A stretch of DNA of 64,000 nucleotides. Origin: Sinomonas sp. P10A9. Lineage in GTDB: Bacteria > Actinomycetota > Actinomycetes > Actinomycetales > Micrococcaceae. Below the pieces are notes generated by a model. The model saw only the letters and a program-made list of their open reading frames with translations, was not told the DNA's origin and did not search any database. Position numbers and translations under genes: made by a program. Position 1 is the first letter of the stretch. The number at the start of each line of letters is the position of its first letter. The stretch is from assembly GCF_041022165.1 (NCBI RefSeq), contig NZ_CP163302.1, forward strand, positions 3,472,001-3,536,000, written 5' to 3'. Below are positions 1 to 64,000 of the stretch, piece by piece.

Positions 1-1689
1 TGCCCGGCGCGGACCACGGCCGCGCCCCTGGCTGCCGCGCTGGCCCTGGCCACCCTGGCTGCCCTGGCCACGCTGGCCCCCGGAACCCGAACCGCCGGAG
101 TAGCTGCCGCCGGAGGTTCCGCCGGTCGTCGAGCTCCACACGGCTGCGCTCCCTCCGCGGGTCTGCTCGCCGCCCGTCCGCTCGCCGCGCTGCTGCCCTC
201 GCTGCTGCTGACCGCGAACAGGCGCCGAGCCCTCAGCACGGGTCCGCGAGCCCCGGCCCTGCCGAGAATCCTGGCCGCCCTGCGAGGAGCGTGCGGTCTG
301 GCCCTTCGCGGCCGGAGCGTCGTTGCGGTGTCCCTCGCCGCCGGCGCCGCCACGTCCGCGGCGAGCTACGTCGTCGCGCGTGCCCTGGCCTGCACCGGGG
401 CCGCGGCGTGAGCGCTTGCGCTGCGCGTTGGCGCCGGTGGACGTGCCGCCGCCCTGCTGCGGCATCTTCGCGGCCACGGCCGCGGCGCGCACCTCCGGAT
501 CAACGTACTCGGCACGCTCGCCGACGAGCGCTGCGACCTCGGACGAGGACGACGTCACAGGCGTGATCTCGACCTTGACGCCGGCGTCGCGCAGCAGCTT
601 GCGGACATCGTGCTTCTGCTCGGGCAGGACGATCGTCACAACGGTGCCGTCCGAGCCCGCACGGGCCGTGCGGCCTGAGCGGTGCAGGTACGCCTTGTGC
701 TCGGCCGGCGGGTCGACGTGGACCACGAGCTCGACGTCGTCCACGTGCACGCCGCGGGCGGCGACGTCGGTGGCGACGAGCACGCGCACCGCACCGGATG
801 CGAAGTCCGCGAGATTGCGGTCGCGGGCGTTCTGGGACAGGTTGCCGTGGAGGTCGACGGCGGGGATGCCGGACTTCGTGAGCTGCTGGGCCAGGCGCTT
901 GGCGTGGTGCTTGGTGCGCATGAACAGCACGCGACGGCCCTGGCCGGACGCGAGCGCCTCGATGAGGTTCTTCTTGCTCGTGGCGTCCTGGGTGAGCAGG
1001 ACGTGGTGCTCCATGGTGCTCACCGCGGCCTGCGGTGCGTCGACCGAGTGGGTGAGCGGCTCGTGCAGGTAGCGCGTGACGATCTTGTCCACGCCATTGT
1101 CCAGGGTCGCCGAGAAGAGCAGGCGCTGGCCGTTCTTCGGGGTCTGGTCGAGGAGGCGCTTGACCACGGGCAGGAAGCCGAGGTCCGCCATGTGGTCGGC
1201 CTCGTCGAGGACGGTGACCTCGATGTCGTTCAGGTTCACGATGCCCTGGCGGCCGAGATCCTCGAGCCGGCCGGGGCACGCGATGATGATGTCGACGCCG
1301 CCGCCGAGCGCACGCTCCTGGCGGGCCTGGGAGACGCCGCCGTAGATCACCGTGGTGTTCAGCCCCATGGAGGCAGCGAGCGGGGCGACCGTCGCATCGA
1401 TCTGAGTGGCGAGCTCACGGGTCGGGGCGAGCACGAGCCCGAGCGGGCGGCCCGGACGACGGCGCCCCGAGCCTGCGCGGCCCGATTCGGCGAGGCGTGC
1501 CACGAGCGGGAGCGCGAAGGCGATGGTCTTGCCCGAGCCGGTGCGGCCGCGGCCGAGGACGTCTCGGCCCGACAGGGTGTCGGGAAGGGTCTTGGTCTGG
1601 ATGGGGAACGGCGACTCGATGCCCTGGTCCGCAAGGATGCGGGACAGGGGCGTGGGCACGCCAAGGGAAACGAAGGTCTGATCAGCCAT
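1..1689 (-). CDS. DEAD/DEAH-box RNA helicase, C-terminus cut by window edge
   Basis: ATP-dependent RNA helicase acting on structured RNA (ribosome assembly or mRNA turnover). 563 codons are visible and the frame runs open past position 1, so the C-terminus is missing. Starting at ATG 1689 (MADQTFVSLG), the Q-motif region is near residues 23-31 and Walker A GRTGSGKT at 48-55. PTRELA, DEAD, SAT and HRSGRTARAG follow in the usual order. After about residue 400 the protein becomes a low-complexity tail rich in Gly, Arg and Gln, typical of RNA-binding tails of actinobacterial DEAD-box proteins. The nearest upstream gene on the same strand ends at 1957, leaving a long leader, as is common for cold-induced helicases (inference). 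An AT-rich patch at 1878-1892 could hold the -10 element. Confidence 0.93.
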   Translation of the reverse strand, partial: MADQTFVSLGVPTPLSRILADQGIESPFPIQTKTLPDTLSGRDVLGRGRTGSGKTIAFALPLVARLAESGRAGSGRRRPGRPLGLVLAPTRELATQIDATVAPLAASMGLNTTVIYGGVSQARQERALGGGVDIIIACPGRLEDLGRQGIVNLNDIEVTVLDEADHMADLGFLPVVKRLLDQTPKNGQRLLFSATLDNGVDKIVTRYLHEPLTHSVDAPQAAVSTMEHHVLLTQDATSKKNLIEALASGQGRRVLFMRTKHHAKRLAQQLTKSGIPAVDLHGNLSQNARDRNLADFASGAVRVLVATDVAARGVHVDDVELVVHVDPPAEHKAYLHRSGRTARAGSDGTVVTIVLPEQKHDVRKLLRDAGVKVEITPVTSSSSEVAALVGERAEYVDPEVRAAAVAAKMPQQGGGTSTGANAQRKRSRRGPGAGQGTRDDVARRGRGGAGGEGHRNDAPAAKGQTARSSQGGQDSRQGRGSRTRAEGSAPVRGQQQRGQQRGERTGGEQTRGGSAAVWSSTTGGTSGGSYSGGSGSGGQRGQGSQGGQGQRGSQGRGRGPRRA

Positions 1690-1956
1690 GGCTGTAGGAA
1701 CTCCAGCGTCGGATCGGCCCCACAGGCCAAAGCGGCCCACAGGGTTCGCCGAGGAAAGGGAGCCTGGCCTCACCGCTGCCCGCCCTCGAGGGTCGGGGCT
1801 GCGGGGCCTGGAAACGCGTTCATCGACGCAGGCCGCGCGGCGCTCGGTTCCGGGAATCCCGGCCGGGCACGGCGACCTAAATATCTATACTAGCAGGGAC
1901 TGCGAGGCCTTCCCGCATGCCAGCGCAGACACCACCAGCCAGACTGCGCGCACGCC

Positions 1957-3021
1957 TCAGTCCAGACCGGCCGGGATGGCCGCCGGAGCAAGGTCCACGC
2001 GCCCCCGCGCCCTGCTGTCCGGGCCGACGAGGACGCCCATGCGCTTCGTCACCCTCAGCACGACGATGCTTTCGAGGAACTCAATCCCCGGTACCTTTTC
2101 CGCCATGGCCATCTCGGCCGCCGCGACCTCCGCCACCGAGCGCAGCCACATCGTGACGATGAAGTTGGCCCGACCCGTGATGGACGCGGACAGGCGGACC
2201 GAGCGGATCGAGCGGATCGCCGCGGCCGCAGCGGTGTGCTGCCCTGACGGCACCTTCGCGTACCACGTGCAGGTCGCCGGGAAGCCGACGGCAAGCTGGG
2301 CCACATCGCAGCGGAACGCGACGAGCCCGGACCCGAGCACCTTCGCGAGCTGCCTCTGGACCGTGGACGGATTCCGGCCGAGCTCCTTGGCCATCTGCGC
2401 CGAGCTGGCCCGCCCGTCCCGCGCCAAGAGGGGCAGGAGGTCGTGGCACGCCGGCGTGAGCGGGCCGGAGGACCTCGGCCGCTCGGCGAGCTGGGCGAAC
2501 GCTGCGGACTTCTTCGCGTCGAGGGCGGGGATCCGCCACGAGTGGCCGGCCTGGTGAAGCGTGCTGCCGAGCGCCGCATGGATCCTCTCGACGCCGGGGA
2601 TGGCCAGGATGGCGGGTGCGACGACATTCGCGTAGTCGTAGAGGGATCGTGTGAAGACGGTCAGCATGGCGTCGTGGTGGCCGGCGGGGAGCTCGACGGT
2701 CTGGACCTCGGGGATCGCGTTGAGTGCGTCCGCCACGGACATGACTGTGCCCGGGGAGCAGTCGACGTCGACGAACGCGAGCGTCATCTCGGTGGGATCG
2801 CCCACCCCGTAGGACGTGATCCACGCGAGGCCCTGCGACTCGAGGCGCTCCCACCGCGCGGCAAGCGTGGCGGGACGCACCCCAAGGATCGCGCCCGCGT
2901 CCTGCCACGTGACGCGGGGGGCGATCTGCAGGGCGTTGATGAGTTCGAGGTCCTCCTCGGAGAGGACATCCAGCAGCGGTCCGTCCGCACGATTCTGACG
3001 ACTTGGTCTCAGGGTCTGCAT
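1957..3021 (-). CDS. Lrp/AsnC-family regulator with two HTH/ligand modules
   Basis: Transcription regulator of 354 aa, about twice the usual Lrp length. It reads as two successive Lrp-like modules. The first HTH covers roughly residues 20-65 (LSEEDLELINALQIAPRVTW) followed by a RAM-like beta/alpha domain. The second HTH lies near residues 190-235 (ACHDLLPLLARDGRASSAQM) followed by another RAM-like domain. Such duplicated Lrp proteins are common in Arthrobacter relatives. It is divergent from the amidohydrolase/MHS transporter pair starting at 3111, with about 90 bp between them, so it probably controls that pair (inference from arrangement). The true ligand is unknown; an amino-acid derivative is the simplest guess. 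Confidence 0.88.
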   Translation of the reverse strand: MQTLRPSRQNRADGPLLDVLSEEDLELINALQIAPRVTWQDAGAILGVRPATLAARWERLESQGLAWITSYGVGDPTEMTLAFVDVDCSPGTVMSVADALNAIPEVQTVELPAGHHDAMLTVFTRSLYDYANVVAPAILAIPGVERIHAALGSTLHQAGHSWRIPALDAKKSAAFAQLAERPRSSGPLTPACHDLLPLLARDGRASSAQMAKELGRNPSTVQRQLAKVLGSGLVAFRCDVAQLAVGFPATCTWYAKVPSGQHTAAAAAIRSIRSVRLSASITGRANFIVTMWLRSVAEVAAAEMAMAEKVPGIEFLESIVVLRVTKRMGVLVGPDSRARGRVDLAPAAIPAGLD

Positions 3022-3110
3022 GATACTGACGAACTTAGTCGGTCACTTCGCATCTGGCCACACACTGGGGGCGGACATCGCCACGTGGCGCAGGTCACAG
3101 GAAAGGAATC

Positions 3111-4406
3111 ATGGAGTTCATCGACACCGCCCGGAGCCTTCAGGGCCAGCTCACCGAGTGGAGGCACGCCCTCCACCAGGAGCCGGAGATCGGGCTCGCG
3201 CTCCCCCGGACCCAGGAGAAGGTCCTCGCGGCCCTCGATGGGCTCGGGCTCGAGGTCTCGACCGGCACCGACACCACGTCGGTCACTGCGGTGCTGCGCG
3301 GCACCGGTGGTGCCACGGCAAACGGTGCGCCGCACGACGGCGGAGAGTCGCCGTCGTCGTCCGCCTCGCCTGCCGTGACCGGAACGGGCCGCCCCACCGT
3401 GCTGCTGAGGGCCGATATGGACGCCCTGCCCGTGCAGGAGCGCACCGGGGCCCCGTTCACGTCGCGGATCGACGGCGCGATGCACGCGTGCGGCCACGAC
3501 CTGCACACCTCGATGCTGCTCGGCGCAGCCACCCTGCTCTCCGACAACCGGCACCGGCTCGCCGGGGACGTCGTCTTCATGTTCCAGCCGGGCGAGGAGG
3601 GCTACGACGGAGCGTCCGTGATGATCCGCGAGGGCGTCCTCGACGCCGCCGGGCGCCGGGCCGACGCGGCCTTCGGCATGCACGTCTTCTCGTCGATGGC
3701 GCCCCACGGGCAGTTCGTGACGCGGCCCGGGGTCATGATGAGCGCCTCCGACGGGCTGTTCGTCAAGGTCCTCGGCGCGGGCGGCCACGGCTCAGCCCCG
3801 CACATGGCCAAGGACCCGGTGACGGTGGCCGCCGAGATGGTCGTCGCGCTGCAGACCATGGTCACGCGCCAGTTCGACATGTTCGATCCGTGCGTCGTGA
3901 CGGTAGGCCGGCTCGCCGCAGGGTCCAAGCGCAACATCATCCCCGAGACGGCCGAGTTCGACGCGACCATCCGCACGTTCTCGGGCGCGAACCGCGAGCG
4001 CATGCAGACGGCGATCCCGCGGCTGCTGAAGGGGATCGCCAACGCGCACGGCCTCGATGCCGAGGTCCGGTACGAGGCCGAGTACCCGCTCACCGTGACC
4101 GACGAGCGAGAGACGGAGTTCGCCGAGGCCGCGATCGCGGAGCTCTTCGGCGCCGACCCGAGCGCGCCGAGCCGCCACGCGCGTCTGGCCCAGCCGCTGA
4201 GCGGCTCGGAGGACTTCTCCCGCGTGCTCGCCGAGGTGCCCGGGAGCTTCATCGGCCTCAGCGCCGTGCCCGCTGGCGTCGACCCTGCCACCTCAGCGTT
4301 CAACCACTCCCCCTTCGCCACGTTCGACGACGCGGTGCTCGCGGACGGCGCGGCCCTCTACGCGCACCTCGCCCTGACCAAGGCCGCATCCCTCGCGGGC
4401 GCCTGA
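3111..4406 (+). CDS. M20-family amidohydrolase (aminoacylase/hippurate hydrolase type)
   Basis: Metal-dependent amide hydrolase of 431 aa, in the M20/amidohydrolase family that removes acyl groups from N-acyl amino acids. Metal-binding motifs are visible: RADMDALP at 100-107, HACGHD at 125-130, PGEEGYDGA after the metal site, and FGMHVFSSM at the lid domain. ATG 3111 is preceded by AAAGGAA. Residues 67-94 form a Gly/Ser/Ala-rich insertion between two core strands, which is unusual and may be a loop expansion. It is followed 23 bp later by an MHS transporter that may import its substrate. The exact substrate cannot be read from sequence. Confidence 0.93.
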   Translation: MEFIDTARSLQGQLTEWRHALHQEPEIGLALPRTQEKVLAALDGLGLEVSTGTDTTSVTAVLRGTGGATANGAPHDGGESPSSSASPAVTGTGRPTVLLRADMDALPVQERTGAPFTSRIDGAMHACGHDLHTSMLLGAATLLSDNRHRLAGDVVFMFQPGEEGYDGASVMIREGVLDAAGRRADAAFGMHVFSSMAPHGQFVTRPGVMMSASDGLFVKVLGAGGHGSAPHMAKDPVTVAAEMVVALQTMVTRQFDMFDPCVVTVGRLAAGSKRNIIPETAEFDATIRTFSGANRERMQTAIPRLLKGIANAHGLDAEVRYEAEYPLTVTDERETEFAEAAIAELFGADPSAPSRHARLAQPLSGSEDFSRVLAEVPGSFIGLSAVPAGVDPATSAFNHSPFATFDDAVLADGAALYAHLALTKAASLAGA

Positions 4407-4429
4407 TCCTCACCCTTCGAAAGGCCACC

Positions 4430-5731
4430 ATGTCCACCAACACCGCCGTTGCCGGACGACTCCGGAAGGCACCGTCCACGCGACAGACGATCATGAGCAC
4501 CGGCGTGGGGAACGCCGTCGAGTGGTTCGACTGGAACGTCTACGCGACGTTCGCGCCGTTCTTCTCGAAGCAGCTCTTCAACGGAGCAGACCCCACGTCC
4601 GCGATCCTCTCCACTCTCGCCGTCTTCGCGGTGGGCTTCCTCGCACGGCCCTTCGGCGGGCTCGTCTTCGGCTGGATTGGCGACCGGATCGGGCGCCGCA
4701 CGTCGATGACCTTCGCCGTGGCCCTCGCGGCCTTCGGCAGCCTGCTCATCGCGATCGCCCCGACCTTCACCTCGGTCGGCGCGTTCGCCTCGCTCACGCT
4801 GCTCATCGCCAGGCTCATCCAGGGCCTCGCGCACGGCGGCGAGCTGCCCTCCTCCCAGACGTACCTCTCCGAGGTCGCGCCGAAGGAGAAGCGCGGGCTC
4901 TGGTCCTCGCTCATCTACGTCTCCGGGACCGCCGGGGTCCTCTTCGGCACCTTCCTCGGCGTGCTCCTCACGAGCGTGCTGACCAAGGCGCAGATGGACG
5001 CCTTCGGCTGGCGCATCCCCTTCTTCCTCGGGGCGGCGCTGGGCCTGTACGGCCTCGTCATGCGCTTCCGGATGCCCGAGACCGAGGCGTTCGAGGGGCT
5101 CGCCGCCGGCACCACCAAGCCGAAGCACCGGATGTGGCGCTCGATCGTGGAGCACCGGAAGCAGGCCTTCCAAGTGATCGGTATGACGGTCGGCCTCACG
5201 ATCATCTACTACGTGTGGGGCGTCGTGGCCCCTGCTTTCGCCATCTCGAGCCTCCACATCAATGCCTCGGAGGCGCTGTGGGCGGGTGTCGGCGCGAACG
5301 TCGTGTTCCTCATCGCACTGCCGCTGTGGGGAAGGCTGAGCGACCGGATCGGCCGCAAGAAGGTCATGATCATCGGCGGGGTCGGGGTGGCGGTGCTGCA
5401 CTTCCCGATGACGTGGCTCCTCCACGACTCGGCCTGGCAGCTGTTCGTCTCGATGTCCGTCATGCTCGTGTTCATCGCGTGCTCGGCGGCGATCGTGCCG
5501 GCCGCGTATGCCGAGATGTTCCCCGCGCACATCCGCACCGTGGGTGTGGGCGTGCCCTACTCGATCTGCGTGGCGCTCTTCGGCGGCACGGCGCCGTACC
5601 TCCAGCAGCTCTTCGCCGATGTCCTGCACGCGTCCTGGGCGTTCAACGTCTATGCGGTGGTCATGGTCTGCGTCTCGATCCTGACGGTGCTGGCCCTGCC
5701 CGAGACGAAGGGCAAGGATCTCAGGCACTGA
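4430..5731 (+). CDS. MFS transporter, metabolite:H+ symporter (MHS) type
   Basis: Membrane proton symporter of 433 aa with about 12 hydrophobic segments. The opening (STGVGNAVEWFDWNVYATFA) and the GWIGDRIGRRTSM loop are typical of the MHS subgroup (ShiA/ProP/KgtP relatives), which take up organic acids or zwitterions. ATG 4430 is chosen because the longer upstream frame overlaps the amidohydrolase. GAAAGGCCACC precedes it. It is probably cotranscribed with the amidohydrolase, suggesting uptake of the N-acyl compound hydrolysed there (inference). A strong hairpin follows the stop codon. Confidence 0.92.
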   Translation: MSTNTAVAGRLRKAPSTRQTIMSTGVGNAVEWFDWNVYATFAPFFSKQLFNGADPTSAILSTLAVFAVGFLARPFGGLVFGWIGDRIGRRTSMTFAVALAAFGSLLIAIAPTFTSVGAFASLTLLIARLIQGLAHGGELPSSQTYLSEVAPKEKRGLWSSLIYVSGTAGVLFGTFLGVLLTSVLTKAQMDAFGWRIPFFLGAALGLYGLVMRFRMPETEAFEGLAAGTTKPKHRMWRSIVEHRKQAFQVIGMTVGLTIIYYVWGVVAPAFAISSLHINASEALWAGVGANVVFLIALPLWGRLSDRIGRKKVMIIGGVGVAVLHFPMTWLLHDSAWQLFVSMSVMLVFIACSAAIVPAAYAEMFPAHIRTVGVGVPYSICVALFGGTAPYLQQLFADVLHASWAFNVYAVVMVCVSILTVLALPETKGKDLRH

Positions 5732-5742
5732 GTTTCCAGCCC

Positions 5743-5791
5743 GACGGCGCCCCCTCGCGCGCGTGACCTACGCGCGGGAGGGGGCGCCGTC
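5743..5791. terminator. Strong stem-loop after the MHS transporter
   Basis: Arms of 21 nt at 5743-5763 and 5771-5791 pair with a single mismatch around the 7-nt loop TGACCTA. The stem is almost all G-C. There is no T-run, as is usual for actinobacterial terminators. It separates the amidohydrolase/transporter unit from trmB. Confidence 0.8.
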
Positions 5792-5815
5792 GTGCGTCCC
5801 GTAGCCTTTAATGCG

Positions 5816-6694
5816 ATGAGCGAGCACCCCGAATCCCCCACGCCGGCCCACGGCGATCCCCTCCAGGGCAACCCCGTCACCCCCGGCTCACAGGCATCCT
5901 TCGGGACGTACCGGCGGCAGCCGGTGAGCTTCGTGCGGCGCGGAACCCGCCTGCAGGGGCGGCGGCAGACTGCGTGGGACGAGCACGCGGACGCGTACGT
6001 GGTGGACGTTCCACGGCACGTCGCGGACACGTCCGTGCATCCGGACTTCGTGTTCGACGCGGCGGCGGAGTTCGGGCGTGCAGCACCGCTCGTCGTCGAG
6101 ATCGGCTCCGGCCTCGGCGAGGCGATCGTCGCGGCGGCCGAGGCGCGCCCGGAGCACGACTTCCTCGCCGTCGAGGTCTACAAGCCCGGGCTCGCGAACA
6201 CGCTCCTTCGCATCGCGCAGCGCGGCCTCACGAACGTGCGCGTGGTCCAGGCCAACGCCCCCGAGGTCCTCGGCACGATGCTCACCGCAAGGTCCGTGGC
6301 CGAGCTGTGGGTGTTCTTCCCCGATCCGTGGCACAAGTCGAAGCACCACAAGCGGCGCCTCGTGCGGGACTCGTTCGCTGACCTCGCGGCGCGGGTACTC
6401 GCCCCCGGTGGGGTGTGGCGGCTCGCGACCGACTGGTCCGGCTACGCCCAGCAGCTGCGCGAGGTGGTCGCGGACTCGCCGCACTTCCGCAACGCGCACG
6501 ACGGCGAGCTGGCCGGCTCCCCGAGCCCCCTCACCGCCGCGTGGGCCTCCGGCGTGGATTGCGAGGCGACCGGGGAGGTCGACGAGGTGGGCGGCTGGGC
6601 ACCCCGATTCGAGGGCCGCGTCCTGACGAGCTTCGAGAACAAGGCGCTCGCGGCCGGCCGCGTGATCTTTGACCTCACGGCCGTGCGGGGCTAG
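5816..6694 (+). CDS. trmB: tRNA (guanine-N7)-methyltransferase
   Basis: SAM-dependent enzyme making m7G46 in the variable loop of tRNAs; 292 aa. The SAM-binding loop VVEIGSGLGEA is seen, followed by the family signature FFPDPWHKSKHHKRRLV, which carries the catalytic/tRNA-binding Asp. The N-terminus has about 50 extra residues before the core, common in actinobacterial TrmB. ATG 5816 (MSEHPESPTP) is chosen over the in-frame ATG 5792, which lies within a few bases of the upstream terminator stem. It stands alone, with the convergent anti-sigma gene ending just 2 bp after it. Confidence 0.95.
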   Translation: MSEHPESPTPAHGDPLQGNPVTPGSQASFGTYRRQPVSFVRRGTRLQGRRQTAWDEHADAYVVDVPRHVADTSVHPDFVFDAAAEFGRAAPLVVEIGSGLGEAIVAAAEARPEHDFLAVEVYKPGLANTLLRIAQRGLTNVRVVQANAPEVLGTMLTARSVAELWVFFPDPWHKSKHHKRRLVRDSFADLAARVLAPGGVWRLATDWSGYAQQLREVVADSPHFRNAHDGELAGSPSPLTAAWASGVDCEATGEVDEVGGWAPRFEGRVLTSFENKALAAGRVIFDLTAVRG

Positions 6695-6695
6695 C

Positions 6696-7427
6696 TCAGC
6701 CGACTGAGGTGCTCGCGATGGTCTGCTGGGCTGCGTCCCGGATCTCGACCGTCCGGATCGAGGCCAGCTGGATCGACGTCGCACCGGTCAGGACCGCGCG
6801 GCTCGCGTAGCCTGCCGAACTCCAGCTGGCCGCCTGCTGGGACGAGCCGTCGGCGCCGACCACCCACACCGTGAACACCCCGCCGTTCGGCATCCCGTGG
6901 CACGTCAGGTCCAGCTCGGTGCCCCACCCCTTCCGTACGAGGGCGAGGTCAATCTGCGCGCCGGACTCCGACGCCAGGGTGAGGGTCTGGGCAGGGGCCG
7001 TCGCGGAAGGACGGGCCGATGGGGCGGGGCCCCCACCGAGCGCGGTCCCCACCACTGGTCCGGCCGCGATTCCCGCGGCGAAGAACCCCGCGGCCGCCGC
7101 AGCGAGGGACCCCGCCCACACCGCCGAACGCGCACGACGGCGCCGGGCCACCCGGGCAAGCAGCTCGCGCGGCGCGCCGGCTGGCCCGAGGGCATAGTCA
7201 GGCGAGCGGGCGTCGTCGTGCGCGATCTCCGCGGCGCGCGCGAGGGGAACCGCATCGAGGAGCGCCGGCAGGGTCTCGAGCGAGGCGAGCTCGGCACGGC
7301 AGTGGACGCACGCCGCGAGGTGTACCTCGACCGCCCTGGCTTCGTCCGGGGAGAGGGCGCCCAGCACGTAGGCGCCGAGGTCGAGGCGAAGCCCTTCGTG
7401 CCCGGAGGGATGCTGTGTGGCGGTCAT
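6696..7427 (-). CDS. Anti-sigma factor, RskA-like, with zinc-binding N-domain
   Basis: Membrane anti-sigma factor of 243 aa. The N-terminal domain carries the ZAS-type pattern H-x3-C-x2-C (HLAACVHC, about residues 33-40), which binds the cognate sigma factor. One transmembrane segment lies near residues 100-122 (VWAGSLAAAAAGFFAAGIAAG), followed by an extracytoplasmic RskA C-terminal domain. It starts at ATG 7427, overlapping the sigma stop by ATGA, so the two are translationally coupled. It should hold the sigma factor inactive until regulated proteolysis releases it (family knowledge). Confidence 0.92.
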   Translation of the reverse strand: MTATQHPSGHEGLRLDLGAYVLGALSPDEARAVEVHLAACVHCRAELASLETLPALLDAVPLARAAEIAHDDARSPDYALGPAGAPRELLARVARRRRARSAVWAGSLAAAAAGFFAAGIAAGPVVGTALGGGPAPSARPSATAPAQTLTLASESGAQIDLALVRKGWGTELDLTCHGMPNGGVFTVWVVGADGSSQQAASWSSAGYASRAVLTGATSIQLASIRTVEIRDAAQQTIASTSVG

Positions 7428-7933
7428 CGGTCCACCCCCATCTCGTCGAGCGCGGAGCGCAGGGACTTGAGCGCGTAGAAGCAGCGGGACTTCACGGTTC
7501 CGGCCGGTACACCGAGCTCTTGGGCTGCTTCCGCGACGCTGAGCCGGCGGTAGTGCACGGCCACGAGCGCCTGACGGTGCTCCGGCGTGAGCCTCGCGAG
7601 GGCCTCCTCCATCACCACGCGGTCGAGGAGCTCGTCGATGCGCTCCACATCCACGGCCACGGCGAAGCCATCGGGCATCTCGTCGATTGAGGCCGCGGAC
7701 CTCGGGCGCCGCGCGGCGAGGCGGTGCTGGTCCACGATCAGGTTCCTCACTGTCCGGTACAGGTAGGCACGGAGGCTCTGGGTGTCCGGCGGTGCCTGGC
7801 GCCACACGCGGATGATCGCCTCCTGCACAATGTCCTCCGCTTTCGAGCTGCCCACCGCCCCACGCGCGAAGCGGCGGAGCGCGGCACCGTGCTCGCGGTA
7901 GAGCGCCGCGACAGCGTCCTCATCCATGGGCAT
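7424..7933 (-). CDS. ECF RNA polymerase sigma factor (SigK-like)
   Basis: Extracytoplasmic-function sigma factor of 169 aa. Region 2 (EDIVQEAIIRVWRQ and the segment RAYLYRTVRNLIVDQHR) and the region 4 HTH (LSVAEAAQELGVPAGTVKSR) are clear. ATG 7933 (MPMDED) is chosen; ATG 7927 is a possible alternative, and the longer upstream frame has non-sigma composition. It is translationally coupled to the anti-sigma gene. A divergent lipoprotein gene begins 128 bp away and is a plausible regulon member (inference). Confidence 0.94.
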   Translation of the reverse strand: MPMDEDAVAALYREHGAALRRFARGAVGSSKAEDIVQEAIIRVWRQAPPDTQSLRAYLYRTVRNLIVDQHRLAARRPRSAASIDEMPDGFAVAVDVERIDELLDRVVMEEALARLTPEHRQALVAVHYRRLSVAEAAQELGVPAGTVKSRCFYALKSLRSALDEMGVDR

Positions 7934-7973
7934 GCAGGCCTCCTCGCCACTCACACGCGCCCGGAGCCGATTC

Positions 7974-7992
7974 GGTTCATTCCGCCTGAACC
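7974..7992. promoter_or_regulatory. Inverted repeat GGTTCA-N7-TGAACC between sigma factor and lipoprotein genes
   Basis: Perfect 6-bp arms at 7974-7979 and 7987-7992, midway between the divergent sigma gene (start 7933) and the lipoprotein gene (start 8062). The position fits a shared regulatory site. Nothing in the window identifies the binding protein. Confidence 0.4.
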
Positions 7993-8061
7993 ATTCTGCG
8001 CCCGGAGGCGTCTGAGGGGCAGAGCGACGGGCCAACCGCCGCACCAACGGGAAGGCAAACC

Positions 8062-8628
8062 ATGAACAAGCGAGCAGCCGTGTGGATGGCCGCAGCCTGG
8101 GCGGTGCCGGCCTTGGCACTCGCCGGCTGCGGCGGCACGAGCGGGGGGTCGACGTCATCCTCGGCAGGCGCACCGGCGTCGTCCTCCGCGCCAGCGTCGT
8201 CCTCCGCACCGGCGTCGTCCTCCGCGCCAGCGTCGTCGCAGGCGGCCGCCGGCGTCACGCTCAAGACCTCGAACGCGGGCGGGCAGACCATTGTCGTAGA
8301 CGGGAAGTCCATGACCGTTTACGTCTACACGAGGGACAACAAGGGCACGACGGCGAGTGCGTGCGTCGGCGGGTGCGCGCCCCTCTGGCCTGCTGTCACC
8401 ACTACGGGTACCCCGACACTTCAGGGGGTCACCGGCACGATCGGGAGCATCAAGACCGCCGACGGCAAGGATCAGGTGACGATCAACGGCATGCCCCTCT
8501 ACTACTACGCCAAGGACACCGCGGCGGGCGACACCAAGGGTCAGGGCGTGGCGGGCGTCTGGTACGTCGTGGGTGCCAACGGGAACATGATCCAGGCGGC
8601 GCTCATGGCGGGCACCTCCGGCTACTGA
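8062..8628 (+). CDS. Secreted lipoprotein with COG4315-type repeats
   Basis: Exported lipoprotein of 188 aa. The signal peptide covers residues 1-20 and ends in a lipobox LALAGC, predicting lipid attachment to the Cys. A Ser/Ala/Pro linker at about residues 29-58 is built from tandem copies of SSAPA. Two copies of the family repeat follow, around VYVYTRDNKGTTASACVGGCAPLWP and MPLYYYAKDTAAGDTKGQG. The family (PF03640-like) has no firmly known function, though it often lies beside ECF sigma/anti-sigma genes. It is divergent from such a pair here, supporting a cell-envelope stress role (inference). Confidence 0.88.
   Translation: MNKRAAVWMAAAWAVPALALAGCGGTSGGSTSSSAGAPASSSAPASSSAPASSSAPASSQAAAGVTLKTSNAGGQTIVVDGKSMTVYVYTRDNKGTTASACVGGCAPLWPAVTTTGTPTLQGVTGTIGSIKTADGKDQVTINGMPLYYYAKDTAAGDTKGQGVAGVWYVVGANGNMIQAALMAGTSGY
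8158..8238 (+). repeat. Short tandem repeat encoding SSAPA in the lipoprotein linker
   Basis: About four copies of an 18-nt unit like GCGTCGTCCTCCGCGCCA, alternating in one or two bases. They encode the flexible linker between the lipobox and the folded domain. The unit length keeps the frame, so copy changes would only alter linker length. Confidence 0.75.
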
Positions 8629-8756
8629 CGGGAGCGGCCCGCACCTTCGCATCCGTTCACGCGGCGGGAGCGGCTGCGCACGCCCAACGACCTCGACGAT
8701 GCGCCGTGCCGGCTCCTCGCGTCGGCTGGCGCCCACAACTCCTGAGCTTCATGGAC

Positions 8757-9227
8757 TCAGGAACCGTGGCCTGCCGTCGCCTCGAAGGCGTCGAGGTGCA
8801 GCATAGCCTTGGCCAGGAGGGAGCGCAGGGCCCGCGTTTCCTCCTCGTCGAGCGCGAGCGCCGCGGCGAGTCGACGCGGGACGCTCGCCACGCGATCCCT
8901 GAGGGCCATGCCTTCCGGCGTCGTCGAGATCAGGACGCGGCGCTCGTCGCCCGGGTCCCGGCGGCGCTCGACGAGGCCTGCGGCCTCGAGCCGCTTGAGG
9001 AGCGGGGTGAGGGTCCCCGAGTCCAAGCGGAGGCGCTCCCCGATCTCGCCCACGTTGACGGGATCGGCGGCGTCCCACACCGCGAGCATGGTGAGGTACT
9101 GGGGGTACGTGAGGCCCTCCTGAGCGAGTAGATGCCCGTAGGCGCGGGTCACGGCGCGCGTCGCCGCGTGCAGGGGAAGGCACAGCTGGGCGTCGAGCTC
9201 GAGCTGGGGGTACGCCTGAGTCGTCAT
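8757..9227 (-). CDS. ohrR: MarR-family organic peroxide sensor OhrR
   Basis: Repressor of 156 aa that senses organic hydroperoxides through an N-terminal cysteine; here Cys16 in QLELDAQLCLPLHAA, the position conserved in OhrR. The winged HTH follows (VNVGEIGERLRLDSGTLTPL and the wing ERRRDPGDERR). ATG 9227 (MTTQAYPQLEL) is chosen; the longer frame runs into the operator and the ohr promoter. It is divergent from ohr, with only 50 bp between the starts, sharing one operator. A -10-like TACTAT ends six bases before the start, so the message may be leaderless. Confidence 0.93.
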   Translation of the reverse strand: MTTQAYPQLELDAQLCLPLHAATRAVTRAYGHLLAQEGLTYPQYLTMLAVWDAADPVNVGEIGERLRLDSGTLTPLLKRLEAAGLVERRRDPGDERRVLISTTPEGMALRDRVASVPRRLAAALALDEEETRALRSLLAKAMLHLDAFEATAGHGS

Positions 9228-9241
9228 CACCCCATAGTACT

Positions 9242-9264
9242 TTGCACAGTTATATTGTGTGCAA
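9242..9264. promoter_or_regulatory. OhrR operator and divergent ohrR/ohr promoter
   Basis: Perfect arms TTGCACA (9242-9248) and TGTGCAA (9258-9264) separated by 9 nt. Read rightward, TTGCAC at 9242-9247 can act as a -35, with TATGAT at 9265-9270 as the -10 after exactly 17 nt, placing transcription start near 9277-9278. Read leftward, TTGCAC (9264-9259) can serve with TACTAT for ohrR. One bound OhrR dimer would block both promoters. Confidence 0.8.
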
Positions 9265-9277
9265 TATGATTGCTCGC

Positions 9278-9694
9278 ATGGAAACCCTCTACACGGCAAG
9301 CGCCATCGCGCTCGGAGACGGTCGCAACGGCCGGATCCAGTCCCCTGACGGCCATCTCGACGAGCCGGTCCGCGTTCCCCGGGAACTTGGCGGACCTGGT
9401 GGGGCCACCAACCCGGAGCAGCTGTTCGCTGCAGGGTATGCGGCCTGCTTCCACTCCGCGCTCAAGCTCGTCGCGTCGCGCGCGAACGTCAACGCGAGCG
9501 GCTCGGAGGTTGCCGCGGACGTCTCGCTGCACGCCCTGCCGACCGGCGGGTACGGCCTCAGCGCCCAGCTCGAAGTGAGCCTGCCGGAGATCGACGCGGC
9601 AACGGCCGAGGACCTCATGGCGCGCGCACACGAAATCTGCCCCTACTCCAACGCGACCCGGGGCAACATCGAAGTCACCCTCGCGCTCGCCTAG
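9278..9694 (+). CDS. ohr: Organic hydroperoxide resistance protein Ohr
   Basis: Thiol peroxidase of the OsmC/Ohr family, 138 aa, reducing organic hydroperoxides in the cytoplasm. The two redox cysteines are present: one in AAGYAACFHSALK and one in AHEICPYSNATRGN, the family signature. ATG 9278 (METLYTAS) matches the usual N-terminus. ATG 9266 and TTG 9242 lie in the promoter/operator. No Shine-Dalgarno precedes 9278 and the predicted transcription start coincides with it, so a leaderless message is likely. Confidence 0.96.
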   Translation: METLYTASAIALGDGRNGRIQSPDGHLDEPVRVPRELGGPGGATNPEQLFAAGYAACFHSALKLVASRANVNASGSEVAADVSLHALPTGGYGLSAQLEVSLPEIDAATAEDLMARAHEICPYSNATRGNIEVTLALA

Positions 9695-9794
9695 CCTTCG
9701 GACGCCTGGCCTTCAGGCCTCGGGGGACCTTCAGGCTCTGGCCGCGCCCGGGGGCCCGGCGTAGTGTGGGGACTCCCGAAGTCGAGGAGGAACC

Positions 9795-9962
9795 ATGTCA
9801 GACTTCCGCGCCTACACGGAAGAAGAGAAGCACAGCTTCGTCGCACCGACGTGCGAGCTGTGCGGCCAGCACCGGCACATCGTGTGGCAGCAGGACGGGG
9901 ACAAATGGACCCCGAGGGACAAGGGCTGTTCCAACGAGGCGTGCCCGCAGTACGCCGGCTGA
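9795..9962 (+). CDS. 55-aa zinc-ribbon miniprotein
   Basis: Small gene with an excellent ribosome site (GAGGAGG, 4 nt before ATG 9795). The protein has 55 residues and contains CELCG near residue 20 and CSNEAC near residue 45, giving Cys-x2-Cys and Cys-x4-Cys, a plausible single zinc ribbon. It is acidic/polar with no signal peptide or membrane segment. I recognise no named family. The nearest neighbours (ohr and an XRE regulator) do not tell its job; nucleic-acid or partner-protein binding is the usual use of such ribbons (inference). Confidence 0.7.
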   Translation: MSDFRAYTEEEKHSFVAPTCELCGQHRHIVWQQDGDKWTPRDKGCSNEACPQYAG

Positions 9963-10241
9963 GGATCCCTCAAATCCATACGCCGGTGCCGTGGGGGCCA
10001 GCGATCCAGGTCCTCACGTCGGGCGAGCACTTCGAGTCCTCTTCGCCCATGTTCCCGAGGGAGGGAGCGGCCTCGTCCCGGTCAGCCTCCATGGGCTGGT
10101 GCGCACCCTTAAGAACGAAACCGAGTGCGCCCCGTCGAGGTGCATGCAGGCGGCAGTCGAGTTGGCGAACTGAGCAGCACGACATCCTCCCGATCCTCGA
10201 ACACGCCGAAGCGATCGGAGAGACCGCCGTCGCGTGGGGCA
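9963..10241. other. Gene-poor stretch, possibly degenerate coding sequence
   Basis: No convincing gene. Forward frames read short pieces such as HDILPILEHAEAIGETA (around 10177-10227) and the reverse strand reads LGFVLKGA, but no frame continues with a start, ribosome site or consistent family match. It may be decayed coding DNA between ohr-side genes and the XRE regulator. Confidence 0.4.
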
Positions 10242-11165
10242 TCAGCCAGCCGCTCGAGCAGTCGAGGCTGAGTGCGCGTTCTGGTCCGCGGTGTCCTCCT
10301 CCTGCTCGCGGGTGGCCTCCCAGCTGGCGAGGATGCGGAGCGCGTCGGCGGTGGGTGTACCGGGTTCGGCCATGTACACGTTCAGGCTCCAGCCCGGCTG
10401 ATCGGGGAGCTCGGTTCCCTCGAAGAGGAACTCGAGGTCCCCGACGACGGGGTGCAGGAACCGTTTGACGCCGGTGACGTGGCGGCGGACGTTGTGGTCG
10501 CCCCACTTGATCCGGAATTCCTCGCTTCGCGTGCAGAGCTCGCCGATCAGATCCTGCATGTCTCGGCCATGGGGGTCTCGGCCGGCTTCGGCTCGCAGGA
10601 TGGCGACGATCATGTCGGCGGCGAGGTCCCAGTCCGGGTAGAACCGCTCCGCATTCTCACGGTGCAGGAAGGCGAACCGTGCCAGGTTGACTGGCCGCTC
10701 GCGCAGGGTGCTGTACGCCTCGGCATGCAGGGCTCGGGCAAGGAGGTTGGTGGCGAGGATGTCCATCCGGCCGTTGCGGATCAGCGCCGGGCCTCCCGTG
10801 ACGGCGTCGAGCATCAGCTGGAGACCGGGTCTGATCGTCGCGGGACGTGAACTGCTGCGTGGACGGCGGGCCGTGGACGCGTTCGCGGCGCGGGCGAGGT
10901 CGAAGAGGTGCTGCCGTTCGGCTTCGTCCAACTGCAGCGCCGTCGCGATGGCGTTCAGGACGGCCTCGGAGACGCCATTGAGGTTTCCGCGTTCCAGACG
11001 CGCGTAGTACTCGACACTGACGCTGGCGAGCATCGCGACCTCGGAGCGGCGCAGCCCTGGCACGCGGCGGTTCGGTCCGCCCGGTAGATCGACCTGCTCC
11101 GGTCGTACCTTCGCCCGACGCGAGGTGAGGAATTCGCGGACGTCGTCGCTGTTCTGCGTGCTCAT
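10242..11165 (-). CDS. XRE-family regulator with MmyB-like ligand domain
   Basis: DNA-binding regulator of 307 aa. The N-terminal HTH_31-type domain (about residues 8-75, with GGPNRRVPGLRRSEVAML and VSVEYYARLERGN) is followed by the MmyB-like domain that senses small ligands in this family (LMLDAVTGGPALIRNGRMD to NVYMAEPGTPTADALR). ATG 11165 (MSTQNSDD) is chosen, with GGGAG just upstream; a GTG nine bases earlier is also possible. It lies 16 bp downstream of an aldo/keto reductase gene on the same strand. Such regulators typically control adjacent oxidoreductases (family knowledge). Confidence 0.92.
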   Translation of the reverse strand: MSTQNSDDVREFLTSRRAKVRPEQVDLPGGPNRRVPGLRRSEVAMLASVSVEYYARLERGNLNGVSEAVLNAIATALQLDEAERQHLFDLARAANASTARRPRSSSRPATIRPGLQLMLDAVTGGPALIRNGRMDILATNLLARALHAEAYSTLRERPVNLARFAFLHRENAERFYPDWDLAADMIVAILRAEAGRDPHGRDMQDLIGELCTRSEEFRIKWGDHNVRRHVTGVKRFLHPVVGDLEFLFEGTELPDQPGWSLNVYMAEPGTPTADALRILASWEATREQEEDTADQNAHSASTARAAG

Positions 11166-11181
11166 GGCTCCCACCCCCTTC

Positions 11182-12183
<1,002 letters not shown>

Positions 12184-12327
12184 GGCCTCCACCGTACGTG
12201 CGAAGCCAGCGCGATGGGGTTCCCTGCCAGAACACCTTTCACCAGGGCCTCCCGCCCGCATGGAATTGACGGTTCTCTTGATAGCGAACACCCGTTCCAA
12301 CGAATCGCGAGTCCAGAGAGGAAGGCC

Positions 12328-12651
12328 ATGCCAGCCAAGCGCGAACCCAGCGGCCTACGCAAAGCAATCGGAGACTTCACACCCAAGATCGTCGACATCA
12401 CCGACGACGTCCTCTTTGGCGACATCTGGGAACGCCCCGAGCTGCCCAAACGCGACCGGAGCCTGATCACGGTCGCCAGCCTCATCACGGCCGGCAACTG
12501 GGAACAGCTCGAGGCGCATCTGAAGATCGCGAAACAGAACGGCCTGACCGAGACCGAACTGAAAGAGGTCATGATCCATCTGGCGTTCTACGCCGGCTGG
12601 CCCAAGGCGCTCTCCGCGATCAACATCGCAAAGCGCATCTTCACCCACTGA
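12328..12651 (+). CDS. Carboxymuconolactone decarboxylase-family protein
   Basis: Small all-helical protein of 107 aa in the CMD/AhpD-like superfamily. The family segment PKRDRSLITVASLITAGNWEQ and the C-terminal half (LKEVMIHLAFYAGWPKALSA) are clear. It lacks the Cys-x2-Cys pair of AhpD peroxidases, so it is closer to the gamma-carboxymuconolactone decarboxylase type. ATG 12328 has AGAGAGGAAG before it. It begins 145 bp from the divergent aldo/keto reductase and is followed 32 bp later by an MFS pump, with which it probably shares a message. The real substrate is not deducible. Confidence 0.9.
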   Translation: MPAKREPSGLRKAIGDFTPKIVDITDDVLFGDIWERPELPKRDRSLITVASLITAGNWEQLEAHLKIAKQNGLTETELKEVMIHLAFYAGWPKALSAINIAKRIFTH

Positions 12652-12683
12652 CCCCCCACCGCCACCGGTCCGGAAGGACTTCT

Positions 12684-14078
12684 GTGCCCCGCACCGACCC
12701 CACAACGACTCCGGCACCCGCCGCTCCCGCCGATGCCACGGGGGGCCGACCGCGCATCACGCTGCTTCTGGCGTCGCTCGGGTTCTTCCTGATCACCCTC
12801 GACATCCTCATCGTCAACCTCGCCCTGACCCAGATCGGCATCGAGCTCGGCGGCGGCACTGCGGGGCGGCAGTGGGTGATCGACGGCTACACACTCACGT
12901 TCGCCGTGCTGCTGCTGTTCGCCGGCAACCTGTCCGACCGGATCGGCGCCAAGCGCTCCTTCGGATGCGGCATCGTCCTCTTCCTCGTAGCGTCGATCGG
13001 CTGCGCCGTCGCGCCGTCGCTGGGTCTGCTGATCGCAGCCCGTGTCGTCCAAGGCGCGGGCGCTGCGATCATGCTGCCCGCATCGATGGCGCTCATCCGC
13101 GAAGCATTCCCCGACCCGCGCAGGCGCACCCACGCCCTCGGCATCTGGGCTGTCGGCGGCGCTGTCGCCGGCGCAGTCGGCCCCCTCGTCGGCGGTGCGC
13201 TGACGACAGCTGACTGGCGGCTCGTGTTCGGCATCAATCTCCCCATCTGTGTCGCGATGCTGGCGCTCCGGGCCTTCGTCGCCCACTCGCCGAAACGGCC
13301 GACCCCGTTCGACTGGGCCGGACAGGCCATGGCCGTCGTCTCGCTGGCCGCCCTCATGTACGGACTCATCACCGGCGGCGACCAGGGCTTCGGACAACCC
13401 TCCGTCATCCTGGCGCTCGCCGTCGCCGCGGCCGGCATCGCCAGCTTCCTCCTCATCCAGGCACGAGTCCGCCACCCGATGATGCCGCTCGAACTCTTCC
13501 GCTACAGCGGAATGCGCGTCGCACTCCTCGACGGATTCGTCTTCATGGTCGGCAACTTCGGCTCCGTCTTCGTCGTCAGCCTCTACCTCCAACAACACCT
13601 CGGCCTGAGCCCCCTCCTCGCCGGTCTCGTCTTCCTCCCATCCGCAGCCTTCAGCATCACCGGCAACATCATCAGCGGGACCCTCGCCAACCGCTACGGC
13701 GCGCAGGTTCCAATCGTGTTCGGCTTCGTCCTCATGGCAGCAGGGTTCATCGGACTGCTCACCAGCGCGCCTACCGGCTCGCCGATCCTCGCCGGCGTGT
13801 TCCTGATCCTCACCGGGACCGGCGGCTCGATCGCCATGCCACCTGTGACCTCGGTCGTGCTCGCCAGCGTCCCGGCCGAACGCGCCGGCACCGCAAGCGC
13901 AGTCTTCAACACCTTCCGCCAAGTCGGCGGCGCAGTCGCGATCGCCGTTTTCGGCGCGTTCATCGCCAATCCCGACACTTTCGTCCCCGGGCTCCAGCTC
14001 AGCTTCACCATCGCCGCAGTCGCGCTCCTGGCCGCCGCTCTCATCAGCCTGCGCATCCGCACACCCCAGCACCACTGA
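12684..14078 (+). CDS. MFS drug/proton antiporter, DHA2 (14-TM) type
   Basis: Inner-membrane efflux pump of 464 aa with about 14 hydrophobic segments. The opening LDILIVNLALTQIG, QWVIDGYTLTFAVLLLFAG and the loop SDRIGAKRSF are typical of the EmrB/QacA family. Start GTG 12684 has GGAAGGAC upstream. It sits in a block of redox genes (aldo/keto reductase, CMD protein) that together look like a small detoxification module (inference). Codon use runs more to A-ending and C-ending codons than in flanking housekeeping genes, consistent with a transferred segment. Confidence 0.92.
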   Translation: MPRTDPTTTPAPAAPADATGGRPRITLLLASLGFFLITLDILIVNLALTQIGIELGGGTAGRQWVIDGYTLTFAVLLLFAGNLSDRIGAKRSFGCGIVLFLVASIGCAVAPSLGLLIAARVVQGAGAAIMLPASMALIREAFPDPRRRTHALGIWAVGGAVAGAVGPLVGGALTTADWRLVFGINLPICVAMLALRAFVAHSPKRPTPFDWAGQAMAVVSLAALMYGLITGGDQGFGQPSVILALAVAAAGIASFLLIQARVRHPMMPLELFRYSGMRVALLDGFVFMVGNFGSVFVVSLYLQQHLGLSPLLAGLVFLPSAAFSITGNIISGTLANRYGAQVPIVFGFVLMAAGFIGLLTSAPTGSPILAGVFLILTGTGGSIAMPPVTSVVLASVPAERAGTASAVFNTFRQVGGAVAIAVFGAFIANPDTFVPGLQLSFTIAAVALLAAALISLRIRTPQHH

Positions 14079-14177
14079 CCACGGCTGCCCAGGCCACGGG
14101 GCCGATCGCCGCATCTCTCGACCATCGAAGGACCCTTCTCAGAATGACCTTGCCCGCTACCGCACCAGCAACCCCCC

Positions 14178-14363
14178 GCCAGCGGCTTCCTGGACGTCGC
14201 TGCGCTCGACAGGCGCCGGGCCCTGCCGGTGCGGCCCTTGCTGACCGTCGTGCTGGATGACTGCTCCCGCGCCGACGCCGGATGCACCCTCTCCACCGGC
14301 GCTCCCGGAGCATGTGGTCGCGGGCCAGCGGTTCGCCACGACGCATTGACTCGGGTTGCTTGA
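14178..14363 (+). pseudogene. Transposase remnant (rve/Mu-type DDE core)
   Basis: The forward frame from 14178 to the stop at 14361-14363 reads FLDVAALDRRRALPVRP, then LLTVVLDDCSRADAGCTL, then STGAPGACG. This resembles the core of actinobacterial rve-domain (Mu/IS481-like) transposases, where the pattern is RPWLTVVLDDYSRAVAGYT followed by a Gly-Ala-Pro. It lacks a start codon, the N-terminal HTH and the rest of the catalytic domain. It is therefore only a fossil, but marks an old insertion between the MFS gene and the TetR gene. Confidence 0.6.
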
Positions 14364-14377
14364 TTGAGCTGAGGGGG

Positions 14378-15034
14378 TCACGGGCGCATGCGGCGGGCTT
14401 CGATGGCGAAGAGCTCATCTGCGTCGACCCCCATGGCGGTCAGGTCGTTGGCTATCTCGAGGCTCACGAAGCCGTGCAGCCGGCTCCAGATCGTGACGGC
14501 TGCCAGCGCGGCCTCGGCGTCGGCGGACGGGCCGTGTCCGCGCGCCCAGTCTTCGAGCTGTGCTCTCAGGGCGTCCGTGAGCACCGCTCCCGCACCCTTG
14601 GCCGGCTTCGCGGTCAACACCTCCAGGAGCACTCGCATCGGTGCGCGGGAAGCCTCGACGAGGGACGTCGCATTGGAGTCGAAGTCGGGCAGCGGGGGCT
14701 GGAAGAGCAGTCGGTACCTGTGCGGCTCCTGCCTGGCCCAGGTGCGATAGCCGGTAAGGAGCGCGCCCAGGCGATCGCCGCCGTCGTGCGTCCGCTCGAC
14801 GGCGTCTCGGAGCGCCCGCGCAAGGTCGAGGTATGCATCCGAAATGAGCTCGGTCAGCAGCGCGTCGCGGCTGGGCACGTAGCGGTAGAGCGCAGGCCCC
14901 GACATGCCCAGCTCGCGGGCAATGGCCGCGAGCGAGACGCCTCCTGGCCCGTCTTCGCGCAGCTGGCGCTCGGCCGCCTGCCTGATCGCCTCGCGCATCT
15001 CCGTGCGGTAACGGTCCCTCACTGTGGTTGCCAT
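14378..15034 (-). CDS. TetR-family regulator
   Basis: Repressor of 218 aa. The N-terminal HTH (residues about 12-58: EAIRQAAERQLREDGPGGVS, then LAAIARELGMSGPALYRYVP) is typical. The C-terminal domain resembles the WHG-type TetR ligand domain (YRTWARQEPHRYRLLFQPPL). It is divergent from a SnoaL-like gene at 15139, and the AGTAA-N7-TTACT inverted repeat lies between them. It therefore probably represses both itself and that gene (inference). Confidence 0.92.
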   Translation of the reverse strand: MATTVRDRYRTEMREAIRQAAERQLREDGPGGVSLAAIARELGMSGPALYRYVPSRDALLTELISDAYLDLARALRDAVERTHDGGDRLGALLTGYRTWARQEPHRYRLLFQPPLPDFDSNATSLVEASRAPMRVLLEVLTAKPAKGAGAVLTDALRAQLEDWARGHGPSADAEAALAAVTIWSRLHGFVSLEIANDLTAMGVDADELFAIEARRMRP

Positions 15035-15070
15035 CCACGCCCCCCTTCCGAGCGAGTTCTTGACACCTAG

Positions 15071-15087
15071 AGTAACGCATGCTTACT
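15071..15087. promoter_or_regulatory. Candidate TetR operator AGTAA-N7-TTACT
   Basis: Perfect 5-bp arms around 7 nt lie between the divergent TetR and SnoaL-like genes, just after a TTGACA hexamer at 15060-15065 that could be a forward -35. The placement would let the repressor block the promoter. The site is a prediction from arrangement only. Confidence 0.5.
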
Positions 15088-15138
15088 TTAGTTAGAGCCT
15101 ATAACAAACAAGATAGGCACTAGCACGTTGGAGGAATC

Positions 15139-15582
15139 ATGAACACGAACGACATCCTCGCCCTGGTCGAGCCGTGGCGGCTGCTGTGGAACGGCGAACT
15201 CAGCTACACAGACCGGATCATCCACCCAGAGTGGGTGGCGCACGCGGCCCCGATCACCGGTGGGGCCCCCGGCGACGCGACGGGCCGCGAATCGCTCAAC
15301 GCGTGGGTCGGTGGCATCCAAAGCGCGTTCCGCGGCCTCGACTTCCAACTCGCCGTCGGGCCGATCACAGACGGCGAGTACCTCGTGGTCCGCTGGGGGG
15401 CGCAGGGCACCTACACCGGCGGCATCCCGGGCGCCTCGCCGGACGCTGTGGGACGCACGATCACCTTCACCGGGACCGACACCCTGCGGGTCCAGGACGG
15501 CCTGCTGATCGAGTACTGGGCCAACGCGGACAGCCTGTGGTTCGCCCAGCAGCTCGGGATGGCCGTCCCAGCCCTTGCCTGA
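15139..15582 (+). CDS. SnoaL-like / NTF2-fold protein
   Basis: Cytoplasmic 147-aa protein of the SnoaL-like polyketide cyclase/ester cyclase superfamily. These are small cone-shaped barrels that act as enzymes or binding proteins. Typical features are the N-terminal helix ILALVEPWRLLWNGELSY, the middle DGEYLVVRWGAQGTYTG and the C-terminal DGLLIEYWANADSLW. The ribosome site TTGGAGGAATC precedes ATG 15139. Divergent from the TetR gene, it is the likely regulated target. The reaction, if any, is not known. Confidence 0.88.
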   Translation: MNTNDILALVEPWRLLWNGELSYTDRIIHPEWVAHAAPITGGAPGDATGRESLNAWVGGIQSAFRGLDFQLAVGPITDGEYLVVRWGAQGTYTGGIPGASPDAVGRTITFTGTDTLRVQDGLLIEYWANADSLWFAQQLGMAVPALA

Positions 15583-16179
15583 AAACGCCGTGGCCACTGC
15601 AGAAACGTCGTGCGGACCCTCTGGCGCGGCCGTTCCCGGGACGCTACACCCCCGCCGCCGACGGCCTGGATTCGTGCGATGTCCGCACCGACCATTGGTG
15701 CGCAGGAACGAAGCACGGCCTCGACCGGCCCGGGGATGATCCCAAAACGGGGTGCAGTTCTTGTCAGCGTCGGCAGCTGGAGCACACTCTGGAACGCGTC
15801 TTGATGGCCAGTCAACAGACTGGACGCCATGTCAAGAAACAACGGTTTCCGGGCTCCTGCGGGTCCGGGGTTAGGCGTCCGGGGCAGGCCGCGGGCCAGG
15901 AGGAAGGCGACTACGGCGGCGCTCGGCTCGGTCGCCGGTTCGGCGGGGCTCGCGCCCAAGGCTCCGAAATCGGGGCCGTGGATGATGTCGAAGAACAGGG
16001 TCGCATAGGCCATGCGGGGGATCCTTCACGGGAAGACCGGGGCTCTACTCGGCTTGTGCGGGTGGGAGCATTCAAGCCTCTGCCCCGGCCGCCTGGACAG
16101 CTTGGACGGCGCGAAACCATCCGGTGCATGCAGCCAGTGGACAACCCGTGTGAGGCCGCATTCTGTGATCCCGTCCGAA
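15583..16179. other. Gene-poor 600-bp stretch with a doubtful reverse reading frame
   Basis: No recognised gene. A reverse frame starts at ATG 16013 (MAYATLFFDIIHGPDFGALG) with a GAAGGA ribosome-site-like sequence eight bases upstream, and stays open to 15411, overlapping the SnoaL-like gene antisense. The first 40-50 residues look protein-like, but the remainder is the antisense shadow of a real gene. I recognise no family. It may be the stump of a decayed gene in a region that also holds a transposase remnant and a frameshifted gene. Confidence 0.4.
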
Positions 16180-16866
16180 TCATTTCGGGCCGGCAGCGAC
16201 CTCGCGCGCGAACTTCTGGTTGAGCTCGAGGATCTCGGTGAACGGCACTGCCCGTCTCGAAGACGAGTCGATGTTCCTTCCCTGCTCCGTCCACAGGAAG
16301 GGGTAGACGCTGATCCCATCTTCGATAGGCATCGCCGCGACCTGGGTTTCCCATCCGGGCCAGCGGAAGTCCCTGTAGAAATCGGATAGGCCCCCGCCGA
16401 GGGCCCATCGGATGAACGCACTGTGCCCGACCCCCAAAGGGGACCAGGCCAGAGTGTCGGGGCCCCAGTAACAGACCTCGCCGGCCGGGGCTGCGCTGTC
16501 GTGATGATTTATGGCGAAGACGCCGCCAAGGATGTCGTAGGCGATCACGAGCTGCCCGGGCGCTGGTGAGACTTCCACCGGGTCTCCCAGGTTGTTTGCT
16601 GTCGCGAGGTCGTCCAGGCCTGGTGCACCTGCCCCGAGGATCCGCAGCCACCCACGGTCGATGATGAGTCCTCCGCAGTTGAGCGCGATGGCGCCGAGGG
16701 TCGAACGGGCGGTGACTTGGAGCCGGTACAGCGTTCTCCTGCCCTCAGAACCGCGCACCGGCAAGATCTCGACGACCAGGGGCGCCTCCGATGCCATTCT
16801 CGCGATGTCAGGCCACGCGGGATCGTCAACGCCGGCGAGTTCATCCTCGGATCTGGGAGAAGTCAT
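16180..16866 (-). CDS. DUF2625-family protein
   Basis: Cytoplasmic protein of 228 aa whose full length matches the DUF2625 family. Family-like segments are DDPAWPDIARMASEA, STLGAIALNCGGLIIDRGWL, the run RILGAGAPGLDDLATANNLG, INHHDSAAPAGEVCYWGPD and ALGGGLSDFYRDFRWPGWE. The function of the family is unknown. Such proteins often occur beside other SMI1/SUFU-like single-domain proteins in actinobacteria, and a SUFU-family gene is the next gene upstream here. Those families are recurrent as immunity-type proteins in polymorphic toxin loci, though no toxin is seen in this window. Confidence 0.85.
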   Translation of the reverse strand: MTSPRSEDELAGVDDPAWPDIARMASEAPLVVEILPVRGSEGRRTLYRLQVTARSTLGAIALNCGGLIIDRGWLRILGAGAPGLDDLATANNLGDPVEVSPAPGQLVIAYDILGGVFAINHHDSAAPAGEVCYWGPDTLAWSPLGVGHSAFIRWALGGGLSDFYRDFRWPGWETQVAAMPIEDGISVYPFLWTEQGRNIDSSSRRAVPFTEILELNQKFAREVAAGPK

Positions 16867-17064
16867 GGCTCGATGCTGTCACAGAGCCGCCTTTGCGGCT
16901 TCTCAGCCGCCGACCTCATGAGCGTTCCTCAGAGGATGCCTGTGTCAGTTTTCGAAGTCGAAGCCGTGCGCACAAACCTCAGTTCGGGATCGGGGCGTTT
17001 ACCGCACGAGGTCCGATTGACCAGAGGGCGCACAAGGCGGACATGGCCGTTCGGCCACGCTGCG

Positions 17065-17621
17065 TCAGACGGCGGACGGCCGCACGACGTCGTAGGGGTC
17101 CCAGTCGAGCTTCCAGAAGGCCTCGAGCCCGTGGTCGTGGATGTAGCGGCGCTCGGCATCGTGGATCGGTAGAGCCCGCAGATGTTGACCGGCAGCGTCT
17201 CGCCGACATCGATCCCGGCGTAGTCCGCCCTGTCCAGAACGGCGGGGGCGAAGAGGACGAAGCCAGTCATATCGGAGTCGGGAGCAATCCTCTCGCCGAA
17301 GTTGATCGTATCCCCATAGCAGAACGGGTTGTCTCCGCCTTGGACCTCGCCGATATGCCCGAGGGCAAGGGGCCAGCGGAGGTCGTCGGACTTCACGCTG
17401 ATGCACAGCTCGGGCTTGCCGACGCGCCACACGGGGTGGTCGGCCAGGCTGATTCCATAGGTGATGCCGGTGAGCATCCCGGATTCGGGAACGTCGTCGT
17501 AGACGATTGCAGTCACGCCGGGCAGTCCGGGATGAGTCGATTCGACCGGGAAGAAACGCGGCTCGATCCCGCCGCTGAGGCGGTCGAGGTGAGAGAGGAA
17601 CCGCTCGACGCGAGTGGGCAC
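17065..17621 (-). pseudogene. Suppressor-of-fused (SUFU) domain protein, broken by one missing base
   Basis: SUFU-family gene of about 185 codons if repaired. From ATG 17621 the protein reads MPTRVERFLSHLDRLSGG through MLTGITYGISLADHPVWRVG, PELCISVKSDDLRWPLALGH and VNICGLY, all typical of the family. At about 17168 the frame breaks. The shifted frame continues as PIHDAERRYIHDHGLEAFWK and LDWDPYDVVRPSAV to the stop at 17065-17067, which is the expected family C-terminus. Restoring one C (TACCCGATCC in place of TACCGATCC, coding strand) joins the two. Without repair, translation runs on in a nonsense frame to 16929. Either a recent mutation or a sequencing error. Confidence 0.85.
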
Positions 17622-17782
17622 CCCGCCACCCTAGCAACGCTTCGGCTGACGGGGAGTGCAGGAGAAGAAAGGGAATGCTGATCAACAAGAGCTCGCCGGC
17701 ACTCCGGATGAATCCTCGCGTCCGGTGAGGATCCTCTTGCAGCGCTGTCGAGCTAGAGCCTGCGGGCCCAGCAAGCAACGCG

Positions 17783-18538
17783 TCAGGTCTCGGCGAGGAG
17801 GTGTTCGTAGAGGTCGCGTGTGTCGGGGCTCGGGGAGACGCCGAGCTGCTCGCGGAGCGTGTGGCAGAGCTGGGCGTACACGTCAAAGGCCTCGGCGAGG
17901 TTGCCCTGCGCTGCGAGGGCATTCATGAGGTGGCGGTAGCCGCTCTCGCGCAGCGGCGCGAGCTGGATGAGCTGCCGGCCGGCACGGACCGCCCCGGCCA
18001 ATTCGGTTCCGGCCATGCCGAGGTCGGTGACAGCATAGGCCTCCAGTGCTCGGAGGCGCAGGAGGGCGAGCTGGTCGCGGATCGCCGCGATCCATGGAGC
18101 GTCCTCGCCGGGGAGGAAGCCTCGTTCGGAGACGAACAGGGCAGTGAGGACGGGCCCCCATGCCCGGGTCCACTGGCGCTGGGCGACGGCGGACTCGGCC
18201 CGGTGGATCGCCTCGACAGCTGCTTCGAGATCGATCCAGGCGCCCGTGAGGCGCAGCCGCAGGGTTGAGCGGCCTTCGATGGCGTCAGCGCCGAGGACCC
18301 GGCGCAGCTTGGAGACCAGCGGGTTCAGCCGCGCCTCCACAGCAGCGGGGTCGGGCTCGCGCCAGAGAGCCTCGGCCACCTCATCGCGGGAGAGGTCGCG
18401 GTAGCGGTTGACGGCGAGGTAGGTGAACAGCAGGCGGCCCTGCCGGCCGGGCAGGGCGGACTCCACGCGCTGCCCGTCGCGCACGATCGCGAGCGGGCCG
18501 CACAGCTGGATCCGCAGCGGTACCGGCGCCAACGCCAT
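17783..18538 (-). CDS. SARP/AfsR-type transcription activator with BTAD domain
   Basis: Regulator of 251 aa. The N-terminal OmpR-like winged HTH (about residues 8-95: LRIQLCGPLAIVRDGQRVES, then RQGRLLFTYLAVNRYRDLSR and the helix LNPLVSKLRRVLG) is followed by a bacterial transcriptional activation domain (DLEAAVEAIHRAESAVA to EAFDVYAQLCHTLREQLGV). This is the compact AfsR-like layout without an NB-ARC part. ATG 18538 is chosen; the longer frame extends into the divergent DUF1059 gene. The target genes are unknown; the closest neighbours are DUF1059 and a rhodanese. Confidence 0.9.
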   Translation of the reverse strand: MALAPVPLRIQLCGPLAIVRDGQRVESALPGRQGRLLFTYLAVNRYRDLSRDEVAEALWREPDPAAVEARLNPLVSKLRRVLGADAIEGRSTLRLRLTGAWIDLEAAVEAIHRAESAVAQRQWTRAWGPVLTALFVSERGFLPGEDAPWIAAIRDQLALLRLRALEAYAVTDLGMAGTELAGAVRAGRQLIQLAPLRESGYRHLMNALAAQGNLAEAFDVYAQLCHTLREQLGVSPSPDTRDLYEHLLAET

Positions 18539-18592
18539 AACACCATCTTGGACCCCTATGCTGGATGTGGTGGCGACGGCCTGGGAGGTCCG

Positions 18593-18751
18593 GTGACCAA
18601 GCTGATCCGATGCGAGTGCGGCTTCATCGCCCGCAGCGATAGCGACGACGAGGTGGTAGCCGCGATCCGCGCCCATCTGGCCTCGGATCATCCGGCGCTG
18701 TTCGACGCGGTGAGCGCGGACGACCTCCTCGGGTGGATCCAGGTCGAGTAG
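18593..18751 (+). CDS. DUF1059-family small protein
   Basis: Protein of 52 aa beginning at GTG 18593 (MTKLIRCECGFIARSD), with GGGAGG five bases upstream. It carries Cys-x-Cys (CECG) and a late His-x4-His (HLASDH), the conserved potential metal ligands of DUF1059. Function is unknown. A TTG 45 bp upstream is a weaker start. It is divergent from the SARP-type regulator and followed 125 bp later by the rhodanese gene. Confidence 0.85.
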   Translation: MTKLIRCECGFIARSDSDDEVVAAIRAHLASDHPALFDAVSADDLLGWIQVE

Positions 18752-18876
18752 GGGCTGCCTGCGAGTCCGTCGGCGGTGCCAAGGAGTCGCCAACCTCGCG
18801 GCAACGATTCGCCAGCCGGGCAGCAAGGCCCCCGACCTAGCGTGGAAGCATCTTTCGAACCTGAAGGGATGCGACC

Positions 18877-19707
18877 ATGACAACCACAGGAGCCCTCATT
18901 TCGGCTGAGACGTTGGCAGCCCAGCTCTCGGACCCGGGGCTGCGCGTCGTCGAAGTCGACGTCAGCCCCGCCGCCCACAACGAGTGGCACATCCACGGCG
19001 CCGTCCTCTGGAACATCTACGCCCACCTCAAGGACGCCGAGTACCGCCCGGTGGACGACGCAGCGGTCGAGGAGCTGCTGCGCCGCTCGGGCATCGAGCC
19101 GGAGTCGCGCGTCGTGTTCTATGGGTATGCGCCGGCGTTCGGGTACTGGCTGCTCAAGGCCCACGGACATGCCCGGACGCAGATCCTGGACTGTTCGCGG
19201 GCGGCATGGCAGGGCCACGGGTATCCGGTGACGAGCACGCCCAGCCAGCCGGTCCGCAGCAGCTACCGGCTCGCGGCGCCGGACCCGCGCCTCGGTGCCA
19301 CGCGCGCACAGGTGCGCGAGGCCATCGGCGTCCCGTCCACCACGCTCCTCGACGTGCGCACACGCGCCGAATACGACGGCGAGCGGTTCTGGCCCTCGGG
19401 GGGAATGGACCCGAACGGCCGGGCGGGCCATGTGCCCTCGGCCGTCCACCAGCCGATGGCGGAGCTTCTCGACCAGGACGGCCGGTTCCTCCCGGAGGAC
19501 GACCTCCGGCATGTGTTCGCCGGCATCGACCTCGACGGTCCGACCGAGCTCATCACCTACTGCACAGTGGGCGGCCGCGCCACGGCCGCCTGGTTCGCGC
19601 TCACGCAGCTTCTCGGACGCGACCACGTGCGCGTCTACGACGGCTCATGGGCCGAATGGGGGCGCACCTCCGATGCGCCTGTCGCGACCCTCGAGACACT
19701 CGTGTGA
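18877..19707 (+). CDS. Two-domain sulfurtransferase (rhodanese)
   Basis: Thiosulfate or 3-mercaptopyruvate sulfurtransferase type, 276 aa, with two rhodanese domains. The inactive N-terminal domain spans about residues 8-125 (LRVVEVDVSPAAHNEWHIHG). The catalytic C-terminal domain has DVRTRAEYDGERFWPSG and the active-site loop ITYCTVGGRATAAW, with the sulfane-carrying Cys. It lies in the cytoplasm; no signal peptide is seen. The loop CTVGGR is closer to thiosulfate sulfurtransferases (basic Arg) than to the CGSGVTA of mercaptopyruvate enzymes. Confidence 0.92.
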   Translation: MTTTGALISAETLAAQLSDPGLRVVEVDVSPAAHNEWHIHGAVLWNIYAHLKDAEYRPVDDAAVEELLRRSGIEPESRVVFYGYAPAFGYWLLKAHGHARTQILDCSRAAWQGHGYPVTSTPSQPVRSSYRLAAPDPRLGATRAQVREAIGVPSTTLLDVRTRAEYDGERFWPSGGMDPNGRAGHVPSAVHQPMAELLDQDGRFLPEDDLRHVFAGIDLDGPTELITYCTVGGRATAAWFALTQLLGRDHVRVYDGSWAEWGRTSDAPVATLETLV

Positions 19708-19714
19708 TGCAGAC

Positions 19715-19755
19715 ACGACGGCGAGTGGACGCCTCGGGCAGCCACGCGCCGTCGT
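19715..19755. terminator. Hairpin between convergent rhodanese and DMP19 genes
   Basis: Arms at 19715-19728 and 19742-19755 pair at 13 of 14 positions (ACGACGGCGAGTGG against its near complement) around a 13-nt loop. It sits just after the rhodanese stop and before the end of the convergent DMP19 gene, so it may stop transcription from either side. Confidence 0.65.
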
Positions 19756-19866
19756 CCGCAGTCCTGAACCTGTCCATGCCCCCCTCTGGCCGCTGATCGC
19801 TGGCTGGACCAAACGAACCACAGGGGTACGACATTGCGCGTGTGCCCCTGGCGCGAGGCGCACGCG

Positions 19867-20790
19867 TCAGTGGGCGGTCTGGACCTCGTGGCCGTTCTGC
19901 GGATCGGCCGGGCGGGTCTCGTCCTCGGCGTCGACCGACTCATCCTCGAGGTCCCAGCCATCCTCGTCCTCGTCGATCTCCTCGAACTCGACGGCGGCGA
20001 GGATCTTCCCGTCCTCGGGATCGATCATGTAGGCCTCGTCGTCCTCCTCGACCATGAGGTACTCGCCCTGATCGGTCGTGAAGCGCCATGCGAGGGTCTT
20101 GACGCCGTGATGGAGGTAGTTCGGATCGCCCATCGTGATGGCGGTCAGATCGTGCCCTGCCACGTCGCACAGCTCGCGGATCACGAGCTCGAAGTCGGGC
20201 ATGTCGGCGAGGTCCTGTTCCTCGGCCGCGGCGCGCCGCTCCTCGAGGTTTCCGATGAGCCCGACCCGGCGGGCGATCTCGTCCTCGATGCCGTCCTCGT
20301 CGAGGGCGAGGAGGCCTTCCTGGCCCCGAAGCCACGCGGCGTTGAGGGCCACGATGTCCTGCTCGTCCTGTAGCGCCTCGAACCGCTCATCGAGCTCCTC
20401 GAGCCTGGCCACGGCCGGGGAGGCGTCGTCGTCACCGTCGAGGTACGCCTCGGCATCCTCCTCGGAGAGCCCCTTGAAGGCGGAGGCGAGCTCGTCGAAG
20501 AGGGTTGCGTGTTCGGTCGCGCCCATCTCGCGCAGGCCGTCGCGGACAAGACCGTCGATACCCTCGCGCTCCCCGGACGTGAAGACGTACTGGGCGAATC
20601 CGCCGTCGAGCATCTGCGTCAGGTAGAAGTCGACGTAGTAGCCGCGCAGCGCGTTCTGCGCGATCTCGCGCTCGTCGAGGAGTTCCTCGTACATGGCGTT
20701 GACAACGTCGACGTTGGCGTCCACCACGGCCTCGTCGCCGCCCTTGAGGGCTTCGGCCGGAAGGACGACGGGGTGCTGGCTGGTGCTCAT
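19867..20790 (-). CDS. DMP19-family protein
   Basis: Acidic cytoplasmic protein of 307 aa. The segment NAMYEELLDEREIAQNALRG with YYVDFYLTQMLDGGFAQYVF (about residues 35-75) matches the DMP19-like domain, named for a DNA-mimic protein of Neisseria. The C-terminal part is a separate strand-rich region (TTDQGEYLMVEEDDEAYMID) ending in a highly acidic tail. ATG 20790 (MSTSQHPVV) is chosen. DNA mimicry has been shown only for the Neisseria protein; whether this much longer relative does the same is an open question. It stands alone downstream of the hspR operon. Confidence 0.82.
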   Translation of the reverse strand: MSTSQHPVVLPAEALKGGDEAVVDANVDVVNAMYEELLDEREIAQNALRGYYVDFYLTQMLDGGFAQYVFTSGEREGIDGLVRDGLREMGATEHATLFDELASAFKGLSEEDAEAYLDGDDDASPAVARLEELDERFEALQDEQDIVALNAAWLRGQEGLLALDEDGIEDEIARRVGLIGNLEERRAAAEEQDLADMPDFELVIRELCDVAGHDLTAITMGDPNYLHHGVKTLAWRFTTDQGEYLMVEEDDEAYMIDPEDGKILAAVEFEEIDEDEDGWDLEDESVDAEDETRPADPQNGHEVQTAH

Positions 20791-20906
20791 GAGGGGCTCC
20801 TCGCTCGTGCGGTCACTCACGCTTCGAACGTACGACGGCGCGGGGTGCGAAGGCCATGCCGAAGCGCCAGCGAAGGGTGAACGTTGGGCAAACCTTGGGC
20901 GAGCAC

Positions 20907-21326
20907 CTAGCGCTGCGGGCTCCACAGCACGAGGGCACCCGGGCGCGGCTCGGGCCGCTGTCCCCTCGCGAGGCTCACGACGTCGCCGGCGATCCCGGCG
21001 GCGAAGATGCGGCGGGGATCGGGGACGCGCCGTGTATTGGCGAGCTCGGCCTGCAGTTCCGTGACGCGGGCACGCAGGGCAGTCACCTGGTTCTCGAGCT
21101 CGAGGATGCGCTTGATGCCCTCGAGGGACACGCCGTCCTTCGAAAGGCGCTGAACCTCGCGCAGCGTTTCGACGTCGCGCTGCGAGTAGCGGCGCTGGCG
21201 CCCGCCCTGGCGGGAGGGCGAGACGATCCCCAGGCGGTCGTACTGGCGCAGCGTCTGGGGGTGCATCTCGGCCAGCTCCGCCGCGACGGAGATCACGAAG
21301 ATCGGCGCGTACGGATCGATGGCCAT
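20907..21326 (-). CDS. hspR: Heat-shock repressor HspR (MerR family)
   Basis: MerR-like repressor of 139 aa controlling the dnaK operon by binding HAIR sites, with DnaK as co-repressor. The HTH (FVISVAAELAEMHPQTLRQY, then RLGIVSPSRQGGRQRRYS) and coiled-coil (GIKRILELENQVTALRARV) are clear. It lies 3 bp after dnaJ, last gene of dnaK-grpE-dnaJ-hspR. Two HAIR operators precede dnaK in this window, giving the usual autoregulatory loop. Confidence 0.96.
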   Translation of the reverse strand: MAIDPYAPIFVISVAAELAEMHPQTLRQYDRLGIVSPSRQGGRQRRYSQRDVETLREVQRLSKDGVSLEGIKRILELENQVTALRARVTELQAELANTRRVPDPRRIFAAGIAGDVVSLARGQRPEPRPGALVLWSPQR

Positions 21327-21329
21327 GGC

Positions 21330-22316
21330 CTAGAGCCTCGCTTTCTCCGCGAGGGTCGCGCGCGGATCCGACTGGCCGTTCTTCGACGTCGCCTCGGCGA
21401 ACGCCCGTACGGCGTCCTCGGCCTCCTTCGAGAGGTTCTGGGGCACGACAACGTCGACCGTCACCAGCAGGTCCCCGGCGCCCTTGGAGGTCGTGACGCC
21501 GCGGCCCTTGAGGCGGAGCGTGCGCCCGGAGTTCGTGCCGGCAGGGATCTTCATCTTCACGCTCGTGCCGTCTACCGTCGGGACCTCGATCTGGGCGCCG
21601 AGGGCCGCCTCGTCGAACGTCACGGGGACATGGATGCGGAGGTTGTCGCCGTCGCGGGTGAAGAAGTCGTGGGGCTTGACGTTGACCGTGACCATGAGGT
21701 CACCGGGGCCCGCCGACCCGGGGCCGCCCTTGCCGCGCACACGGACCTTCTGCCCATCGCGGATGCCTGCGGGGATACGGACCTCGATGACGTCGCCGCT
21801 CTGCTCGCGCAGGCCGACAGTGGTGCCGCGCATCGAGCCGGCGAAGGAGATGGTGGTGGTTGCCTGCCGGTCCGCGCCCTTCTGGGGCGGGGCCTGGAAG
21901 CCCCCGGTGAACCCGCCCCCGCCGCCGAAGAGGTCGGCGAACTCGGGTGGGAGGTTGCCGGTGGAGAAGCCGCGCGAGTGGCGGCCGGCCGGCGCGCCGA
22001 ACAGGCCCCCGAAGAGGTCCTCGAATCCTGCGGCGCCTGCGCCCGCGCCGGGACCGGCACCACCAGGAGCGAAGCGGGCGCCGCCCATGGCGCGGATGGC
22101 GTCATACTGCTGGCGCTCGTCGGCGTCGGACAGGACGGAATTCGCCTCGGTGATGTCCTTGAACTTCTTCTCCGCCTCGGGATCCCCGGCATTGGTGTCG
22201 GGGTGGTACTTCCGGGCAAGCTTGCGGTAGGCCTTCTTGATATCGGCCTCGGAGGCGTCCTTGGACACGCCGAGAATGGCGTAGAAGTCCTTTTCCACCC
22301 AGTCCTGACTTGCCAC
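21330..22316 (-). CDS. dnaJ: DnaJ-type co-chaperone lacking the zinc-finger domain
   Basis: J-domain co-chaperone of 328 aa that stimulates DnaK ATPase and delivers substrates. The J domain holds the HPD motif ([10 protein letters not shown]) near residue 38. A Gly/Phe-rich region follows ([18 protein letters not shown]). The C-terminal substrate-binding beta domains and dimerisation end are present. The sequence has no CxxCxGxG repeats and no cysteines, so it is a type II (CbpA-like) DnaJ, although it occupies the operon place of the zinc-finger DnaJ1 in many actinobacteria. Expression is controlled by HspR through the upstream HAIR sites, and perhaps by a hairpin in the 90-bp gap after grpE. 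Confidence 0.95.
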
Positions 22317-22355
22317 GAACGCTCCTTCTGCTGGTCGTCTTGCTTCAGTGTCCTA

Positions 22356-22397
22356 CGGTTCGGGTACGCGGGCGCGCAGGCCCGCGTACCCGAACCG
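22356..22397 (-). terminator. Perfect 18-bp hairpin between grpE and dnaJ
   Basis: Arms 22356-22373 and 22380-22397 are exact complements (CGGTTCGGGTACGCGGGC and reverse complement) around a 6-nt loop GCGCAG. It lies in the 90-bp gap between the grpE stop (22407) and dnaJ start (22316), inside the operon. It could attenuate transcription into dnaJ-hspR or protect the dnaK-grpE message from 3' decay. No T-run follows on the transcribed strand. Confidence 0.8.
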
Positions 22398-22406
22398 ACG
22401 GGCGGG

Positions 22407-23081
22407 TCAGCCCTGCGGCGTCGCCACGATGACCTGGGCCGGGCGCAGGAGGCGCGACTCGGTCTTGTAGCCCACGCGGAGCACCTGCTGGACGGTGTCC
22501 ACCTCGATGTCCTCGCCTGGCTGCTGGATGAGCGCCTCGTGGACGTTCGGGTCGAACTCGACGCCGGTCGCGTCGATCCGCTCGAGCCCCTGGCTCGAGA
22601 GAACCGACTCGAGCTTCGCTGCGATCGCCGCGAACGGGCCGTCTGTGAGGTCGCCGTGGGCTCGGGCCGCTTCGAGGTCGTCGACAACCGGCAGGAGCGA
22701 GCTGAGGACACCGAACACGGCAACCTCGCCCGCCACCGCGCGATCGCGGTCAACCCGCCGGCGGTAGTTCACGTACTCGGCCTGGAGCCTCTGGAGGTCG
22801 TCCCGGAGCTCCTTGACGACGACGGCCAGACCGGCGCCCTCTTCCTCACCCGCGGCCTCGCGCAGGATCCGCTCGGCCTGGGCGAGGGGATCATCGGCGT
22901 CGTGCGCCTCGTCGACGGGCCGCATGTCCTCGTGCCCGCCCTGTGCTGGCTCGGCCTGCTCGGCCTGCTCAGGGTGCCGGGCCTGACCCGTGACCGGGTC
23001 AACCTTGCGGTTGTCCCGGATCACGGGCTCGGCGCGCTCGCCCTCGTGCTCATTCTCGTTCTGGTTTCCGTGAGGAGCCAT
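22407..23081 (-). CDS. grpE: Nucleotide exchange factor GrpE
   Basis: DnaK nucleotide exchange factor of 224 aa. The N-terminal ~75 residues are acidic and disordered. The long helix (RILREAAGEEEGAGLAVVVK, then LQRLQAEYVNYRRRVDRD) and the beta head with the signature DPNVHEALIQQPGEDIEVDT, followed by VGYKTESRLLRPAQVIV, are present. ATG 23081 lies 2 bp after the dnaK stop. It belongs to dnaK-grpE-dnaJ-hspR. Confidence 0.96.
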   Translation of the reverse strand: MAPHGNQNENEHEGERAEPVIRDNRKVDPVTGQARHPEQAEQAEPAQGGHEDMRPVDEAHDADDPLAQAERILREAAGEEEGAGLAVVVKELRDDLQRLQAEYVNYRRRVDRDRAVAGEVAVFGVLSSLLPVVDDLEAARAHGDLTDGPFAAIAAKLESVLSSQGLERIDATGVEFDPNVHEALIQQPGEDIEVDTVQQVLRVGYKTESRLLRPAQVIVATPQG

Positions 23082-23083
23082 GG

Positions 23084-25101
<2,018 letters not shown>

Positions 25102-25126
25102 TTTCAGCTGCCGGAGGAATCCGGCC

Positions 25127-26542
25127 TCACCGGCGGCCGCTGACCTCGGTCCCTGCGTGCCGCGGCAGCAGCGCGCTGTCCGCGACCGAGACGAGCATGA
25201 GAACCGCGAGCGCAGCGAAGGCGACCCGGTACCCCGCCGCGGGGTCCGCGGAGGCGGCCAGGCCGGCGTCGTGCATGAGGGAGGCCGAGAGGCGGATCAG
25301 GAGCGCGCCGATCGCGATGCCGAGGGCGTGCGCGAGCTGGACCAGCGTGTTCGCGATCGCGTTGGCACTCGGAAGCTGCGTGGCCGTCACGTCCGCGTAC
25401 TGGACCGTCATGTATGCGGAGAATCCGATCGATCGGAACATCCCCGAGAACAGGAGGACGCCGAAGAGCACCGGATCCGGCCAGATCGGGGTCGCGAGGG
25501 CGCACAGGGCGAACGTGACGGCGGACGCCGCGGCGGCCCCGATCAGGACGGGCTTGAACCCGAGCCGCCGGATGAGCGGGGTCGTGGCTGGTTTGATGCC
25601 GATGTTCCCGACGAACACCGCCGCGACCATGAGGCCCGCGCGGACGGGGTCCCAGCCGAAGCCGTCCTGGAGCATGAGCGGAAGCATGAACGGCACAGCG
25701 GAGATGGTGAGCCGGTAGACGAATCCGCCCGTCTGGGTGGCCCGGAACGTGCGCACGCGCAGCACGCGGAAGTCGAACAGCGGTGCCTCGGCCCGGCGCA
25801 TCCACGCCACCGCCCCGGCAAGCGCGCCCACGCCGACCGCGAGGGAACCCACGCCCGCCGCGGAGCCGCCGGCGCTGTGGCCCAGCAGTTCGAGGCCGAC
25901 GACGACGGCCGCGACGCCGAGTGTCGTGAGCCCGAGACCGGGCCAGTCGAGCCGTCTCCCGGGATCGGCGCCGCCGGAGGGCACCAGGCGCAGCGCAGCG
26001 ACGAGGGCTGCCGCACCGAGCGGGAGGTTGATCAGGAAGATCCAGTGCCATGAGAGGTACTGGGTGAGCGCGCCGCCCACGAGCGGGGCGAGCACCGGCG
26101 CGAGGAGCCCCGGCCAGACAAGGAAGGCGGTGGCCTTGAGGAGTTCGTCCTTGGGCGTCCCGCGCAGCACCACGAGCGAGCCGACCGGCACCATCATCGC
26201 GCCGCCGAAGCCCTGCACGGCGCGGAACGCCGTCAGCGCCGCGAGTCCGGGGCTCAGGGCGCACGCGAGGGAGGCGAGGGTGAACAGCGCGATCGCGGAG
26301 ACGAACACGCGACGGGGCCCGAAGCGCTCGGCGAGCCACGAGCTGAAGGGGATCCCCATGGCGACGGTGAGCAGGTAGGCGGTCATGGCCACGTTGACGT
26401 CAGCGGGAGCGACGCCGAAGTCGCGGCCAATCGCGGGCAGTGCCGTGGCGAGGGCCGTGCCGTCGAGGAACTCCATGAAGAACGTCGCGGCGACGAGAAG
26501 CGCCAAGCGCGGGTTCCAGGAGGTCGGAGCGGCGGAAGTCAC
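25127..26542 (-). CDS. MFS multidrug transporter, DHA2 type
   Basis: Inner-membrane efflux pump of 471 aa. The opening AATFFMEFLDGTALATALPA, YLLTVAMGIPFSSWLAERFG, and the antiporter motif AFRAVQGFGGAMMVPVG are typical of EmrB/QacA-type proton antiporters with about 14 membrane segments. It ends 25 bp before HAIR site 1 of the dnaK operon on the same strand. There is no adjacent regulator gene, so the substrate is unknown. Confidence 0.92.
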   Translation of the reverse strand: MTSAAPTSWNPRLALLVAATFFMEFLDGTALATALPAIGRDFGVAPADVNVAMTAYLLTVAMGIPFSSWLAERFGPRRVFVSAIALFTLASLACALSPGLAALTAFRAVQGFGGAMMVPVGSLVVLRGTPKDELLKATAFLVWPGLLAPVLAPLVGGALTQYLSWHWIFLINLPLGAAALVAALRLVPSGGADPGRRLDWPGLGLTTLGVAAVVVGLELLGHSAGGSAAGVGSLAVGVGALAGAVAWMRRAEAPLFDFRVLRVRTFRATQTGGFVYRLTISAVPFMLPLMLQDGFGWDPVRAGLMVAAVFVGNIGIKPATTPLIRRLGFKPVLIGAAAASAVTFALCALATPIWPDPVLFGVLLFSGMFRSIGFSAYMTVQYADVTATQLPSANAIANTLVQLAHALGIAIGALLIRLSASLMHDAGLAASADPAAGYRVAFAALAVLMLVSVADSALLPRHAGTEVSGRR

Positions 26543-26594
26543 CGGCCCAGCCTAGCCGCGCCGCCGGCGGGAGGTCAGCGCGGCCGGCGGGAGA

Positions 26595-26999
26595 TCAGAA
26601 CGCGGGGTACCCCACCGACTGGGTGAGCAGCGCGGGGCTGCCTGAGGCCGCGGCGGCCCAGACCATGCCGACGGTCAGCACGAGGCTGATGACGAGCCAC
26701 ACGGCACTGAACTTGACGAGCGTGCGGATCTCTGCGCGGCTCACGGAGGCGGTGTCCTCGCGGACTGCCTGCAGCTGAGCGCCGAGGCGTGCAACGGGCG
26801 ACGGGGCGGAGGCGAGGATGGCGTTGGAAGCGCAGTCGGTGCTGCCGTCGCGCAGGGTGGCCACCATGCGGTCGGCCCGGCGGTCGAGGCGCAGGCTCTC
26901 GATGTTGTCGCCGTGGCGAGCGAGGAGGATGTCCTCGCCGAGGCGCATGCGGCCGCGGCGGATCCTGCGCGTGTGCTGCTGGTTCTGGATCAGTGACAT
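26595..26999 (-). CDS. Small single-pass membrane protein, family not recognised
   Basis: Protein of 134 aa with a basic soluble N-terminal part (MSLIQNQQHTRRIRRGRMRL) and one hydrophobic segment near residues 103-125 (LVKFSAVWLVISLVLTVGMV). ATG 26999 has AGGAG nine bases upstream, and upstream codons lack coding character. The only two cysteine/aspartate features are weak. No recognised domain; it may be a cytoplasmic domain tethered to the membrane. It is followed 52 bp later by the MFS gene, with a 22-nt direct repeat (CCGGCGGGAGRTCAG core) between them. Confidence 0.75.
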   Translation of the reverse strand: MSLIQNQQHTRRIRRGRMRLGEDILLARHGDNIESLRLDRRADRMVATLRDGSTDCASNAILASAPSPVARLGAQLQAVREDTASVSRAEIRTLVKFSAVWLVISLVLTVGMVWAAAASGSPALLTQSVGYPAF

Positions 27000-27151
27000 G
27001 TGTGCTCCTCCCGATGAGGGGCACCATCGCCCGCCAGTTCGTATATGATTCGCCTTCAAGTCTACGGACCGAGGGGCGGCAGCCACGACGCATTCCGGGC
27101 TTTAGTTGCCAACTTCACAGGGGTGTGTGATCCCTTCGGTAACGTGGTGCC

Positions 27152-27982
27152 ATGGATGCCTCGGACAGCACCCCGCAGACCCCGGACGATGTCTACACGC
27201 ACGGCCACCACGAGAGCGTCGTGCAGGCGCACGCGGCCCGGACCGCGCAGAACTCGGCGGCATTCCTCATCCCCTATCTGACACCCGGGCTCTCGGTGCT
27301 CGACGTCGGGTGCGGGCCCGGGAGCATCACGTGCGACTTCGCGCGGATGGTCTCCCCCGGGACCGTGCTCGGGCTCGACCGGTCCGAGGACATCGTGGCG
27401 CAGGCCCGTGCCCTCGCCGAGGAGCGCGGCGTGGAGAACGCAAGCTTCGCCGTCGGCAATGTCTACGACCTCGAGATCGACGACGAATCGTTCGATGTCG
27501 TGCACGCCCACCAGGTCCTCCAGCACCTCACCGACCCCGTCGCAGCCCTGCGGGAGATGCGGCGCGTGGCGCGGCCGGGGGCCATCGTGGCGGTCCGGGA
27601 CGCCGACTTCCACGGCATGAGCTGGTACCCCGAGATCCCCGAGCTCGACGAGTGGATGGACGTCTACCAGCGCATCGCCCGGCACAACGGCGCCGAGCCC
27701 GACGCCGGCCGGCGGCTCGTGGGCTGGATGCAGGAGGCGGGCTTCAGCGACGTGGCACCCACGAGCAGCAACTGGCTGTACGCGACCCCCCAGCAGCGCG
27801 CATGGCAGGCACGCGTGTGGAGCGAGCGGGTGCTGCACTCGGCGTTCGCGGACCAGGCCCTCGAGTACGGCTTCGCCGAGCGCGCCGACCTCGAGCGGAT
27901 CGCGGCGGGGTGGCACCGGTGGGGCGCGTCGTCGGACGGCTGGTTCCTCATCCCCAACGGCGAGGTCATCGCCCGGGCGTAG
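27152..27982 (+). CDS. Class I SAM-dependent methyltransferase
   Basis: Methyltransferase of 276 aa. The SAM-binding motif I LDVGCGPGSITCDFA (about residues 49-63), acidic LGLDRSED, motif DVVHAHQVLQHLTDPVAALR and post-motif REMRRVARPGAIVAVRD are typical of the UbiE/Methyltransf_11 group. The C-terminal half has the extra substrate domain seen in small-molecule methyltransferases. The acceptor is unknown. It is a single gene between the divergent membrane protein and the toxin-antitoxin pair. Confidence 0.9.
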   Translation: MDASDSTPQTPDDVYTHGHHESVVQAHAARTAQNSAAFLIPYLTPGLSVLDVGCGPGSITCDFARMVSPGTVLGLDRSEDIVAQARALAEERGVENASFAVGNVYDLEIDDESFDVVHAHQVLQHLTDPVAALREMRRVARPGAIVAVRDADFHGMSWYPEIPELDEWMDVYQRIARHNGAEPDAGRRLVGWMQEAGFSDVAPTSSNWLYATPQQRAWQARVWSERVLHSAFADQALEYGFAERADLERIAAGWHRWGASSDGWFLIPNGEVIARA

Positions 27983-28217
27983 GAGACGCCGGGCGCGGGC
28001 CTGGACTTGGGCCCGTTGCTCGTCCACAGGTGCGCGTCACGGCGCGTCGTCCACATACACGACGGCGACCCCTCGCTCCCGCTGGACGCGCGACCGTAGC
28101 GTCATGGCATGAGCTCATTCCTCGAGTACCCGCCGCACCGTCCACCTGAGGACCCTCGGCCCGAGACGCCGTTCCCGGAAAGACGATACTGGGAGCCGCA
28201 GCCATACGTCGCGGACA

Positions 28218-28239
28218 TTGACCAAGTAGACTTGGTCAA
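28218..28239. promoter_or_regulatory. Perfect palindrome at the antitoxin start (probable autorepression operator)
   Basis: Arms TTGACCAAGT (28218-28227) and ACTTGGTCAA (28230-28239) are exact complements around AG. The palindrome ends one base before GTG 28241. It contains TAGACT (28227-28232), a possible -10. Antitoxins of the Phd/YefM class repress their own operon by binding such palindromes (family knowledge). Confidence 0.75.
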
Positions 28240-28240
28240 T

Positions 28241-28504
28241 GTGGGCCAGTACAACGTGCAGGACGCCAAGACACGCCTCTCCGAGCTGCTGAACCTCGTC
28301 GAGGCCGGTGAGGACGTGGTCATTGCCAAGGCCGGGCGGCCCGTGGCGCGGCTCGTGAAGATCGACCGCCCGCATAGACGCCGGCTCGGCTTCGTGAAGG
28401 GCCATCTGCCCGACGACTTCCTCGAACCGATGGGTGAGGAGGATCTGGCCGCATGGGAAAGCCCCCTTACCTCCTCGACACCCACGCCCTCGTCTGGGCA
28501 CTGA
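28241..28504 (+). CDS. Phd/YefM-type antitoxin
   Basis: Antitoxin of about 87 aa pairing with the PIN toxin that follows. The Phd N-domain reads VQDAKTRLSELLNLVEAGED, then VVIAKAGRPVARLVKID. The C-terminal toxin-binding part reads RRLGFVKGHLPDDFLEPMGE. GTG 28241 is chosen because it sits directly behind a perfect palindrome and gives the usual length. The same frame is open upstream to ATG 28109, which would add an unusual 44-residue Pro-rich extension. There is no ribosome site at either start. It overlaps the toxin gene by 52 bp. Confidence 0.85.
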   Translation: MGQYNVQDAKTRLSELLNLVEAGEDVVIAKAGRPVARLVKIDRPHRRRLGFVKGHLPDDFLEPMGEEDLAAWESPLTSSTPTPSSGH

Positions 28505-28851
28505 CAGAACCCCGCAGGCTCTCGCGCAAGGCGAAGAACGCCCTCGAGTCGTGGGACTCCGTATTGCTCGCTTCAGCCGCCTCGGCGTACGAGCTCTCCT
28601 ACAAGCGGCGCATGGGCAGGCTTCCAGGACTCGATGGACTCTTCGTGGGGTATCGCCGGCATGTGCTCGAGCTGGTCTCGGAGGAAATCGGCATCTCCGG
28701 GGTCCACGCACTCGAGGCTGGGCAGCTCGACTGGGGGCACCGCGATCCCTTCGATCGGCTCATCGCCGTGCAAGCGCTCGTTGAGGGCTTCGGTTTGATC
28801 ACGGCGGACCCCCCGTTCAGGGACGTCGAAGGCCTCGATGTCCTGTGGTGA
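28453..28851 (+). CDS. PIN-domain toxin (VapC-like RNase)
   Basis: Predicted endoribonuclease of 132 aa. It has the PIN acidic residues: Asp in LLDTHALVWALTEP (residue 9), Glu in SAYELSYKRRMG, and the Asps in RDPFDRLIAVQAL and ITADPPF. The family (COG3744-type) pairs with Phd-like antitoxins, as here. It overlaps the antitoxin frame, suggesting coupled translation. The target RNA is not predictable. Confidence 0.93.
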   Translation: MGKPPYLLDTHALVWALTEPRRLSRKAKNALESWDSVLLASAASAYELSYKRRMGRLPGLDGLFVGYRRHVLELVSEEIGISGVHALEAGQLDWGHRDPFDRLIAVQALVEGFGLITADPPFRDVEGLDVLW

Positions 28852-28884
28852 GCGGCCGTCTCCTGCGTCTTCTAGGCTTGTCCA

Positions 28885-29505
28885 GTGCCACTTTCCATCT
28901 GGGGCGCCCTGGTGGGCGCCTGCCTGCTCATCAGCTTCACCCCCGGCGCGGGCGCCATCAACACGATGAGCAACTCGCTCACCTCGGGGTTCCGCCGGGC
29001 CATCTGGGGCGTGCTCGGGCAGCAGGCGGCGCTCGTGGTGCACCTCGCTATCGTGGCGGCCGGTCTGGGGGTGCTCGTGGCCAGCTCCCCCACGGCGTTC
29101 AACGTGATCCGATACCTCGGCGCCGCGTACCTCATGTACCTCGGGGTCCGGCAGTTCGTCAGCAAGCCGGACACCTCGCCGGACGCCGTCACCTCTCTGG
29201 CGAGGGAGCCCGCGTGGTCGATGTTCCGTCGCGGCCTGTGGGTCAATCTCCTCAACCCCAAGGCCATCGTCTTCTTCCTCGCGTTCATCCCGGGGTTCGT
29301 GCGGCCCGACCTGCCGCTGTGGAGTCAGTACCTCGTCATCGGCGCGACCATTGTCTGCGTGGACGTCGTGGTCATGTGGTTCTTCTTCGCGCTCGCCGCG
29401 AAGAGCTTCAAGCGGTTCACGACGAGCGAATCCGGGCAGCGCGTGCTCGGCCGGGTCTTCGGGGTGCTGTTCGTGGGCGTCGGCGTGCTGCTCGCCGTCG
29501 TGTGA
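28885..29505 (+). CDS. LysE-family amino-acid exporter
   Basis: Inner-membrane exporter of 206 aa with about six hydrophobic segments (WGALVGACLLISFTPGAGAI, ALVVHLAIVAAGLGVLVAS, NPKAIVFFLAFIPGFV). The LysE/RhtB signature TPGAGAINTMSNSLTSGFRR near residue 16 is clear. The start is GTG 28885. It is a single gene 33 bp after the PIN toxin. Substrate probably an amino acid or derivative. Confidence 0.9.
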   Translation: MPLSIWGALVGACLLISFTPGAGAINTMSNSLTSGFRRAIWGVLGQQAALVVHLAIVAAGLGVLVASSPTAFNVIRYLGAAYLMYLGVRQFVSKPDTSPDAVTSLAREPAWSMFRRGLWVNLLNPKAIVFFLAFIPGFVRPDLPLWSQYLVIGATIVCVDVVVMWFFFALAAKSFKRFTTSESGQRVLGRVFGVLFVGVGVLLAVV

Positions 29506-29548
29506 GACGATGCGGGCCGCGGGGTCCCCTGACCCTATGCTTAGTCGC

Positions 29549-30079
29549 ATGAACTCGCCGGCGAGCCCCTACCGCATCATCACGGTCTGCACGGGGAATA
29601 TCTGCCGCTCGCCGATGGCCGAGTTCATGCTCGGAGCCGCGCTGCGGATCGCAGGCCTCAGCGAGAGCGCCGTGGTCGATTCCGCCGGCACCACCGCGTG
29701 GGAGGTCGGTCGGCCGATCGACCCGCGCGCCGCGCGCGTCCTCGACGGCCATGGACTGCGCAGCCACCAGCACATCGCGCGGCAGTTCGAGCCCGCGTGG
29801 TACTTCGAGCGGGAGCTCATCCTCGCCCTCGATGTGGACCACTACGGCCATCTGCGCGAGCACGCCCCCTCGGGCACCGAGGAGAAGGTCCGCATGCTGC
29901 GGGAGTTCGACCCCGCCGTCGCGGAACTCGACCACCTCGACCAGGGCATCGAGGACCCGTGGTTCGGCGACCAGAGTGACTTTGAGACGACATGGAAGCT
30001 CATCACGGCGGCCGTTCCGGGGATCGTCGCCCACGTGCGGCGCGAGATCGCCGCGTACGGCCTGCCCGCCGACGCGTGA
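29549..30079 (+). CDS. Low-molecular-weight protein-tyrosine phosphatase
   Basis: Cytoplasmic phosphatase of 176 aa. The P-loop VCTGNICRSPMAEF places catalytic Cys14 and Arg20; Asp of the acid loop is in IEDPWFGDQSDFE. ATG 29549 (MNSPASPYRI) is chosen, with ATG 29537 as an alternative. Its stop overlaps GTG 30076 of the pabB fusion gene (GTGA), so translation is coupled. The natural substrate, protein or arsenate-type, is not indicated. Confidence 0.92.
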   Translation: MNSPASPYRIITVCTGNICRSPMAEFMLGAALRIAGLSESAVVDSAGTTAWEVGRPIDPRAARVLDGHGLRSHQHIARQFEPAWYFERELILALDVDHYGHLREHAPSGTEEKVRMLREFDPAVAELDHLDQGIEDPWFGDQSDFETTWKLITAAVPGIVAHVRREIAAYGLPADA

Positions 30080-32427
30080 CGCCGGTGGCACCGGCACCCA
30101 CGCCGCGCCGCCCCGCCATCATCGCGGTCGACGGTCGCTCCGGGGCGGGCAAGACATCGCTCGCCGTCGAGGTCGCGGCGGCGTTGCGCGAGCACCGTAG
30201 TGTCGCGCTCCTGCACCTCGAGGACCTGTACCCGGGGTGGGACGGGCTCGACGAGGGGATCCGCCGCGGCCTGCAGGTCCTCGAGTGCCTCCGGCGCGGC
30301 GAGCCGGCCCGCTGGCGCCCGTGGGACTGGGCCGCGGACGCCGAGGGTGCCGAACGCGTGACCCAGCCCGCCGACGTCGTGCTCCTCGAGGGCGTGGGCG
30401 CGAGCGCCGCCCCCCTGCGTGCGCTGATCGACGCGGTGGTCTGGGTGGAAGCGGCAGACGACGAGCGCAAGCGCCGCGCCCTCGCGCGCGACGGCGAGAC
30501 CTACGCGCCGCACTGGGACCGCTGGGCCGCGCAGGAGGAGGCATGGCTCGCGCACGACGCCGCATCCTCGGCCGCCGCAGTCACCGTCACCTTGGATGGC
30601 TCCCGCCCGGGCGACGCCGGGGCCGAGCTCACCGCCGCCCTGGTCATCAATGCGCTCGCGGACCTGCCGTCCCTCCGCGACCTCCTCGCCCCCGAGCGGT
30701 CCGCGCGGGAGTCCGGGGGCGTCGTCGTGCGTCGGATGCCCGCCGTGCCGGACCCGCAGGCGCTCTTCGCCGAGCTGTTCGGCGCCTCGGAACGTGCCGT
30801 CTGGCTCGACTCCTCTGATGCCGAAGTCGGGTCGTCAGGGGCCGGAGTCGGGTCCCGCAGCAGGTTCAGCATCATGGCCGACGACGCCGGCCTCCTCGGA
30901 CGGCACATGGCCCACCGCCGCGGACTGACCGAGGTGGTGCACGGTCCCGGATCGGCGACGCCGGTCTCCGCCCGGTTCGACACGCCCTTCTTCCGCTGGC
31001 TCGACGCCGAGTGGGGACACGGCGGGAGCGGAGTGCCTGGCCTCGAGTGCGGCTTCGCCCTCGGCTGGCTCGGGTACCTCGGCTACGAGCTCAAGCGCGA
31101 ATGCGGGGGCTCCGATGTGGACCCAGGCCTCGCGGACGCCCAGCTGATCTTCGCCGCGCGGGCCGTGGTGCTCGACCACGCGCGAGGCGAGGCATGGCTC
31201 CTCGCCCTCGATGCGCCCGACGCCGAAGCCTGGCTCGACGTCGCGGCCGCGGCCGTCCGGCACGCACACGGGGTGACCTCGGGCGCACACGCGGTGACCT
31301 CGGGCGTGCATGGGGTGACCTCGGGTCCACACGGGGTGACCTCAGGCGCGCACGGGGTGACCTCGGGTCCACACGGGGTGACCTCAGGCGCGCACGGGGT
31401 GACCTCGGGCCCACACGGGGTGACCTCGGCGCATCTGGGGCCGGTGTTCTCGGGACGGGACTCGGCGTCGTCCTACATGGACAAGGTCCGCGCGGCCCTC
31501 GCCGAGATCGCCGACGGCAACACCTACGAGGTCTGCCTCACCACGACACTCGAGGCGACAGTCGCCGCAGGCGACAAACCTGCAGGCGACAGCCTTGGAG
31601 CCGACACTCACGCGGGCGGCCATCACAGCGGCCAGAGTCAGGACGTCGAGAGTCGCGACCTCGCCCGTCCCAGCGGCGACCGCCCCGCCGTCGTGCCCCT
31701 CGACGTCTACGGTGCCCTGCGGCGCCGCAGCCCGGCGCCCTTCGCAGCCTTCGCGCGGTTCGGGGGGCTCGCGATCGCGAGCACGTCGCCGGAGCGCTTC
31801 CTCGCCGTGACCGCCGACGGCGATCTCCGCGCCGAGCCGATCAAGGGCACCCGCCGCCGCACCCCGGGCGGAACGGCCGCCGAGGATGCCCTGGCCGATG
31901 CGCGCGTGCGCGCCGAGCTCGCGGCGAACCCCAAGGACCGCGCCGAGAACCTCATGATCGTAGACCTGCTGCGCAACGACCTCAGTCACCACGCGGTGCC
32001 CGGCTCGGTTGCGGTGTCACGGCTGTTCGCGGTCGAGACGTACGCGACAGTGCACCAACTCGTGAGCACCATCGACGCGCGTCTCCGCCCCGGCGCCTCG
32101 CGCGCCGAGGCGATCGCCGCCGCCTTCCCGCCCGGTTCCATGACGGGCGCCCCGAAGATCAGCACGATGGCCATCCTCGACCGCCTCGAGGCCGGCCCGC
32201 GCGGGGTCTACTCGGGCGCGATCGGCTACTTCTCGCGCACGGGCGCGGCGGACCTCTCGGTGGTGATCCGCACCCTGGTTATTCAGGAGCACGACGGCGC
32301 CGCGCGCCTCACGCTCGGAGTGGGCGGCGCCGTCGTGGCCGACTCGGACCCCTCGGACGAGTACGAGGAGATCCGGACCAAGGCCTTCGCGGTCCTCGGC
32401 GCGCTGGGTTCGGAGTTCCCGGGCTGA
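30076..32427 (+). CDS. pabB: P-loop kinase domain fused to aminodeoxychorismate synthase component I (PabB)
   Basis: Fused protein of 783 aa. Residues 1 to about 200 form a P-loop kinase of the uridine-kinase-like group: Walker A GRSGAGKTS (about 19-27), then LHLEDLYPGWDGLDEG. From about 212 a PabB part begins (VVVRRMPAVPDPQALFAELF). The chorismate-binding domain holds TSPERFLAV, AEPIKGTRRRTPGG (catalytic Lys of PIKGT, the PabB-type motif), NPKDRAENLMIVDLLRNDLS, PPGSMTGAPK and YSGAIGYFSRTG. It forms 4-amino-4-deoxychorismate for folate, with a glutaminase PabA located elsewhere. Two repeat-derived insertions occur: residues 250-263 and 397-452, the latter reading GVTSGPH eight times, plus a Gly/His-rich insert near 500-530. 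pabC lies 1.6 kb downstream. Confidence 0.93.
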   Translation: MTPVAPAPTPRRPAIIAVDGRSGAGKTSLAVEVAAALREHRSVALLHLEDLYPGWDGLDEGIRRGLQVLECLRRGEPARWRPWDWAADAEGAERVTQPADVVLLEGVGASAAPLRALIDAVVWVEAADDERKRRALARDGETYAPHWDRWAAQEEAWLAHDAASSAAAVTVTLDGSRPGDAGAELTAALVINALADLPSLRDLLAPERSARESGGVVVRRMPAVPDPQALFAELFGASERAVWLDSSDAEVGSSGAGVGSRSRFSIMADDAGLLGRHMAHRRGLTEVVHGPGSATPVSARFDTPFFRWLDAEWGHGGSGVPGLECGFALGWLGYLGYELKRECGGSDVDPGLADAQLIFAARAVVLDHARGEAWLLALDAPDAEAWLDVAAAAVRHAHGVTSGAHAVTSGVHGVTSGPHGVTSGAHGVTSGPHGVTSGAHGVTSGPHGVTSAHLGPVFSGRDSASSYMDKVRAALAEIADGNTYEVCLTTTLEATVAAGDKPAGDSLGADTHAGGHHSGQSQDVESRDLARPSGDRPAVVPLDVYGALRRRSPAPFAAFARFGGLAIASTSPERFLAVTADGDLRAEPIKGTRRRTPGGTAAEDALADARVRAELAANPKDRAENLMIVDLLRNDLSHHAVPGSVAVSRLFAVETYATVHQLVSTIDARLRPGASRAEAIAAAFPPGSMTGAPKISTMAILDRLEAGPRGVYSGAIGYFSRTGAADLSVVIRTLVIQEHDGAARLTLGVGGAVVADSDPSDEYEEIRTKAFAVLGALGSEFPG
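30823..30864 (+). repeat. Two type-2 21-bp units inside pabB
   Basis: GAAGTCGGGTC and ten more bases (30823-30843), then GGAGTCGGGTC and ten more (30844-30864). They resemble the type-2 units at 34910-34930 and 34973-34993 in array B. They encode EVGSSGA GVGSRSR-like residues 250-263 and keep the reading frame. Confidence 0.6.
31265..31432 (+). repeat. Array A: eight 21-bp repeats in frame inside pabB
   Basis: Eight head-to-tail copies of exactly 21 nt, core CACACGGGGTGACCTCG plus four variable bases (GGCG, GGTC, AGGC-like). All keep the frame and encode seven residues, mostly HGVTSGP or HGVTSGA. The array lies in the linker before the chorismate-binding domain. The same unit occurs outside genes in arrays B, C and D. 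Confidence 0.95.
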
Positions 32428-32511
32428 CCGGCGGCGTCGCCAGACAGCCGCGCACCGCCCGAGACCGCACCAGACCGCCCCAGCCCGCGCCTGCGCGGAC
32501 GGCCGCGAGCG

Positions 32512-33975
32512 CTACTGAAGCGTCGCCGTCAGCCGGGCGACGTTGTCCACATACCGGGTCAGCATCGGCCGGTTGCGCCACTCGTGCAGGTCGAGGCGTT
32601 TGCTCACGTCCCGGTACATGTCCTCGACCTTGCGCATCTGCCCGACGATGACCGAGCCCGGCAGCATGAGCGAGACCTCCATATTGAGCGAGAACGAGCG
32701 CATGTCCATGTTGGAGGAACCGAGGACGGCGACGTCGTCGTCGACCGTGAAGTGCTTCGCGTGCAGCACGAACGGTTTCGGGTAGCGGTAGATCTTGACC
32801 CCAGCGACGAGGAGTTGCTCGTAGTACGACTGCTGGGCGTGGTGCACAAGGAACTGATCCCCCTGCTCCGAAACGAACAGCTCGACGTCGACACCGCGCT
32901 GCGCCGCCGTCGTGACCGCGTAGAGGAGCGAGTCGTCGGGGACGAAGTACGGGCTGCAGATCGAGAGCCGGTGCTGCGCCGAATAGATGAGGGTATTGAA
33001 GAGCCGGAGGTTGTTCTCGTTCGCGAAGGCCGGGCCGCTCGGCACTACCTGCGCGGGCTCGTCGCCAGCCTGATCGGCGGCCTCGAGCTGGTCCTCGAGG
33101 ATCTCGTCCGTCTCCGAGAGCCAGTCAGTGGCGAAGACGATGTTGAGCGTCGTGACGGCCGGACCGTCGATCCGGGCCATGAGCTCAACCCATTTCCGGT
33201 TGCCCTTGCGGTGGTAGGTCCGCTCGATGAGGTTCAGCGAGCCCGTGAAGGCGATCTCGCCGTCGACCACCATGATCTTCCGGTGGTTGCGCAGGTCCAC
33301 CCGCCGCCACTGGCCGCGCACCGGCAGGAGCGGGAGCATGCGGTGCCACTGGATACGGGTCTCCTTGAGCCGCCTCACGAAGCCCCGGTAGCCCTTGACC
33401 CGCAGCGACCCGATGTGGTCGTACAGGAACCGGACCTCGACGCCGCGGTCCGCGGCGTCGGCGAGGGCCCTGAACAGCTCGTCGGTGACCTCATCCCAGC
33501 CGACGATGTAGAACTCGGCGTTGACGAACCGCTTGGCGCCGCGCACCGCCTCGGTCATCTCTGCGATCGAGTCCTCGTAGCCCGGGATGAGGCGCACCGT
33601 GTTGCCGTTGACCATCGGCAGGGACCCGAGGCCGCGGTTGAGCTCCGCGGCGGACTGGAGCCAGTCGGGACCCTCGAAGGCCGTGTCGACGTCATGCGAG
33701 TCGGCGAGCGCCGCACGGACGCGCGCGTTGACCTGCTGCTGCTGCTCGCGGCGCTTGCCGGAGACCCGGAAGTTGCCGAACATGAGGAACAGCAGCAGCC
33801 CGATGGTGGGCACGAAGAAGATCGCAAGGAGCCACGCCATCGCCGTCGTGGGCCGCCGGTTGCCGGGGATGATGCCCAGCACCGCCACGCGGATCACGAG
33901 ATCGACCGCCGCCAGCAGCAGCGTGACCCAGTCCGGCAGGAACCCCACGAGGGGGAACTGGAACACCATAGGCAC
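32512..33975 (-). CDS. cls: Cardiolipin synthase (phospholipase D family)
   Basis: Membrane enzyme of 487 aa condensing two phosphatidylglycerols. Two membrane segments lie at the N-terminus (residues about 8-60), followed by two PLD domains with HKD motifs: HRKIMVVDGEIAFTGSLN and HAKHFTVDDDVAVLGSSNMD. Length and order match bacterial ClsA. It is convergent with the pabB fusion and divergent from pabC; no operon partner is seen. Confidence 0.95.
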   Translation of the reverse strand: MPMVFQFPLVGFLPDWVTLLLAAVDLVIRVAVLGIIPGNRRPTTAMAWLLAIFFVPTIGLLLFLMFGNFRVSGKRREQQQQVNARVRAALADSHDVDTAFEGPDWLQSAAELNRGLGSLPMVNGNTVRLIPGYEDSIAEMTEAVRGAKRFVNAEFYIVGWDEVTDELFRALADAADRGVEVRFLYDHIGSLRVKGYRGFVRRLKETRIQWHRMLPLLPVRGQWRRVDLRNHRKIMVVDGEIAFTGSLNLIERTYHRKGNRKWVELMARIDGPAVTTLNIVFATDWLSETDEILEDQLEAADQAGDEPAQVVPSGPAFANENNLRLFNTLIYSAQHRLSICSPYFVPDDSLLYAVTTAAQRGVDVELFVSEQGDQFLVHHAQQSYYEQLLVAGVKIYRYPKPFVLHAKHFTVDDDVAVLGSSNMDMRSFSLNMEVSLMLPGSVIVGQMRKVEDMYRDVSKRLDLHEWRNRPMLTRYVDNVARLTATLQ

Positions 33976-33991
33976 AGCCTAAGCTGTCCCC

Positions 33992-34906
33992 ATGACTCAG
34001 ACCGTTCTCGTGTTCCTCGACCGCGCGTTGCCCGACGGACGCATCGAGGACGCCACCAAGCCACAGCTGTTCGCCACCGATCTCGGTGCGACGCGCGGCG
34101 ACGGGGTGTTCGAGACGGCACTCGTGCTGGACGGCCACGTCCGCAAGCTGCCCGCACACCTGCACCGCATGACCCACAGCGCCGCGCTGCTCGATCTGGA
34201 CATCCCGGACCACACGGTCTGGGAACGGGCCATCGTCACCGCGCTCGACGAATACCAGCGCGTGGTGGGGCCCCTCACCGAGGTGGTCGTGAAGCTCGTG
34301 GTGACGCGCGGCGTCGAGGGAGCGCACGAGCCGACGTGCTGGGTCGCCGCGTCCGCGCCAGCGCCGGCGGCGAAGCGCCAGCGCGAGGAAGGCATCGATG
34401 TGCTCCTCCTGGATCGGGGCTACGACTCCGACGTCGCGGAGCGCGCCCCGTGGCTGCTCCTGGGCGCCAAGACCCTCTCCTACGCCGTGAACATGGCCGC
34501 GCTGCGTTACGCGCATGCACACGGCGCCGACGACATCATCTTCACGTCCACCGATGGGCAAGTCCTCGAGGGGCCCACCTCGACCGTGCTGCTCGCCCAC
34601 GCTGAGAAGGACGACGCCGGCCGGGTCACCCTCAAGAGGCTTGTCACCCCGCGCCTGGACTCGGGGATCCTCCCGGGCACCTCCCAGGGTGCGCTGTTCG
34701 CGGCGGCGAAGGACGCCGGATGGGAGCTCGGGTATGGGCCGCTCGTTCCGGAGGACCTGTTCGACGCCGACGCCGTGTGGCTCATCTCCTCCGTGCGGCT
34801 GCTCACCCCCGTGAACCACCTCGACGGCAAGCCCATCGGCTCCGACCCGGACCTCTCCAAGGCCCTGACCGAGGAGCTCGCGGCCCTGTTCGACGCGATC
34901 CATTGA
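33992..34906 (+). CDS. pabC: 4-amino-4-deoxychorismate lyase (PabC), class IV aminotransferase fold
   Basis: PLP enzyme of 304 aa that releases pyruvate from aminodeoxychorismate to give p-aminobenzoate. It has the class IV pattern: ATRGDGVFETALVLDG near residue 30, the PLP lysine in LLLGAKTLSYAVNM (about residue 157), EGPTSTVLLA and RLDSGILPGTSQGA. The PabB fusion gene is nearby, which supports PabC over branched-chain aminotransferase or D-amino-acid transaminase. Array B of the 21-bp repeats begins 3 bp after the stop. Confidence 0.88.
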   Translation: MTQTVLVFLDRALPDGRIEDATKPQLFATDLGATRGDGVFETALVLDGHVRKLPAHLHRMTHSAALLDLDIPDHTVWERAIVTALDEYQRVVGPLTEVVVKLVVTRGVEGAHEPTCWVAASAPAPAAKRQREEGIDVLLLDRGYDSDVAERAPWLLLGAKTLSYAVNMAALRYAHAHGADDIIFTSTDGQVLEGPTSTVLLAHAEKDDAGRVTLKRLVTPRLDSGILPGTSQGALFAAAKDAGWELGYGPLVPEDLFDADAVWLISSVRLLTPVNHLDGKPIGSDPDLSKALTEELAALFDAIH

Positions 34907-34909
34907 CGC

Positions 34910-35138
34910 GAGATCGGGTCCCGTAACGCCGAAGTCACCCCATGTGGGCGCGAGATCACCCCGTGTGGGCGCGACGTAGGGCCCCCTGACGCCGAAGTCA
35001 CCCCGTGTGGGCGTGAGATCACCCCGTGTGAGCGCGAGGTCACCCCGTGTGAGCGTGAGATCACCCCGTGTGAGCGTGAGATCACCCCGTGTGGACGCGA
35101 GGTCACCCCGTGTGAGCGCGACGTCGGGCCATAGGCGC
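34910..35138 (-). repeat. Array B: ten and a half 21-bp units after pabC
   Basis: Ten units of exactly 21 nt from 34910 to 35119, then a 19-nt partial unit. Eight are type 1 (GAGRTCACCCCGTGTG then NGCGY on this strand). Two full units and the partial one are type 2 (34910-34930, 34973-34993, 35120-35138), with GGGTCCC/GGGCCCC in place of CACCCCG. Orientation is opposite to arrays A, C and D. Confidence 0.95.
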
Positions 35139-35231
35139 ATATCTACCATCGAGCGCGCACCTTTTCGGCGACCGGCTCCGCCCGAAGTTCCTTTGTTGCC
35201 CCCAGGTGCCGCTTTCGCTCGACCCCCTCGA

Positions 35232-35297
35232 CCGGAAGTTCCTGTCTCGCGGAGCAGTTCGCCGGGAGCGCGCTTCGGAGCGAAATAGGAACTGCGG
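35232..35297. repeat. Imperfect palindrome between arrays B and C
   Basis: CCGGAAGTTCCTGTCTCGC (35232-35250) is largely complementary to GCGAAATAGGAACTGCGG (35280-35297). Further NAGTT motifs lie at about 35184, 35255, 35303 and 35332. It could fold into a stem-loop when transcribed. Confidence 0.6.
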
Positions 35298-35359
35298 AGT
35301 CGAGAAGTTCATTTTCCACCGGCGCCGGCCCCGCAGTTGCCCGTCATTACCCAACCTCG

Positions 35360-35443
35360 CGCCCACACGGGGTGACCTCGTGCTCACACGGGGTGACCTC
35401 GCGCCCACACGGGGTGACCTCGCGCCCACACGGGGTGACCTCG
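35360..35443 (+). repeat. Array C: four 21-bp repeats upstream of mmsA
   Basis: Four units of 21 nt with almost no variation: CGCCCACACGGGGTGACCTCG in three, TGCTCACACGGGG-type in one. It ends 91 bp before the mmsA start. Same orientation as arrays A and D, opposite to B. Confidence 0.95.
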
Positions 35444-35534
35444 GCGCGCCAGCTCTGGAAATTAGTTGGAAGTCCGAGTATCTTCGATCTCAGATGACCG
35501 GCATCACATTCCACCCCAAGCAAAGGAGCTTGCC

Positions 35535-37037
35535 ATGGTCCGCGACCTCTCGCACTACATCGGCGGCGCACGCGTCGACGGCACATCCGGGCGTTACAGC
35601 GACGTCTACAACCCCTGCACGGGCGAGGTCCAGGCCCGCGTCCCGCTCGCGAGCACGGATGAGGTCAGCGAGGCCGTCGCCAACGCCGAGAAGGGTCAGG
35701 CCGAGTGGGGCGCCATGAACCCGCAGCGCCGCGGCCGGATCCTCCTGAAGTTCGTGGACCTCGCCAACGAGCACATGGATGAGCTCGCTGAGCTCCTCTC
35801 CTCCGAGCACGGCAAGACGTTCGCGGACGCCAAGGGCGATGTCCAGCGCGGCCTCGAGGTTGTCGAGTTCTCGGCCGGCGCCGCCCCGCACCTGCTCAAG
35901 GGCGAGTTCTCCGACAGCGTCGGTACGGGCATCGACGTGCACTCGCTGCGCAAGCCGCTCGGCGTCGTCGCCGGCATCAGCCCCTTCAACTTCCCCGCGA
36001 TGATTCCGCTGTGGCAGGCGGGCCCCGCGCTCGCGGCCGGCAATGCGTTCATCTGCAAGCCGAGCGAACGGGACCCCTCGGTCCCCCTCCGCCTCGCCGA
36101 GCTGCTCACCGAGGCCGGTCTCCCCGACGGCGTCTTCAACGTGGTCAACGGCGACAAGGAGGCCGTGGATGCGCTCCTGACGCACCCCCGCGTCCAGGCC
36201 ATCGGCTTCGTCGGATCCACCCCGATCGCCCAGTACATCTACTCGACCGCCGCGGCGCACGGCAAGCGCGCGCAGTGCTTCGGCGGCGCGAAGAACCACA
36301 TGGTGATCCTCCCGGACGCAGACCTGGACATGGCCGCGGATGCGCTCATCGGCGCGGGCTTCGGCTCCGCCGGCGAGCGCTGCATGGCCATCTCGGTAGC
36401 CGTCCCGGTTGGCGAGGAAACGGCGGACGCCCTCGTCGGCAAGCTCCAGGAGCGCATCAAGGACCTGCGGGTCGGCGCGAGCATGGACAAGGACGCGGAC
36501 TTCGGGCCGGTCGTCGCCGCGTCGGCCAAGGAGCGGATCGAAGGCTACATCGCCCAGGGCGTCGAGGAGGGCGCGGACCTGCTCGTGGACGGTCGCGGCC
36601 ACACGGTCGAGGGCTACGAGGGCGGCTTCTGGGTGGGCCCCACGCTCTTCGACCGCGTCACGAAGGACATGACGATCTACCAGCACGAGATCTTCGGCCC
36701 GGTCCTGAGCGTCGTGCGCGCCACGGACTACGACGAGGCCCTGCGACTGTGCAGCGAGCACGAGTTCGGCAACGGCGTCGCGATCTTCACGCGTGACGGA
36801 GACGCCGCCCGCGACTTCGCGAGCCGCGTCGAGGTCGGCATGGTCGGGGTCAACGTGCCGATCCCGGTGCCGATCGCCTACTACACGTTCGGCGGCTGGA
36901 AGGCCTCCGGATTCGGCGACCTCAACCAGCACGGCCCCGATGCGTTCCGGTTCTTCACGAAGACCAAGACGGTCACGTCCCGCTGGCCGTCCGGCGTCCG
37001 CCAGGGCGCGAGCTTCGTCATGCCGGCGGGCAGCTGA
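35535..37037 (+). CDS. mmsA: CoA-acylating methylmalonate-semialdehyde dehydrogenase
   Basis: NAD-dependent aldehyde dehydrogenase of 500 aa turning (methyl)malonate semialdehyde into propionyl- or acetyl-CoA, in valine and inositol breakdown. Visible are SPFNFPAMIPLWQAGPALAAG, FVGSTPIAQYIYSTAAAHGK, the catalytic cysteine in GSAGERCMAIS and the C-terminal PFYYTFGGWK-type end (PIAYYTFGGWKASGFGDLNQ). ATG 35535 follows AAAGGAG. It leads an operon with the hydrolase-like gene and mmsB, marking valine rather than inositol catabolism. Confidence 0.96.
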   Translation: MVRDLSHYIGGARVDGTSGRYSDVYNPCTGEVQARVPLASTDEVSEAVANAEKGQAEWGAMNPQRRGRILLKFVDLANEHMDELAELLSSEHGKTFADAKGDVQRGLEVVEFSAGAAPHLLKGEFSDSVGTGIDVHSLRKPLGVVAGISPFNFPAMIPLWQAGPALAAGNAFICKPSERDPSVPLRLAELLTEAGLPDGVFNVVNGDKEAVDALLTHPRVQAIGFVGSTPIAQYIYSTAAAHGKRAQCFGGAKNHMVILPDADLDMAADALIGAGFGSAGERCMAISVAVPVGEETADALVGKLQERIKDLRVGASMDKDADFGPVVAASAKERIEGYIAQGVEEGADLLVDGRGHTVEGYEGGFWVGPTLFDRVTKDMTIYQHEIFGPVLSVVRATDYDEALRLCSEHEFGNGVAIFTRDGDAARDFASRVEVGMVGVNVPIPVPIAYYTFGGWKASGFGDLNQHGPDAFRFFTKTKTVTSRWPSGVRQGASFVMPAGS

Positions 37038-38138
37038 ATGGCGGCTGAAGCCGACGCGTCCGCGACCGTCCAGGCCACCGCGGAAGTCCTCTTCGAGCGG
37101 CGCGGCCGGCTCGGCGTCGTCGTGCTCAACCGCCCGCGCGCCGTCAACGCGCTCACCCACGGCATGGTCACGGCGATGCTCGCGCAGCTCACGGAATGGG
37201 CCGAGGACGACGCCGTGCAGACGGTCCTCGTGCGCGGCGCCGGCGAGCGCGGGCTGTGCGCCGGCGGGGACATCGTGGCGATCTACCGGGACATGGTCGA
37301 CGGCGGCGACGCGAGCGCGCGCTTCTGGGCCACCGAGTACCGGCTCAACTCGCTCATCAGCCGCTACCCGAAGCCCTACGTCGCGTTCATGGACGGCCTC
37401 GTGCTCGGCGGCGGCGTGGGGGTCTCGGCCCACGGTTCGCACCGGGTGGTCACCGAGCGCACCCGCACTGGTATGCCGGAGACCACGATCGGGTTCGTGC
37501 CAGACGTCGGCGGCACGCTCCTGCTCGCGTACGCGCCGGGCGAGGCGGGCACCCATGCCGCGCTCACGGGCGCACACCTCGATGGCGCGGACGCGCTGCA
37601 CCTCGGCCTCGCGGACTTCTTCGTCCCGAGCGACCGGCTGGACGAACTCGCCACGGCGCTCGAGACGGAGCGGGCGGACGACGCCGTTGCCCGGCTCGCG
37701 CGGCAGGCACCCCTTTCCGCGCTCGCGGCACAGCGCGGGTGGGTCGATGAGGCCTACGCGTCAGACGACGCCGAGGAGATCGTGCGCCGCCTGCGGGCCT
37801 CGGAGCTCTCCGTGGCCCGCGAGGCCGCCGACACAATCGAGTCCAAGTCACCCACCTCGGTCAAGGTGACGCTCGAGGCGCTGCGGCGCGCACGGGCCCG
37901 CGGCCCGATCGCCCTGGCCCTCGAGGAGGCCCTCGACGAGGAGTACCGGATAGGGCTGCGCCTCCTCGCCGGGCACGACTTCCGCGAGGGCATCCGCGCC
38001 CAGGTCATCGACAAGGACCGGAACCCGCGCTGGGAGCCGGCCACGCTCGCCGGCGTGACGCGCGAGCAGGTCGAGACCTGCTTCGCGCCGCTCGGCGAGC
38101 GCGAACTGGGCCTCGCCGCGGCGGTCGCTGCCCGGTGA
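37038..38138 (+). CDS. 3-hydroxyisobutyryl-CoA hydrolase-like enoyl-CoA hydratase family protein
   Basis: Crotonase-fold protein of 366 aa, longer than simple hydratases and matching HIBYL-CoA hydrolases. Oxyanion-hole segments GERGLCAGGDIVAIYRDM and FMDGLVLGGGVGVSAHGSHR, and PETTIGFVPDVGGT with the catalytic acidic residue, plus the long helical C-terminus, fit that family. It starts one base after the mmsA stop (TGAATG), thus coupled. In valine catabolism it cleaves 3-hydroxyisobutyryl-CoA to 3-hydroxyisobutyrate, used by the next gene product. Confidence 0.93.
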   Translation: MAAEADASATVQATAEVLFERRGRLGVVVLNRPRAVNALTHGMVTAMLAQLTEWAEDDAVQTVLVRGAGERGLCAGGDIVAIYRDMVDGGDASARFWATEYRLNSLISRYPKPYVAFMDGLVLGGGVGVSAHGSHRVVTERTRTGMPETTIGFVPDVGGTLLLAYAPGEAGTHAALTGAHLDGADALHLGLADFFVPSDRLDELATALETERADDAVARLARQAPLSALAAQRGWVDEAYASDDAEEIVRRLRASELSVAREAADTIESKSPTSVKVTLEALRRARARGPIALALEEALDEEYRIGLRLLAGHDFREGIRAQVIDKDRNPRWEPATLAGVTREQVETCFAPLGERELGLAAAVAAR

Positions 38139-38203
38139 GCGCAGACCCGGGCATTGAGCCCGCAGGACGTTCACACCCGCATCAGGAGACTGAAGGAGAC
38201 ACC

Positions 38204-39127
38204 ATGACCGACCCCTCCGCCGCAGGCACCATCGCGTTCCTCGGCCTTGGCCACATGGGCGGGCCGATGGCGGCGAACCTCATCAAGGCCGGCTACAGCG
38301 TCATCGGGTACGACCCGGTCCCCGCCGCCGTCGAGGCCGCACAGGCGCACGGGATCCCGCTCGCCGGGACCGCAGCCGAGGCCGCGGCTGGCGCCGCCGT
38401 GGTCCTGACGATGCTGCCGAGCGGCCGCCACGTCCTGGACGCGTACCGCGGCATCGGCGGCGAGGCTGGCCTGCTCGCGGTGGCCGGGCCCAACACGCTG
38501 TTCCTCGACTGCTCCACGATCAACGTGACCGAAGCTCAGGAGGCTGCCGCGGCGGCCATCGCGGCGGGCCACCGCTCGGTGGACGCGCCCGTCTCGGGCG
38601 GCGTGGTCGGAGCCGAGGCCGCGACGCTCACGTTCATGGTGGGCGGCGAGGCCGAGGACTTCGACTCCGTCCGCCCGGTCCTCGAGGCCATGGGCAAGCG
38701 CGTGGTGCACTGCGGCGCCCACGGCCTCGGCCAGGCGGCCAAGGTCTGCAACAACATGATCCTGGGCGTATCAATGATCGCGGTGAGCGAGGCGTTCGTG
38801 CTCGGCGAGAAGCTCGGACTCACCCACGAGGCCCTGTTCGACGTCGCGGCCCACGCCTCCGGCCAGTGCTGGGCCCTCACGACCAACTGCCCGGTTCCCG
38901 GCCCGGTGCCCACGAGCCCGGCCAACCGGGACTACCAGCCCGGGTTCGCCGGTGCGCTCATGGCCAAGGACCTCCGACTGGCCGTCAACGCGGTCGAGCA
39001 CACGGGCGTCGCGGCGGAGATGGGTCCGCTCGCCTCGAGGATCTACGACTCGTTCGTGGAGCACGGCGGGGCAGGGACGGACTTCTCCGGCGTCATCAAC
39101 ACCATCCGGGAGCAGTCGGACCACTAG
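38204..39127 (+). CDS. mmsB: 3-hydroxyisobutyrate dehydrogenase
   Basis: NAD-dependent dehydrogenase of 307 aa of the beta-hydroxyacid family. N-terminal Rossmann motif FLGLGHMGGPMAANLIKAGY, substrate motif DAPVSGGVVGAEAATLTFMV, and the catalytic lysine in GLGQAAKVCNNMILG are typical. ATG 38204 has GAAGGAG nine bases upstream. It oxidises 3-hydroxyisobutyrate to methylmalonate semialdehyde, feeding MmsA. It is the third gene of the valine operon. Confidence 0.95.
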   Translation: MTDPSAAGTIAFLGLGHMGGPMAANLIKAGYSVIGYDPVPAAVEAAQAHGIPLAGTAAEAAAGAAVVLTMLPSGRHVLDAYRGIGGEAGLLAVAGPNTLFLDCSTINVTEAQEAAAAAIAAGHRSVDAPVSGGVVGAEAATLTFMVGGEAEDFDSVRPVLEAMGKRVVHCGAHGLGQAAKVCNNMILGVSMIAVSEAFVLGEKLGLTHEALFDVAAHASGQCWALTTNCPVPGPVPTSPANRDYQPGFAGALMAKDLRLAVNAVEHTGVAAEMGPLASRIYDSFVEHGGAGTDFSGVINTIREQSDH

Positions 39128-39164
39128 CCCCAGCAGTAACCCCCTCCCCCTCCCCCTCCCCACG

Positions 39165-39261
39165 TTGAGGGGTCACGTCCCCGTTGAGGGGTCACATCTC
39201 TAATTCTTGAGGCCTGCTCTTTAGAGAAGTGACCCCTCATTTGGGAAGTGACCCCTCAACT
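39165..39261. terminator. Composite inverted repeat between convergent mmsB and MarR genes
   Basis: Two 19-nt direct units GTTGAGGGGTCACNTC (39165-39202) face two inverted units (about 39222-39260, TAGAGAAGTGACCCCTC and TTGGGAAGTGACCCCTC). The 39-nt arms match with about five mismatches around a 19-nt loop. It lies between stop codons of convergent genes and most likely terminates both. The GGGGTCAC core differs in one base from the GGGGTGAC core of the 21-bp arrays. Confidence 0.75.
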
Positions 39262-39266
39262 GAAGG

Positions 39267-39770
39267 TCACGCGAAGTCCCCGGCCGCACGGCGGAAGTCG
39301 CTGAGGATGCGGATGAGGTCCTCGACGTCGCCGCCGGTGAACCCGGACCGGGCAAAGACCTCGGCGTTGAGCCGCGCGGTCGCCTCCTTGGCCACCGCGC
39401 GGCCGTCGGGGGTGAGCTCGATGAGCGTGGTCCGCCCGTCCGTGGGATGCGGTGTCCGCGCGACGTACCCGGCCTGGGCTAGCCGGTCGACGGCGTTGGT
39501 CACCGACGTGGGGTGCACCTGGAGGAGCGCGCTGGCCCGGTTCATGGGCAACGCCCCCGTGCGGGCAAAGCTCAGGAGCGCGAGCATCTCGTAGCGTGCG
39601 AACGTGAGCCCGAGTGGTCTGAGCACGTCCTCGATGCGCGCGGTGAGGATCTGCTGCGTGCGCATGATCGCCGTGATGGCGGCCATGGGCGCCGCGACGT
39701 CCCCCCACCCGTGCCGCTCCCAGTTGCGCTGGGCATCGGCAATCGGGTCGCGGGGAAGCGGGGCGCCCAT
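39267..39770 (-). CDS. MarR-family regulator
   Basis: Winged-HTH repressor of 167 aa. HTH and wing: LPMNRASALLQVHPTSVTNA, then VDRLAQAGYVARTPHPTDGR. The N-terminal helix is longer than in minimal MarR proteins. ATG 39770 has GAGGAGGACC upstream. It follows the acyl-CoA synthetase gene on the same strand, with two GACTAGTC palindromes between. It likely regulates itself and acyl-CoA metabolism genes nearby (inference). Confidence 0.92.
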   Translation of the reverse strand: MGAPLPRDPIADAQRNWERHGWGDVAAPMAAITAIMRTQQILTARIEDVLRPLGLTFARYEMLALLSFARTGALPMNRASALLQVHPTSVTNAVDRLAQAGYVARTPHPTDGRTTLIELTPDGRAVAKEATARLNAEVFARSGFTGGDVEDLIRILSDFRRAAGDFA

Positions 39771-39810
39771 GGTCCTCCTCTCCTGACGTGTCTGACGTGT
39801 CTGCCGCGCT

Positions 39811-39838
39811 GACTAGTCTTTCGTTGTGCTGACTAGTC
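39811..39838. promoter_or_regulatory. Two GACTAGTC palindromes 20 bp apart upstream of the MarR gene
   Basis: GACTAGTC occurs at 39811-39818 and 39831-39838, each followed by TTTC, exactly 20 bp apart. They lie 41-68 bp upstream of the MarR start. The second overlaps the stop codon of the synthetase gene. This is a candidate autoregulatory operator. Confidence 0.55.
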
Positions 39839-41611
39839 TTTCAGAGACGGGAAGTCACTCTCGCCATATTCGATCCCGAATCCGCTCGCGAGCTCCACGG
39901 CCCGACCCTCCGAGCCTCCGTGCCGTGCCTCCTCACTGTGCCGCAGCTCGACGCGCCGGATCTTGCCCGAGATCGTCTTGGGCAGCTCAGCGAACTCGAT
40001 GCGGCGGATGCGCTTGAACGGCGCCAGCTGCGCCCGGCAGAAGCGCAGGATCTCCTCCGCGACCGCAGGCCCCGGCTCGTACCCGCCCGCGAGCACCACG
40101 AAGGCCTTCGGGACGGAGAGCCGCACCTCATCCGGGGAGGGCACGACGGCGGCCTCGGCCACCGCGGGGTGCTCGATCAGCACGCTCTCGAGCTCGAACG
40201 GTGAGAGCCGGTAGTCCGAGGACTTGAAGACGTCGTCGCCGCGGCCCACATAGGTGATGACGCCATCGGCATCCCGCGTCGCCATGTCGCCCGTGTGGTA
40301 GTAGCCGCCGCGGAACGCGTCCGCGGTCTTCTCTGGGTCCCCGTAGTAGCCCTTCATGAGCCCCACAGGCCGGGGGTCGAGGCGCAGGCACAGCTCGCCG
40401 TCGTCCGACTCGTCGCCTGTCGTGGGGTCCACGAGCACGACGTCGTAGCCGGGGAGCGGACGTCCCATTGCACCGGCGGTGACGGGCTGGCCAGGCGTGT
40501 TGGCGACCTGGACGGTGGTCTCGGTCTGCCCGAAGCCGTCGCGGATCGTCACGCCCCAGGCCTTCTCCACCTGGCCGATAACCTCGGCGTTGAGCGGCTC
40601 GCCGGCCGAGACGACCTTGCGCGGCGGAGCCGTGAGCTGGGTCAGGTCGGACTGGATGAGCATCCGCCACACCGTGGGCGGGGCGCAGAAGCTCGTGACG
40701 CCCTCGGCACCCATCTGGGCCATGAGCGCGGAGGCGTCGAAGCGCTCGTAGTTGTAGATGAACACCGTAGCCTCGGCGATCCACGGTGTGAACACATTGG
40801 ACCATGCGTGCTTGGCCCACCCGGGCGAGGCCACGTTGAGGTGCACGTCGCCCGGCTCGAGGCCGATCCAGTACATCGTGGAGAGGTGGCCCACGGGGTA
40901 TGAGGTGTGCGTGTGCTCAACGAGCTTGGCCCGGCTCGTAGTACCGGACGTGAAGTAGAGCAGGAGCGTCTCGTCGGCCTTCGTGGGGGCATCGGGCGTG
41001 AAGTCGGTGGCCGAGGCGGCAGAGTCACCGTAGCTGAGGACGCCGTCGTTCGGAACACCCTCGTCGGACGCTCCCAGCGCGGAGTCCGCACCCGGCGTCG
41101 TGCTTCCCCCGACGACGATGAGGCGGTAGCCGCCCGGTACGTCGTCGAACTTGTGGGCGTTCGCGGCGCCCACGGTGACCCAGTGCGCGCCGCCGCGCTC
41201 CACGCGGTCCTCGAGGTCGCGGCGCCCCATGAGGGTGGTGGTCGGGATCATGACGACGCCGAGCTTGATGCCCGCGAGCATGAGCTCCCACAGCTCCACC
41301 TGGTTGCCGAGCATGATGATCATGCGGTCCCCGCGCTGCACGCCCTGCTCCCGCAGCCAGTTGGCGACCTGCGACGAGCGCGCGGAGAGCTCCGCGAAGG
41401 TGCGGCGCGTGGAGCTGCCGTCCTGCTCCACGATCACAAGGGCGGCCTGGCTGCCGCGGACTGGATCAGCGCCGAGGGCGTCGAACCAGTCGAGCCCGAA
41501 GTTGAACTCATCGAAGCGGGGCCACTCGAACTCGGCGTGGGCGCGGGCATAGTCCGCGCGGAGCTCGAGCAGCCGGTCCCGGGCCGCCCGGAATTCGTCG
41601 GTGACAGTCAT
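39833..41611 (-). CDS. AMP-forming acyl-CoA synthetase
   Basis: ATP-dependent acyl-CoA ligase of 592 aa (ANL superfamily). The P-loop-like LLYFTSGTTSRAKLVEHTH, A5 motif IRDGFGQTETTV, A8 GDMATRDADGVITYVGRGDD and the catalytic lysine region LPKTISGKIRRVELR are all seen. It resembles medium-chain acyl-CoA or MbcS-type (2-methylbutyrate/isobutyrate) synthetases. That fits the neighbouring valine genes, though the acyl specificity is not proved. A bidirectional promoter region separates it from the acyl-CoA dehydrogenase gene. Confidence 0.93.
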   Translation of the reverse strand: MTVTDEFRAARDRLLELRADYARAHAEFEWPRFDEFNFGLDWFDALGADPVRGSQAALVIVEQDGSSTRRTFAELSARSSQVANWLREQGVQRGDRMIIMLGNQVELWELMLAGIKLGVVMIPTTTLMGRRDLEDRVERGGAHWVTVGAANAHKFDDVPGGYRLIVVGGSTTPGADSALGASDEGVPNDGVLSYGDSAASATDFTPDAPTKADETLLLYFTSGTTSRAKLVEHTHTSYPVGHLSTMYWIGLEPGDVHLNVASPGWAKHAWSNVFTPWIAEATVFIYNYERFDASALMAQMGAEGVTSFCAPPTVWRMLIQSDLTQLTAPPRKVVSAGEPLNAEVIGQVEKAWGVTIRDGFGQTETTVQVANTPGQPVTAGAMGRPLPGYDVVLVDPTTGDESDDGELCLRLDPRPVGLMKGYYGDPEKTADAFRGGYYHTGDMATRDADGVITYVGRGDDVFKSSDYRLSPFELESVLIEHPAVAEAAVVPSPDEVRLSVPKAFVVLAGGYEPGPAVAEEILRFCRAQLAPFKRIRRIEFAELPKTISGKIRRVELRHSEEARHGGSEGRAVELASGFGIEYGESDFPSLKD

Positions 41612-41685
41612 TGTCTGCCTTTCGTGTCCGCCCCCGGGACGCCCTCGTCCCAGCAGTCGTGCTAGTGATCCGTGTCACGATGAAA

Positions 41686-41702
41686 TATAGTAGGACTTCC
41701 TA
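41686..41702. promoter_or_regulatory. Possible -10 and palindrome TAGGACTTCCTA upstream of the acyl-CoA dehydrogenase gene
   Basis: TATAGT (41686-41691) could be the -10. It is followed at once by TAGGACTTCCTA (41691-41702), whose 5-bp arms pair around CT. The site lies between divergent synthetase and dehydrogenase genes and is a candidate repressor site over the transcription start. Confidence 0.45.
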
Positions 41703-41756
41703 GGGTTTGAACAGGGAGCCGTTCACGAGACGCCCCGAGATTGACGAAGAGGTCAC

Positions 41757-42962
41757 ATGCTTCAGGCACCAGAATCCCTCCTGGCCCCCGCCGCACCGAT
41801 GGAACCGCCCTTCCCCGACGCCGACCTCATGCACGTCGTCGACCTGCTCTCACCCCGGGAGCGGGCGCGATTCAGCGAGCTGCGGACCGTGCTCCAGCGG
41901 GACATCCGCCCGCTCACGCCCGAGTACTGGAACCGCGAGGAGTTCCCGTTCGGCCTCCTGCCCCGGCTCGCCTCCCTCGGCCTCGGCCGGCTCCAGACCG
42001 ACGGGTCCTCGCGCCTGTTCACGGGGCTCGCGTACATGGAGATGGCCCGGGCCGATGTCTCCCTGTCCGCCCTGGTGGGGATCCACAACGAGCTCATCGT
42101 GGGCATGATCAACGATCTCGGTTCGCCTGAGCAGAAGGCCCGGTGGCTGCCGGGCCTTCAGTCCCTCACCGAGCTCGGCGCGTTCGCGCTCACCGAGCCC
42201 GAGCACGGCTCGGACATCGCTGGCGGCCTCGCCACGACGGCGACGCACGACGGCGCGGGCTGGGTCCTGCGCGGGGCGAAGCGTTGGATCGGGGCTGGCA
42301 CCATCGCCGACTTCGCCCTCGTCTGGGCCCGCGACACGGCCGACGGCGCGATCAAGGCCTTCATCGTCGAGACCGATCGGCCCGGGTTCACGGCCACGAA
42401 GATCGCCAACAAGATCGGCCTGCGCATCATGCAGAACGCCGACATCGTCCTGGACGACGTCCGCGTCCCCGACGGCAACCTGCTTCCCGGCGCGACCGCG
42501 TTCAGCCGGGCCAACGAGCTCTTGCGCGACTCGCGCGCATGGGTCGGGTGGCAGGCCGCGGGCATCCAGCTCGGAGCGTTCGACATCGCCCGGGCGTATT
42601 CGCTCGAGAGGATCCAGTTCGGGCGCGAGCTTGCGTGCTTCCAGCTCGTCCAGCAGCAGCTCGCGGAGATCCTCGGCAACGCGCACGCGTCGCTCTCGCT
42701 CATGGTGGAGCTCGCGCGCATCCAGGAGTCGGGGCAGCTCGAGATGGTGCAGTCCGCCATGGCGAAGTCGACCACCACCCGGCTCGCCCGCTCTTCCGTG
42801 GCTCTCGGACGGTCCATCCTGGGCGGCAACGGGATCACAACCGACTACGAGATGGCCAAGCTCTTCGGCGACGCGGAGGTCCTGTACACCTACGAGGGCA
42901 CGTACGAGATCAACTCGCTCATCGTCGCCCGGGCGGTGACCGGCAAGTCCGCCTTCGTCTGA
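41757..42962 (+). CDS. Acyl-CoA dehydrogenase, glutaryl-CoA dehydrogenase-like
   Basis: FAD enzyme of 401 aa oxidising an acyl-CoA, passing electrons to ETF. The flavin motif FALTEPEHGSDIAGGLATTA, WIGAGTIADFALVWARD and VRVPDGNLLPGA are present. The C-terminal LYTYEGTYEINSLIVARAVTG carries the catalytic Glu in the YEGT context typical of glutaryl-CoA dehydrogenases. An isobutyryl-CoA role within the valine group is also conceivable; the YEGT context argues for the glutaryl-CoA-type branch. Divergent from the synthetase gene. Confidence 0.93.
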   Translation: MLQAPESLLAPAAPMEPPFPDADLMHVVDLLSPRERARFSELRTVLQRDIRPLTPEYWNREEFPFGLLPRLASLGLGRLQTDGSSRLFTGLAYMEMARADVSLSALVGIHNELIVGMINDLGSPEQKARWLPGLQSLTELGAFALTEPEHGSDIAGGLATTATHDGAGWVLRGAKRWIGAGTIADFALVWARDTADGAIKAFIVETDRPGFTATKIANKIGLRIMQNADIVLDDVRVPDGNLLPGATAFSRANELLRDSRAWVGWQAAGIQLGAFDIARAYSLERIQFGRELACFQLVQQQLAEILGNAHASLSLMVELARIQESGQLEMVQSAMAKSTTTRLARSSVALGRSILGGNGITTDYEMAKLFGDAEVLYTYEGTYEINSLIVARAVTGKSAFV

Positions 42963-43034
42963 GATCCGCGCCCGCGACGCACGGTGAGACGCAAGGCTCT
43001 GGCGGTGGCGGCGTCGTGCGTCTACGGTGCGGGT

Positions 43035-43343
43035 ATGGAACACACCGATCGCGTGCCCGCCCCACCGGGACTCCCGGCATTCGATGACGCCGCACCGCTC
43101 GACGACGGCTACAGCCAGACCGAGAACTACGGCCACAACCAAGAGTCGATGCAGCTGCGCGACCCGAGCCGATACGCCGACGCCCCGCCCGGGGAGCCCC
43201 GCACCGAGCTCCCGCCTGCGGCCCCGGCCGCGCCGGCGAAACGCCGCCCCCACACCTCGGGCCTCGGGACCTCCGGCGCCGCGGGCATCCCGGACTCTGC
43301 GGGCGCCACCCACACGGGGTTCGGGGACCCGGACCGCGACTGA
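43035..43343 (+). CDS. Hypothetical Pro/Gly-rich protein
   Basis: Putative protein of 102 aa, without recognisable domains. It starts MEHTDRVPAPPGLPAFDD and ends SAGATHTGFGDPDRD; the middle has Pro/Ala-rich segments and is probably disordered. No strong ribosome site precedes ATG 43035; the same frame is open from ATG 42984. Codon use is acceptable. It could be a small soluble protein or not a gene. Array D of the 21-bp repeats begins 17 bp after its stop. Confidence 0.5.
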   Translation: MEHTDRVPAPPGLPAFDDAAPLDDGYSQTENYGHNQESMQLRDPSRYADAPPGEPRTELPPAAPAAPAKRRPHTSGLGTSGAAGIPDSAGATHTGFGDPDRD

Positions 43344-43360
43344 CCGCAGCCCCGCCGATC

Positions 43361-43528
43361 CGCACGGGGTGACCTCGGCGCCACATGGGGTGACCTCGGC
43401 ACCACCCGGGGTGACCTCGGCACCACACGAGGTGACCTCGGCACCACCCGGGGTGATCTCGGCGTCACACGGGGTGACCTCGGCACCACCTGGGGTGACC
43501 TCGGCGTCACACGGAGTGACTTCGGCAG
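43361..43528 (+). repeat. Array D: eight 21-bp repeats upstream of the MetE-like gene
   Basis: Eight units of exactly 21 nt, core CACACGGGGTGACCTCGG followed by CAC, CGC or CGT. Variation is confined to scattered positions (CACCCGGGG, CACATGGGG, GGTGATCTC). It ends 42 bp before ATG 43571. Same orientation as arrays A and C. Confidence 0.95.
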
Positions 43529-43570
43529 GGATGGTCGCGAACCGCGGCGCCCATGAGAAAGACTGGCGCC

Positions 43571-44794
43571 ATGCAGAACGCGACTCACAACACGGACTTC
43601 ATCCAGGTATCGCACGCGGGATCCCTCCCCCGTACCCCCGAGCTCCTCGCGGCCAACGCCGCGCAGGCCGAGAACCCCGGCGACGCCGCGGCGTTCGAGG
43701 AGCTCCTTGCCGGTTCGGTGAAGGACATCGTCGCGAAGCAGCGCGAGGCCGGCGTCACGCTCCCGAATGACGGCGAGTACGGCCACACGATGTCCAACTC
43801 GGTGGACTACGGCGCGTGGTGGAACTACTCGTTCTCGCGCCTGGGCGGCCTCACCCCGGGCGGCGTGGACCGCTGGCAGATGACGGACGAGATCCGCTCC
43901 GAGCCGGGCCACATCCGCCTCACCACCATGAAGGACCGCCGCGACCGCCTGCGCTTCGACGAGGCGTACAACGACCCGAACTCGTTCATCCTCACGGGCC
44001 GCAAGACGGTCCTGCAGCCCACCGTGACGGGGCCCCTCACATACACCGGCCAGGAGGCCGTCCAGCGGGACGTTGCCCACCTCAAGTCGGCCCTCGCGGC
44101 GAACGGCTTCGAGACCGGCTTCCTCCCGGCCCTCTCCCCCGGCTCCGCGAGCCGTATCGCCAACGAGTACTACAAGGACGAGGAAGAGCTCGTCTACGCG
44201 TGCGCCGACGCAATGCGCGAGGAGTACAAGGCGATCATCGACGCGGGCCTCATCGTCCAGATCGACGACCCCTCGATCGCCGAGAACTGGGACATGATCA
44301 ACCCCGAGCCGAGCCTCGCGGACTACCTCAAGTTCACGCAGATCCGCGTCGAGGCCCTCAACTACGCGATCCGCGACCTCCCGCAGGACCAGATCCGCTT
44401 CCACCTGTGCTGGGGTTCATGGCACGGTCCGCACACCACTGACCTGCCGTTCAAGGACCTCGCGGCGACGATGCTCTCGATCAACGCCGGCTCCTACTCG
44501 TTCGAGGCGGGGAACGTGCGGCACGAGCACGAGTGGAAGGTCTGGCGCGATCTGGACCTTCCCGAGGACAAGGTCATCGTGCCGGGCGTCGTCTCGCACG
44601 CGACCAACGTCGTAGAGCACCCCGAGCTGGTCGCGGACCGGATCGAGAACTTCGCCCGGATCGTGGGACGCGAGCGCGTCATCGCCTCGACGGACTGCGG
44701 CCTCGGCGGCCGCGTGCACCCGCAGATCGCGTGGGCCAAGCTCGAGGCGCTCTCCGAGGGCGCGAAGATCGCCACCGATCGCCTCTGGGGATAG
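43571..44794 (+). CDS. MetE-like cobalamin-independent methyltransferase (single-domain type)
   Basis: Protein of 407 aa matching the catalytic C-terminal half of MetE-type enzymes. The zinc-binding pattern is suggested by His/Cys in RFHLCWGSWHGPH and STDCGLGGRVHPQI. The substrate segment DPSIAENWDMINPE and the start VSHAGSLPRTPELLAAN are family-typical. Short MetE-like proteins of this group are found in actinobacteria and archaea; some handle methyl or epoxide transfer rather than homocysteine methylation, so the exact reaction is uncertain. ATG 43571 is chosen; ATG 43553 is possible. Confidence 0.88.
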   Translation: MQNATHNTDFIQVSHAGSLPRTPELLAANAAQAENPGDAAAFEELLAGSVKDIVAKQREAGVTLPNDGEYGHTMSNSVDYGAWWNYSFSRLGGLTPGGVDRWQMTDEIRSEPGHIRLTTMKDRRDRLRFDEAYNDPNSFILTGRKTVLQPTVTGPLTYTGQEAVQRDVAHLKSALAANGFETGFLPALSPGSASRIANEYYKDEEELVYACADAMREEYKAIIDAGLIVQIDDPSIAENWDMINPEPSLADYLKFTQIRVEALNYAIRDLPQDQIRFHLCWGSWHGPHTTDLPFKDLAATMLSINAGSYSFEAGNVRHEHEWKVWRDLDLPEDKVIVPGVVSHATNVVEHPELVADRIENFARIVGRERVIASTDCGLGGRVHPQIAWAKLEALSEGAKIATDRLWG

Positions 44795-44797
44795 GGC

Positions 44798-45805
44798 ATG
44801 ACGCACGACGCCGCCGCCTCGCCTCCCACTGTCGCCTCGCCGGAGCATCCGGCCGGCAACGAGGTCACCCTCCGCTTCCTCGCCGCGCCCACGGACAAGG
44901 GGCACTCCGGCTCCGTGGACGCGGGCACCGTCCTCGAGTGGGTGGACAAGGCGGCGTTCGCTGCGGCGGTGGGCTGGTCGAAGACCTACTGCGTGACCGC
45001 CTACGTGGGGAACATCCACTTCGCGGACCCGGTCAACGTGGGCGACATGGTCGAGGTCACCGGGACGATCGTCTACACGGGCCGGACGTCGATGCACATC
45101 CGCACCGTGGTCTCCTCTGGCGATCCGAAGGGCGGCACACCCACGATGCGCAGCCAGTGCCTCGTGATCTTCGTGGCGGTCGGCGAGAACGGCCGCCCCG
45201 TCGAGGTCCCGAGGTGGGTCCCGCGGACCGACGCCGAACGCGAGGCAGAGGCGAACGCCGTCGCCCGTATCACGGTGCGTGACGAGATCGTCGCGTCGAT
45301 GAAGCGCCAGGAGTACACGGACGCCGGAACGGCCGAGCGGGTGGTGCTGCGCTTCCTCGCCGCGCCGACGGACGTCAACTGGGGCGGCAAGGTGCACGGC
45401 GGCACGGTCATGAAGTGGATCGACGAGGCCGCGTACCTGTGCGCGTCGCGCTATTCCGGGCGGGACACGGTCGCCGTCTTCTCAGGCGGCGTGCGGTTCT
45501 ACCGGCCGCTGCTCATCGGAGACGTCGTGGAGGTGGAGGCTCGGCTCGTGTACACCGGGACGAAGGGCATGCACATCGCGGTCCATGTACGCTCCGGCTC
45601 GCCCAAGGGCCACGAGCTGCATCTCACCACGTACTGCCTCACGGTCATGGTGGCCCGCGACGAGACCGGCGCCGCAGTCCCTGTCCCCCGCTGGGCGCCG
45701 GTCTCCGACGAGGACAAGCGCCTGTGGGAGCATGCCCGAGAGCTCCTCGAGATCCGCGGCAGGGCCCCCGGCGGGCGCCTGCCGAACCACCTCCTGCGGT
45801 CTTAG
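44798..45805 (+). CDS. Double-hotdog acyl-CoA thioesterase
   Basis: Protein of 335 aa with two hotdog domains arranged like eukaryotic ACOT7/ACOT12. First domain: VTLRFLAAPTDKGHSGSVDA, then GTVLEWVDKAAFAAAVG. Second: VVLRFLAAPTDVNWGGKVHG, then GTVMKWIDEAAYLCASR, with the catalytic acidic residue in each helix. The second VHGGTVMKW site looks the more complete; the first has VDAGTVLEW. It should hydrolyse an acyl-CoA in the cytoplasm. It starts 4 bp after the MetE-like stop, so the two are probably cotranscribed. Confidence 0.92.
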   Translation: MTHDAAASPPTVASPEHPAGNEVTLRFLAAPTDKGHSGSVDAGTVLEWVDKAAFAAAVGWSKTYCVTAYVGNIHFADPVNVGDMVEVTGTIVYTGRTSMHIRTVVSSGDPKGGTPTMRSQCLVIFVAVGENGRPVEVPRWVPRTDAEREAEANAVARITVRDEIVASMKRQEYTDAGTAERVVLRFLAAPTDVNWGGKVHGGTVMKWIDEAAYLCASRYSGRDTVAVFSGGVRFYRPLLIGDVVEVEARLVYTGTKGMHIAVHVRSGSPKGHELHLTTYCLTVMVARDETGAAVPVPRWAPVSDEDKRLWEHARELLEIRGRAPGGRLPNHLLRS

Positions 45806-45871
45806 GCGTGCTGGGCCAGGGTCCGTAGTGCCTCATGTCAAGATGCTCGCGAAAGTGGTGCGCGAGCACCT

Positions 45872-45889
45872 TAGACGAGCCAAGTCGGG
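45872..45889 (+). repeat. 18-bp direct repeat, left copy, flanking the DUF998-like gene
   Basis: TAGACGAGCCAAGTCGGG matches the right copy at 46498-46515 in 16 of 18 positions. The two copies bracket the membrane-protein gene. Confidence 0.6.
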
Positions 45890-45948
45890 CCATTGACGCA
45901 GAGGCGGGGGAGAGAGATCCTCCTGCAGGCGGCCCCACCGGGAAGCCC

Positions 45949-46494
45949 ATGATGAAGATCCGGAAAGCAGGGCATTTGCGGTCTCGACGCGTCTTCAGCG
46001 TCTGCTGCTTCGGCGTCTTCGTGTTTGCCACGATGGCGCTGCCGCTGACTCGCCCAGACCTGTCCTTGAGGCGAGACCAGATCAGCGATCTGTTGGTGGG
46101 CGAAGGGTCCGCAGCCGCTGTCGCTGCCTTCCTCGCCTTGGCGGCGGGGTCGGCATTGCTGGGCCAGGAGTACTGGCGCCGAGGACGTCAGCTGACCTCG
46201 GCGGTACTGCTCCTCTTTGCGGCAGCCACGGCCGTCGCGGGCCTGACGGCGCCGAGCTCGGCCCAGCACAACGTCGCGGCCCTCGCGGCGTTCTTGGCCG
46301 GGCCCATCGCTGCAGCCTCCGCGGGCTGGCTTCCGCCGCGAGCACGCATCAGCTGGGCAGTGGCGTTGATCGGGTCATTCGCCCTCTGGCCCTTGGGAGC
46401 CGGGCTGGGCGAGCGCGCTACGGTCTACGGCGAAATCCTCTTCTTCGCGTACCTGTCCGCAACGGCCGAGCGTTTGCCTAGCCCGCCGCGCTGA
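45949..46494 (+). CDS. DUF998-like integral membrane protein
   Basis: Membrane protein of 181 aa with about five hydrophobic segments (VFSVCCFGVFVFATMALPL, AAAVAAFLALAAGSALLG, TSAVLLLFAAATAVAGL, HNVAALAAFLAGPIAAASAGW, ISWAVALIGSFALWPLG). The motif LRRDQISDLLVGEG and the HN in SSAQHNVAAL are typical of DUF998, a family of unknown function. ATG 45949 is chosen with GGGAAG upstream. Imperfect 18-bp direct repeats flank it. Confidence 0.75.
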   Translation: MMKIRKAGHLRSRRVFSVCCFGVFVFATMALPLTRPDLSLRRDQISDLLVGEGSAAAVAAFLALAAGSALLGQEYWRRGRQLTSAVLLLFAAATAVAGLTAPSSAQHNVAALAAFLAGPIAAASAGWLPPRARISWAVALIGSFALWPLGAGLGERATVYGEILFFAYLSATAERLPSPPR

Positions 46495-46497
46495 CCC

Positions 46498-46515
46498 TAG
46501 ACGAGTCAACTCGGG
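46498..46515 (+). repeat. 18-bp direct repeat, right copy, flanking the DUF998-like gene
   Basis: TAGACGAGTCAACTCGGG starts 4 bp after the DUF998-like stop; the inner CGAGTCAACTCG is also palindromic. See left copy at 45872. Confidence 0.6.
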
Positions 46516-46547
46516 GTCTTGCGCGCCGGTGGCTTAGGGGGCTAACG

Positions 46548-46565
46548 TACAACCAAATGGTTGTA
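46548..46565. promoter_or_regulatory. ArsR-type operator overlapping the start codon
   Basis: TACAACCA (46548-46555), AA, TGGTTGTA (46558-46565): perfect 8-bp arms, with ATG 46557 inside. TTGCGC (46519-46524) and TAACGT (46543-46548) are spaced 18 bp and would start transcription near 46555-46557. The repressor would sit on the -10 and start point. Confidence 0.75.
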
Positions 46566-46958
46566 GATCAGAAACCCCGAGAATTCACCGACGAGGAGAT
46601 CGACCGCATCTTCGGCGCCCTCGCGGACGCGACCCGCAGGGACATCCTGCGGCAGTCGATGCTCGGTGAGCAGTCGGTCTCGGGGCTCGCCAGGAGCTAC
46701 ACCATGAGCTTCGCGGCGGTGCAGAAGCACGTCGCGGTGCTCGAACGGGCTCTGCTCGTCACGAAGGAGCGCCGCGGGAGGGAGCAGATCGTGCACTCGA
46801 ACCCCGCGGCGATCCGCAGAGCGGCGCGTCTCCTCGACGCCTACGAGGAGCTGTGGCGCGACCGCATCGCCCGGATCGGGGACATCCTGTCCGAGGCCAC
46901 CCCACCCCCACAGAACCAGCAGCACCAACCGAGAAAAGACAGGGACATCGCACCATGA
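46557..46958 (+). CDS. ArsR/SmtB-type winged-HTH regulator
   Basis: Repressor of 133 aa. HTH: IDRIFGALADATRRDILRQS, VSGLARSYTMSFAAVQKHV, wing KERRGREQIVHS. It lacks the Cys pairs of metal-sensing ArsR proteins, so it belongs to the stand-alone group paired with AHSA1 proteins. No ribosome site precedes ATG 46557, and the predicted transcription start coincides with it, so the message is probably leaderless. It ends with ATGA overlapping the next gene. Confidence 0.92.
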   Translation: MVVDQKPREFTDEEIDRIFGALADATRRDILRQSMLGEQSVSGLARSYTMSFAAVQKHVAVLERALLVTKERRGREQIVHSNPAAIRRAARLLDAYEELWRDRIARIGDILSEATPPPQNQQHQPRKDRDIAP

Positions 46959-47449
46959 CCTTCGTCAGCAGCACCAAGGACACCGAGAACCTCACCATGA
47001 CTCTGGTCACCGAGTTCGCCGCGGACCGCGAGCGCGTGTGGCAGGTGTGGGAGGACCCGCGCCAGCTCGAGCGCTGGTGGGGTCCGCCCACCTGGCCGGC
47101 CACGTTCGCCACCCACAACTTCGCCCCCGGCGGCCGGTGCCACTACTTCATGACCGGCCCGGACGGCACCGAGGCGCACGGATGGTGGGAGATCACTGCT
47201 GTGGACGCTCCGCATCGCCTTCAGATCGAAGACGGATTCGCCAACGAAGACGGCTCCCCCGTGGACCCTCTCGACACGACCACCATGGTCATGACGCTCG
47301 AGGACACGCCGACCGGCACACGCATGACGACGGTGTCCAGATTCCGCAGCGCCGACCAGCTCGAACGCATGCTCGGCATGGGCATGGAGGAGGGCATGAA
47401 GGAGGCGTCCGGCCAGATCGACGCGCTTCTGGCCGCGTTGGCCGCGTAG
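46955..47449 (+). CDS. SRPBCC/AHSA1-family protein
   Basis: START-fold protein of 164 aa. The AHSA1 hallmark is VTEFAADRERVWQVWEDPRQ, then LERWWGPPTWPATFATHNFA, PGGRCHYFMTGPDGTEAHGW, and the C-terminal EGMKEASGQIDALLAAL. These proteins bind hydrophobic ligands, and are commonly coupled to ArsR-like repressors, as here (ATGA overlap at 46955-46958). The ligand is unknown. Confidence 0.92.
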   Translation: MTFVSSTKDTENLTMTLVTEFAADRERVWQVWEDPRQLERWWGPPTWPATFATHNFAPGGRCHYFMTGPDGTEAHGWWEITAVDAPHRLQIEDGFANEDGSPVDPLDTTTMVMTLEDTPTGTRMTTVSRFRSADQLERMLGMGMEEGMKEASGQIDALLAALAA

Positions 47450-47482
47450 GCACACCGCGGGATCCGTCCGTCTACGCGGTTC

Positions 47483-48754
47483 CTACGGGGTGTGGGACGA
47501 GTCCGGGCGGCTCAGCACCACGAAGGAGCGCCGGTGCGTGATGTAGTCGCTCGGCCAGGTCGCGACGGCGCGGATCTTCTGCAGGGTCCCGGAGAGCAGC
47601 ACAACGTGGACCCCGAGCCACGCGAGGAACGCGAGCGGGCCGTTGAGCAGCACGCGCTTCGGGCCCGGACCGACCTCGGCGACGGCGGAGCCGCGGCCCA
47701 CCATGGCCATGTAGCCCTTGTCCACGTAGGCGAACGGGGCCCGGTGGCCGCCGTCCCTGTCGGCGAGGATGTTCTTCGCCGCCCACGTCCCCGCCTGCAG
47801 GGCGCACGAGCCGAGCTGGGGCAGCTGGTTGCCCTTCGCGTCGGTCATGTTGGCTGCGTCTCCGAGCACGTAGACCCCCTCGACCCCCGGAGCCGTGAGG
47901 TCCGGGTTGACGTCGATGCGGCCGCCGCGGCCCTGGGGCAGGCCGGAACCGGCCACCACCGGCCCCGCCTTGAGCCCGCCGGCCCACACCACGAGGCTGG
48001 CCGGGATCTCGGTCCCGTCCTTGAGCAGGACTTTGTCCCGGGCGATCTCCGCGACCGGCGTCCCGAGGTGGAGCTGGACGCCCATGGCGGCCAGCCGCCG
48101 TCCTGCGTATTCCTTGGACTTGTCCGAGAAGACGTTGAGCACGTTGGGCACCATGTCCACGAGGTGCACGTGGCAGCGGCTGGCAAGCCGCGGTGAGAAG
48201 TAGTCGCTCAGCACGTACTTGACGGTCTCGGCGAGGGCGCCGGCCGTCTCGACGCCGGTCGGCCCGGCGCCGATCACCACGAAGTGGATCTCCGTGCCGT
48301 CGTCGGCCCGGTCGGCCGTCTCGAGGACGTTGGAGAGGGTCCCACCCAGGCTCACGGCGTCGTCGACCGAGTAGAGCGGGTAGGTGACCTCCGCGCCGGG
48401 GGTGTTGAAGAAGTTGGCCTCCGCACCCGAGGCGAGGATGAGGAACCGGCCCTCGTACGACTTCCCGTCGGACGTCGTGACGCGCTTGGCCCCGACGTCG
48501 ACACCGGTCACCTCCGCGACGACCACGCGGACGTTGGGCTGCCCCCGGAAGATGTCCCGCAGCGAGCGGGCCACCTCGGAAACACCCAGCTGCACGGTCG
48601 CGACCTGGTAGAGGAGCGGCTGGAACTGATGGTAGGGGTTCTTGTCGATCAGGAGGACCCGCACGCCCTTGCGCCCGAGAGTGCGGGCTGCTGCGACCCC
48701 GGCAAACCCTCCGCCGACCACGATGACTTCGTAGTTCTCGTCCACCTGCCGCAC
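47483..48754 (-). CDS. ndh: Type II NADH dehydrogenase (Ndh)
   Basis: Non-proton-pumping NADH:quinone oxidoreductase of about 423 aa, attached to the membrane. FAD-binding VIVVGGGFAGVAAARTLGRK, NAD-binding HFVVIGAGPTGVETAGALAE and GVYVLGDAANM are clear. The AQxAxQ-type quinone region is represented by SCALQAGTWAAKNIL. A C-terminal amphipathic/hydrophobic segment (FLAWLGVHVVLLSGTLQKI) fits membrane attachment. GTG 48754 (MRQVDENYEV) is chosen; GTG 48745 is an alternative. Divergent from the SAM-IV riboswitch operon. Confidence 0.94.
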   Translation of the reverse strand: MRQVDENYEVIVVGGGFAGVAAARTLGRKGVRVLLIDKNPYHQFQPLLYQVATVQLGVSEVARSLRDIFRGQPNVRVVVAEVTGVDVGAKRVTTSDGKSYEGRFLILASGAEANFFNTPGAEVTYPLYSVDDAVSLGGTLSNVLETADRADDGTEIHFVVIGAGPTGVETAGALAETVKYVLSDYFSPRLASRCHVHLVDMVPNVLNVFSDKSKEYAGRRLAAMGVQLHLGTPVAEIARDKVLLKDGTEIPASLVVWAGGLKAGPVVAGSGLPQGRGGRIDVNPDLTAPGVEGVYVLGDAANMTDAKGNQLPQLGSCALQAGTWAAKNILADRDGGHRAPFAYVDKGYMAMVGRGSAVAEVGPGPKRVLLNGPLAFLAWLGVHVVLLSGTLQKIRAVATWPSDYITHRRSFVVLSRPDSSHTP

Positions 48755-48875
48755 ACTACCCACTCGCGGACCGCGTGGGAACCTCCGGAAGCGAGCGGAG
48801 CACGAATCCGTGTGTTGCCAATAGTTACCGCCGATCCGTGGTCCGCCCCAGCGCCGCGTGCTACGTTCAATCGAA

Positions 48876-48954
48876 GAGTAACGAGCGCCAGCGCCAAGCC
48901 CTGACTTGCTGGCCGGCAACCCTCCATGTGGCGGGGTGCCTCAGGTGAGTACTC
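48876..48954 (+). promoter_or_regulatory. SAM-IV riboswitch
   Basis: The sequence GAGCGCCAGCGCCAAGCCC, then TTGCTGGCCGGCAACCCTCC, GGCGGGGTGCC and TCAGGTGA follows the SAM-IV consensus of Actinomycetales closely. The closing stem GAGTA (48876-48880) pairs with TACTC (48950-48954). It lies 42 bp before the DUF1737 gene of an operon with rhodanese and metZ. High S-adenosylmethionine should turn the operon off. Confidence 0.9.
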
Positions 48955-48996
48955 GGCATTCGTTTCTCGATACGCAAGCTACGAAGGAGCCCTGCC

Positions 48997-49317
48997 ATGT
49001 CCGACACCGCGACTGAGCATTCTGAGCCGGCCGCCGCGACGACGCCGCTCAACGATCCCGCGGCCCCAGGCGACCCCGCCGAGGAGAAGCTGGCCTACCG
49101 GCTCCTGACCGGCCCCGACACCCGCGAATTCTGTGCCCGCATCTCCAAGGCCCTCGCCGACGGCTACGTGCTGCACGGGAGCCCTGCCGCGACATTCAAC
49201 GGCATCGACGTGATCGTCGCCCAGGCGATAATTCTCCCCCACGCCGTGGCAAGGGCCGACGCCGCCGTCGCCTCCGCCGTCGATTCGCTCGAGTACGAGG
49301 GCGAGGGGCACGCATGA
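48997..49317 (+). CDS. DUF1737-domain protein
   Basis: Protein of 106 aa. The first ~30 residues are Ala/Pro-rich; the rest matches DUF1737: LAYRLLTGPDTREFCARISK, then ALADGYVLHGSPAATFNGID. Function unknown. ATG 48997 has GAAGGAG upstream. It is first gene behind the SAM-IV riboswitch and overlaps the rhodanese gene by ATGA, so a role in sulfur or methionine metabolism is suggested by context only. Confidence 0.85.
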   Translation: MSDTATEHSEPAAATTPLNDPAAPGDPAEEKLAYRLLTGPDTREFCARISKALADGYVLHGSPAATFNGIDVIVAQAIILPHAVARADAAVASAVDSLEYEGEGHA

Positions 49318-49727
49318 GCTACGCGGGAGACCTCACGCCCCACGAGGCATGGGCGAAGCTCGAGGGCGGCGACGCCGTGCTCGTGGACGTGCGCACCGAG
49401 GAGGAGTGGGCGCACATCGGCATCCCCGACACCAAGGGCACCGACAATGATCCGCTGTTCATCCCGTGGTCCTTCGAGGGCGGGATCCCGAACCCCGATT
49501 TCGTGATGGAGCTCGAGCTCCAGGGGCCGGACGACAAGGCCACCGAGCTGCTCTTCCTCTGCCGCTCGGGAGCCCGCTCTGCGGCAGCCGCCTCGGTGGC
49601 CGCGAACCTCGGCTTCACCGCATACAACGTGCTCGAGGGCTTCGAGGGAGTGCCCGGCCCGGACGGCCAGAGGACCGTCAACGGCTGGAAGAACCGCGGG
49701 CTGCCGACCAATCTGGGACAGGACTAA
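49314..49727 (+). CDS. Single-domain rhodanese-like sulfurtransferase
   Basis: Protein of 137 aa with one rhodanese domain: AVLVDVRTEEEWAHIGIPD and the active-site loop LLFLCRSGARSAAAAS with the sulfane Cys. The Cys-Arg-Ser-Gly-Ala-Arg loop is typical of catalytically active single-domain rhodaneses. Translation is coupled to DUF1737. In this operon it could deliver or handle sulfur for MetZ, which can use sulfide directly (inference). Confidence 0.92.
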   Translation: MSYAGDLTPHEAWAKLEGGDAVLVDVRTEEEWAHIGIPDTKGTDNDPLFIPWSFEGGIPNPDFVMELELQGPDDKATELLFLCRSGARSAAAASVAANLGFTAYNVLEGFEGVPGPDGQRTVNGWKNRGLPTNLGQD

Positions 49728-49736
49728 GTAACTTTC

Positions 49737-50945
49737 GTGAGCTTTGACATCAACAACGGAATATCAGGCGACTGGAGCCAGGACACCCAAGCCGTGCGCG
49801 GCGGACTCCTGCGAACCGAATTCCAGGAAACCTCAGAGGCGCTGTTCCTCAACTCGGGTTTCGTCTACGAATCCGCCGAGGCGGCAGAGCGGGCCTTCAC
49901 CGGCGAGGACGAGCGCTTCGTGTACTCGCGCTACGGCAACCCGTCCGTGGCCATGTTCCAGGAGCGGCTCCGGCTGCTCGAGGGCACGGAGGCGTGCTTC
50001 GCGACGGCGTCCGGCATGTCCGCGGTGTTCACCGCCCTCGCGGCGCTCCTCGCCGCCGGAGACCGGGTCGTCGCGGCCCGGAGCCTGTTCGGCTCGTGCT
50101 TCGTGATCCTCAACGAGATCCTCCCCCGCTGGGGCGTCGAGACGGTCTTCGTGGACGGCCCGGACCTGGACCAGTGGCGCGAGGCACTCTCCGTGCCCAC
50201 CACTGCCGTGTTCTTCGAATCGCCCTCGAACCCGATGCAGGAGCTCGTGGACATCGCCGCCGTGGCCGACCTCGCCCATGCGGCCGGCGCGCAGGTCGTC
50301 GTCGACAACGTCTTCGCGACCCCGCTCCTCCAGCGCTGCCTCGACTTCGGGGCGGACGTCGTCGTGTATTCCGGGACCAAGCACATCGACGGCCAGGGAC
50401 GCGTCCTCGGCGGGGCCGTGCTGGGCACCAAGGAGTTCATCGACGGGCCCGTCAAGAACCTCATGCGCCACACTGGCCCGGCACTGTCCGCCTTCAACGC
50501 CTGGGTCCTCACGAAAGGCCTCGAGACGATGGGGCTGCGCGTGCGGCACTCGTCCGTGAACGCGCTCGCAATCGCCGAGTGGCTCGAGGCGCAGCCCGAG
50601 GTCAGCTGGGTCAAGTACCCGCACCTGCCCTCCCACCCGCAGTACGAGCTGGCCCGCAAGCAGATGAGCGCTGGCGGGACGGTCCTCACGTTCGAGCTCG
50701 CCGCACCGGACGGTCAGGGCAAGGAGGCCGCGTTCCGGCTCCTCAATGGCCTGAAGATCATCGACATCTCGAACAACCTCGGCGACGCGAAGTCCCTCAT
50801 CACGCATCCCGCCACCACGACGCACCGTGCCATGGGGCCCGAGGGCCGTGCCGCGATTGGCCTCGGCGACGGCGTCCTGCGCCTGTCCGTGGGCCTCGAG
50901 GACATCGGCGACCTCATCGGCGACCTCGAGAAGGCGCTGCGGTGA
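49737..50945 (+). CDS. metZ: O-succinylhomocysteine sulfhydrylase
   Basis: PLP enzyme of 402 aa that makes homocysteine from O-succinyl- (or O-acetyl-) homoserine and sulfide. Visible are the N-terminal FLNSGFVYESAEAAERAF, YSRYGNPSVAMFQERL, PLP lysine in VVYSGTKHIDGQGRVLGG and C-terminal SLGDAKSLITHPATTTH-type segment (NLGDAKSLITHPATTTHRAM). The GTG 49737 start has only a weak ribosome site. It is last gene of the riboswitch operon. Confidence 0.93.
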   Translation: MSFDINNGISGDWSQDTQAVRGGLLRTEFQETSEALFLNSGFVYESAEAAERAFTGEDERFVYSRYGNPSVAMFQERLRLLEGTEACFATASGMSAVFTALAALLAAGDRVVAARSLFGSCFVILNEILPRWGVETVFVDGPDLDQWREALSVPTTAVFFESPSNPMQELVDIAAVADLAHAAGAQVVVDNVFATPLLQRCLDFGADVVVYSGTKHIDGQGRVLGGAVLGTKEFIDGPVKNLMRHTGPALSAFNAWVLTKGLETMGLRVRHSSVNALAIAEWLEAQPEVSWVKYPHLPSHPQYELARKQMSAGGTVLTFELAAPDGQGKEAAFRLLNGLKIIDISNNLGDAKSLITHPATTTHRAMGPEGRAAIGLGDGVLRLSVGLEDIGDLIGDLEKALR

Positions 50946-51135
50946 CCTCGCGCTGCCCGTCAATGCCCCCAAGGGGGGTTGACAAAACGCCCGTCATCAC
51001 TCGGCTGGATCGGCCCGTGAGAACCGTGTAGGTTGCTGCGAGCAGGCGTGCTGCCGTTGGGGGCGGTCGACGACGCCAACATCCTTTGCCCGACGAACGG
51101 CACACATGCGCAGAATGCGCAGGAGGGACGGCTGC

Positions 51136-52302
51136 GTGGACTCCAACGCACTGAAGCGGACGTGGGCAATGGCGGCAGCCCTCGGTGACGAGGTGCCCCT
51201 GTACTTCTACTCGCACCTCTTCGCGACCCATCCAGAAGTACGCGACATGTTCCCTGTGGCCATGGGCGCGCAGCGCGACAAGCTGTTCTCCGCGCTCGGC
51301 CACATCATCAGCCACGCCGACCAGATCGACACCGTGGGCGGCTTCATCGGCCAGCTCGGACGCGACCACCGGCGCTTCTCGGTGGTGCCAGCGCACTACT
51401 CGATGGTGGGCGCCTCGTTCCTGGCGACCCTCCAGCGCTATCTCGGTTCCGAGTGGACGGATGAGGTCGCGCGCAGCTGGTCCGAGGCGTACGGCCTCAT
51501 CGCGAAGGTCATGGTGGTGGCCGCGGAGGACGCCGCGGACGACTCCCCCGCGTGGTGGGACGGCGAGGTCCTCTCCGTGGACCGCCGCAGCCTCGACGTG
51601 GCCGTGCTCGAGGTCCGCATGCCGCACGATTTCACGTATGAGCCGGGCCAGGCCGTCGCGGTTGAAGTGCCCGCGCTCCCCCGCACGTGGCGGTACCTGA
51701 GCCCCGCGAACGCGCCCCGCCCGGACGGCATCGTGCAGTTCCACGTCCAGCTCATCCCGGGAGGCCTCTTCAGCACGGCTGCCGTGCGCAGGACCAACGC
51801 GGGGGACACCATCAGGGTGGGCGCCCCGATCGGCGACCAGCTCGCCGTCGACGGCCAGCGCGACCTGCTCCTCATCGGCGGGGGGACCGGCCTCGCACCG
51901 CTGTCCGCCGTGCTGGACCAGGTCGCGGCCCAATGGCGCGAGACCGGATGGGGCCCCCGCGTGGACCTCTTCCATGGCGCCCGCGTGCCGTGGAACCTCT
52001 ACGACCAGCCACGGCTCACTGACCTCGCGGCACGCGAGCACTGGTTCTCGTTCCACCCTGTGGTCTCCGATGACCCCACCTTCCCGGGACTCACGGGATA
52101 TGTGGGCTCTGCCGCAGCCGCGCACAGCTCGTCGTTGGGGCGACTGGTCCTCGTGTGCGGTTCAACGCCGATGGTGCGCCACACCGTCAGCGAACTCGCC
52201 GCTGTCGGGGTTCCCCGCAGCGACATTCGCTACGAGGACTACACCGGAGTCGAGGACAACTCTTCCCCCACCGGGGAAGACCAGCTAGAAGGGACACGAT
52301 GA
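51136..52302 (+). CDS. Flavohemoglobin-type oxidoreductase, divergent
   Basis: Globin fused to a ferredoxin-reductase-like FAD/NAD module, 388 aa. The globin domain holds the B10-type Tyr in YFYSHLF (residue 25), Gln46 and the proximal His in VVPAHYSMVG (residue 87). The FAD motif is WRYLSPANAP in place of the standard RQYS; the NAD site is LLIGGGTGLAPLSAVL; the end is IRYEDYTGVED. It belongs to a divergent actinobacterial flavohemoglobin group, with possible NO dioxygenase or redox-sensing function. GTG 51136 has AGGAGGG upstream. It overlaps the DivIVA-like gene by ATGA. Confidence 0.85.
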   Translation: MDSNALKRTWAMAAALGDEVPLYFYSHLFATHPEVRDMFPVAMGAQRDKLFSALGHIISHADQIDTVGGFIGQLGRDHRRFSVVPAHYSMVGASFLATLQRYLGSEWTDEVARSWSEAYGLIAKVMVVAAEDAADDSPAWWDGEVLSVDRRSLDVAVLEVRMPHDFTYEPGQAVAVEVPALPRTWRYLSPANAPRPDGIVQFHVQLIPGGLFSTAAVRRTNAGDTIRVGAPIGDQLAVDGQRDLLLIGGGTGLAPLSAVLDQVAAQWRETGWGPRVDLFHGARVPWNLYDQPRLTDLAAREHWFSFHPVVSDDPTFPGLTGYVGSAAAAHSSSLGRLVLVCGSTPMVRHTVSELAAVGVPRSDIRYEDYTGVEDNSSPTGEDQLEGTR

Positions 52303-52799
52303 GCACTTCCCCCCACGGCGGCCGGATCAGCCCCTCCGAAGTCCGCCACGCCACGTTCGAGCAAGTCGGCCAGGGCTACGATACGGGAGCCGTCCACTAC
52401 TTCCTGAGTTCCGTCGCCGACCAGATGGAGGCCGACCGCGTCCAGATCGAGGCGCGCGGGGCCAACGCCCAGGACGAGATGGTCAAGATCATCAGCCAGG
52501 CGCAGGTCCTCGCCGAGAAGTTCGTCGCCGAGGCCGAGCAGTACTCCAAGGACCTCGTCGCGAGCGCGAGGACCCAGTACAGCGAGATCCTGCGCCGCGC
52601 CGAGGAGTCCGGAGGCAGCCGCACCGGCAGCCAGGTCGTCGCGGCCAACAGCACCGGGCCGGAGTACACGACGCCGATCGACGAGATCGAATACGTCCGC
52701 ACCTACACGAAGGTTGCACAGGTCCAGCTGCGCGCCGTCATCGACGCCCTCGCCGAGCAGGTCAACAAGCTCGGGGACGTCCCCAAGTCCAGCAAGTAG
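52299..52799 (+). CDS. DivIVA-like coiled-coil protein
   Basis: Protein of 166 aa. The N-terminal part SPSEVRHATFEQVGQGYDTG with AVHYFLSSVADQMEADRV matches the DivIVA domain (membrane curvature or polar targeting). The middle (about residues 50-100) is a coiled coil, and the C-terminus has VRTYTKVAQVQLRAVIDALA. It is translationally coupled to the flavohemoglobin before it and followed 43 bp later by a second flavohemoglobin. This is a strange location for a DivIVA-type protein and suggests a scaffold for heme proteins (inference). Confidence 0.82.
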   Translation: MSTSPHGGRISPSEVRHATFEQVGQGYDTGAVHYFLSSVADQMEADRVQIEARGANAQDEMVKIISQAQVLAEKFVAEAEQYSKDLVASARTQYSEILRRAEESGGSRTGSQVVAANSTGPEYTTPIDEIEYVRTYTKVAQVQLRAVIDALAEQVNKLGDVPKSSK

Positions 52800-52842
52800 G
52801 TCCAGCCAACCCACCGCCGTCGTCAGTCCCCAAGGAGACCCC

Positions 52843-54042
52843 ATGCTCTCGTCAAGCTCTGCCCCGGTGATCGAGGCGACGCTCCCCGTCGTCGGCGAGC
52901 ACATCAAGACCATCGCCCAGCGCTTCTACGATCACCTCTTCGAGGCCCACCCGGAGCTCTTCGACGGGGTCTTCAACCGCGGGAACCAGGCCGACGGCCA
53001 CCAGCAGCAGGCGCTCGCAGGCTCCATCGCGGCGTACGCCACGATGCTCCTCGAGCACCCCGACAAGGCGCCCGAGCACCTCCTGTCCCGCATCAGCCAC
53101 AAGCACGCTGCGCTCGCCGTGACCCCCGCGCAGTACGACGTGGTCCACGAGCACCTGTTCTGGGCCATCGTCGACGTGCTGGGCGAGGCCGTCACCCCCG
53201 AGGTGGCCGCCGCGTGGGACGAGGTCTACTGGCTCATGGCCAACACCCTCATCAACCTCGAGCGCGGCCTGTACGCCGACTTCGGAGGCGAGCCGGCGAA
53301 CGTATGGCGCACGTGGCGCGTCGTGGAGAAGCGGCCCGAGACGGACGACGTCGTCTCGCTCGTCGTCGAGCGGACCGACGAGCGGGACGTGTACCCCTCC
53401 CAGCCTGGCCAGTACGTGACCCTCCAGATGCCGACCGCGGACGGCCTGCGGCAGCCGCGCCAGTACAGCCTCACCCGCGCCGACGACGGCCACCACCGCA
53501 CGTTCGCCGTCAAGCGCGTGCACGACGCCGGGCGTCCCGACGGAGAGGTATCGACCCTCGTCCTCGACTCGCTCCAGGTCGGCGACGAGATCACCCTGTC
53601 CGCCCCATTCGGCGACGTGGTCCTCGAGCCCGGCGACGGGCCGCTCGTGTTCGCGAGCGCCGGAATCGGCGTGACGCCGTACGCGGGCATGGTCAACCAC
53701 CTCGCTGCGCAGGGCTCCCAGCGCGAGGTCCTGTTCCTCCACGCCGGAACCTCTCCGGAGAGCTTCGTGCTCCGCGACCAGGTCACGAAGGACCTCGAGT
53801 CCCTGCCGAACGCGAGCCTGCACGCGTGGTACGAGCAGCCGGGCGAGCTCGGTGCCAACGAGCACGAGGGCTTCATGGACGTGAGCGCCGTTGAGCTCCC
53901 CGCGGATGCGACCTACTACCTGTGCGGACCCCTGCCCTTCATGCAGGCGGTGCGCGAGCGGCTCCTCGGCCTCGGCGTTCCGGCCCGGAAGATCCAGTAC
54001 GAGGTCTTCGGCCCGGACCTGTGGCAGGCCGACACCGAGTAG
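52843..54042 (+). CDS. hmp: Flavohemoprotein, NO dioxygenase (Hmp type)
   Basis: Classic flavohemoglobin of 399 aa detoxifying NO to nitrate with O2 and NAD(P)H. The globin holds Tyr B10 in QRFYDHLFEAHPELFD, Gln in DGHQQQALAGSIAAYA and the proximal His region AVTPAQYDVVHEHLFWAI. The FAD motif is PRQYSLTRAD and NAD motif FASAGIGVTPYAGMVN. ATG 52843 follows AAGGAG. It pairs with the divergent flavohemoglobin upstream, separated by the DivIVA-like gene. Confidence 0.93.
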   Translation: MLSSSSAPVIEATLPVVGEHIKTIAQRFYDHLFEAHPELFDGVFNRGNQADGHQQQALAGSIAAYATMLLEHPDKAPEHLLSRISHKHAALAVTPAQYDVVHEHLFWAIVDVLGEAVTPEVAAAWDEVYWLMANTLINLERGLYADFGGEPANVWRTWRVVEKRPETDDVVSLVVERTDERDVYPSQPGQYVTLQMPTADGLRQPRQYSLTRADDGHHRTFAVKRVHDAGRPDGEVSTLVLDSLQVGDEITLSAPFGDVVLEPGDGPLVFASAGIGVTPYAGMVNHLAAQGSQREVLFLHAGTSPESFVLRDQVTKDLESLPNASLHAWYEQPGELGANEHEGFMDVSAVELPADATYYLCGPLPFMQAVRERLLGLGVPARKIQYEVFGPDLWQADTE

Positions 54043-54055
54043 CCACTGGAACCCG

Positions 54056-54511
54056 ATGGCACCGCGGCTGCGGCGCTTCGAGCTGACGCTCGGGACGCCC
54101 CTTCCGGCCTCCGAGGCGTGGGCGCGCGTCCTTGACCTGCGCGCCCACGACCGCCTCATCCCGTTCACCCACATCACCCAGGGGCTCGCCAGCGCGGACG
54201 AGCTGCACCCGGGCCACCTCTTCACCGCGTGCACGATGCTCGGGCGCGTGGGGTTCAACGACGTCATGACCGTCGAGAGCATCTCCCCGCCCACGGGCGT
54301 CTCCCCGGGCCGGGCGCGGATCGTCAAGAGCGGGCGCCTCGTCCTCGGCTCGATCGACGTCACGGTCACTGCGCACGACGGCGGGTCGACCGTCCGTTGG
54401 GTGCAGGACTTCGGTCTCGGCCGGTTCGCGCGGCCTGTGGCGTGGGCCGCCTCTGCCGTGGTCCCCGTCCTGTACCGGACGATGCTCAGGCGACTGCTGC
54501 GCGGCCGCTGA
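54056..54511 (+). CDS. SRPBCC-family protein
   Basis: START-like protein of 151 aa. Family features are FELTLGTPLPASEAWARVLD, LIPFTHITQGLASADELHPG, and the C-terminal helix RPVAWAASAVVPVLYRTMLR. It binds or carries a hydrophobic ligand. It begins 13 bp after hmp and is probably part of the same message. The ligand is unknown. Confidence 0.82.
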   Translation: MAPRLRRFELTLGTPLPASEAWARVLDLRAHDRLIPFTHITQGLASADELHPGHLFTACTMLGRVGFNDVMTVESISPPTGVSPGRARIVKSGRLVLGSIDVTVTAHDGGSTVRWVQDFGLGRFARPVAWAASAVVPVLYRTMLRRLLRGR

Positions 54512-54558
54512 GCGCAGCAGAAACCCCGGTTTCGATCCCGCCACTCCGCCGGACTCGG

Positions 54559-55260
54559 CTACTGCGCCAGAATGTACCTCCTGAGGTCATCGAGGGTCTG
54601 CTGCATGTGGGCGTCCATCGCGGTGCGTGCGGCTTCTGAGTCTCGGCTTTTCAGAGCAGCGCAGATAGCCGCGTGCATCTCGATCGCGTGCTCCTGAATC
54701 TCGGGAACGGCAGACGTCTCGGAGCGGCGCTCGGCGAGGACTTGGCTCAGCGGCTCGAGAAGGACCGCGACGAACGGGTTTCCGGACGCGCGGAGCACCA
54801 CGTCGTGGAAGGCAAGGTCCGCCTCGACGAATCGACCGACGTCCCCGGCCGCGTGGGCGTCCCGCATCTCGTCGACGATCACGCCCAGCTCCGAGAGCTC
54901 CTCATCCGTGATGCGCGCCGCGGCCAGCTCGGAGGCGCCGGTCTCGAGCATGCGGCGCAGTTCGATGAGCTGCACCGCGGAGTTCCGGGCGTCCGCGCCC
55001 TCGTTGGTGGCGCGCAGAACGGCGTGGAGCGAGCTCCAGTGGTTGATCGGGTTGACGAAGGTCCCCCTGCCCCGCTCGACGCGCAGGATGTTCTGCGCTG
55101 TCAGGGTCTTGATGGCCTCGCGGACCGTCATGCGGCTGACCTCGTGCCGTTCGGCCAGGTCGAGCTCGCCCGGTACTGGATCGCCGGGCGCGAACTCGCC
55201 GGCAATGATTCGGTCGAGGAGTTCGTCCGCGACTTCGACGACGAGTGATCTCCGCGCCAC
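54559..55260 (-). CDS. FadR/GntR-family regulator 1 of the sugar-acid cluster
   Basis: Repressor of 233 aa. Winged HTH: LLDRIIAGEFAPGDPVPGEL, then DLAERHEVSRMTVREAIKTL. The FCD ligand domain carries metal-binding His/Asp-type residues (FVEADLAFHDVVLRASGNPF). GTG 55260 is chosen. It is divergent from the DUF1537 kinase operon, with the AGATGTC-T-GACATCT palindrome between. It likely senses a C4 sugar acid. Confidence 0.92.
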   Translation of the reverse strand: MARRSLVVEVADELLDRIIAGEFAPGDPVPGELDLAERHEVSRMTVREAIKTLTAQNILRVERGRGTFVNPINHWSSLHAVLRATNEGADARNSAVQLIELRRMLETGASELAAARITDEELSELGVIVDEMRDAHAAGDVGRFVEADLAFHDVVLRASGNPFVAVLLEPLSQVLAERRSETSAVPEIQEHAIEMHAAICAALKSRDSEAARTAMDAHMQQTLDDLRRYILAQ

Positions 55261-55371
55261 TGGGCCCCTATCTTCCACACCGTCAGGTTGTCGCGGCTCG
55301 CGACAGATTACCGCCAAGTCTACGAACGGGCCCCTCTTGCGTTGGAGAGGTCCGCCCGGCATACTCACATC

Positions 55372-55386
55372 AGATGTCTGACATCT
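55372..55386. promoter_or_regulatory. GntR operator AGATGTC-T-GACATCT
   Basis: Perfect 7-bp arms around one base. It lies 32 bp upstream of the kinase gene start and between the divergent GntR and kinase genes, the standard place for an FCD-type GntR site. Confidence 0.8.
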
Positions 55387-55418
55387 TACATTCGTGATTC
55401 ACACAAGGAAGTGTTCGC

Positions 55419-56909
55419 ATGCTCCTCGAAGCCGAGGCCCTCGCCAGCTACCCCGCAGAGCGGGACATCGCCGCGCACGAGGTCGCTGAACGGGTTGCCC
55501 TATCCGGCCGTGTCCTCGTCGTCCTCGACGACGACCCCACCGGCACCCAGTCGGTCGCCGACCTGCCCGTCCTCACCGCTTGGGAGACTGAAGACTTCCG
55601 CTGGGCGTTCGGCTGCCGCATCGACGGCGCCCGCCCGGCCGCCGTGTACGTCCTGACGAACACGCGCAGCCTCGACCCCAGCGAGGCAGCGCAGCGCAAC
55701 CGTCAGGTTGTCGTGGCGGCAAGCCGCGCCGCGCAGGAGGAAGGCATCCGGCTCGCCTTCGTCAGCCGGAGCGACTCGACCCTCCGCGGACACTTCCCCC
55801 TCGAGACGGACGTCCTCGCAGAGGCCATCGCCGCGCACGGCGGCGCAGCGGTCGACGGCGTCGTCATCGTCCCGGCCTTCCCCGACGCCGGCCGCGTCAC
55901 GATCGGCGGCCACCACTACGTGCGCACGACGGCGGGTGGCGGCGGTGGCCCCGCCGGCTCGCCCGAGGCGTCACTCACCCCGGTGAGCGAAACCGAGTTC
56001 GCCAAGGATGCGACGTTCGGCTTCTCAAGCTCCTACCTGCCCGCGTACGTCGAGGAGAAGACCTCAGGACGCCGGTCCGCCGGCGACGTGATCGTGCTCG
56101 ACCTCGCCACCATCCGCGCGGGCGCGGGCGCCATCGCCGACGCCATCGGCCCCGCGGCAGACTCGACCCCGATCGTCGTGGACACCACGGGCGAGAACGA
56201 CCTCCGGGCCCTCGCCCTCGGGCTCGAAGAGGCTGAGGGGCGGGGGAAGCACCTCCTCTACAGGGTGGGGCCGCCCTTCGTCCGCGGCCGCATCGGCCAG
56301 GACGTCCGTGAGCCCCTCACAGCGGAGGAGGTCTACGGCCGCGTTCCCGGCGGTGCACGCACCGACCTCGCGCCCGGGGGCCTCATCGTCGTCGGCTCGC
56401 ATGTGGGCCTCACGACCCGTCAGCTTGCGAGACTGAGGGAAGGGCATGCGTCTGCACGGACGATCGAGATCGACGTCAACCGGCTCCTCGACCCGGGAAC
56501 CGCTCCTTTCCACCTCGACGCGACGGTGGCCGCCGTCATCGACTCCCTGGCCTCCGGGGATGTCATCATCCACACGTCCCGCGCGCTCGTGAAGACGGGC
56601 AACCCCGCCGAGAGCCTGCAGATCGCGCGGACGGTGAGTGCCGCCGTCGTGAGCGTTGTGAACCGCACGCTCAAGGCAACGCCCCCGCGCTTCGTGATCG
56701 CCAAGGGCGGCATCACCTCGTCCGACGTCGCGGCCCACGGACTCGAGATCCGCCACGCGATCGTGCGCGGTCCGATGCTCCCGGGCATCGTCTCCTTGTG
56801 GGAACCCGTGAGCGGTCCCGCCCGCGGCATCCCCTACGTCGTGTTCGCCGGGAACGTCGGCGACGACGAGTCGCTCGCCCAGGTCACCAAGACCCTCAGC
56901 GCCTTCTGA
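55419..56909 (+). CDS. Four-carbon acid sugar kinase (DUF1537 family)
   Basis: Kinase of 496 aa, of the DUF1537 (OtnK/DtnK/LtnK) family phosphorylating 3-oxo-tetronates or tetronates. The N-terminal domain has VVLDDDPTGTQSVADLPVL (residues 34-52), NTRSLDPSEA and SRSDSTLRGHFPLE. The C-terminal nucleotide-binding domain has VIAKGGITSSDVAAHGL and PYVVFAGNVGDDESL. It leads an operon with an LtnD-like dehydrogenase and OtnI-like isomerase, supporting 3-oxo-tetronate as substrate. The family was defined by Zhang et al. 2016 for D-threonate, L-threonate and D-erythronate. Confidence 0.93.
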   Translation: MLLEAEALASYPAERDIAAHEVAERVALSGRVLVVLDDDPTGTQSVADLPVLTAWETEDFRWAFGCRIDGARPAAVYVLTNTRSLDPSEAAQRNRQVVVAASRAAQEEGIRLAFVSRSDSTLRGHFPLETDVLAEAIAAHGGAAVDGVVIVPAFPDAGRVTIGGHHYVRTTAGGGGGPAGSPEASLTPVSETEFAKDATFGFSSSYLPAYVEEKTSGRRSAGDVIVLDLATIRAGAGAIADAIGPAADSTPIVVDTTGENDLRALALGLEEAEGRGKHLLYRVGPPFVRGRIGQDVREPLTAEEVYGRVPGGARTDLAPGGLIVVGSHVGLTTRQLARLREGHASARTIEIDVNRLLDPGTAPFHLDATVAAVIDSLASGDVIIHTSRALVKTGNPAESLQIARTVSAAVVSVVNRTLKATPPRFVIAKGGITSSDVAAHGLEIRHAIVRGPMLPGIVSLWEPVSGPARGIPYVVFAGNVGDDESLAQVTKTLSAF

Positions 56910-56954
56910 CCCCTTCCGCAGCCCCTCAGGCCCAGAGTCCACAGGAGGACCACC

Positions 56955-57893
56955 ATGCTCGACACCACCCCGACCACATCTGACCGCGACCACCCGGCCA
57001 CCACCGAGACCGTTGCCGTCCTCGGCCTCGGTGCCATGGGCCTGCCCATGGCCACGCGGCTTGCGACCGGCCTGACGGTCCACGGCTTCGACATCGCCCC
57101 GGTCCGCCTCGGGCTCGCCGCCGCCGCGGGCATCGAGACGTTCGGCACGGCCAAGGAAGCCGCTGAGGGCGCCGACGCGCTCCTGCTCGCCGTGCGCAAT
57201 GGCGAGCAGCTCGACGAGGTCCTCTTCGGCGAGGACGGCGTTGCCGCCTCGCTCAAGCCCGGCGCCGTCGTGATCCTCACGAGCACGGTCGGCACCGACG
57301 CCATCCCCGGCACAGTCGCGCGTCTGGCCGCGCTCGGCGTGGGCCTCGTCGACGCACCGCTCTCCGGCGGTCCCGTGCGGGCCGGCGAGGGCGACCTCCT
57401 CATCGTCGTCGGCGCGACGCCGTCGGACTACGAGAAGGCACACCCCGTTCTGGCGCTGCTCGCCTCGACGCTGACCGTGGTCGGTGACAGGCCTGGCGAC
57501 GGGCAGGCCCTCAAGACGGTCAACCAGCTCCTGTGCGGGGTACACATCGCCGCCGCAGCCGAGGCACTCGCCCTCGCCGACGCGCTCGGCCTGGACCAGG
57601 CCAAGACGCTCGCGGCCCTCGAGGCAGGCGCCGCCGGTTCCTTCATGCTCTCCAACCGCGGCCCGCGCATTCTCGAGGCCTACACCGAGAGCGGTGCCGA
57701 GGTGCTCTCAAGGCTCGACATCTTCGTCAAGGACATGGGGATCGTGGGCAAGGCCGCACGCTCGGCGGGCCTCGCCGCCCCGGTCGCAGCCGCCGCCGAG
57801 CAGCTCTACCTCCTCGGTCAGGCCCAGGGCCTCGCTGCCGCGGACGACTCCGCAGTCATCAAGGTCGTGGCGCCCGCCCGGAGGACCGCCTAG
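56955..57893 (+). CDS. LtnD-like tetronate dehydrogenase
   Basis: NAD-dependent beta-hydroxyacid dehydrogenase of 312 aa, probably oxidising L-threonate or D-erythronate to 2-oxo-tetronate. Rossmann motif AVLGLGAMGLPMATRLATG, substrate motif DAPLSGGPVRAGEGDLLI and catalytic lysine in GQALKTVNQLLCGVH are clear. ATG 56955 follows AGGAGG. Next to the DUF1537 kinase, the LtnD role is favoured over 3-hydroxyisobutyrate dehydrogenase; mmsB already serves valine. Confidence 0.9.
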   Translation: MLDTTPTTSDRDHPATTETVAVLGLGAMGLPMATRLATGLTVHGFDIAPVRLGLAAAAGIETFGTAKEAAEGADALLLAVRNGEQLDEVLFGEDGVAASLKPGAVVILTSTVGTDAIPGTVARLAALGVGLVDAPLSGGPVRAGEGDLLIVVGATPSDYEKAHPVLALLASTLTVVGDRPGDGQALKTVNQLLCGVHIAAAAEALALADALGLDQAKTLAALEAGAAGSFMLSNRGPRILEAYTESGAEVLSRLDIFVKDMGIVGKAARSAGLAAPVAAAAEQLYLLGQAQGLAAADDSAVIKVVAPARRTA

Positions 57894-57930
57894 CCCTTCC
57901 GGAGGGCGTCGGCGGGGGCTGCCAATCCCG

Positions 57931-57958
57931 TTGACAGACCTCATATTTCCTATAGGAT
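57931..57958 (+). promoter_or_regulatory. Promoter with TCCTATAGGA palindrome ahead of the isomerase gene
   Basis: TTGACA (57931-57936) and TAGGAT (57953-57958) are 16 bp apart. The perfect palindrome TCCTATAGGA (57948-57957) covers the -10. It precedes the OtnI-like gene by about 70 bp and may be a target of one of the two GntR regulators. Confidence 0.65.
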
Positions 57959-58027
57959 CTTTTCGTGAGCCGCATCACGCGGCAGTTGTCTACCCCCTTC
58001 GACCCCCAACATCTGCAACGGAGCACC

Positions 58028-58963
58028 ATGTCGACCGAACCAGCGTTCACCGCCGAATCGTGGCCCATCGCTACATGCCTCCACGGATTCCGAGCCGTGG
58101 ACCGCAACGGGCTGGCGCTGCACGATGCACCCGCTGAGGTCTGGGATGACATGTTCGCCCAGATCGCCGACGTCGGCTTCACCCTTGCGGAGCTCGCCGA
58201 CAGCCACGTGCGCCCCGCCGACCTCGAGCCCTCGCGCCGCGACGAGTTCCTCTCGATCGCCAGGTCCCACGGGGTCGGCATCCCGTCCGTGCACCTCCAG
58301 CGCCAGAGCGTGATCATGCCGGGCCACGAGGACCGCAACCTCGAGTACGCCCACCGCACGATCGACGCCGCAGCCGAGTGGGGCATGCAGGTCTTCTCCA
58401 CGGGGCTCCACCAGCCCTTCAGCGCGGCCCAGCGCAATGCCCTGTGGTTCTGGACGGCCCAAGGCCCTCAGGACCCCGATGATCGCGACGTGTGGGACAC
58501 CGCCGTCGGGCGCATCCGCGAGCTCGGCAAGCACGCCGCCGACCTGGGCCTGCGCGTCTCGCTCGAGATGTACGAGGACACCTACCTCGGCACCGGAGAC
58601 AGTGCCGTCCGCTTCGTCGAGGAGGTGGGCCTCGACAACGTAGGCCTCAACCCCGACATCGCGAACCTCATCCGGCTGCACCGCCCCATCGAGGACTGGC
58701 GGGACCTCTTCGCCAAGACGCTTCCCTACGCCAACTACTGGCACGTGAAGAACTACTCGCGCGACGAGGCCGCGGACGGCAGCTGGGCCACCTCCGTGCC
58801 CTCGACGATGGAGACCGGCCTCATCAACTACCGCGAGGTGTTCCGGGACGCGATCGCCACCGGCTTCGACGGGATCATCCTGGCCGAGCACTACGGGGGC
58901 GACAGCCTCGGCGTCTGCGCCACCAACCAGAAGTACATCCGCACTCTGCTGCCCAAGGGCTAG
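58028..58963 (+). CDS. Sugar-acid isomerase/epimerase-like TIM barrel (OtnI-like)
   Basis: Xylose-isomerase-like TIM barrel of 311 aa. Typical segments are VSLEMYEDTYLG-type metal-binding strand (LRVSLEMYEDTYLGTGDSAV), VGLNPDIANLIRLHRP, YWHVKNYSRDEAADG and GFDGIILAEHYGGDS, with Glu/His/Glu metal ligands. ATG 58028 is chosen; GTG 57965 is further upstream. It may isomerise 2-oxo- to 3-oxo-tetronate like OtnI, but other C4/C5 acids cannot be ruled out. Confidence 0.82.
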   Translation: MSTEPAFTAESWPIATCLHGFRAVDRNGLALHDAPAEVWDDMFAQIADVGFTLAELADSHVRPADLEPSRRDEFLSIARSHGVGIPSVHLQRQSVIMPGHEDRNLEYAHRTIDAAAEWGMQVFSTGLHQPFSAAQRNALWFWTAQGPQDPDDRDVWDTAVGRIRELGKHAADLGLRVSLEMYEDTYLGTGDSAVRFVEEVGLDNVGLNPDIANLIRLHRPIEDWRDLFAKTLPYANYWHVKNYSRDEAADGSWATSVPSTMETGLINYREVFRDAIATGFDGIILAEHYGGDSLGVCATNQKYIRTLLPKG

Positions 58964-58972
58964 GGGGAAACC

Positions 58973-59950
58973 ATGTCTGAACTCACCGTCGCCGTCGTAG
59001 GCTCCGGCTACATGGGCGGCGGCATCGCCCAGGTCCTTGCCCTGGGCGGAGCCACCGTCCGGATCGCGGACGTCTCCGAGGAGATCGCAGCCAAGAACTT
59101 CGAGCGCCTCCTCGAGGAGGCCCGCCAGTTCGTGGCCGACGGGCTCTTCCCGGAGGACGCTGTGGAACGCCTCGAGGCGCATCTCTCGCCCGCGCCGTCC
59201 ATCGAGGACGCTGTGGCAGGAGCCGACTTCATCGAGGAGGCCGTGCCCGAGAAGATCGAGGTCAAGCACGAGACGCTGCGCCGCATCTCCGCCGCGGCCC
59301 GGCCCGACGCCGTCATCGGCTCCAACACCTCGACGATCCTCATCGCGTCCCTCGCCGAGGCCGTGACCAACCCGGAGCGCTTCCTCGGCGTGCACTTCTC
59401 CAACCCGGCCCCGTTCATCCCGGGCGTCGAGCTCATCCCGCATCCCGGGACCGACCCATCCGTGCTGCCCCTGGTCGAGGACCTCGTGGCCTCCACGGGC
59501 AAGGAGACCGCACGGGTCAAGGACGCGACCGGCTTCGTGCTCAACCGGCTCCAGTACGCGCTGTTCCACGAGGCGACGCAGATCGTCGAGGAGGGCATCG
59601 CCACCCCGGAGGACATCGACACGATCGTCCGGACGACCTTCGGCTTCCGCCTGCCGGTGTTCGGGCCCTTCGCCATCGCGGACATGGCTGGCCTGGACGT
59701 GTACTCCTTCTGCTACGAGTCCCTGCAGAGCCGCTGGCCCGAGCGCTTCGCGACGCCCGCATCGCTCCAGGACCTCGTGGACGCCGGCAAGTTCGGCACG
59801 AAGTCCGGAGCCGGCTATCTCGACGTCCCCGCCGAGCGCACCCCTGAACTCGTCGCGTACCGCAACAAGGCGTATGCGGCCATCAAGAAGCTCATGGACG
59901 AGCTCGGCCCGGCGCCCATCGCGGCGGCTTCCGCGCACGGCGCCAACTAA
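58973..59950 (+). CDS. 3-hydroxyacyl-CoA dehydrogenase-family oxidoreductase
   Basis: NAD-dependent dehydrogenase of 325 aa. Rossmann start VAVVGSGYMGGGIAQVLALG, then IEEAVPEKIEVKHETLRRIS, SNTSTILIASLAEAV, HFSNPAPFIPGVELIPHPG, and KDATGFVLNRLQYALFHEA with catalytic pair His/Glu in the family. The substrate need not be an acyl-CoA; the family also contains L-gulonate dehydrogenases. Position in a tetronate cluster suggests oxidation of a sugar acid (inference). It begins 9 bp after the isomerase. Confidence 0.87.
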   Translation: MSELTVAVVGSGYMGGGIAQVLALGGATVRIADVSEEIAAKNFERLLEEARQFVADGLFPEDAVERLEAHLSPAPSIEDAVAGADFIEEAVPEKIEVKHETLRRISAAARPDAVIGSNTSTILIASLAEAVTNPERFLGVHFSNPAPFIPGVELIPHPGTDPSVLPLVEDLVASTGKETARVKDATGFVLNRLQYALFHEATQIVEEGIATPEDIDTIVRTTFGFRLPVFGPFAIADMAGLDVYSFCYESLQSRWPERFATPASLQDLVDAGKFGTKSGAGYLDVPAERTPELVAYRNKAYAAIKKLMDELGPAPIAAASAHGAN

Positions 59951-59970
59951 CCCCGACAAGGAGAAACACC

Positions 59971-60738
59971 ATGACTGCCTTCCCCACATCCCGCACGGTC
60001 ATCCTGACCGGCGCAGCATCGCCGCGCGGCATCGGTCGCGCGTCGGCGCACTACCTCGCCGAGCTCGGCTGGAACATCGGCATCATCGACGTCGACGCCG
60101 ACGCCGCGAAGAGGGTTGCCGAGGAGATCGCCCTCGAACACGGCGTCGTCGCCGCGGGAGCCGGCGCCGACGTCTCGGACGAGGCCCAGGTGCGGGCCGC
60201 CTTCGACGAGCTCGAGGGCGCGCTCCCCCAGATCGTGGCACTCGTGAACCTCGCGGGCGTCTCCTCCGCCGTGTCCTACCTCGAGGTGACCCCCGAGGAG
60301 TGGAACAGGGTCATGGGAATCAACATGAACGGTGTGCACTATGCGACGCGGCGCGCCGTCGAATCGATGGTCACCCACGGTGTGGGCCGCGTGGTGAACC
60401 TCTCCTCCGTCTCCGCGCAGCGTGGCGGCGGGACGTTCAGCAAGACGGTCTACTCGGCCGCGAAGGCCGGAGTCATCGGCTTCTCACGCAGCGTGGCCCG
60501 TGAGCTCGGCCATGCCGGCATCACCGTCAACGTCATTTCCCCCGGGCCGATCGACACGGACATCATGGGCGGGACGCTCACGGACGAGCGCAAGGAGAAG
60601 ATGGCGGCCGACGGCGTGCTGCCGCGCATCGGCACGCCGCTGGACATCGCCGCGGCGATCGCCTATCTCATCAGCGAGGATGCCGGCTTCGTGACGGGCC
60701 AGACCCTGAACGTCGACGGCGGCCTCTACATGCACTGA
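59971..60738 (+). CDS. SDR-family oxidoreductase
   Basis: Short-chain dehydrogenase of 255 aa. Cofactor motif LTGAASPRGIGRASAHYLA (an extended Gly loop with two extra residues), NLAGVSS, catalytic Tyr/Lys in SKTVYSAAKAGVIGFS, and C-terminal GFVTGQTLNVDGGLYMH. It follows the 3HCDH gene by 21 bp, so likely in the same message. Acts on a sugar-acid or polyol substrate by context. Confidence 0.9.
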   Translation: MTAFPTSRTVILTGAASPRGIGRASAHYLAELGWNIGIIDVDADAAKRVAEEIALEHGVVAAGAGADVSDEAQVRAAFDELEGALPQIVALVNLAGVSSAVSYLEVTPEEWNRVMGINMNGVHYATRRAVESMVTHGVGRVVNLSSVSAQRGGGTFSKTVYSAAKAGVIGFSRSVARELGHAGITVNVISPGPIDTDIMGGTLTDERKEKMAADGVLPRIGTPLDIAAAIAYLISEDAGFVTGQTLNVDGGLYMH

Positions 60739-60747
60739 GAGGACCCC

Positions 60748-60852
60748 ATGAAATCCCTCCTCGGAACCTGGTCCAAATCACGGATCGCCTTCCTCGCGAT
60801 AGGCATCGTGTTCACCGCCATCGGCGTCTTCACGATCGTCCAGGGCCGCTGA
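60748..60852 (+). CDS. 34-aa single-pass membrane miniprotein
   Basis: Small gene starting ATG 60748 with GAGAGGA five bases upstream. The protein starts MKSLLGTWSKSR and has one hydrophobic helix of about 19 residues (IAFLAIGIVFTAIGVFTIV), ending QGR. It lies 9 bp after the SDR gene and 97 bp before the MFS transporter start. Its size, ribosome site and position suggest a transporter-associated small protein (inference). No family recognised. Confidence 0.7.
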   Translation: MKSLLGTWSKSRIAFLAIGIVFTAIGVFTIVQGR

Positions 60853-60900
60853 ATCCCGGCCCGCCGTCGCACCGTCCCACCGCATCACCCGCACCCAACC

Positions 60901-60939
60901 GTTCAACTCAGCAGTTCAACTCAGCAGTTCAACTCAAAG
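60901..60939 (+). repeat. Three 13-bp direct repeats upstream of the MFS gene
   Basis: GTTCAACTCAGCA occurs at 60901-60913 and 60914-60926, and GTTCAACTCAAAG at 60927-60939. They end 10 bp before GTG 60950 and the last merges into the ribosome site (AAAGGAGAG). They could be protein-binding sites or just a duplication in the leader. Confidence 0.8.
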
Positions 60940-60949
60940 GAGAGCTGAC

Positions 60950-62320
60950 GTGTCCTCACCCGATCAGAGAACCCTTGCGCCGTCGGCGCAGGAGACCACC
61001 CTCAAGTCCGCCATCTCGAAGGCCGCGCGGCACCTCATGCCGATGCTGGTCATCCTCTACTTCGTTGCCTTCCTCGACCGCACGAACGTGGGCTTCGCGG
61101 AAGCCGCCCTCAGGGTGGACCGCGGAGTGAGCGACGGCGCGTTCGCCCTCGGCGCCGGGATCTTCTTCATCGGCTATGCGCTCTTCGAGGTGCCGAGCAA
61201 CCTGCTCCTCAAGCGCTTCGGCGCCCGTTTCTGGCTCGCACGCATCGCGATCACGTGGGGCATCGTCGCTGCGGCCTTCGCATTCACCACGAACGACACC
61301 ATGTTCACGGCGCTCCGGTTCCTCCTCGGCGTGACCGAGGCCGGCCTCTTCCCCGGCGTGATCATGTTCCTTTCGGAGTGGTTCCCGAACAAGGTCCGCG
61401 TGCAGATGTTCGCGATCTTCTACCTCGCGCAGCCGTTCTCGCAGATGATCGGTGCTCCGCTGTCCGGCGGCCTCATCAGCTTCGGCGACTCCCTCGGATT
61501 CGCCCGGGGCTGGCAGGTCATGTTCTTCGGGGAAGGTGTGCTCGCGATCGTGGCCGGCATCGCCGCGCTGTTCTTCCTCACGAACAGCCCGGCCAAGGCA
61601 AAGTTCCTCAACGACAGCGAGAAGTCCGCGCTCTCGGACGCCATGGCGCTCGAGGACCATGTCCGCACCCAGGACGGCCCGAACGGGATCTGGCGCGCCA
61701 TGGCCAACTGGAAGGTCTGGTACTTCACGGTCATCTACTTCGCCCTGCAGATCGCGGTCTACGGCACCACGTTCTACCTTCCCCAGCAGGTGGCCGGGCT
61801 GCTCGGCAAGAAGGTCGGCTGGGAGGTCGGCCTGGTCTCTGCCATCCCTTGGCTCGTGGGCCTCTTCGCCTGCTACTTCCTCGGCAAGGCCGCTCACACT
61901 CTCACGCGTCGTCGCAACTGGGGCTCGCTGCTCTACATCGGCACTGGTGTGTTCATCCTCGCCTCGGGCTGGGCCGGCGCCAACGGCCAGCCATTCCTGG
62001 GCATCGTGTTCATCACCCTCGCGGTGGCGAGCTTCCTCTCGGTCGGCCCGATCACGTGGGCCTACCCGACAGCCTTCCTCACCGGCACCGCCGCTGCTGC
62101 GGGCATCGGCCTCATCAACTCGCTCGGCAACCTCGGAGGATTCGTGGCCCCGCTCATGCGCACGGGCATCAATGCAGCGGTTCCGACGAGCTCGGGGGTC
62201 TGGGGCGTCGTGTCGCTGGGCGTGTTCGCGTTCGTCGCGGCCGGGATGGTCTTCGCCACCAAGTTCTTCAAGGGTGCGAAGTCGGATGAGCTCCTCGAGC
62301 AGGAGGCGCTCGCGCACTGA
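60950..62320 (+). CDS. MFS transporter, anion:cation symporter (ACS) family
   Basis: Membrane symporter of 456 aa with about 12 hydrophobic segments. YFVAFLDRTNVGFAEAALRV, FFIGYALFEVPSNLLLKRFG, GVTEAGLFPGVIMFLSEWFP are typical of the ACS family (glucarate, tartrate, phthalate transporters). GTG 60950 has AAAGGAGAG upstream. It is the likely importer of the sugar acid degraded by this cluster. Confidence 0.93.
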   Translation: MSSPDQRTLAPSAQETTLKSAISKAARHLMPMLVILYFVAFLDRTNVGFAEAALRVDRGVSDGAFALGAGIFFIGYALFEVPSNLLLKRFGARFWLARIAITWGIVAAAFAFTTNDTMFTALRFLLGVTEAGLFPGVIMFLSEWFPNKVRVQMFAIFYLAQPFSQMIGAPLSGGLISFGDSLGFARGWQVMFFGEGVLAIVAGIAALFFLTNSPAKAKFLNDSEKSALSDAMALEDHVRTQDGPNGIWRAMANWKVWYFTVIYFALQIAVYGTTFYLPQQVAGLLGKKVGWEVGLVSAIPWLVGLFACYFLGKAAHTLTRRRNWGSLLYIGTGVFILASGWAGANGQPFLGIVFITLAVASFLSVGPITWAYPTAFLTGTAAAAGIGLINSLGNLGGFVAPLMRTGINAAVPTSSGVWGVVSLGVFAFVAAGMVFATKFFKGAKSDELLEQEALAH

Positions 62321-62333
62321 CAGCGTCCTGCAG

Positions 62334-62378
62334 ACGACGTCGGCCGGTCACCCCGCGAGGGTGACCGGCCGACGTCGT
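62334..62378. terminator. Perfect 20-bp bidirectional hairpin
   Basis: Arms 62334-62353 and 62359-62378 are exact complements around CGCGA. It lies between convergent MFS and GntR genes and can stop transcription from both. The GTCACCC/GGGTGAC inner part is reminiscent of the 21-bp repeat core but the structure is that of a terminator. Confidence 0.85.
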
Positions 62379-62400
62379 GCGGGTGTCAGTTCAGCTCAGT

Positions 62401-63123
62401 TCACTGCGAGGCGACGTCCAGGCGAGCCCGTTCCCGCACCCTGTCGATGTGGGCTCGCATCGCGGCGGCGGCCTCTTCGGCACTCCCGCCGCGGAAGGCA
62501 TCGAGGATCGCGGAGTGCTCCACCACGGCGTCATCTGCATCGCTGACTCCGGACTTGACCGTCTGTCGCATCCGGTGCACGCGGGTAGAGATCGCCTCGG
62601 ACATGTCGAGGAGGAACGGATTGTGCGTGCCCTCGAAGATGAGGTGGTGGAAGTTCCAGTCGATCGCGAAGTACTCGCGGATGAGGCCGACGGACAGCTT
62701 CTCACCGTGGGCAACGCTCTTGTGCACGATCCGCGAGATGGCGCGGTGCTCCGTGAGCGCCTGTTCTAGCCGCGGCACCAGCTCCTCAGCGTGGCGTGCC
62801 GCAAGTTCGGTGGCCCCGCCTTCCAGGACGAGGCGCGCGTCGAAGAGGGCCTCGAGCTGCCCGGCCGCCAGAGGCGGCGCAACGCGATAGCCCTTGAGCG
62901 CCTCACGGGTCACGAGACCCGTCCTCTCGAGCTGTACGAGTGCCTCGCGGACCGGAGTCGGGGAGACCTTGAGGTCTCGGGCAATGGCGTCGATGGACAG
63001 CCGCGTGCCCGGCGCGATGTCTGCCGTCATGAGCATGTCGAGGACAAGATCGTAGACGCGGTCGCGCAGGCCCCTCCGCTCCAGAGCGGCAGCCCCGGCC
63101 AGAGGGTAGACGGTCTCAGACAT
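62401..63123 (-). CDS. FadR/GntR-family regulator 2 of the sugar-acid cluster
   Basis: Repressor of 240 aa. Winged HTH: LVLDMLMTADIAPGTRLSID, then AIARDLKVSPTPVREALVQL. The FCD domain includes FAIDWNFHHLIFEGTHNPFL. ATG 63123 overlaps the stop of the TIM-barrel gene by eight bases (ATGTCTGA), so it is coupled to that gene. It may control the erythrulose-phosphate branch. Confidence 0.92.
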   Translation of the reverse strand: MSETVYPLAGAAALERRGLRDRVYDLVLDMLMTADIAPGTRLSIDAIARDLKVSPTPVREALVQLERTGLVTREALKGYRVAPPLAAGQLEALFDARLVLEGGATELAARHAEELVPRLEQALTEHRAISRIVHKSVAHGEKLSVGLIREYFAIDWNFHHLIFEGTHNPFLLDMSEAISTRVHRMRQTVKSGVSDADDAVVEHSAILDAFRGGSAEEAAAAMRAHIDRVRERARLDVASQ

Positions 63124-63934
63124 GGGCTCCTCCTGCGCCCCTGATCCTATCAGCCGGGGTCTGGCCGACGAGGGCCGAAACCTCGGTGAGGATCGCCTCG
63201 ACGGCGGCCGGATCATGGGCGAACCTGCCCAGGAACAGGCCGTCCACCGCATCGGCGATCTGGGTCAGGAGCCCGGGGCCGGCGCTGCCGCCGTAGATCA
63301 CGGCGGAGCCTTCGTGGCCCTCAAGGGCGCGGACGTGCTCCCGCAGCGGGCCGCACACCGCGCGGATGTATGCCGGCTCGGCCGGTTCCGGGGCTCCGAT
63401 GGCCCACTGCGGTTCGTACGCGACGATAGCCTTGCCGGACAGGCCGGCCGCACCGGCTCCCGCGAGGGCGTCATCGATCTGCCGGATGCACTCAGTCGCC
63501 GCGTCCGCCGGGTCGCACCGGTCGGGCTCGCCGATGCACACGAGCGGGATCAGGCCATTGCGCAGGGCCGCTTCGGTCTTGGTCCTGACCACAGCCTCGT
63601 CCTCCCCGAAGAGGCGCCGCCGCTCGGCGTGGCCAACCTCCACGAGGTCACAGCCTGCCTCAGCGAGCTGCGCCCCGCTGACCTCCCCGGTGAACGGGCC
63701 GAAGTCCTCGGTGGCGAGGTCCTGGCCGCCCACCATCGCAAGGCCGCCGAGCGCCTCGCGCGCCGCCGCGATCGAGAGGTATCCGGGCACCACGAAGAGC
63801 CCCGCAAGTCCGTCCCGAGTTGCGGGATGGCTCCGGGCGATCGCCGCGACGGCACGGCACCAGTGCACGGTGGACTCATGGCTGAAGTACATCTTGGTGC
63901 TCGCGCCGATGAGCACCGGCGGGAAAGCCGCCAT
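63116..63934 (-). CDS. Triose-phosphate-isomerase-fold enzyme (LerI-like)
   Basis: TIM-fold isomerase of 272 aa, longer and divergent from TpiA. Key segments: GASTKMYFSHESTVHWC, GGQDLATEDFGPFTGEVSG, catalytic His in VEVGHAERRRLFGEDEAVV, catalytic Glu in VAYEPQWAIGAP, and phosphate loop IYGGSAGPGL. This pattern fits L-erythrulose-1-phosphate isomerase (LerI) of erythritol and threitol pathways. The RpiB-like end before it fits as well. Confidence 0.88.
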   Translation of the reverse strand: MAAFPPVLIGASTKMYFSHESTVHWCRAVAAIARSHPATRDGLAGLFVVPGYLSIAAAREALGGLAMVGGQDLATEDFGPFTGEVSGAQLAEAGCDLVEVGHAERRRLFGEDEAVVRTKTEAALRNGLIPLVCIGEPDRCDPADAATECIRQIDDALAGAGAAGLSGKAIVAYEPQWAIGAPEPAEPAYIRAVCGPLREHVRALEGHEGSAVIYGGSAGPGLLTQIADAVDGLFLGRFAHDPAAVEAILTEVSALVGQTPADRIRGAGGAHV

Positions 63935-63936
63935 GC

Positions 63937-64000
63937 TCAGATGCCTTCGTAACTGCAGATCTCGCGGACCTTGTCATTGGACGCGCTCGTCTCGTCGAAC
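63937..64000 (-). CDS. C-terminal end of a probable RpiB-like sugar-phosphate isomerase (partial)
   Basis: Only the last 20 residues are visible (FDETSASNDKVREICSYEGI), with the stop at 63937-63939, 2 bp before the LerI-like start. The FDE-x-SAS-x-x-KV pattern resembles the C-terminus of RpiB/LacAB isomerases, which follow LerI in the C4 pathway. The assignment is tentative; the rest is beyond the window. Confidence 0.55.
   Translation of the reverse strand, partial: FDETSASNDKVREICSYEGI

Follow-up and report, generated by a model that had tools for sequence, protein, structure and literature searches.

Dispersed 21-bp tandem repeats of Sinomonas: a satellite family with gene-end polarity, a constrained period and a species-specific core

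Overview

The genome of Sinomonas sp. P10A9 carries a dispersed family of head-to-tail 21-bp repeats, whose intergenic arrays lie mostly just behind genes with a bias in orientation relative to the upstream gene, and whose core and period are constrained. The same design recurs in other species of the genus, partly at the same sites, and the core is near-exclusively of one type per genome, namely GGTGAYNTC (type 1) or CCCGAYNTC (type 2). We favor, at a probability of roughly 0.45, a satellite family in which a trans-acting, sequence-specific factor would maintain the core and the helical period, with dialects that differ between species. A sequence-only reading had described the repeats at four places within 12.7 kb. 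Those arrays are real but understate the extent of the family, which comprises at least 45 arrays genome-wide; the genome-wide family itself, its orientation at gene 3' ends, its placement at 3' ends and in linkers, and the replacement of its core in other species all go beyond that reading.

Arrays in the window

The window is the whole 64,000-nucleotide stretch of DNA analyzed here, and the following features were located in it.

Array A, 31265..31428, + strand: 8 type-1 units, inside a pabB-like gene (30076-32427)
Array B, 34909..35139, - strand: 8 type-1 units (34930-35114) plus variant units
Candidate weak terminator, 35290..35338, no strand assigned: 8-bp stem with a 33-nt loop, between B and C and distal to B
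Array C, 35364..35443, + strand: 4 units with a perfect core, inverted relative to B
Array D, 43361..43524, + strand: 8 units, flanked by a small called gene (43035-43343) and a methionine-synthase-like gene (43571-44794)

Using one 17-mer consensus, arrays A, B, C, and D contain 8, 8, 4, and 8 units, which bears out the earlier count of 28 type-1 units at 21 bp, with the single exception of a 42-bp step in B that spans a degenerate unit; every other step in A-D equals 21. The core is perfect in 18 of the 28 units. Exact matches to the 11-mer GGGGTGACCTC number 18 in the window, always within arrays A-D, against 0.10 expected, and in 20 trimer-shuffled versions of positions 28001-46000 the same finder never called a unit, so that chance can be excluded.

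Array A is intragenic, while B, C, and D lie between called genes. Translation of array A gives HGVTSG-like repeats (residues 397-452) placed after the Pfam match Anth_synt_I_N (229-373) and before Chorismate_bind (538-769), and the same site has 6 units in the sister strain ASV486 (G038), which belongs to the same species as our genome (G000). Array B starts 2 bp past the stop codon of pabC, whose strand carries GAGGTCACCCC-type words, and its variant units, of the same length (34909-34929, 34972-34992, and 35119-35139), flank and interrupt the type-1 units. Together with array C, located 91 bp ahead of a methylmalonate-semialdehyde dehydrogenase gene, it forms a divergent pair, an arrangement that recurs at many sites. 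In G038, array B merges directly into the end of array C via GAGGTCACCTC, and the pabC 3' end of G002 shows a single inverted CCCGA-type pair. The site of array D has 3 units in G038 and CCCGA-type units in G002; no array was seen there in G008 and G006, where the flanks are too diverged to define a junction. The methionine-synthase-like gene next to array D has NCBIfam matches below the cut-off.

Genome-wide extent

The genome is a single contig of 4.29 Mb. Mapping the exact core on both strands gave 93 occurrences (57+36; reversed control 0+1), 86 of them within called arrays and 7 outside. Allowing up to 3 mismatches, 248 units were found genome-wide (reversed control 17). In 37 stretches of the genome we counted 45 arrays of two or more units, with 238 units, a lower bound since these stretches were sampled around listed core matches. 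Based on a simple GC-frame gene caller, 36 of the arrays lie between called genes and 9 in called genes, with the qualification that some of the 36 look coding (L108, whose orthologues are called coding in other genomes, and, judged by eye, probably also L100 and the left one of the L111 arrays) and that L112, counted among the nine, occupies a frame of 62 residues that is possibly not a gene.

Single type-1 motifs are few in spacers, where a random 200-kb sample (34.5 kb of spacer) contained 2 of them (reversed control 1) and 5 in tandem, which makes the family unlike conventional regulator sites. Within genes, 18 motifs were found versus 1 in the reversed control, an excess that may reflect codon usage.

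Position and polarity at gene ends

Most intergenic arrays lie a few bases past a stop codon. The 36 intergenic arrays of our genome are distributed over 17 convergent, 19 tandem, and 0 divergent spacers, compared with 19% convergent (p = 1e-4) and 28% divergent (p = 8e-6) expected from the spacer bases of the random 200-kb sample. The avoidance of divergent spacers is complete in this genome only and weaker elsewhere, with 3 of 67 type-1 arrays of other genomes and 6 of 35 type-2 arrays located in such spacers.

Orientation is also biased. Within 35 bp of a gene 3' end in our genome, GAGGTCACCCC stands on the strand of the upstream gene in 21 arrays and the reverse in 3, a polarity by which convergent genes yield minus-then-plus pairs. 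Array B conforms to this rule; arrays C and D are exceptions. The ratio is 33:7 at loci of other Sinomonas, divided into 20:2 at sites common with our genome and 13:5 elsewhere (p = 0.096), and 20:6 for type-2 arrays within 40 bp.

A survey of sense-oriented 3' arrays within 60 bp of a gene end revealed a stem of at least 9 bp distal to the array in 8 of 23 cases (one hairpin counted from both sides), the mean longest distal stem being 8.1 versus 5.6 in shuffles. No such stem was found between stop codon and array (0/23), where only 5 of the 23 segments are long enough (21 nt). Where the hairpin is present, the array would be the last transcribed part of the mRNA.

Constraint on the core and the period

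In our genome, conservation reaches 1.00 at G15, A16, and T19 and 0.95-0.98 at positions 12-14 and 20, with lower values at positions 17 and 18 (0.88 and 0.74); the array finder weights all of these positions equally. Between the two strains, differences affect 1 of 196 GGTGA..TC positions and 60 of 392 other positions in six of the seven array pairs whose unit numbers agree (L023/L104, the remaining pair, differs in length). There is some circularity in this comparison, since most differences among the units of an array already fall outside the core and the loci were found by exact tandem cores. The flanks of the two strains differ at 2.6%, with 15 gaps per 116 substitutions. Within an array, units differ from one another at a mean of 3.8 of 21 bases; between loci of our genome, the core differs at 1.6-1.9 of 12 positions and the spacer at 4.2 of 9. 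Turnover of units inside arrays can inflate the contrast between core and spacer.

The period was measured on intergenic units picked without any period requirement: 108 of 109 noncoding steps of at most 35 bp (our genome, up to 3 mismatches) equal 21, and 120 of 125 do so with the bare core GGTGAYNTC. Because patterns spaced at 21 bp served to find the loci of other species, the period and core statistics of these loci are biased, and free-gap searches (spacings 14-28) were therefore used for two genomes. In R1AF57 (G003), which has 126 matches, all but 2 of the pairs listed stand at 21, and in G010, 84 of 85 pairs do, so that the period does not drift between genomes; in a different Sinomonas repeat family, it does. 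Gaps within arrays in the strain alignment have many lengths, 21 being the most frequent (5/28), and are partly an artefact of aligning repeats. The combined constraint on core and period seems good but not conclusive evidence of sequence recognition.

Arrays inside genes

The hosts of the coding arrays are pabB-like, DnaX-like, and DsbD/thioredoxin-like proteins, a DeaD-like helicase, a DUF4194/MksE-like protein with arrays near both ends, and a PRTase/TRSP/StiP protein. Pfam matches were obtained for 6 of the 7 coding-array proteins scanned; seven of the nine coding arrays fall outside every Pfam match of the host protein, and the other two have a host with no match. The arrays are read in three frames, as AEVTP, HGVTSAP, and RGDLGAT, which points to a common element, or a constraint, at the DNA level. 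The earlier view of one family whose period is kept inside and outside genes is upheld. Both orientations are used, 3 sense and 6 antisense in our genome and 11 and 14 in others, which argues against a strictly polar role.

Core types and history across species

Tandem pairs at 21 bp were counted in 15 genomes, with 0 in the reversed controls (type 1/type 2):

G000 (own), 169/0; G038, 142/4; G003, 198/0; G008, 95/6
G013, 9/1; G012, 7/3; G004, 4/1; G011, 4/2
G002, 2/26; G010, 2/119; G007, 1/53
G001, 0/1; G005, 0/1; G006, 0/1; G009, 0/0

The type-2 species show the same 21-bp design with the CCCGA..TC core. Taking orthology of sites from BLAST of flanks within 700-900 bp, 22 of 49 type-2 arrays (31 loci: 12 in G002, 18 in G010, and 1 in G007) stand beside a type-1 array of our genome, 18 of them with matching relative orientation and 4 with the opposite one. 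On a five-gene tree with a midpoint root, G002 falls within the type-1 clade, adjoining G012, so that by parsimony the dominant type switched at least twice. Mixed arrays, such as a 63-bp composite in G010 and the variant units in array B, look like intermediates between the core types.

The family is not confined to one strain. All 19 arrays found in ASV486 coincide with array sites of our genome, as do 17 of 43 in R1AF57, 15 of 23 in DS1018, and 56 of 92 in six genomes together. Unit number differs in 12 of 19 locus pairs between our genome and ASV486. The family was nearly lost in G004 and G013 (4 and 9 type-1 pairs) compared to their relative G008 (95), and five species (G001, G004, G005, G006, and G009) are array-poor, with 0-5 tandem pairs of both types together. 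As several species are nearly without arrays, any function would be dispensable, which argues against an essential role.

The longest string common to two loci of our genome has 39 nt, strings of at least 35 nt are common to only 4 of 976 locus pairs, and no common block of 40 nt or more was found among the loci, so that recent copying of whole arrays between loci was rejected. Copying between the arms of divergent pairs was not supported either, the longest common string being 23 nt in 14 pairs. Orthologous arrays are slightly closer to each other than non-orthologous ones, with spacer distances of 4.07 versus 4.28 of 9 for R1AF57 and 4.17 versus 4.64 for DS1018; over all positions, 43 and 4 of 1000 shuffled pairings, respectively, were as close as observed or closer. 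Some old locus history thus remains, but little.

Comparison with known elements

The nearest known kind of element is the dispersed prokaryotic satellite, whose hallmarks, namely head-to-tail units at many loci and a strain-variable unit number as in VNTRs, are found here. The passages of Subirana and Messeguer (2019, PMC6749651) on this subject describe dispersed satellite families in Leptospira interrogans and Methanocella conradii, list units of 37, 46, and 69 nt for these species, and consider transposition of non-coding satellites rare in prokaryotes. Like the satellites described there, the Sinomonas arrays belong to one noncoding family repeated in tandem at many places between genes; unlike them, as far as those passages characterize them, they have a 21-bp unit, polarity at gene ends, a constrained core, and a core replaced at kept sites. 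The earlier statement that no known family comes to mind stands in part. Rfam and the literature agree with it: the window from 30800 to 43600 matched no Rfam family, the only hit being mir-642, far below the gathering score, at a hairpin at 39.2 kb, and no satellite combining a fixed helical period, gene-end polarity, and a species-specific core was found in searches of open-licence PubMed Central papers. What does not stand is the novelty of the kind, since dispersed prokaryotic satellites are known. The 21-bp units follow each other head to tail and leave no room for unique spacers, which confirms that the arrays are not a CRISPR.

Mycobacterial MIRU-VNTRs are intergenic tandem repeats of actinobacteria with a strain-variable copy number and units several times longer than 21 bp; the Sinomonas arrays share the first traits but have a shorter unit. 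REP, BIME, and REPIN elements, associated with RAYT transposases, are short, dispersed, located behind gene ends, arranged in inverted pairs, and species-specific in sequence. The Sinomonas repeats share each of these traits, but they form head-to-tail arrays with a fixed period, and the dispersed single intergenic units typical of REP and REPIN are few, 86 of 93 exact cores being in arrays. No Y1 transposase (Y1_Tnp, PF01797) was detected in any of the 15 Sinomonas genomes, with a control search positive in 5 of 14, and a reverse transcriptase (RVT_1, PF00078) was detected in one of the 15, which is not among the array-richest.

The arrays do not themselves behave as the stem-loop of an intrinsic terminator: the type-1 sense strand folds like shuffles (mean z -0.19, 40 arrays), and hairpins of at least 9 bp, where present, are distal to the array rather than formed by it. 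Strong folding is predicted for the GGGGTGACCTC strand of arrays A, C, and D (z -4.1, -3.1, and -4.2), but termination by RNA folding was rejected as a conserved property because this asymmetry is lost in type-2 arrays. Similarly, GGGGTGATCTC resembles what we take to be a Shine-Dalgarno sequence, its complement presumably resembling the 16S rRNA 3' end, a likeness that was dropped as type 2 loses it yet keeps position and polarity.

The dialect pattern has its closest analogue in the DNA uptake sequence (DUS) of Neisseriaceae, for which Frye (2013, PMC3630211) describes a word that varies by species around a stable core, matched to a trans-acting reader, in thousands of copies. The Sinomonas word likewise varies by species genome-wide with part of the core kept. 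Unlike the thousands of DUS copies given there, Sinomonas has 93 exact cores in 4.29 Mb, 7 of them outside called arrays, and a role as an uptake sequence, which calls for a high number of single sites, was rejected. Finally, PARCELs are described by Roske (2010, PMC2996958) as dyad-symmetric tandem DNA repeats that spread through several genes and encode one 25-residue protein motif. The Sinomonas arrays resemble them in symmetry, tandem arrangement, and spread, but use three frames and are mostly noncoding.

Weighing the explanations

A non-functional satellite is a serious rival, which has a substantial chance of being right. A seed repeat dispersed in the Sinomonas ancestor would have left copies that turn over by slippage and unequal exchange and survive only where they are harmless, the conservation of the core stemming from the amplification process or from mutation bias. 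This would account for the insertion-tolerant locations (3' ends, linkers, and rarely divergent spacers), for the different unit numbers in 12 of 19 strain locus pairs, and for the near loss in G004 and G013 beside G008, and the genus holds other families of 14-32 bp, one of them with a drifting period. However, neutrality predicts even substitutions, whereas positions 12-16 and 19-20 are nearly fixed while 17-18 vary, and proportionate indels, whereas the 21-bp period stays without drift; nor would it lead one to expect that half of the core is replaced, almost throughout the genome, at kept sites.

The polarity toward the upstream gene, and the stems seen distal (8/23) but not proximal to sense arrays (0/23, with 5/23 segments long enough), would also suit an element of the 3' UTR, a repeated RNA word read by a protein or a ribonuclease and acting on mRNA stability or termination. 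We consider this unlikely, as type-1 arrays fold better in antisense (mean z -1.75 versus -0.19 in sense; antisense lower in 32 of 40), type-2 arrays if anything better in sense (mean z -0.67 versus -0.15; antisense z lower in 15 of 34; mean MFE -54.4 in sense versus -45.0 kcal/mol in antisense), coding arrays occur in both orientations, and the helical period of DNA would not matter for an RNA word. Spread of the units by a transposase or a reverse transcriptase is highly improbable: the inverted pairs past gene ends resemble bacterial REP doublets, but PF01797 is found in 0/15 and PF00078 in 1/15 genomes, neither in the array-richest, and the loci have no block of 40 nt or more in common.

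The rigid period, the constrained core, the free spacers, the three reading frames, and the replacement of the core in place are, in our view, best explained by a trans-acting reader. All arrays would then be copies of one dispersed Sinomonas satellite family, whose copy number would shift fast as entire 21-bp units are added or removed, while the factor would keep constant a GA..TC core with a species-specific left half (GGT or CCC) and a period of two helical turns. Most simply, the factor would be a putative DNA-binding protein covering several phased sites on one face of the helix. The sequence-only reading had likened the repeats to protein-bound arrays, and such an array would indeed fit the 21-bp period best; phasing on the same face is in itself arithmetic from 21 bp and no evidence for binding. 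The free-gap results favor the reader model, and the weaker avoidance of divergent spacers outside our genome counts against it.

Arrays would be retained at the least harmful places, at which the factor would also act on gene ends, namely past stop codons, ahead of the terminator hairpin in cases that show one, and in DNA that encodes linkers. Because they lie behind genes, the arrays may serve at transcription-unit ends, which they would most likely mark or insulate by anchoring the nucleoid or supercoils. We infer the binding of a protein, a core switch following a change in this protein, and the role. More doubtful is an undescribed Sinomonas sequence-recognition system in which the specificity of the protein would have changed at least twice and about 45 phased arrays at gene ends and in linkers would have followed in place across the genome, between CCCGA..TC and GGTGA..TC in either direction.

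If a factor reads the arrays, Sinomonas would offer a natural series of core switches within one genus, and the factor could be traced by gene presence and co-variation; a recognition system of this kind would parallel, in bacteria, the way satellite DNA co-evolves with the proteins that bind it. If there is no reader, the family would provide a clean bacterial model of how satellites arise, change in concert, and are lost, as well as a ready VNTR typing system for Sinomonas.

Occurrence outside Sinomonas and other repeats of the genus

In the named collection, tandem cores were present at 67 loci, 60 of them in Sinomonas. The other 7 loci and one viral contig have one exact tandem core pair each, and the array finder detected arrays in two of these eight:

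L013, beta-proteobacterial MAG: array of 4 units
L051, Streptomyces: array of 2 units

Sinomonas itself also holds repeat families other than the present one, with units of 14-32 bp.

21-bp arrays in genes and along the chromosome

The pabB-like gene at 30076-32427 of the window, which holds eight type-1 units, appears from a weak AAA_18 match to carry an N-terminal fusion to a P-loop/kinase-like domain, and its match to NF005115 lies below the cut-off of that family. Another carrier on the same chromosome is a DUF4194/MksE-like gene (L110:2773-3693), with two arrays in opposite orientation near either end of the coding region. Arrays are present at both matching places in strain R1AF57, and CCCGA-type units occupy the matching N-terminal place in the type-2 genome G002.

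Among the matches listed, with up to two mismatches, no array of at least two units was found between 1.33 and 2.41 Mb of the Sinomonas sp. P10A9 chromosome, a quarter of its length. Rare departures from the 21-bp spacing are a core pair 14 bp apart in R1AF57 (G003:C1:416049-416071; among the matches listed) and one 27 bp apart in the type-2 genome G010 (G010:C34:8801-8836). Outside Sinomonas, a beta-proteobacterial MAG contig contains four 21-bp units (L013:6082-6182; TGTGACATGGGSTGACCTCGC). The only reverse-transcriptase match among the 15 Sinomonas genomes lies at G002:C1:1169874-1170566.

Other repeats and gene-end elements

The window holds a second repeat family, of GTTGAGGGGTCACGTCCC-like 19-bp units, at 39164-39256, where two units face two inverted ones with convergent genes on either side. 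The period of this family seems to drift between genomes, since near the equivalent position, placed by distance alone, the sister strain G038 has a 19-bp array of 3.7 copies, and the arrays of G002, G003, G004 and G013 are made of units of 14 or 22 bp.

Arrays of 31-32-bp units containing CGTTTCGGGTAC-like words occur in species with few arrays of the 21-bp family (G009: L137, L146, L147; G005: L138; G006: L141; G001: L142), and several of them form inverted pairs close to gene 3' ends. A terminator-like hairpin word also recurs in gene-end spacers of Sinomonas:

Spacers in L078, L081, L083, L085, L102 and others: hairpin word CGCACGACGGCG...CGCCGTCGTGCG
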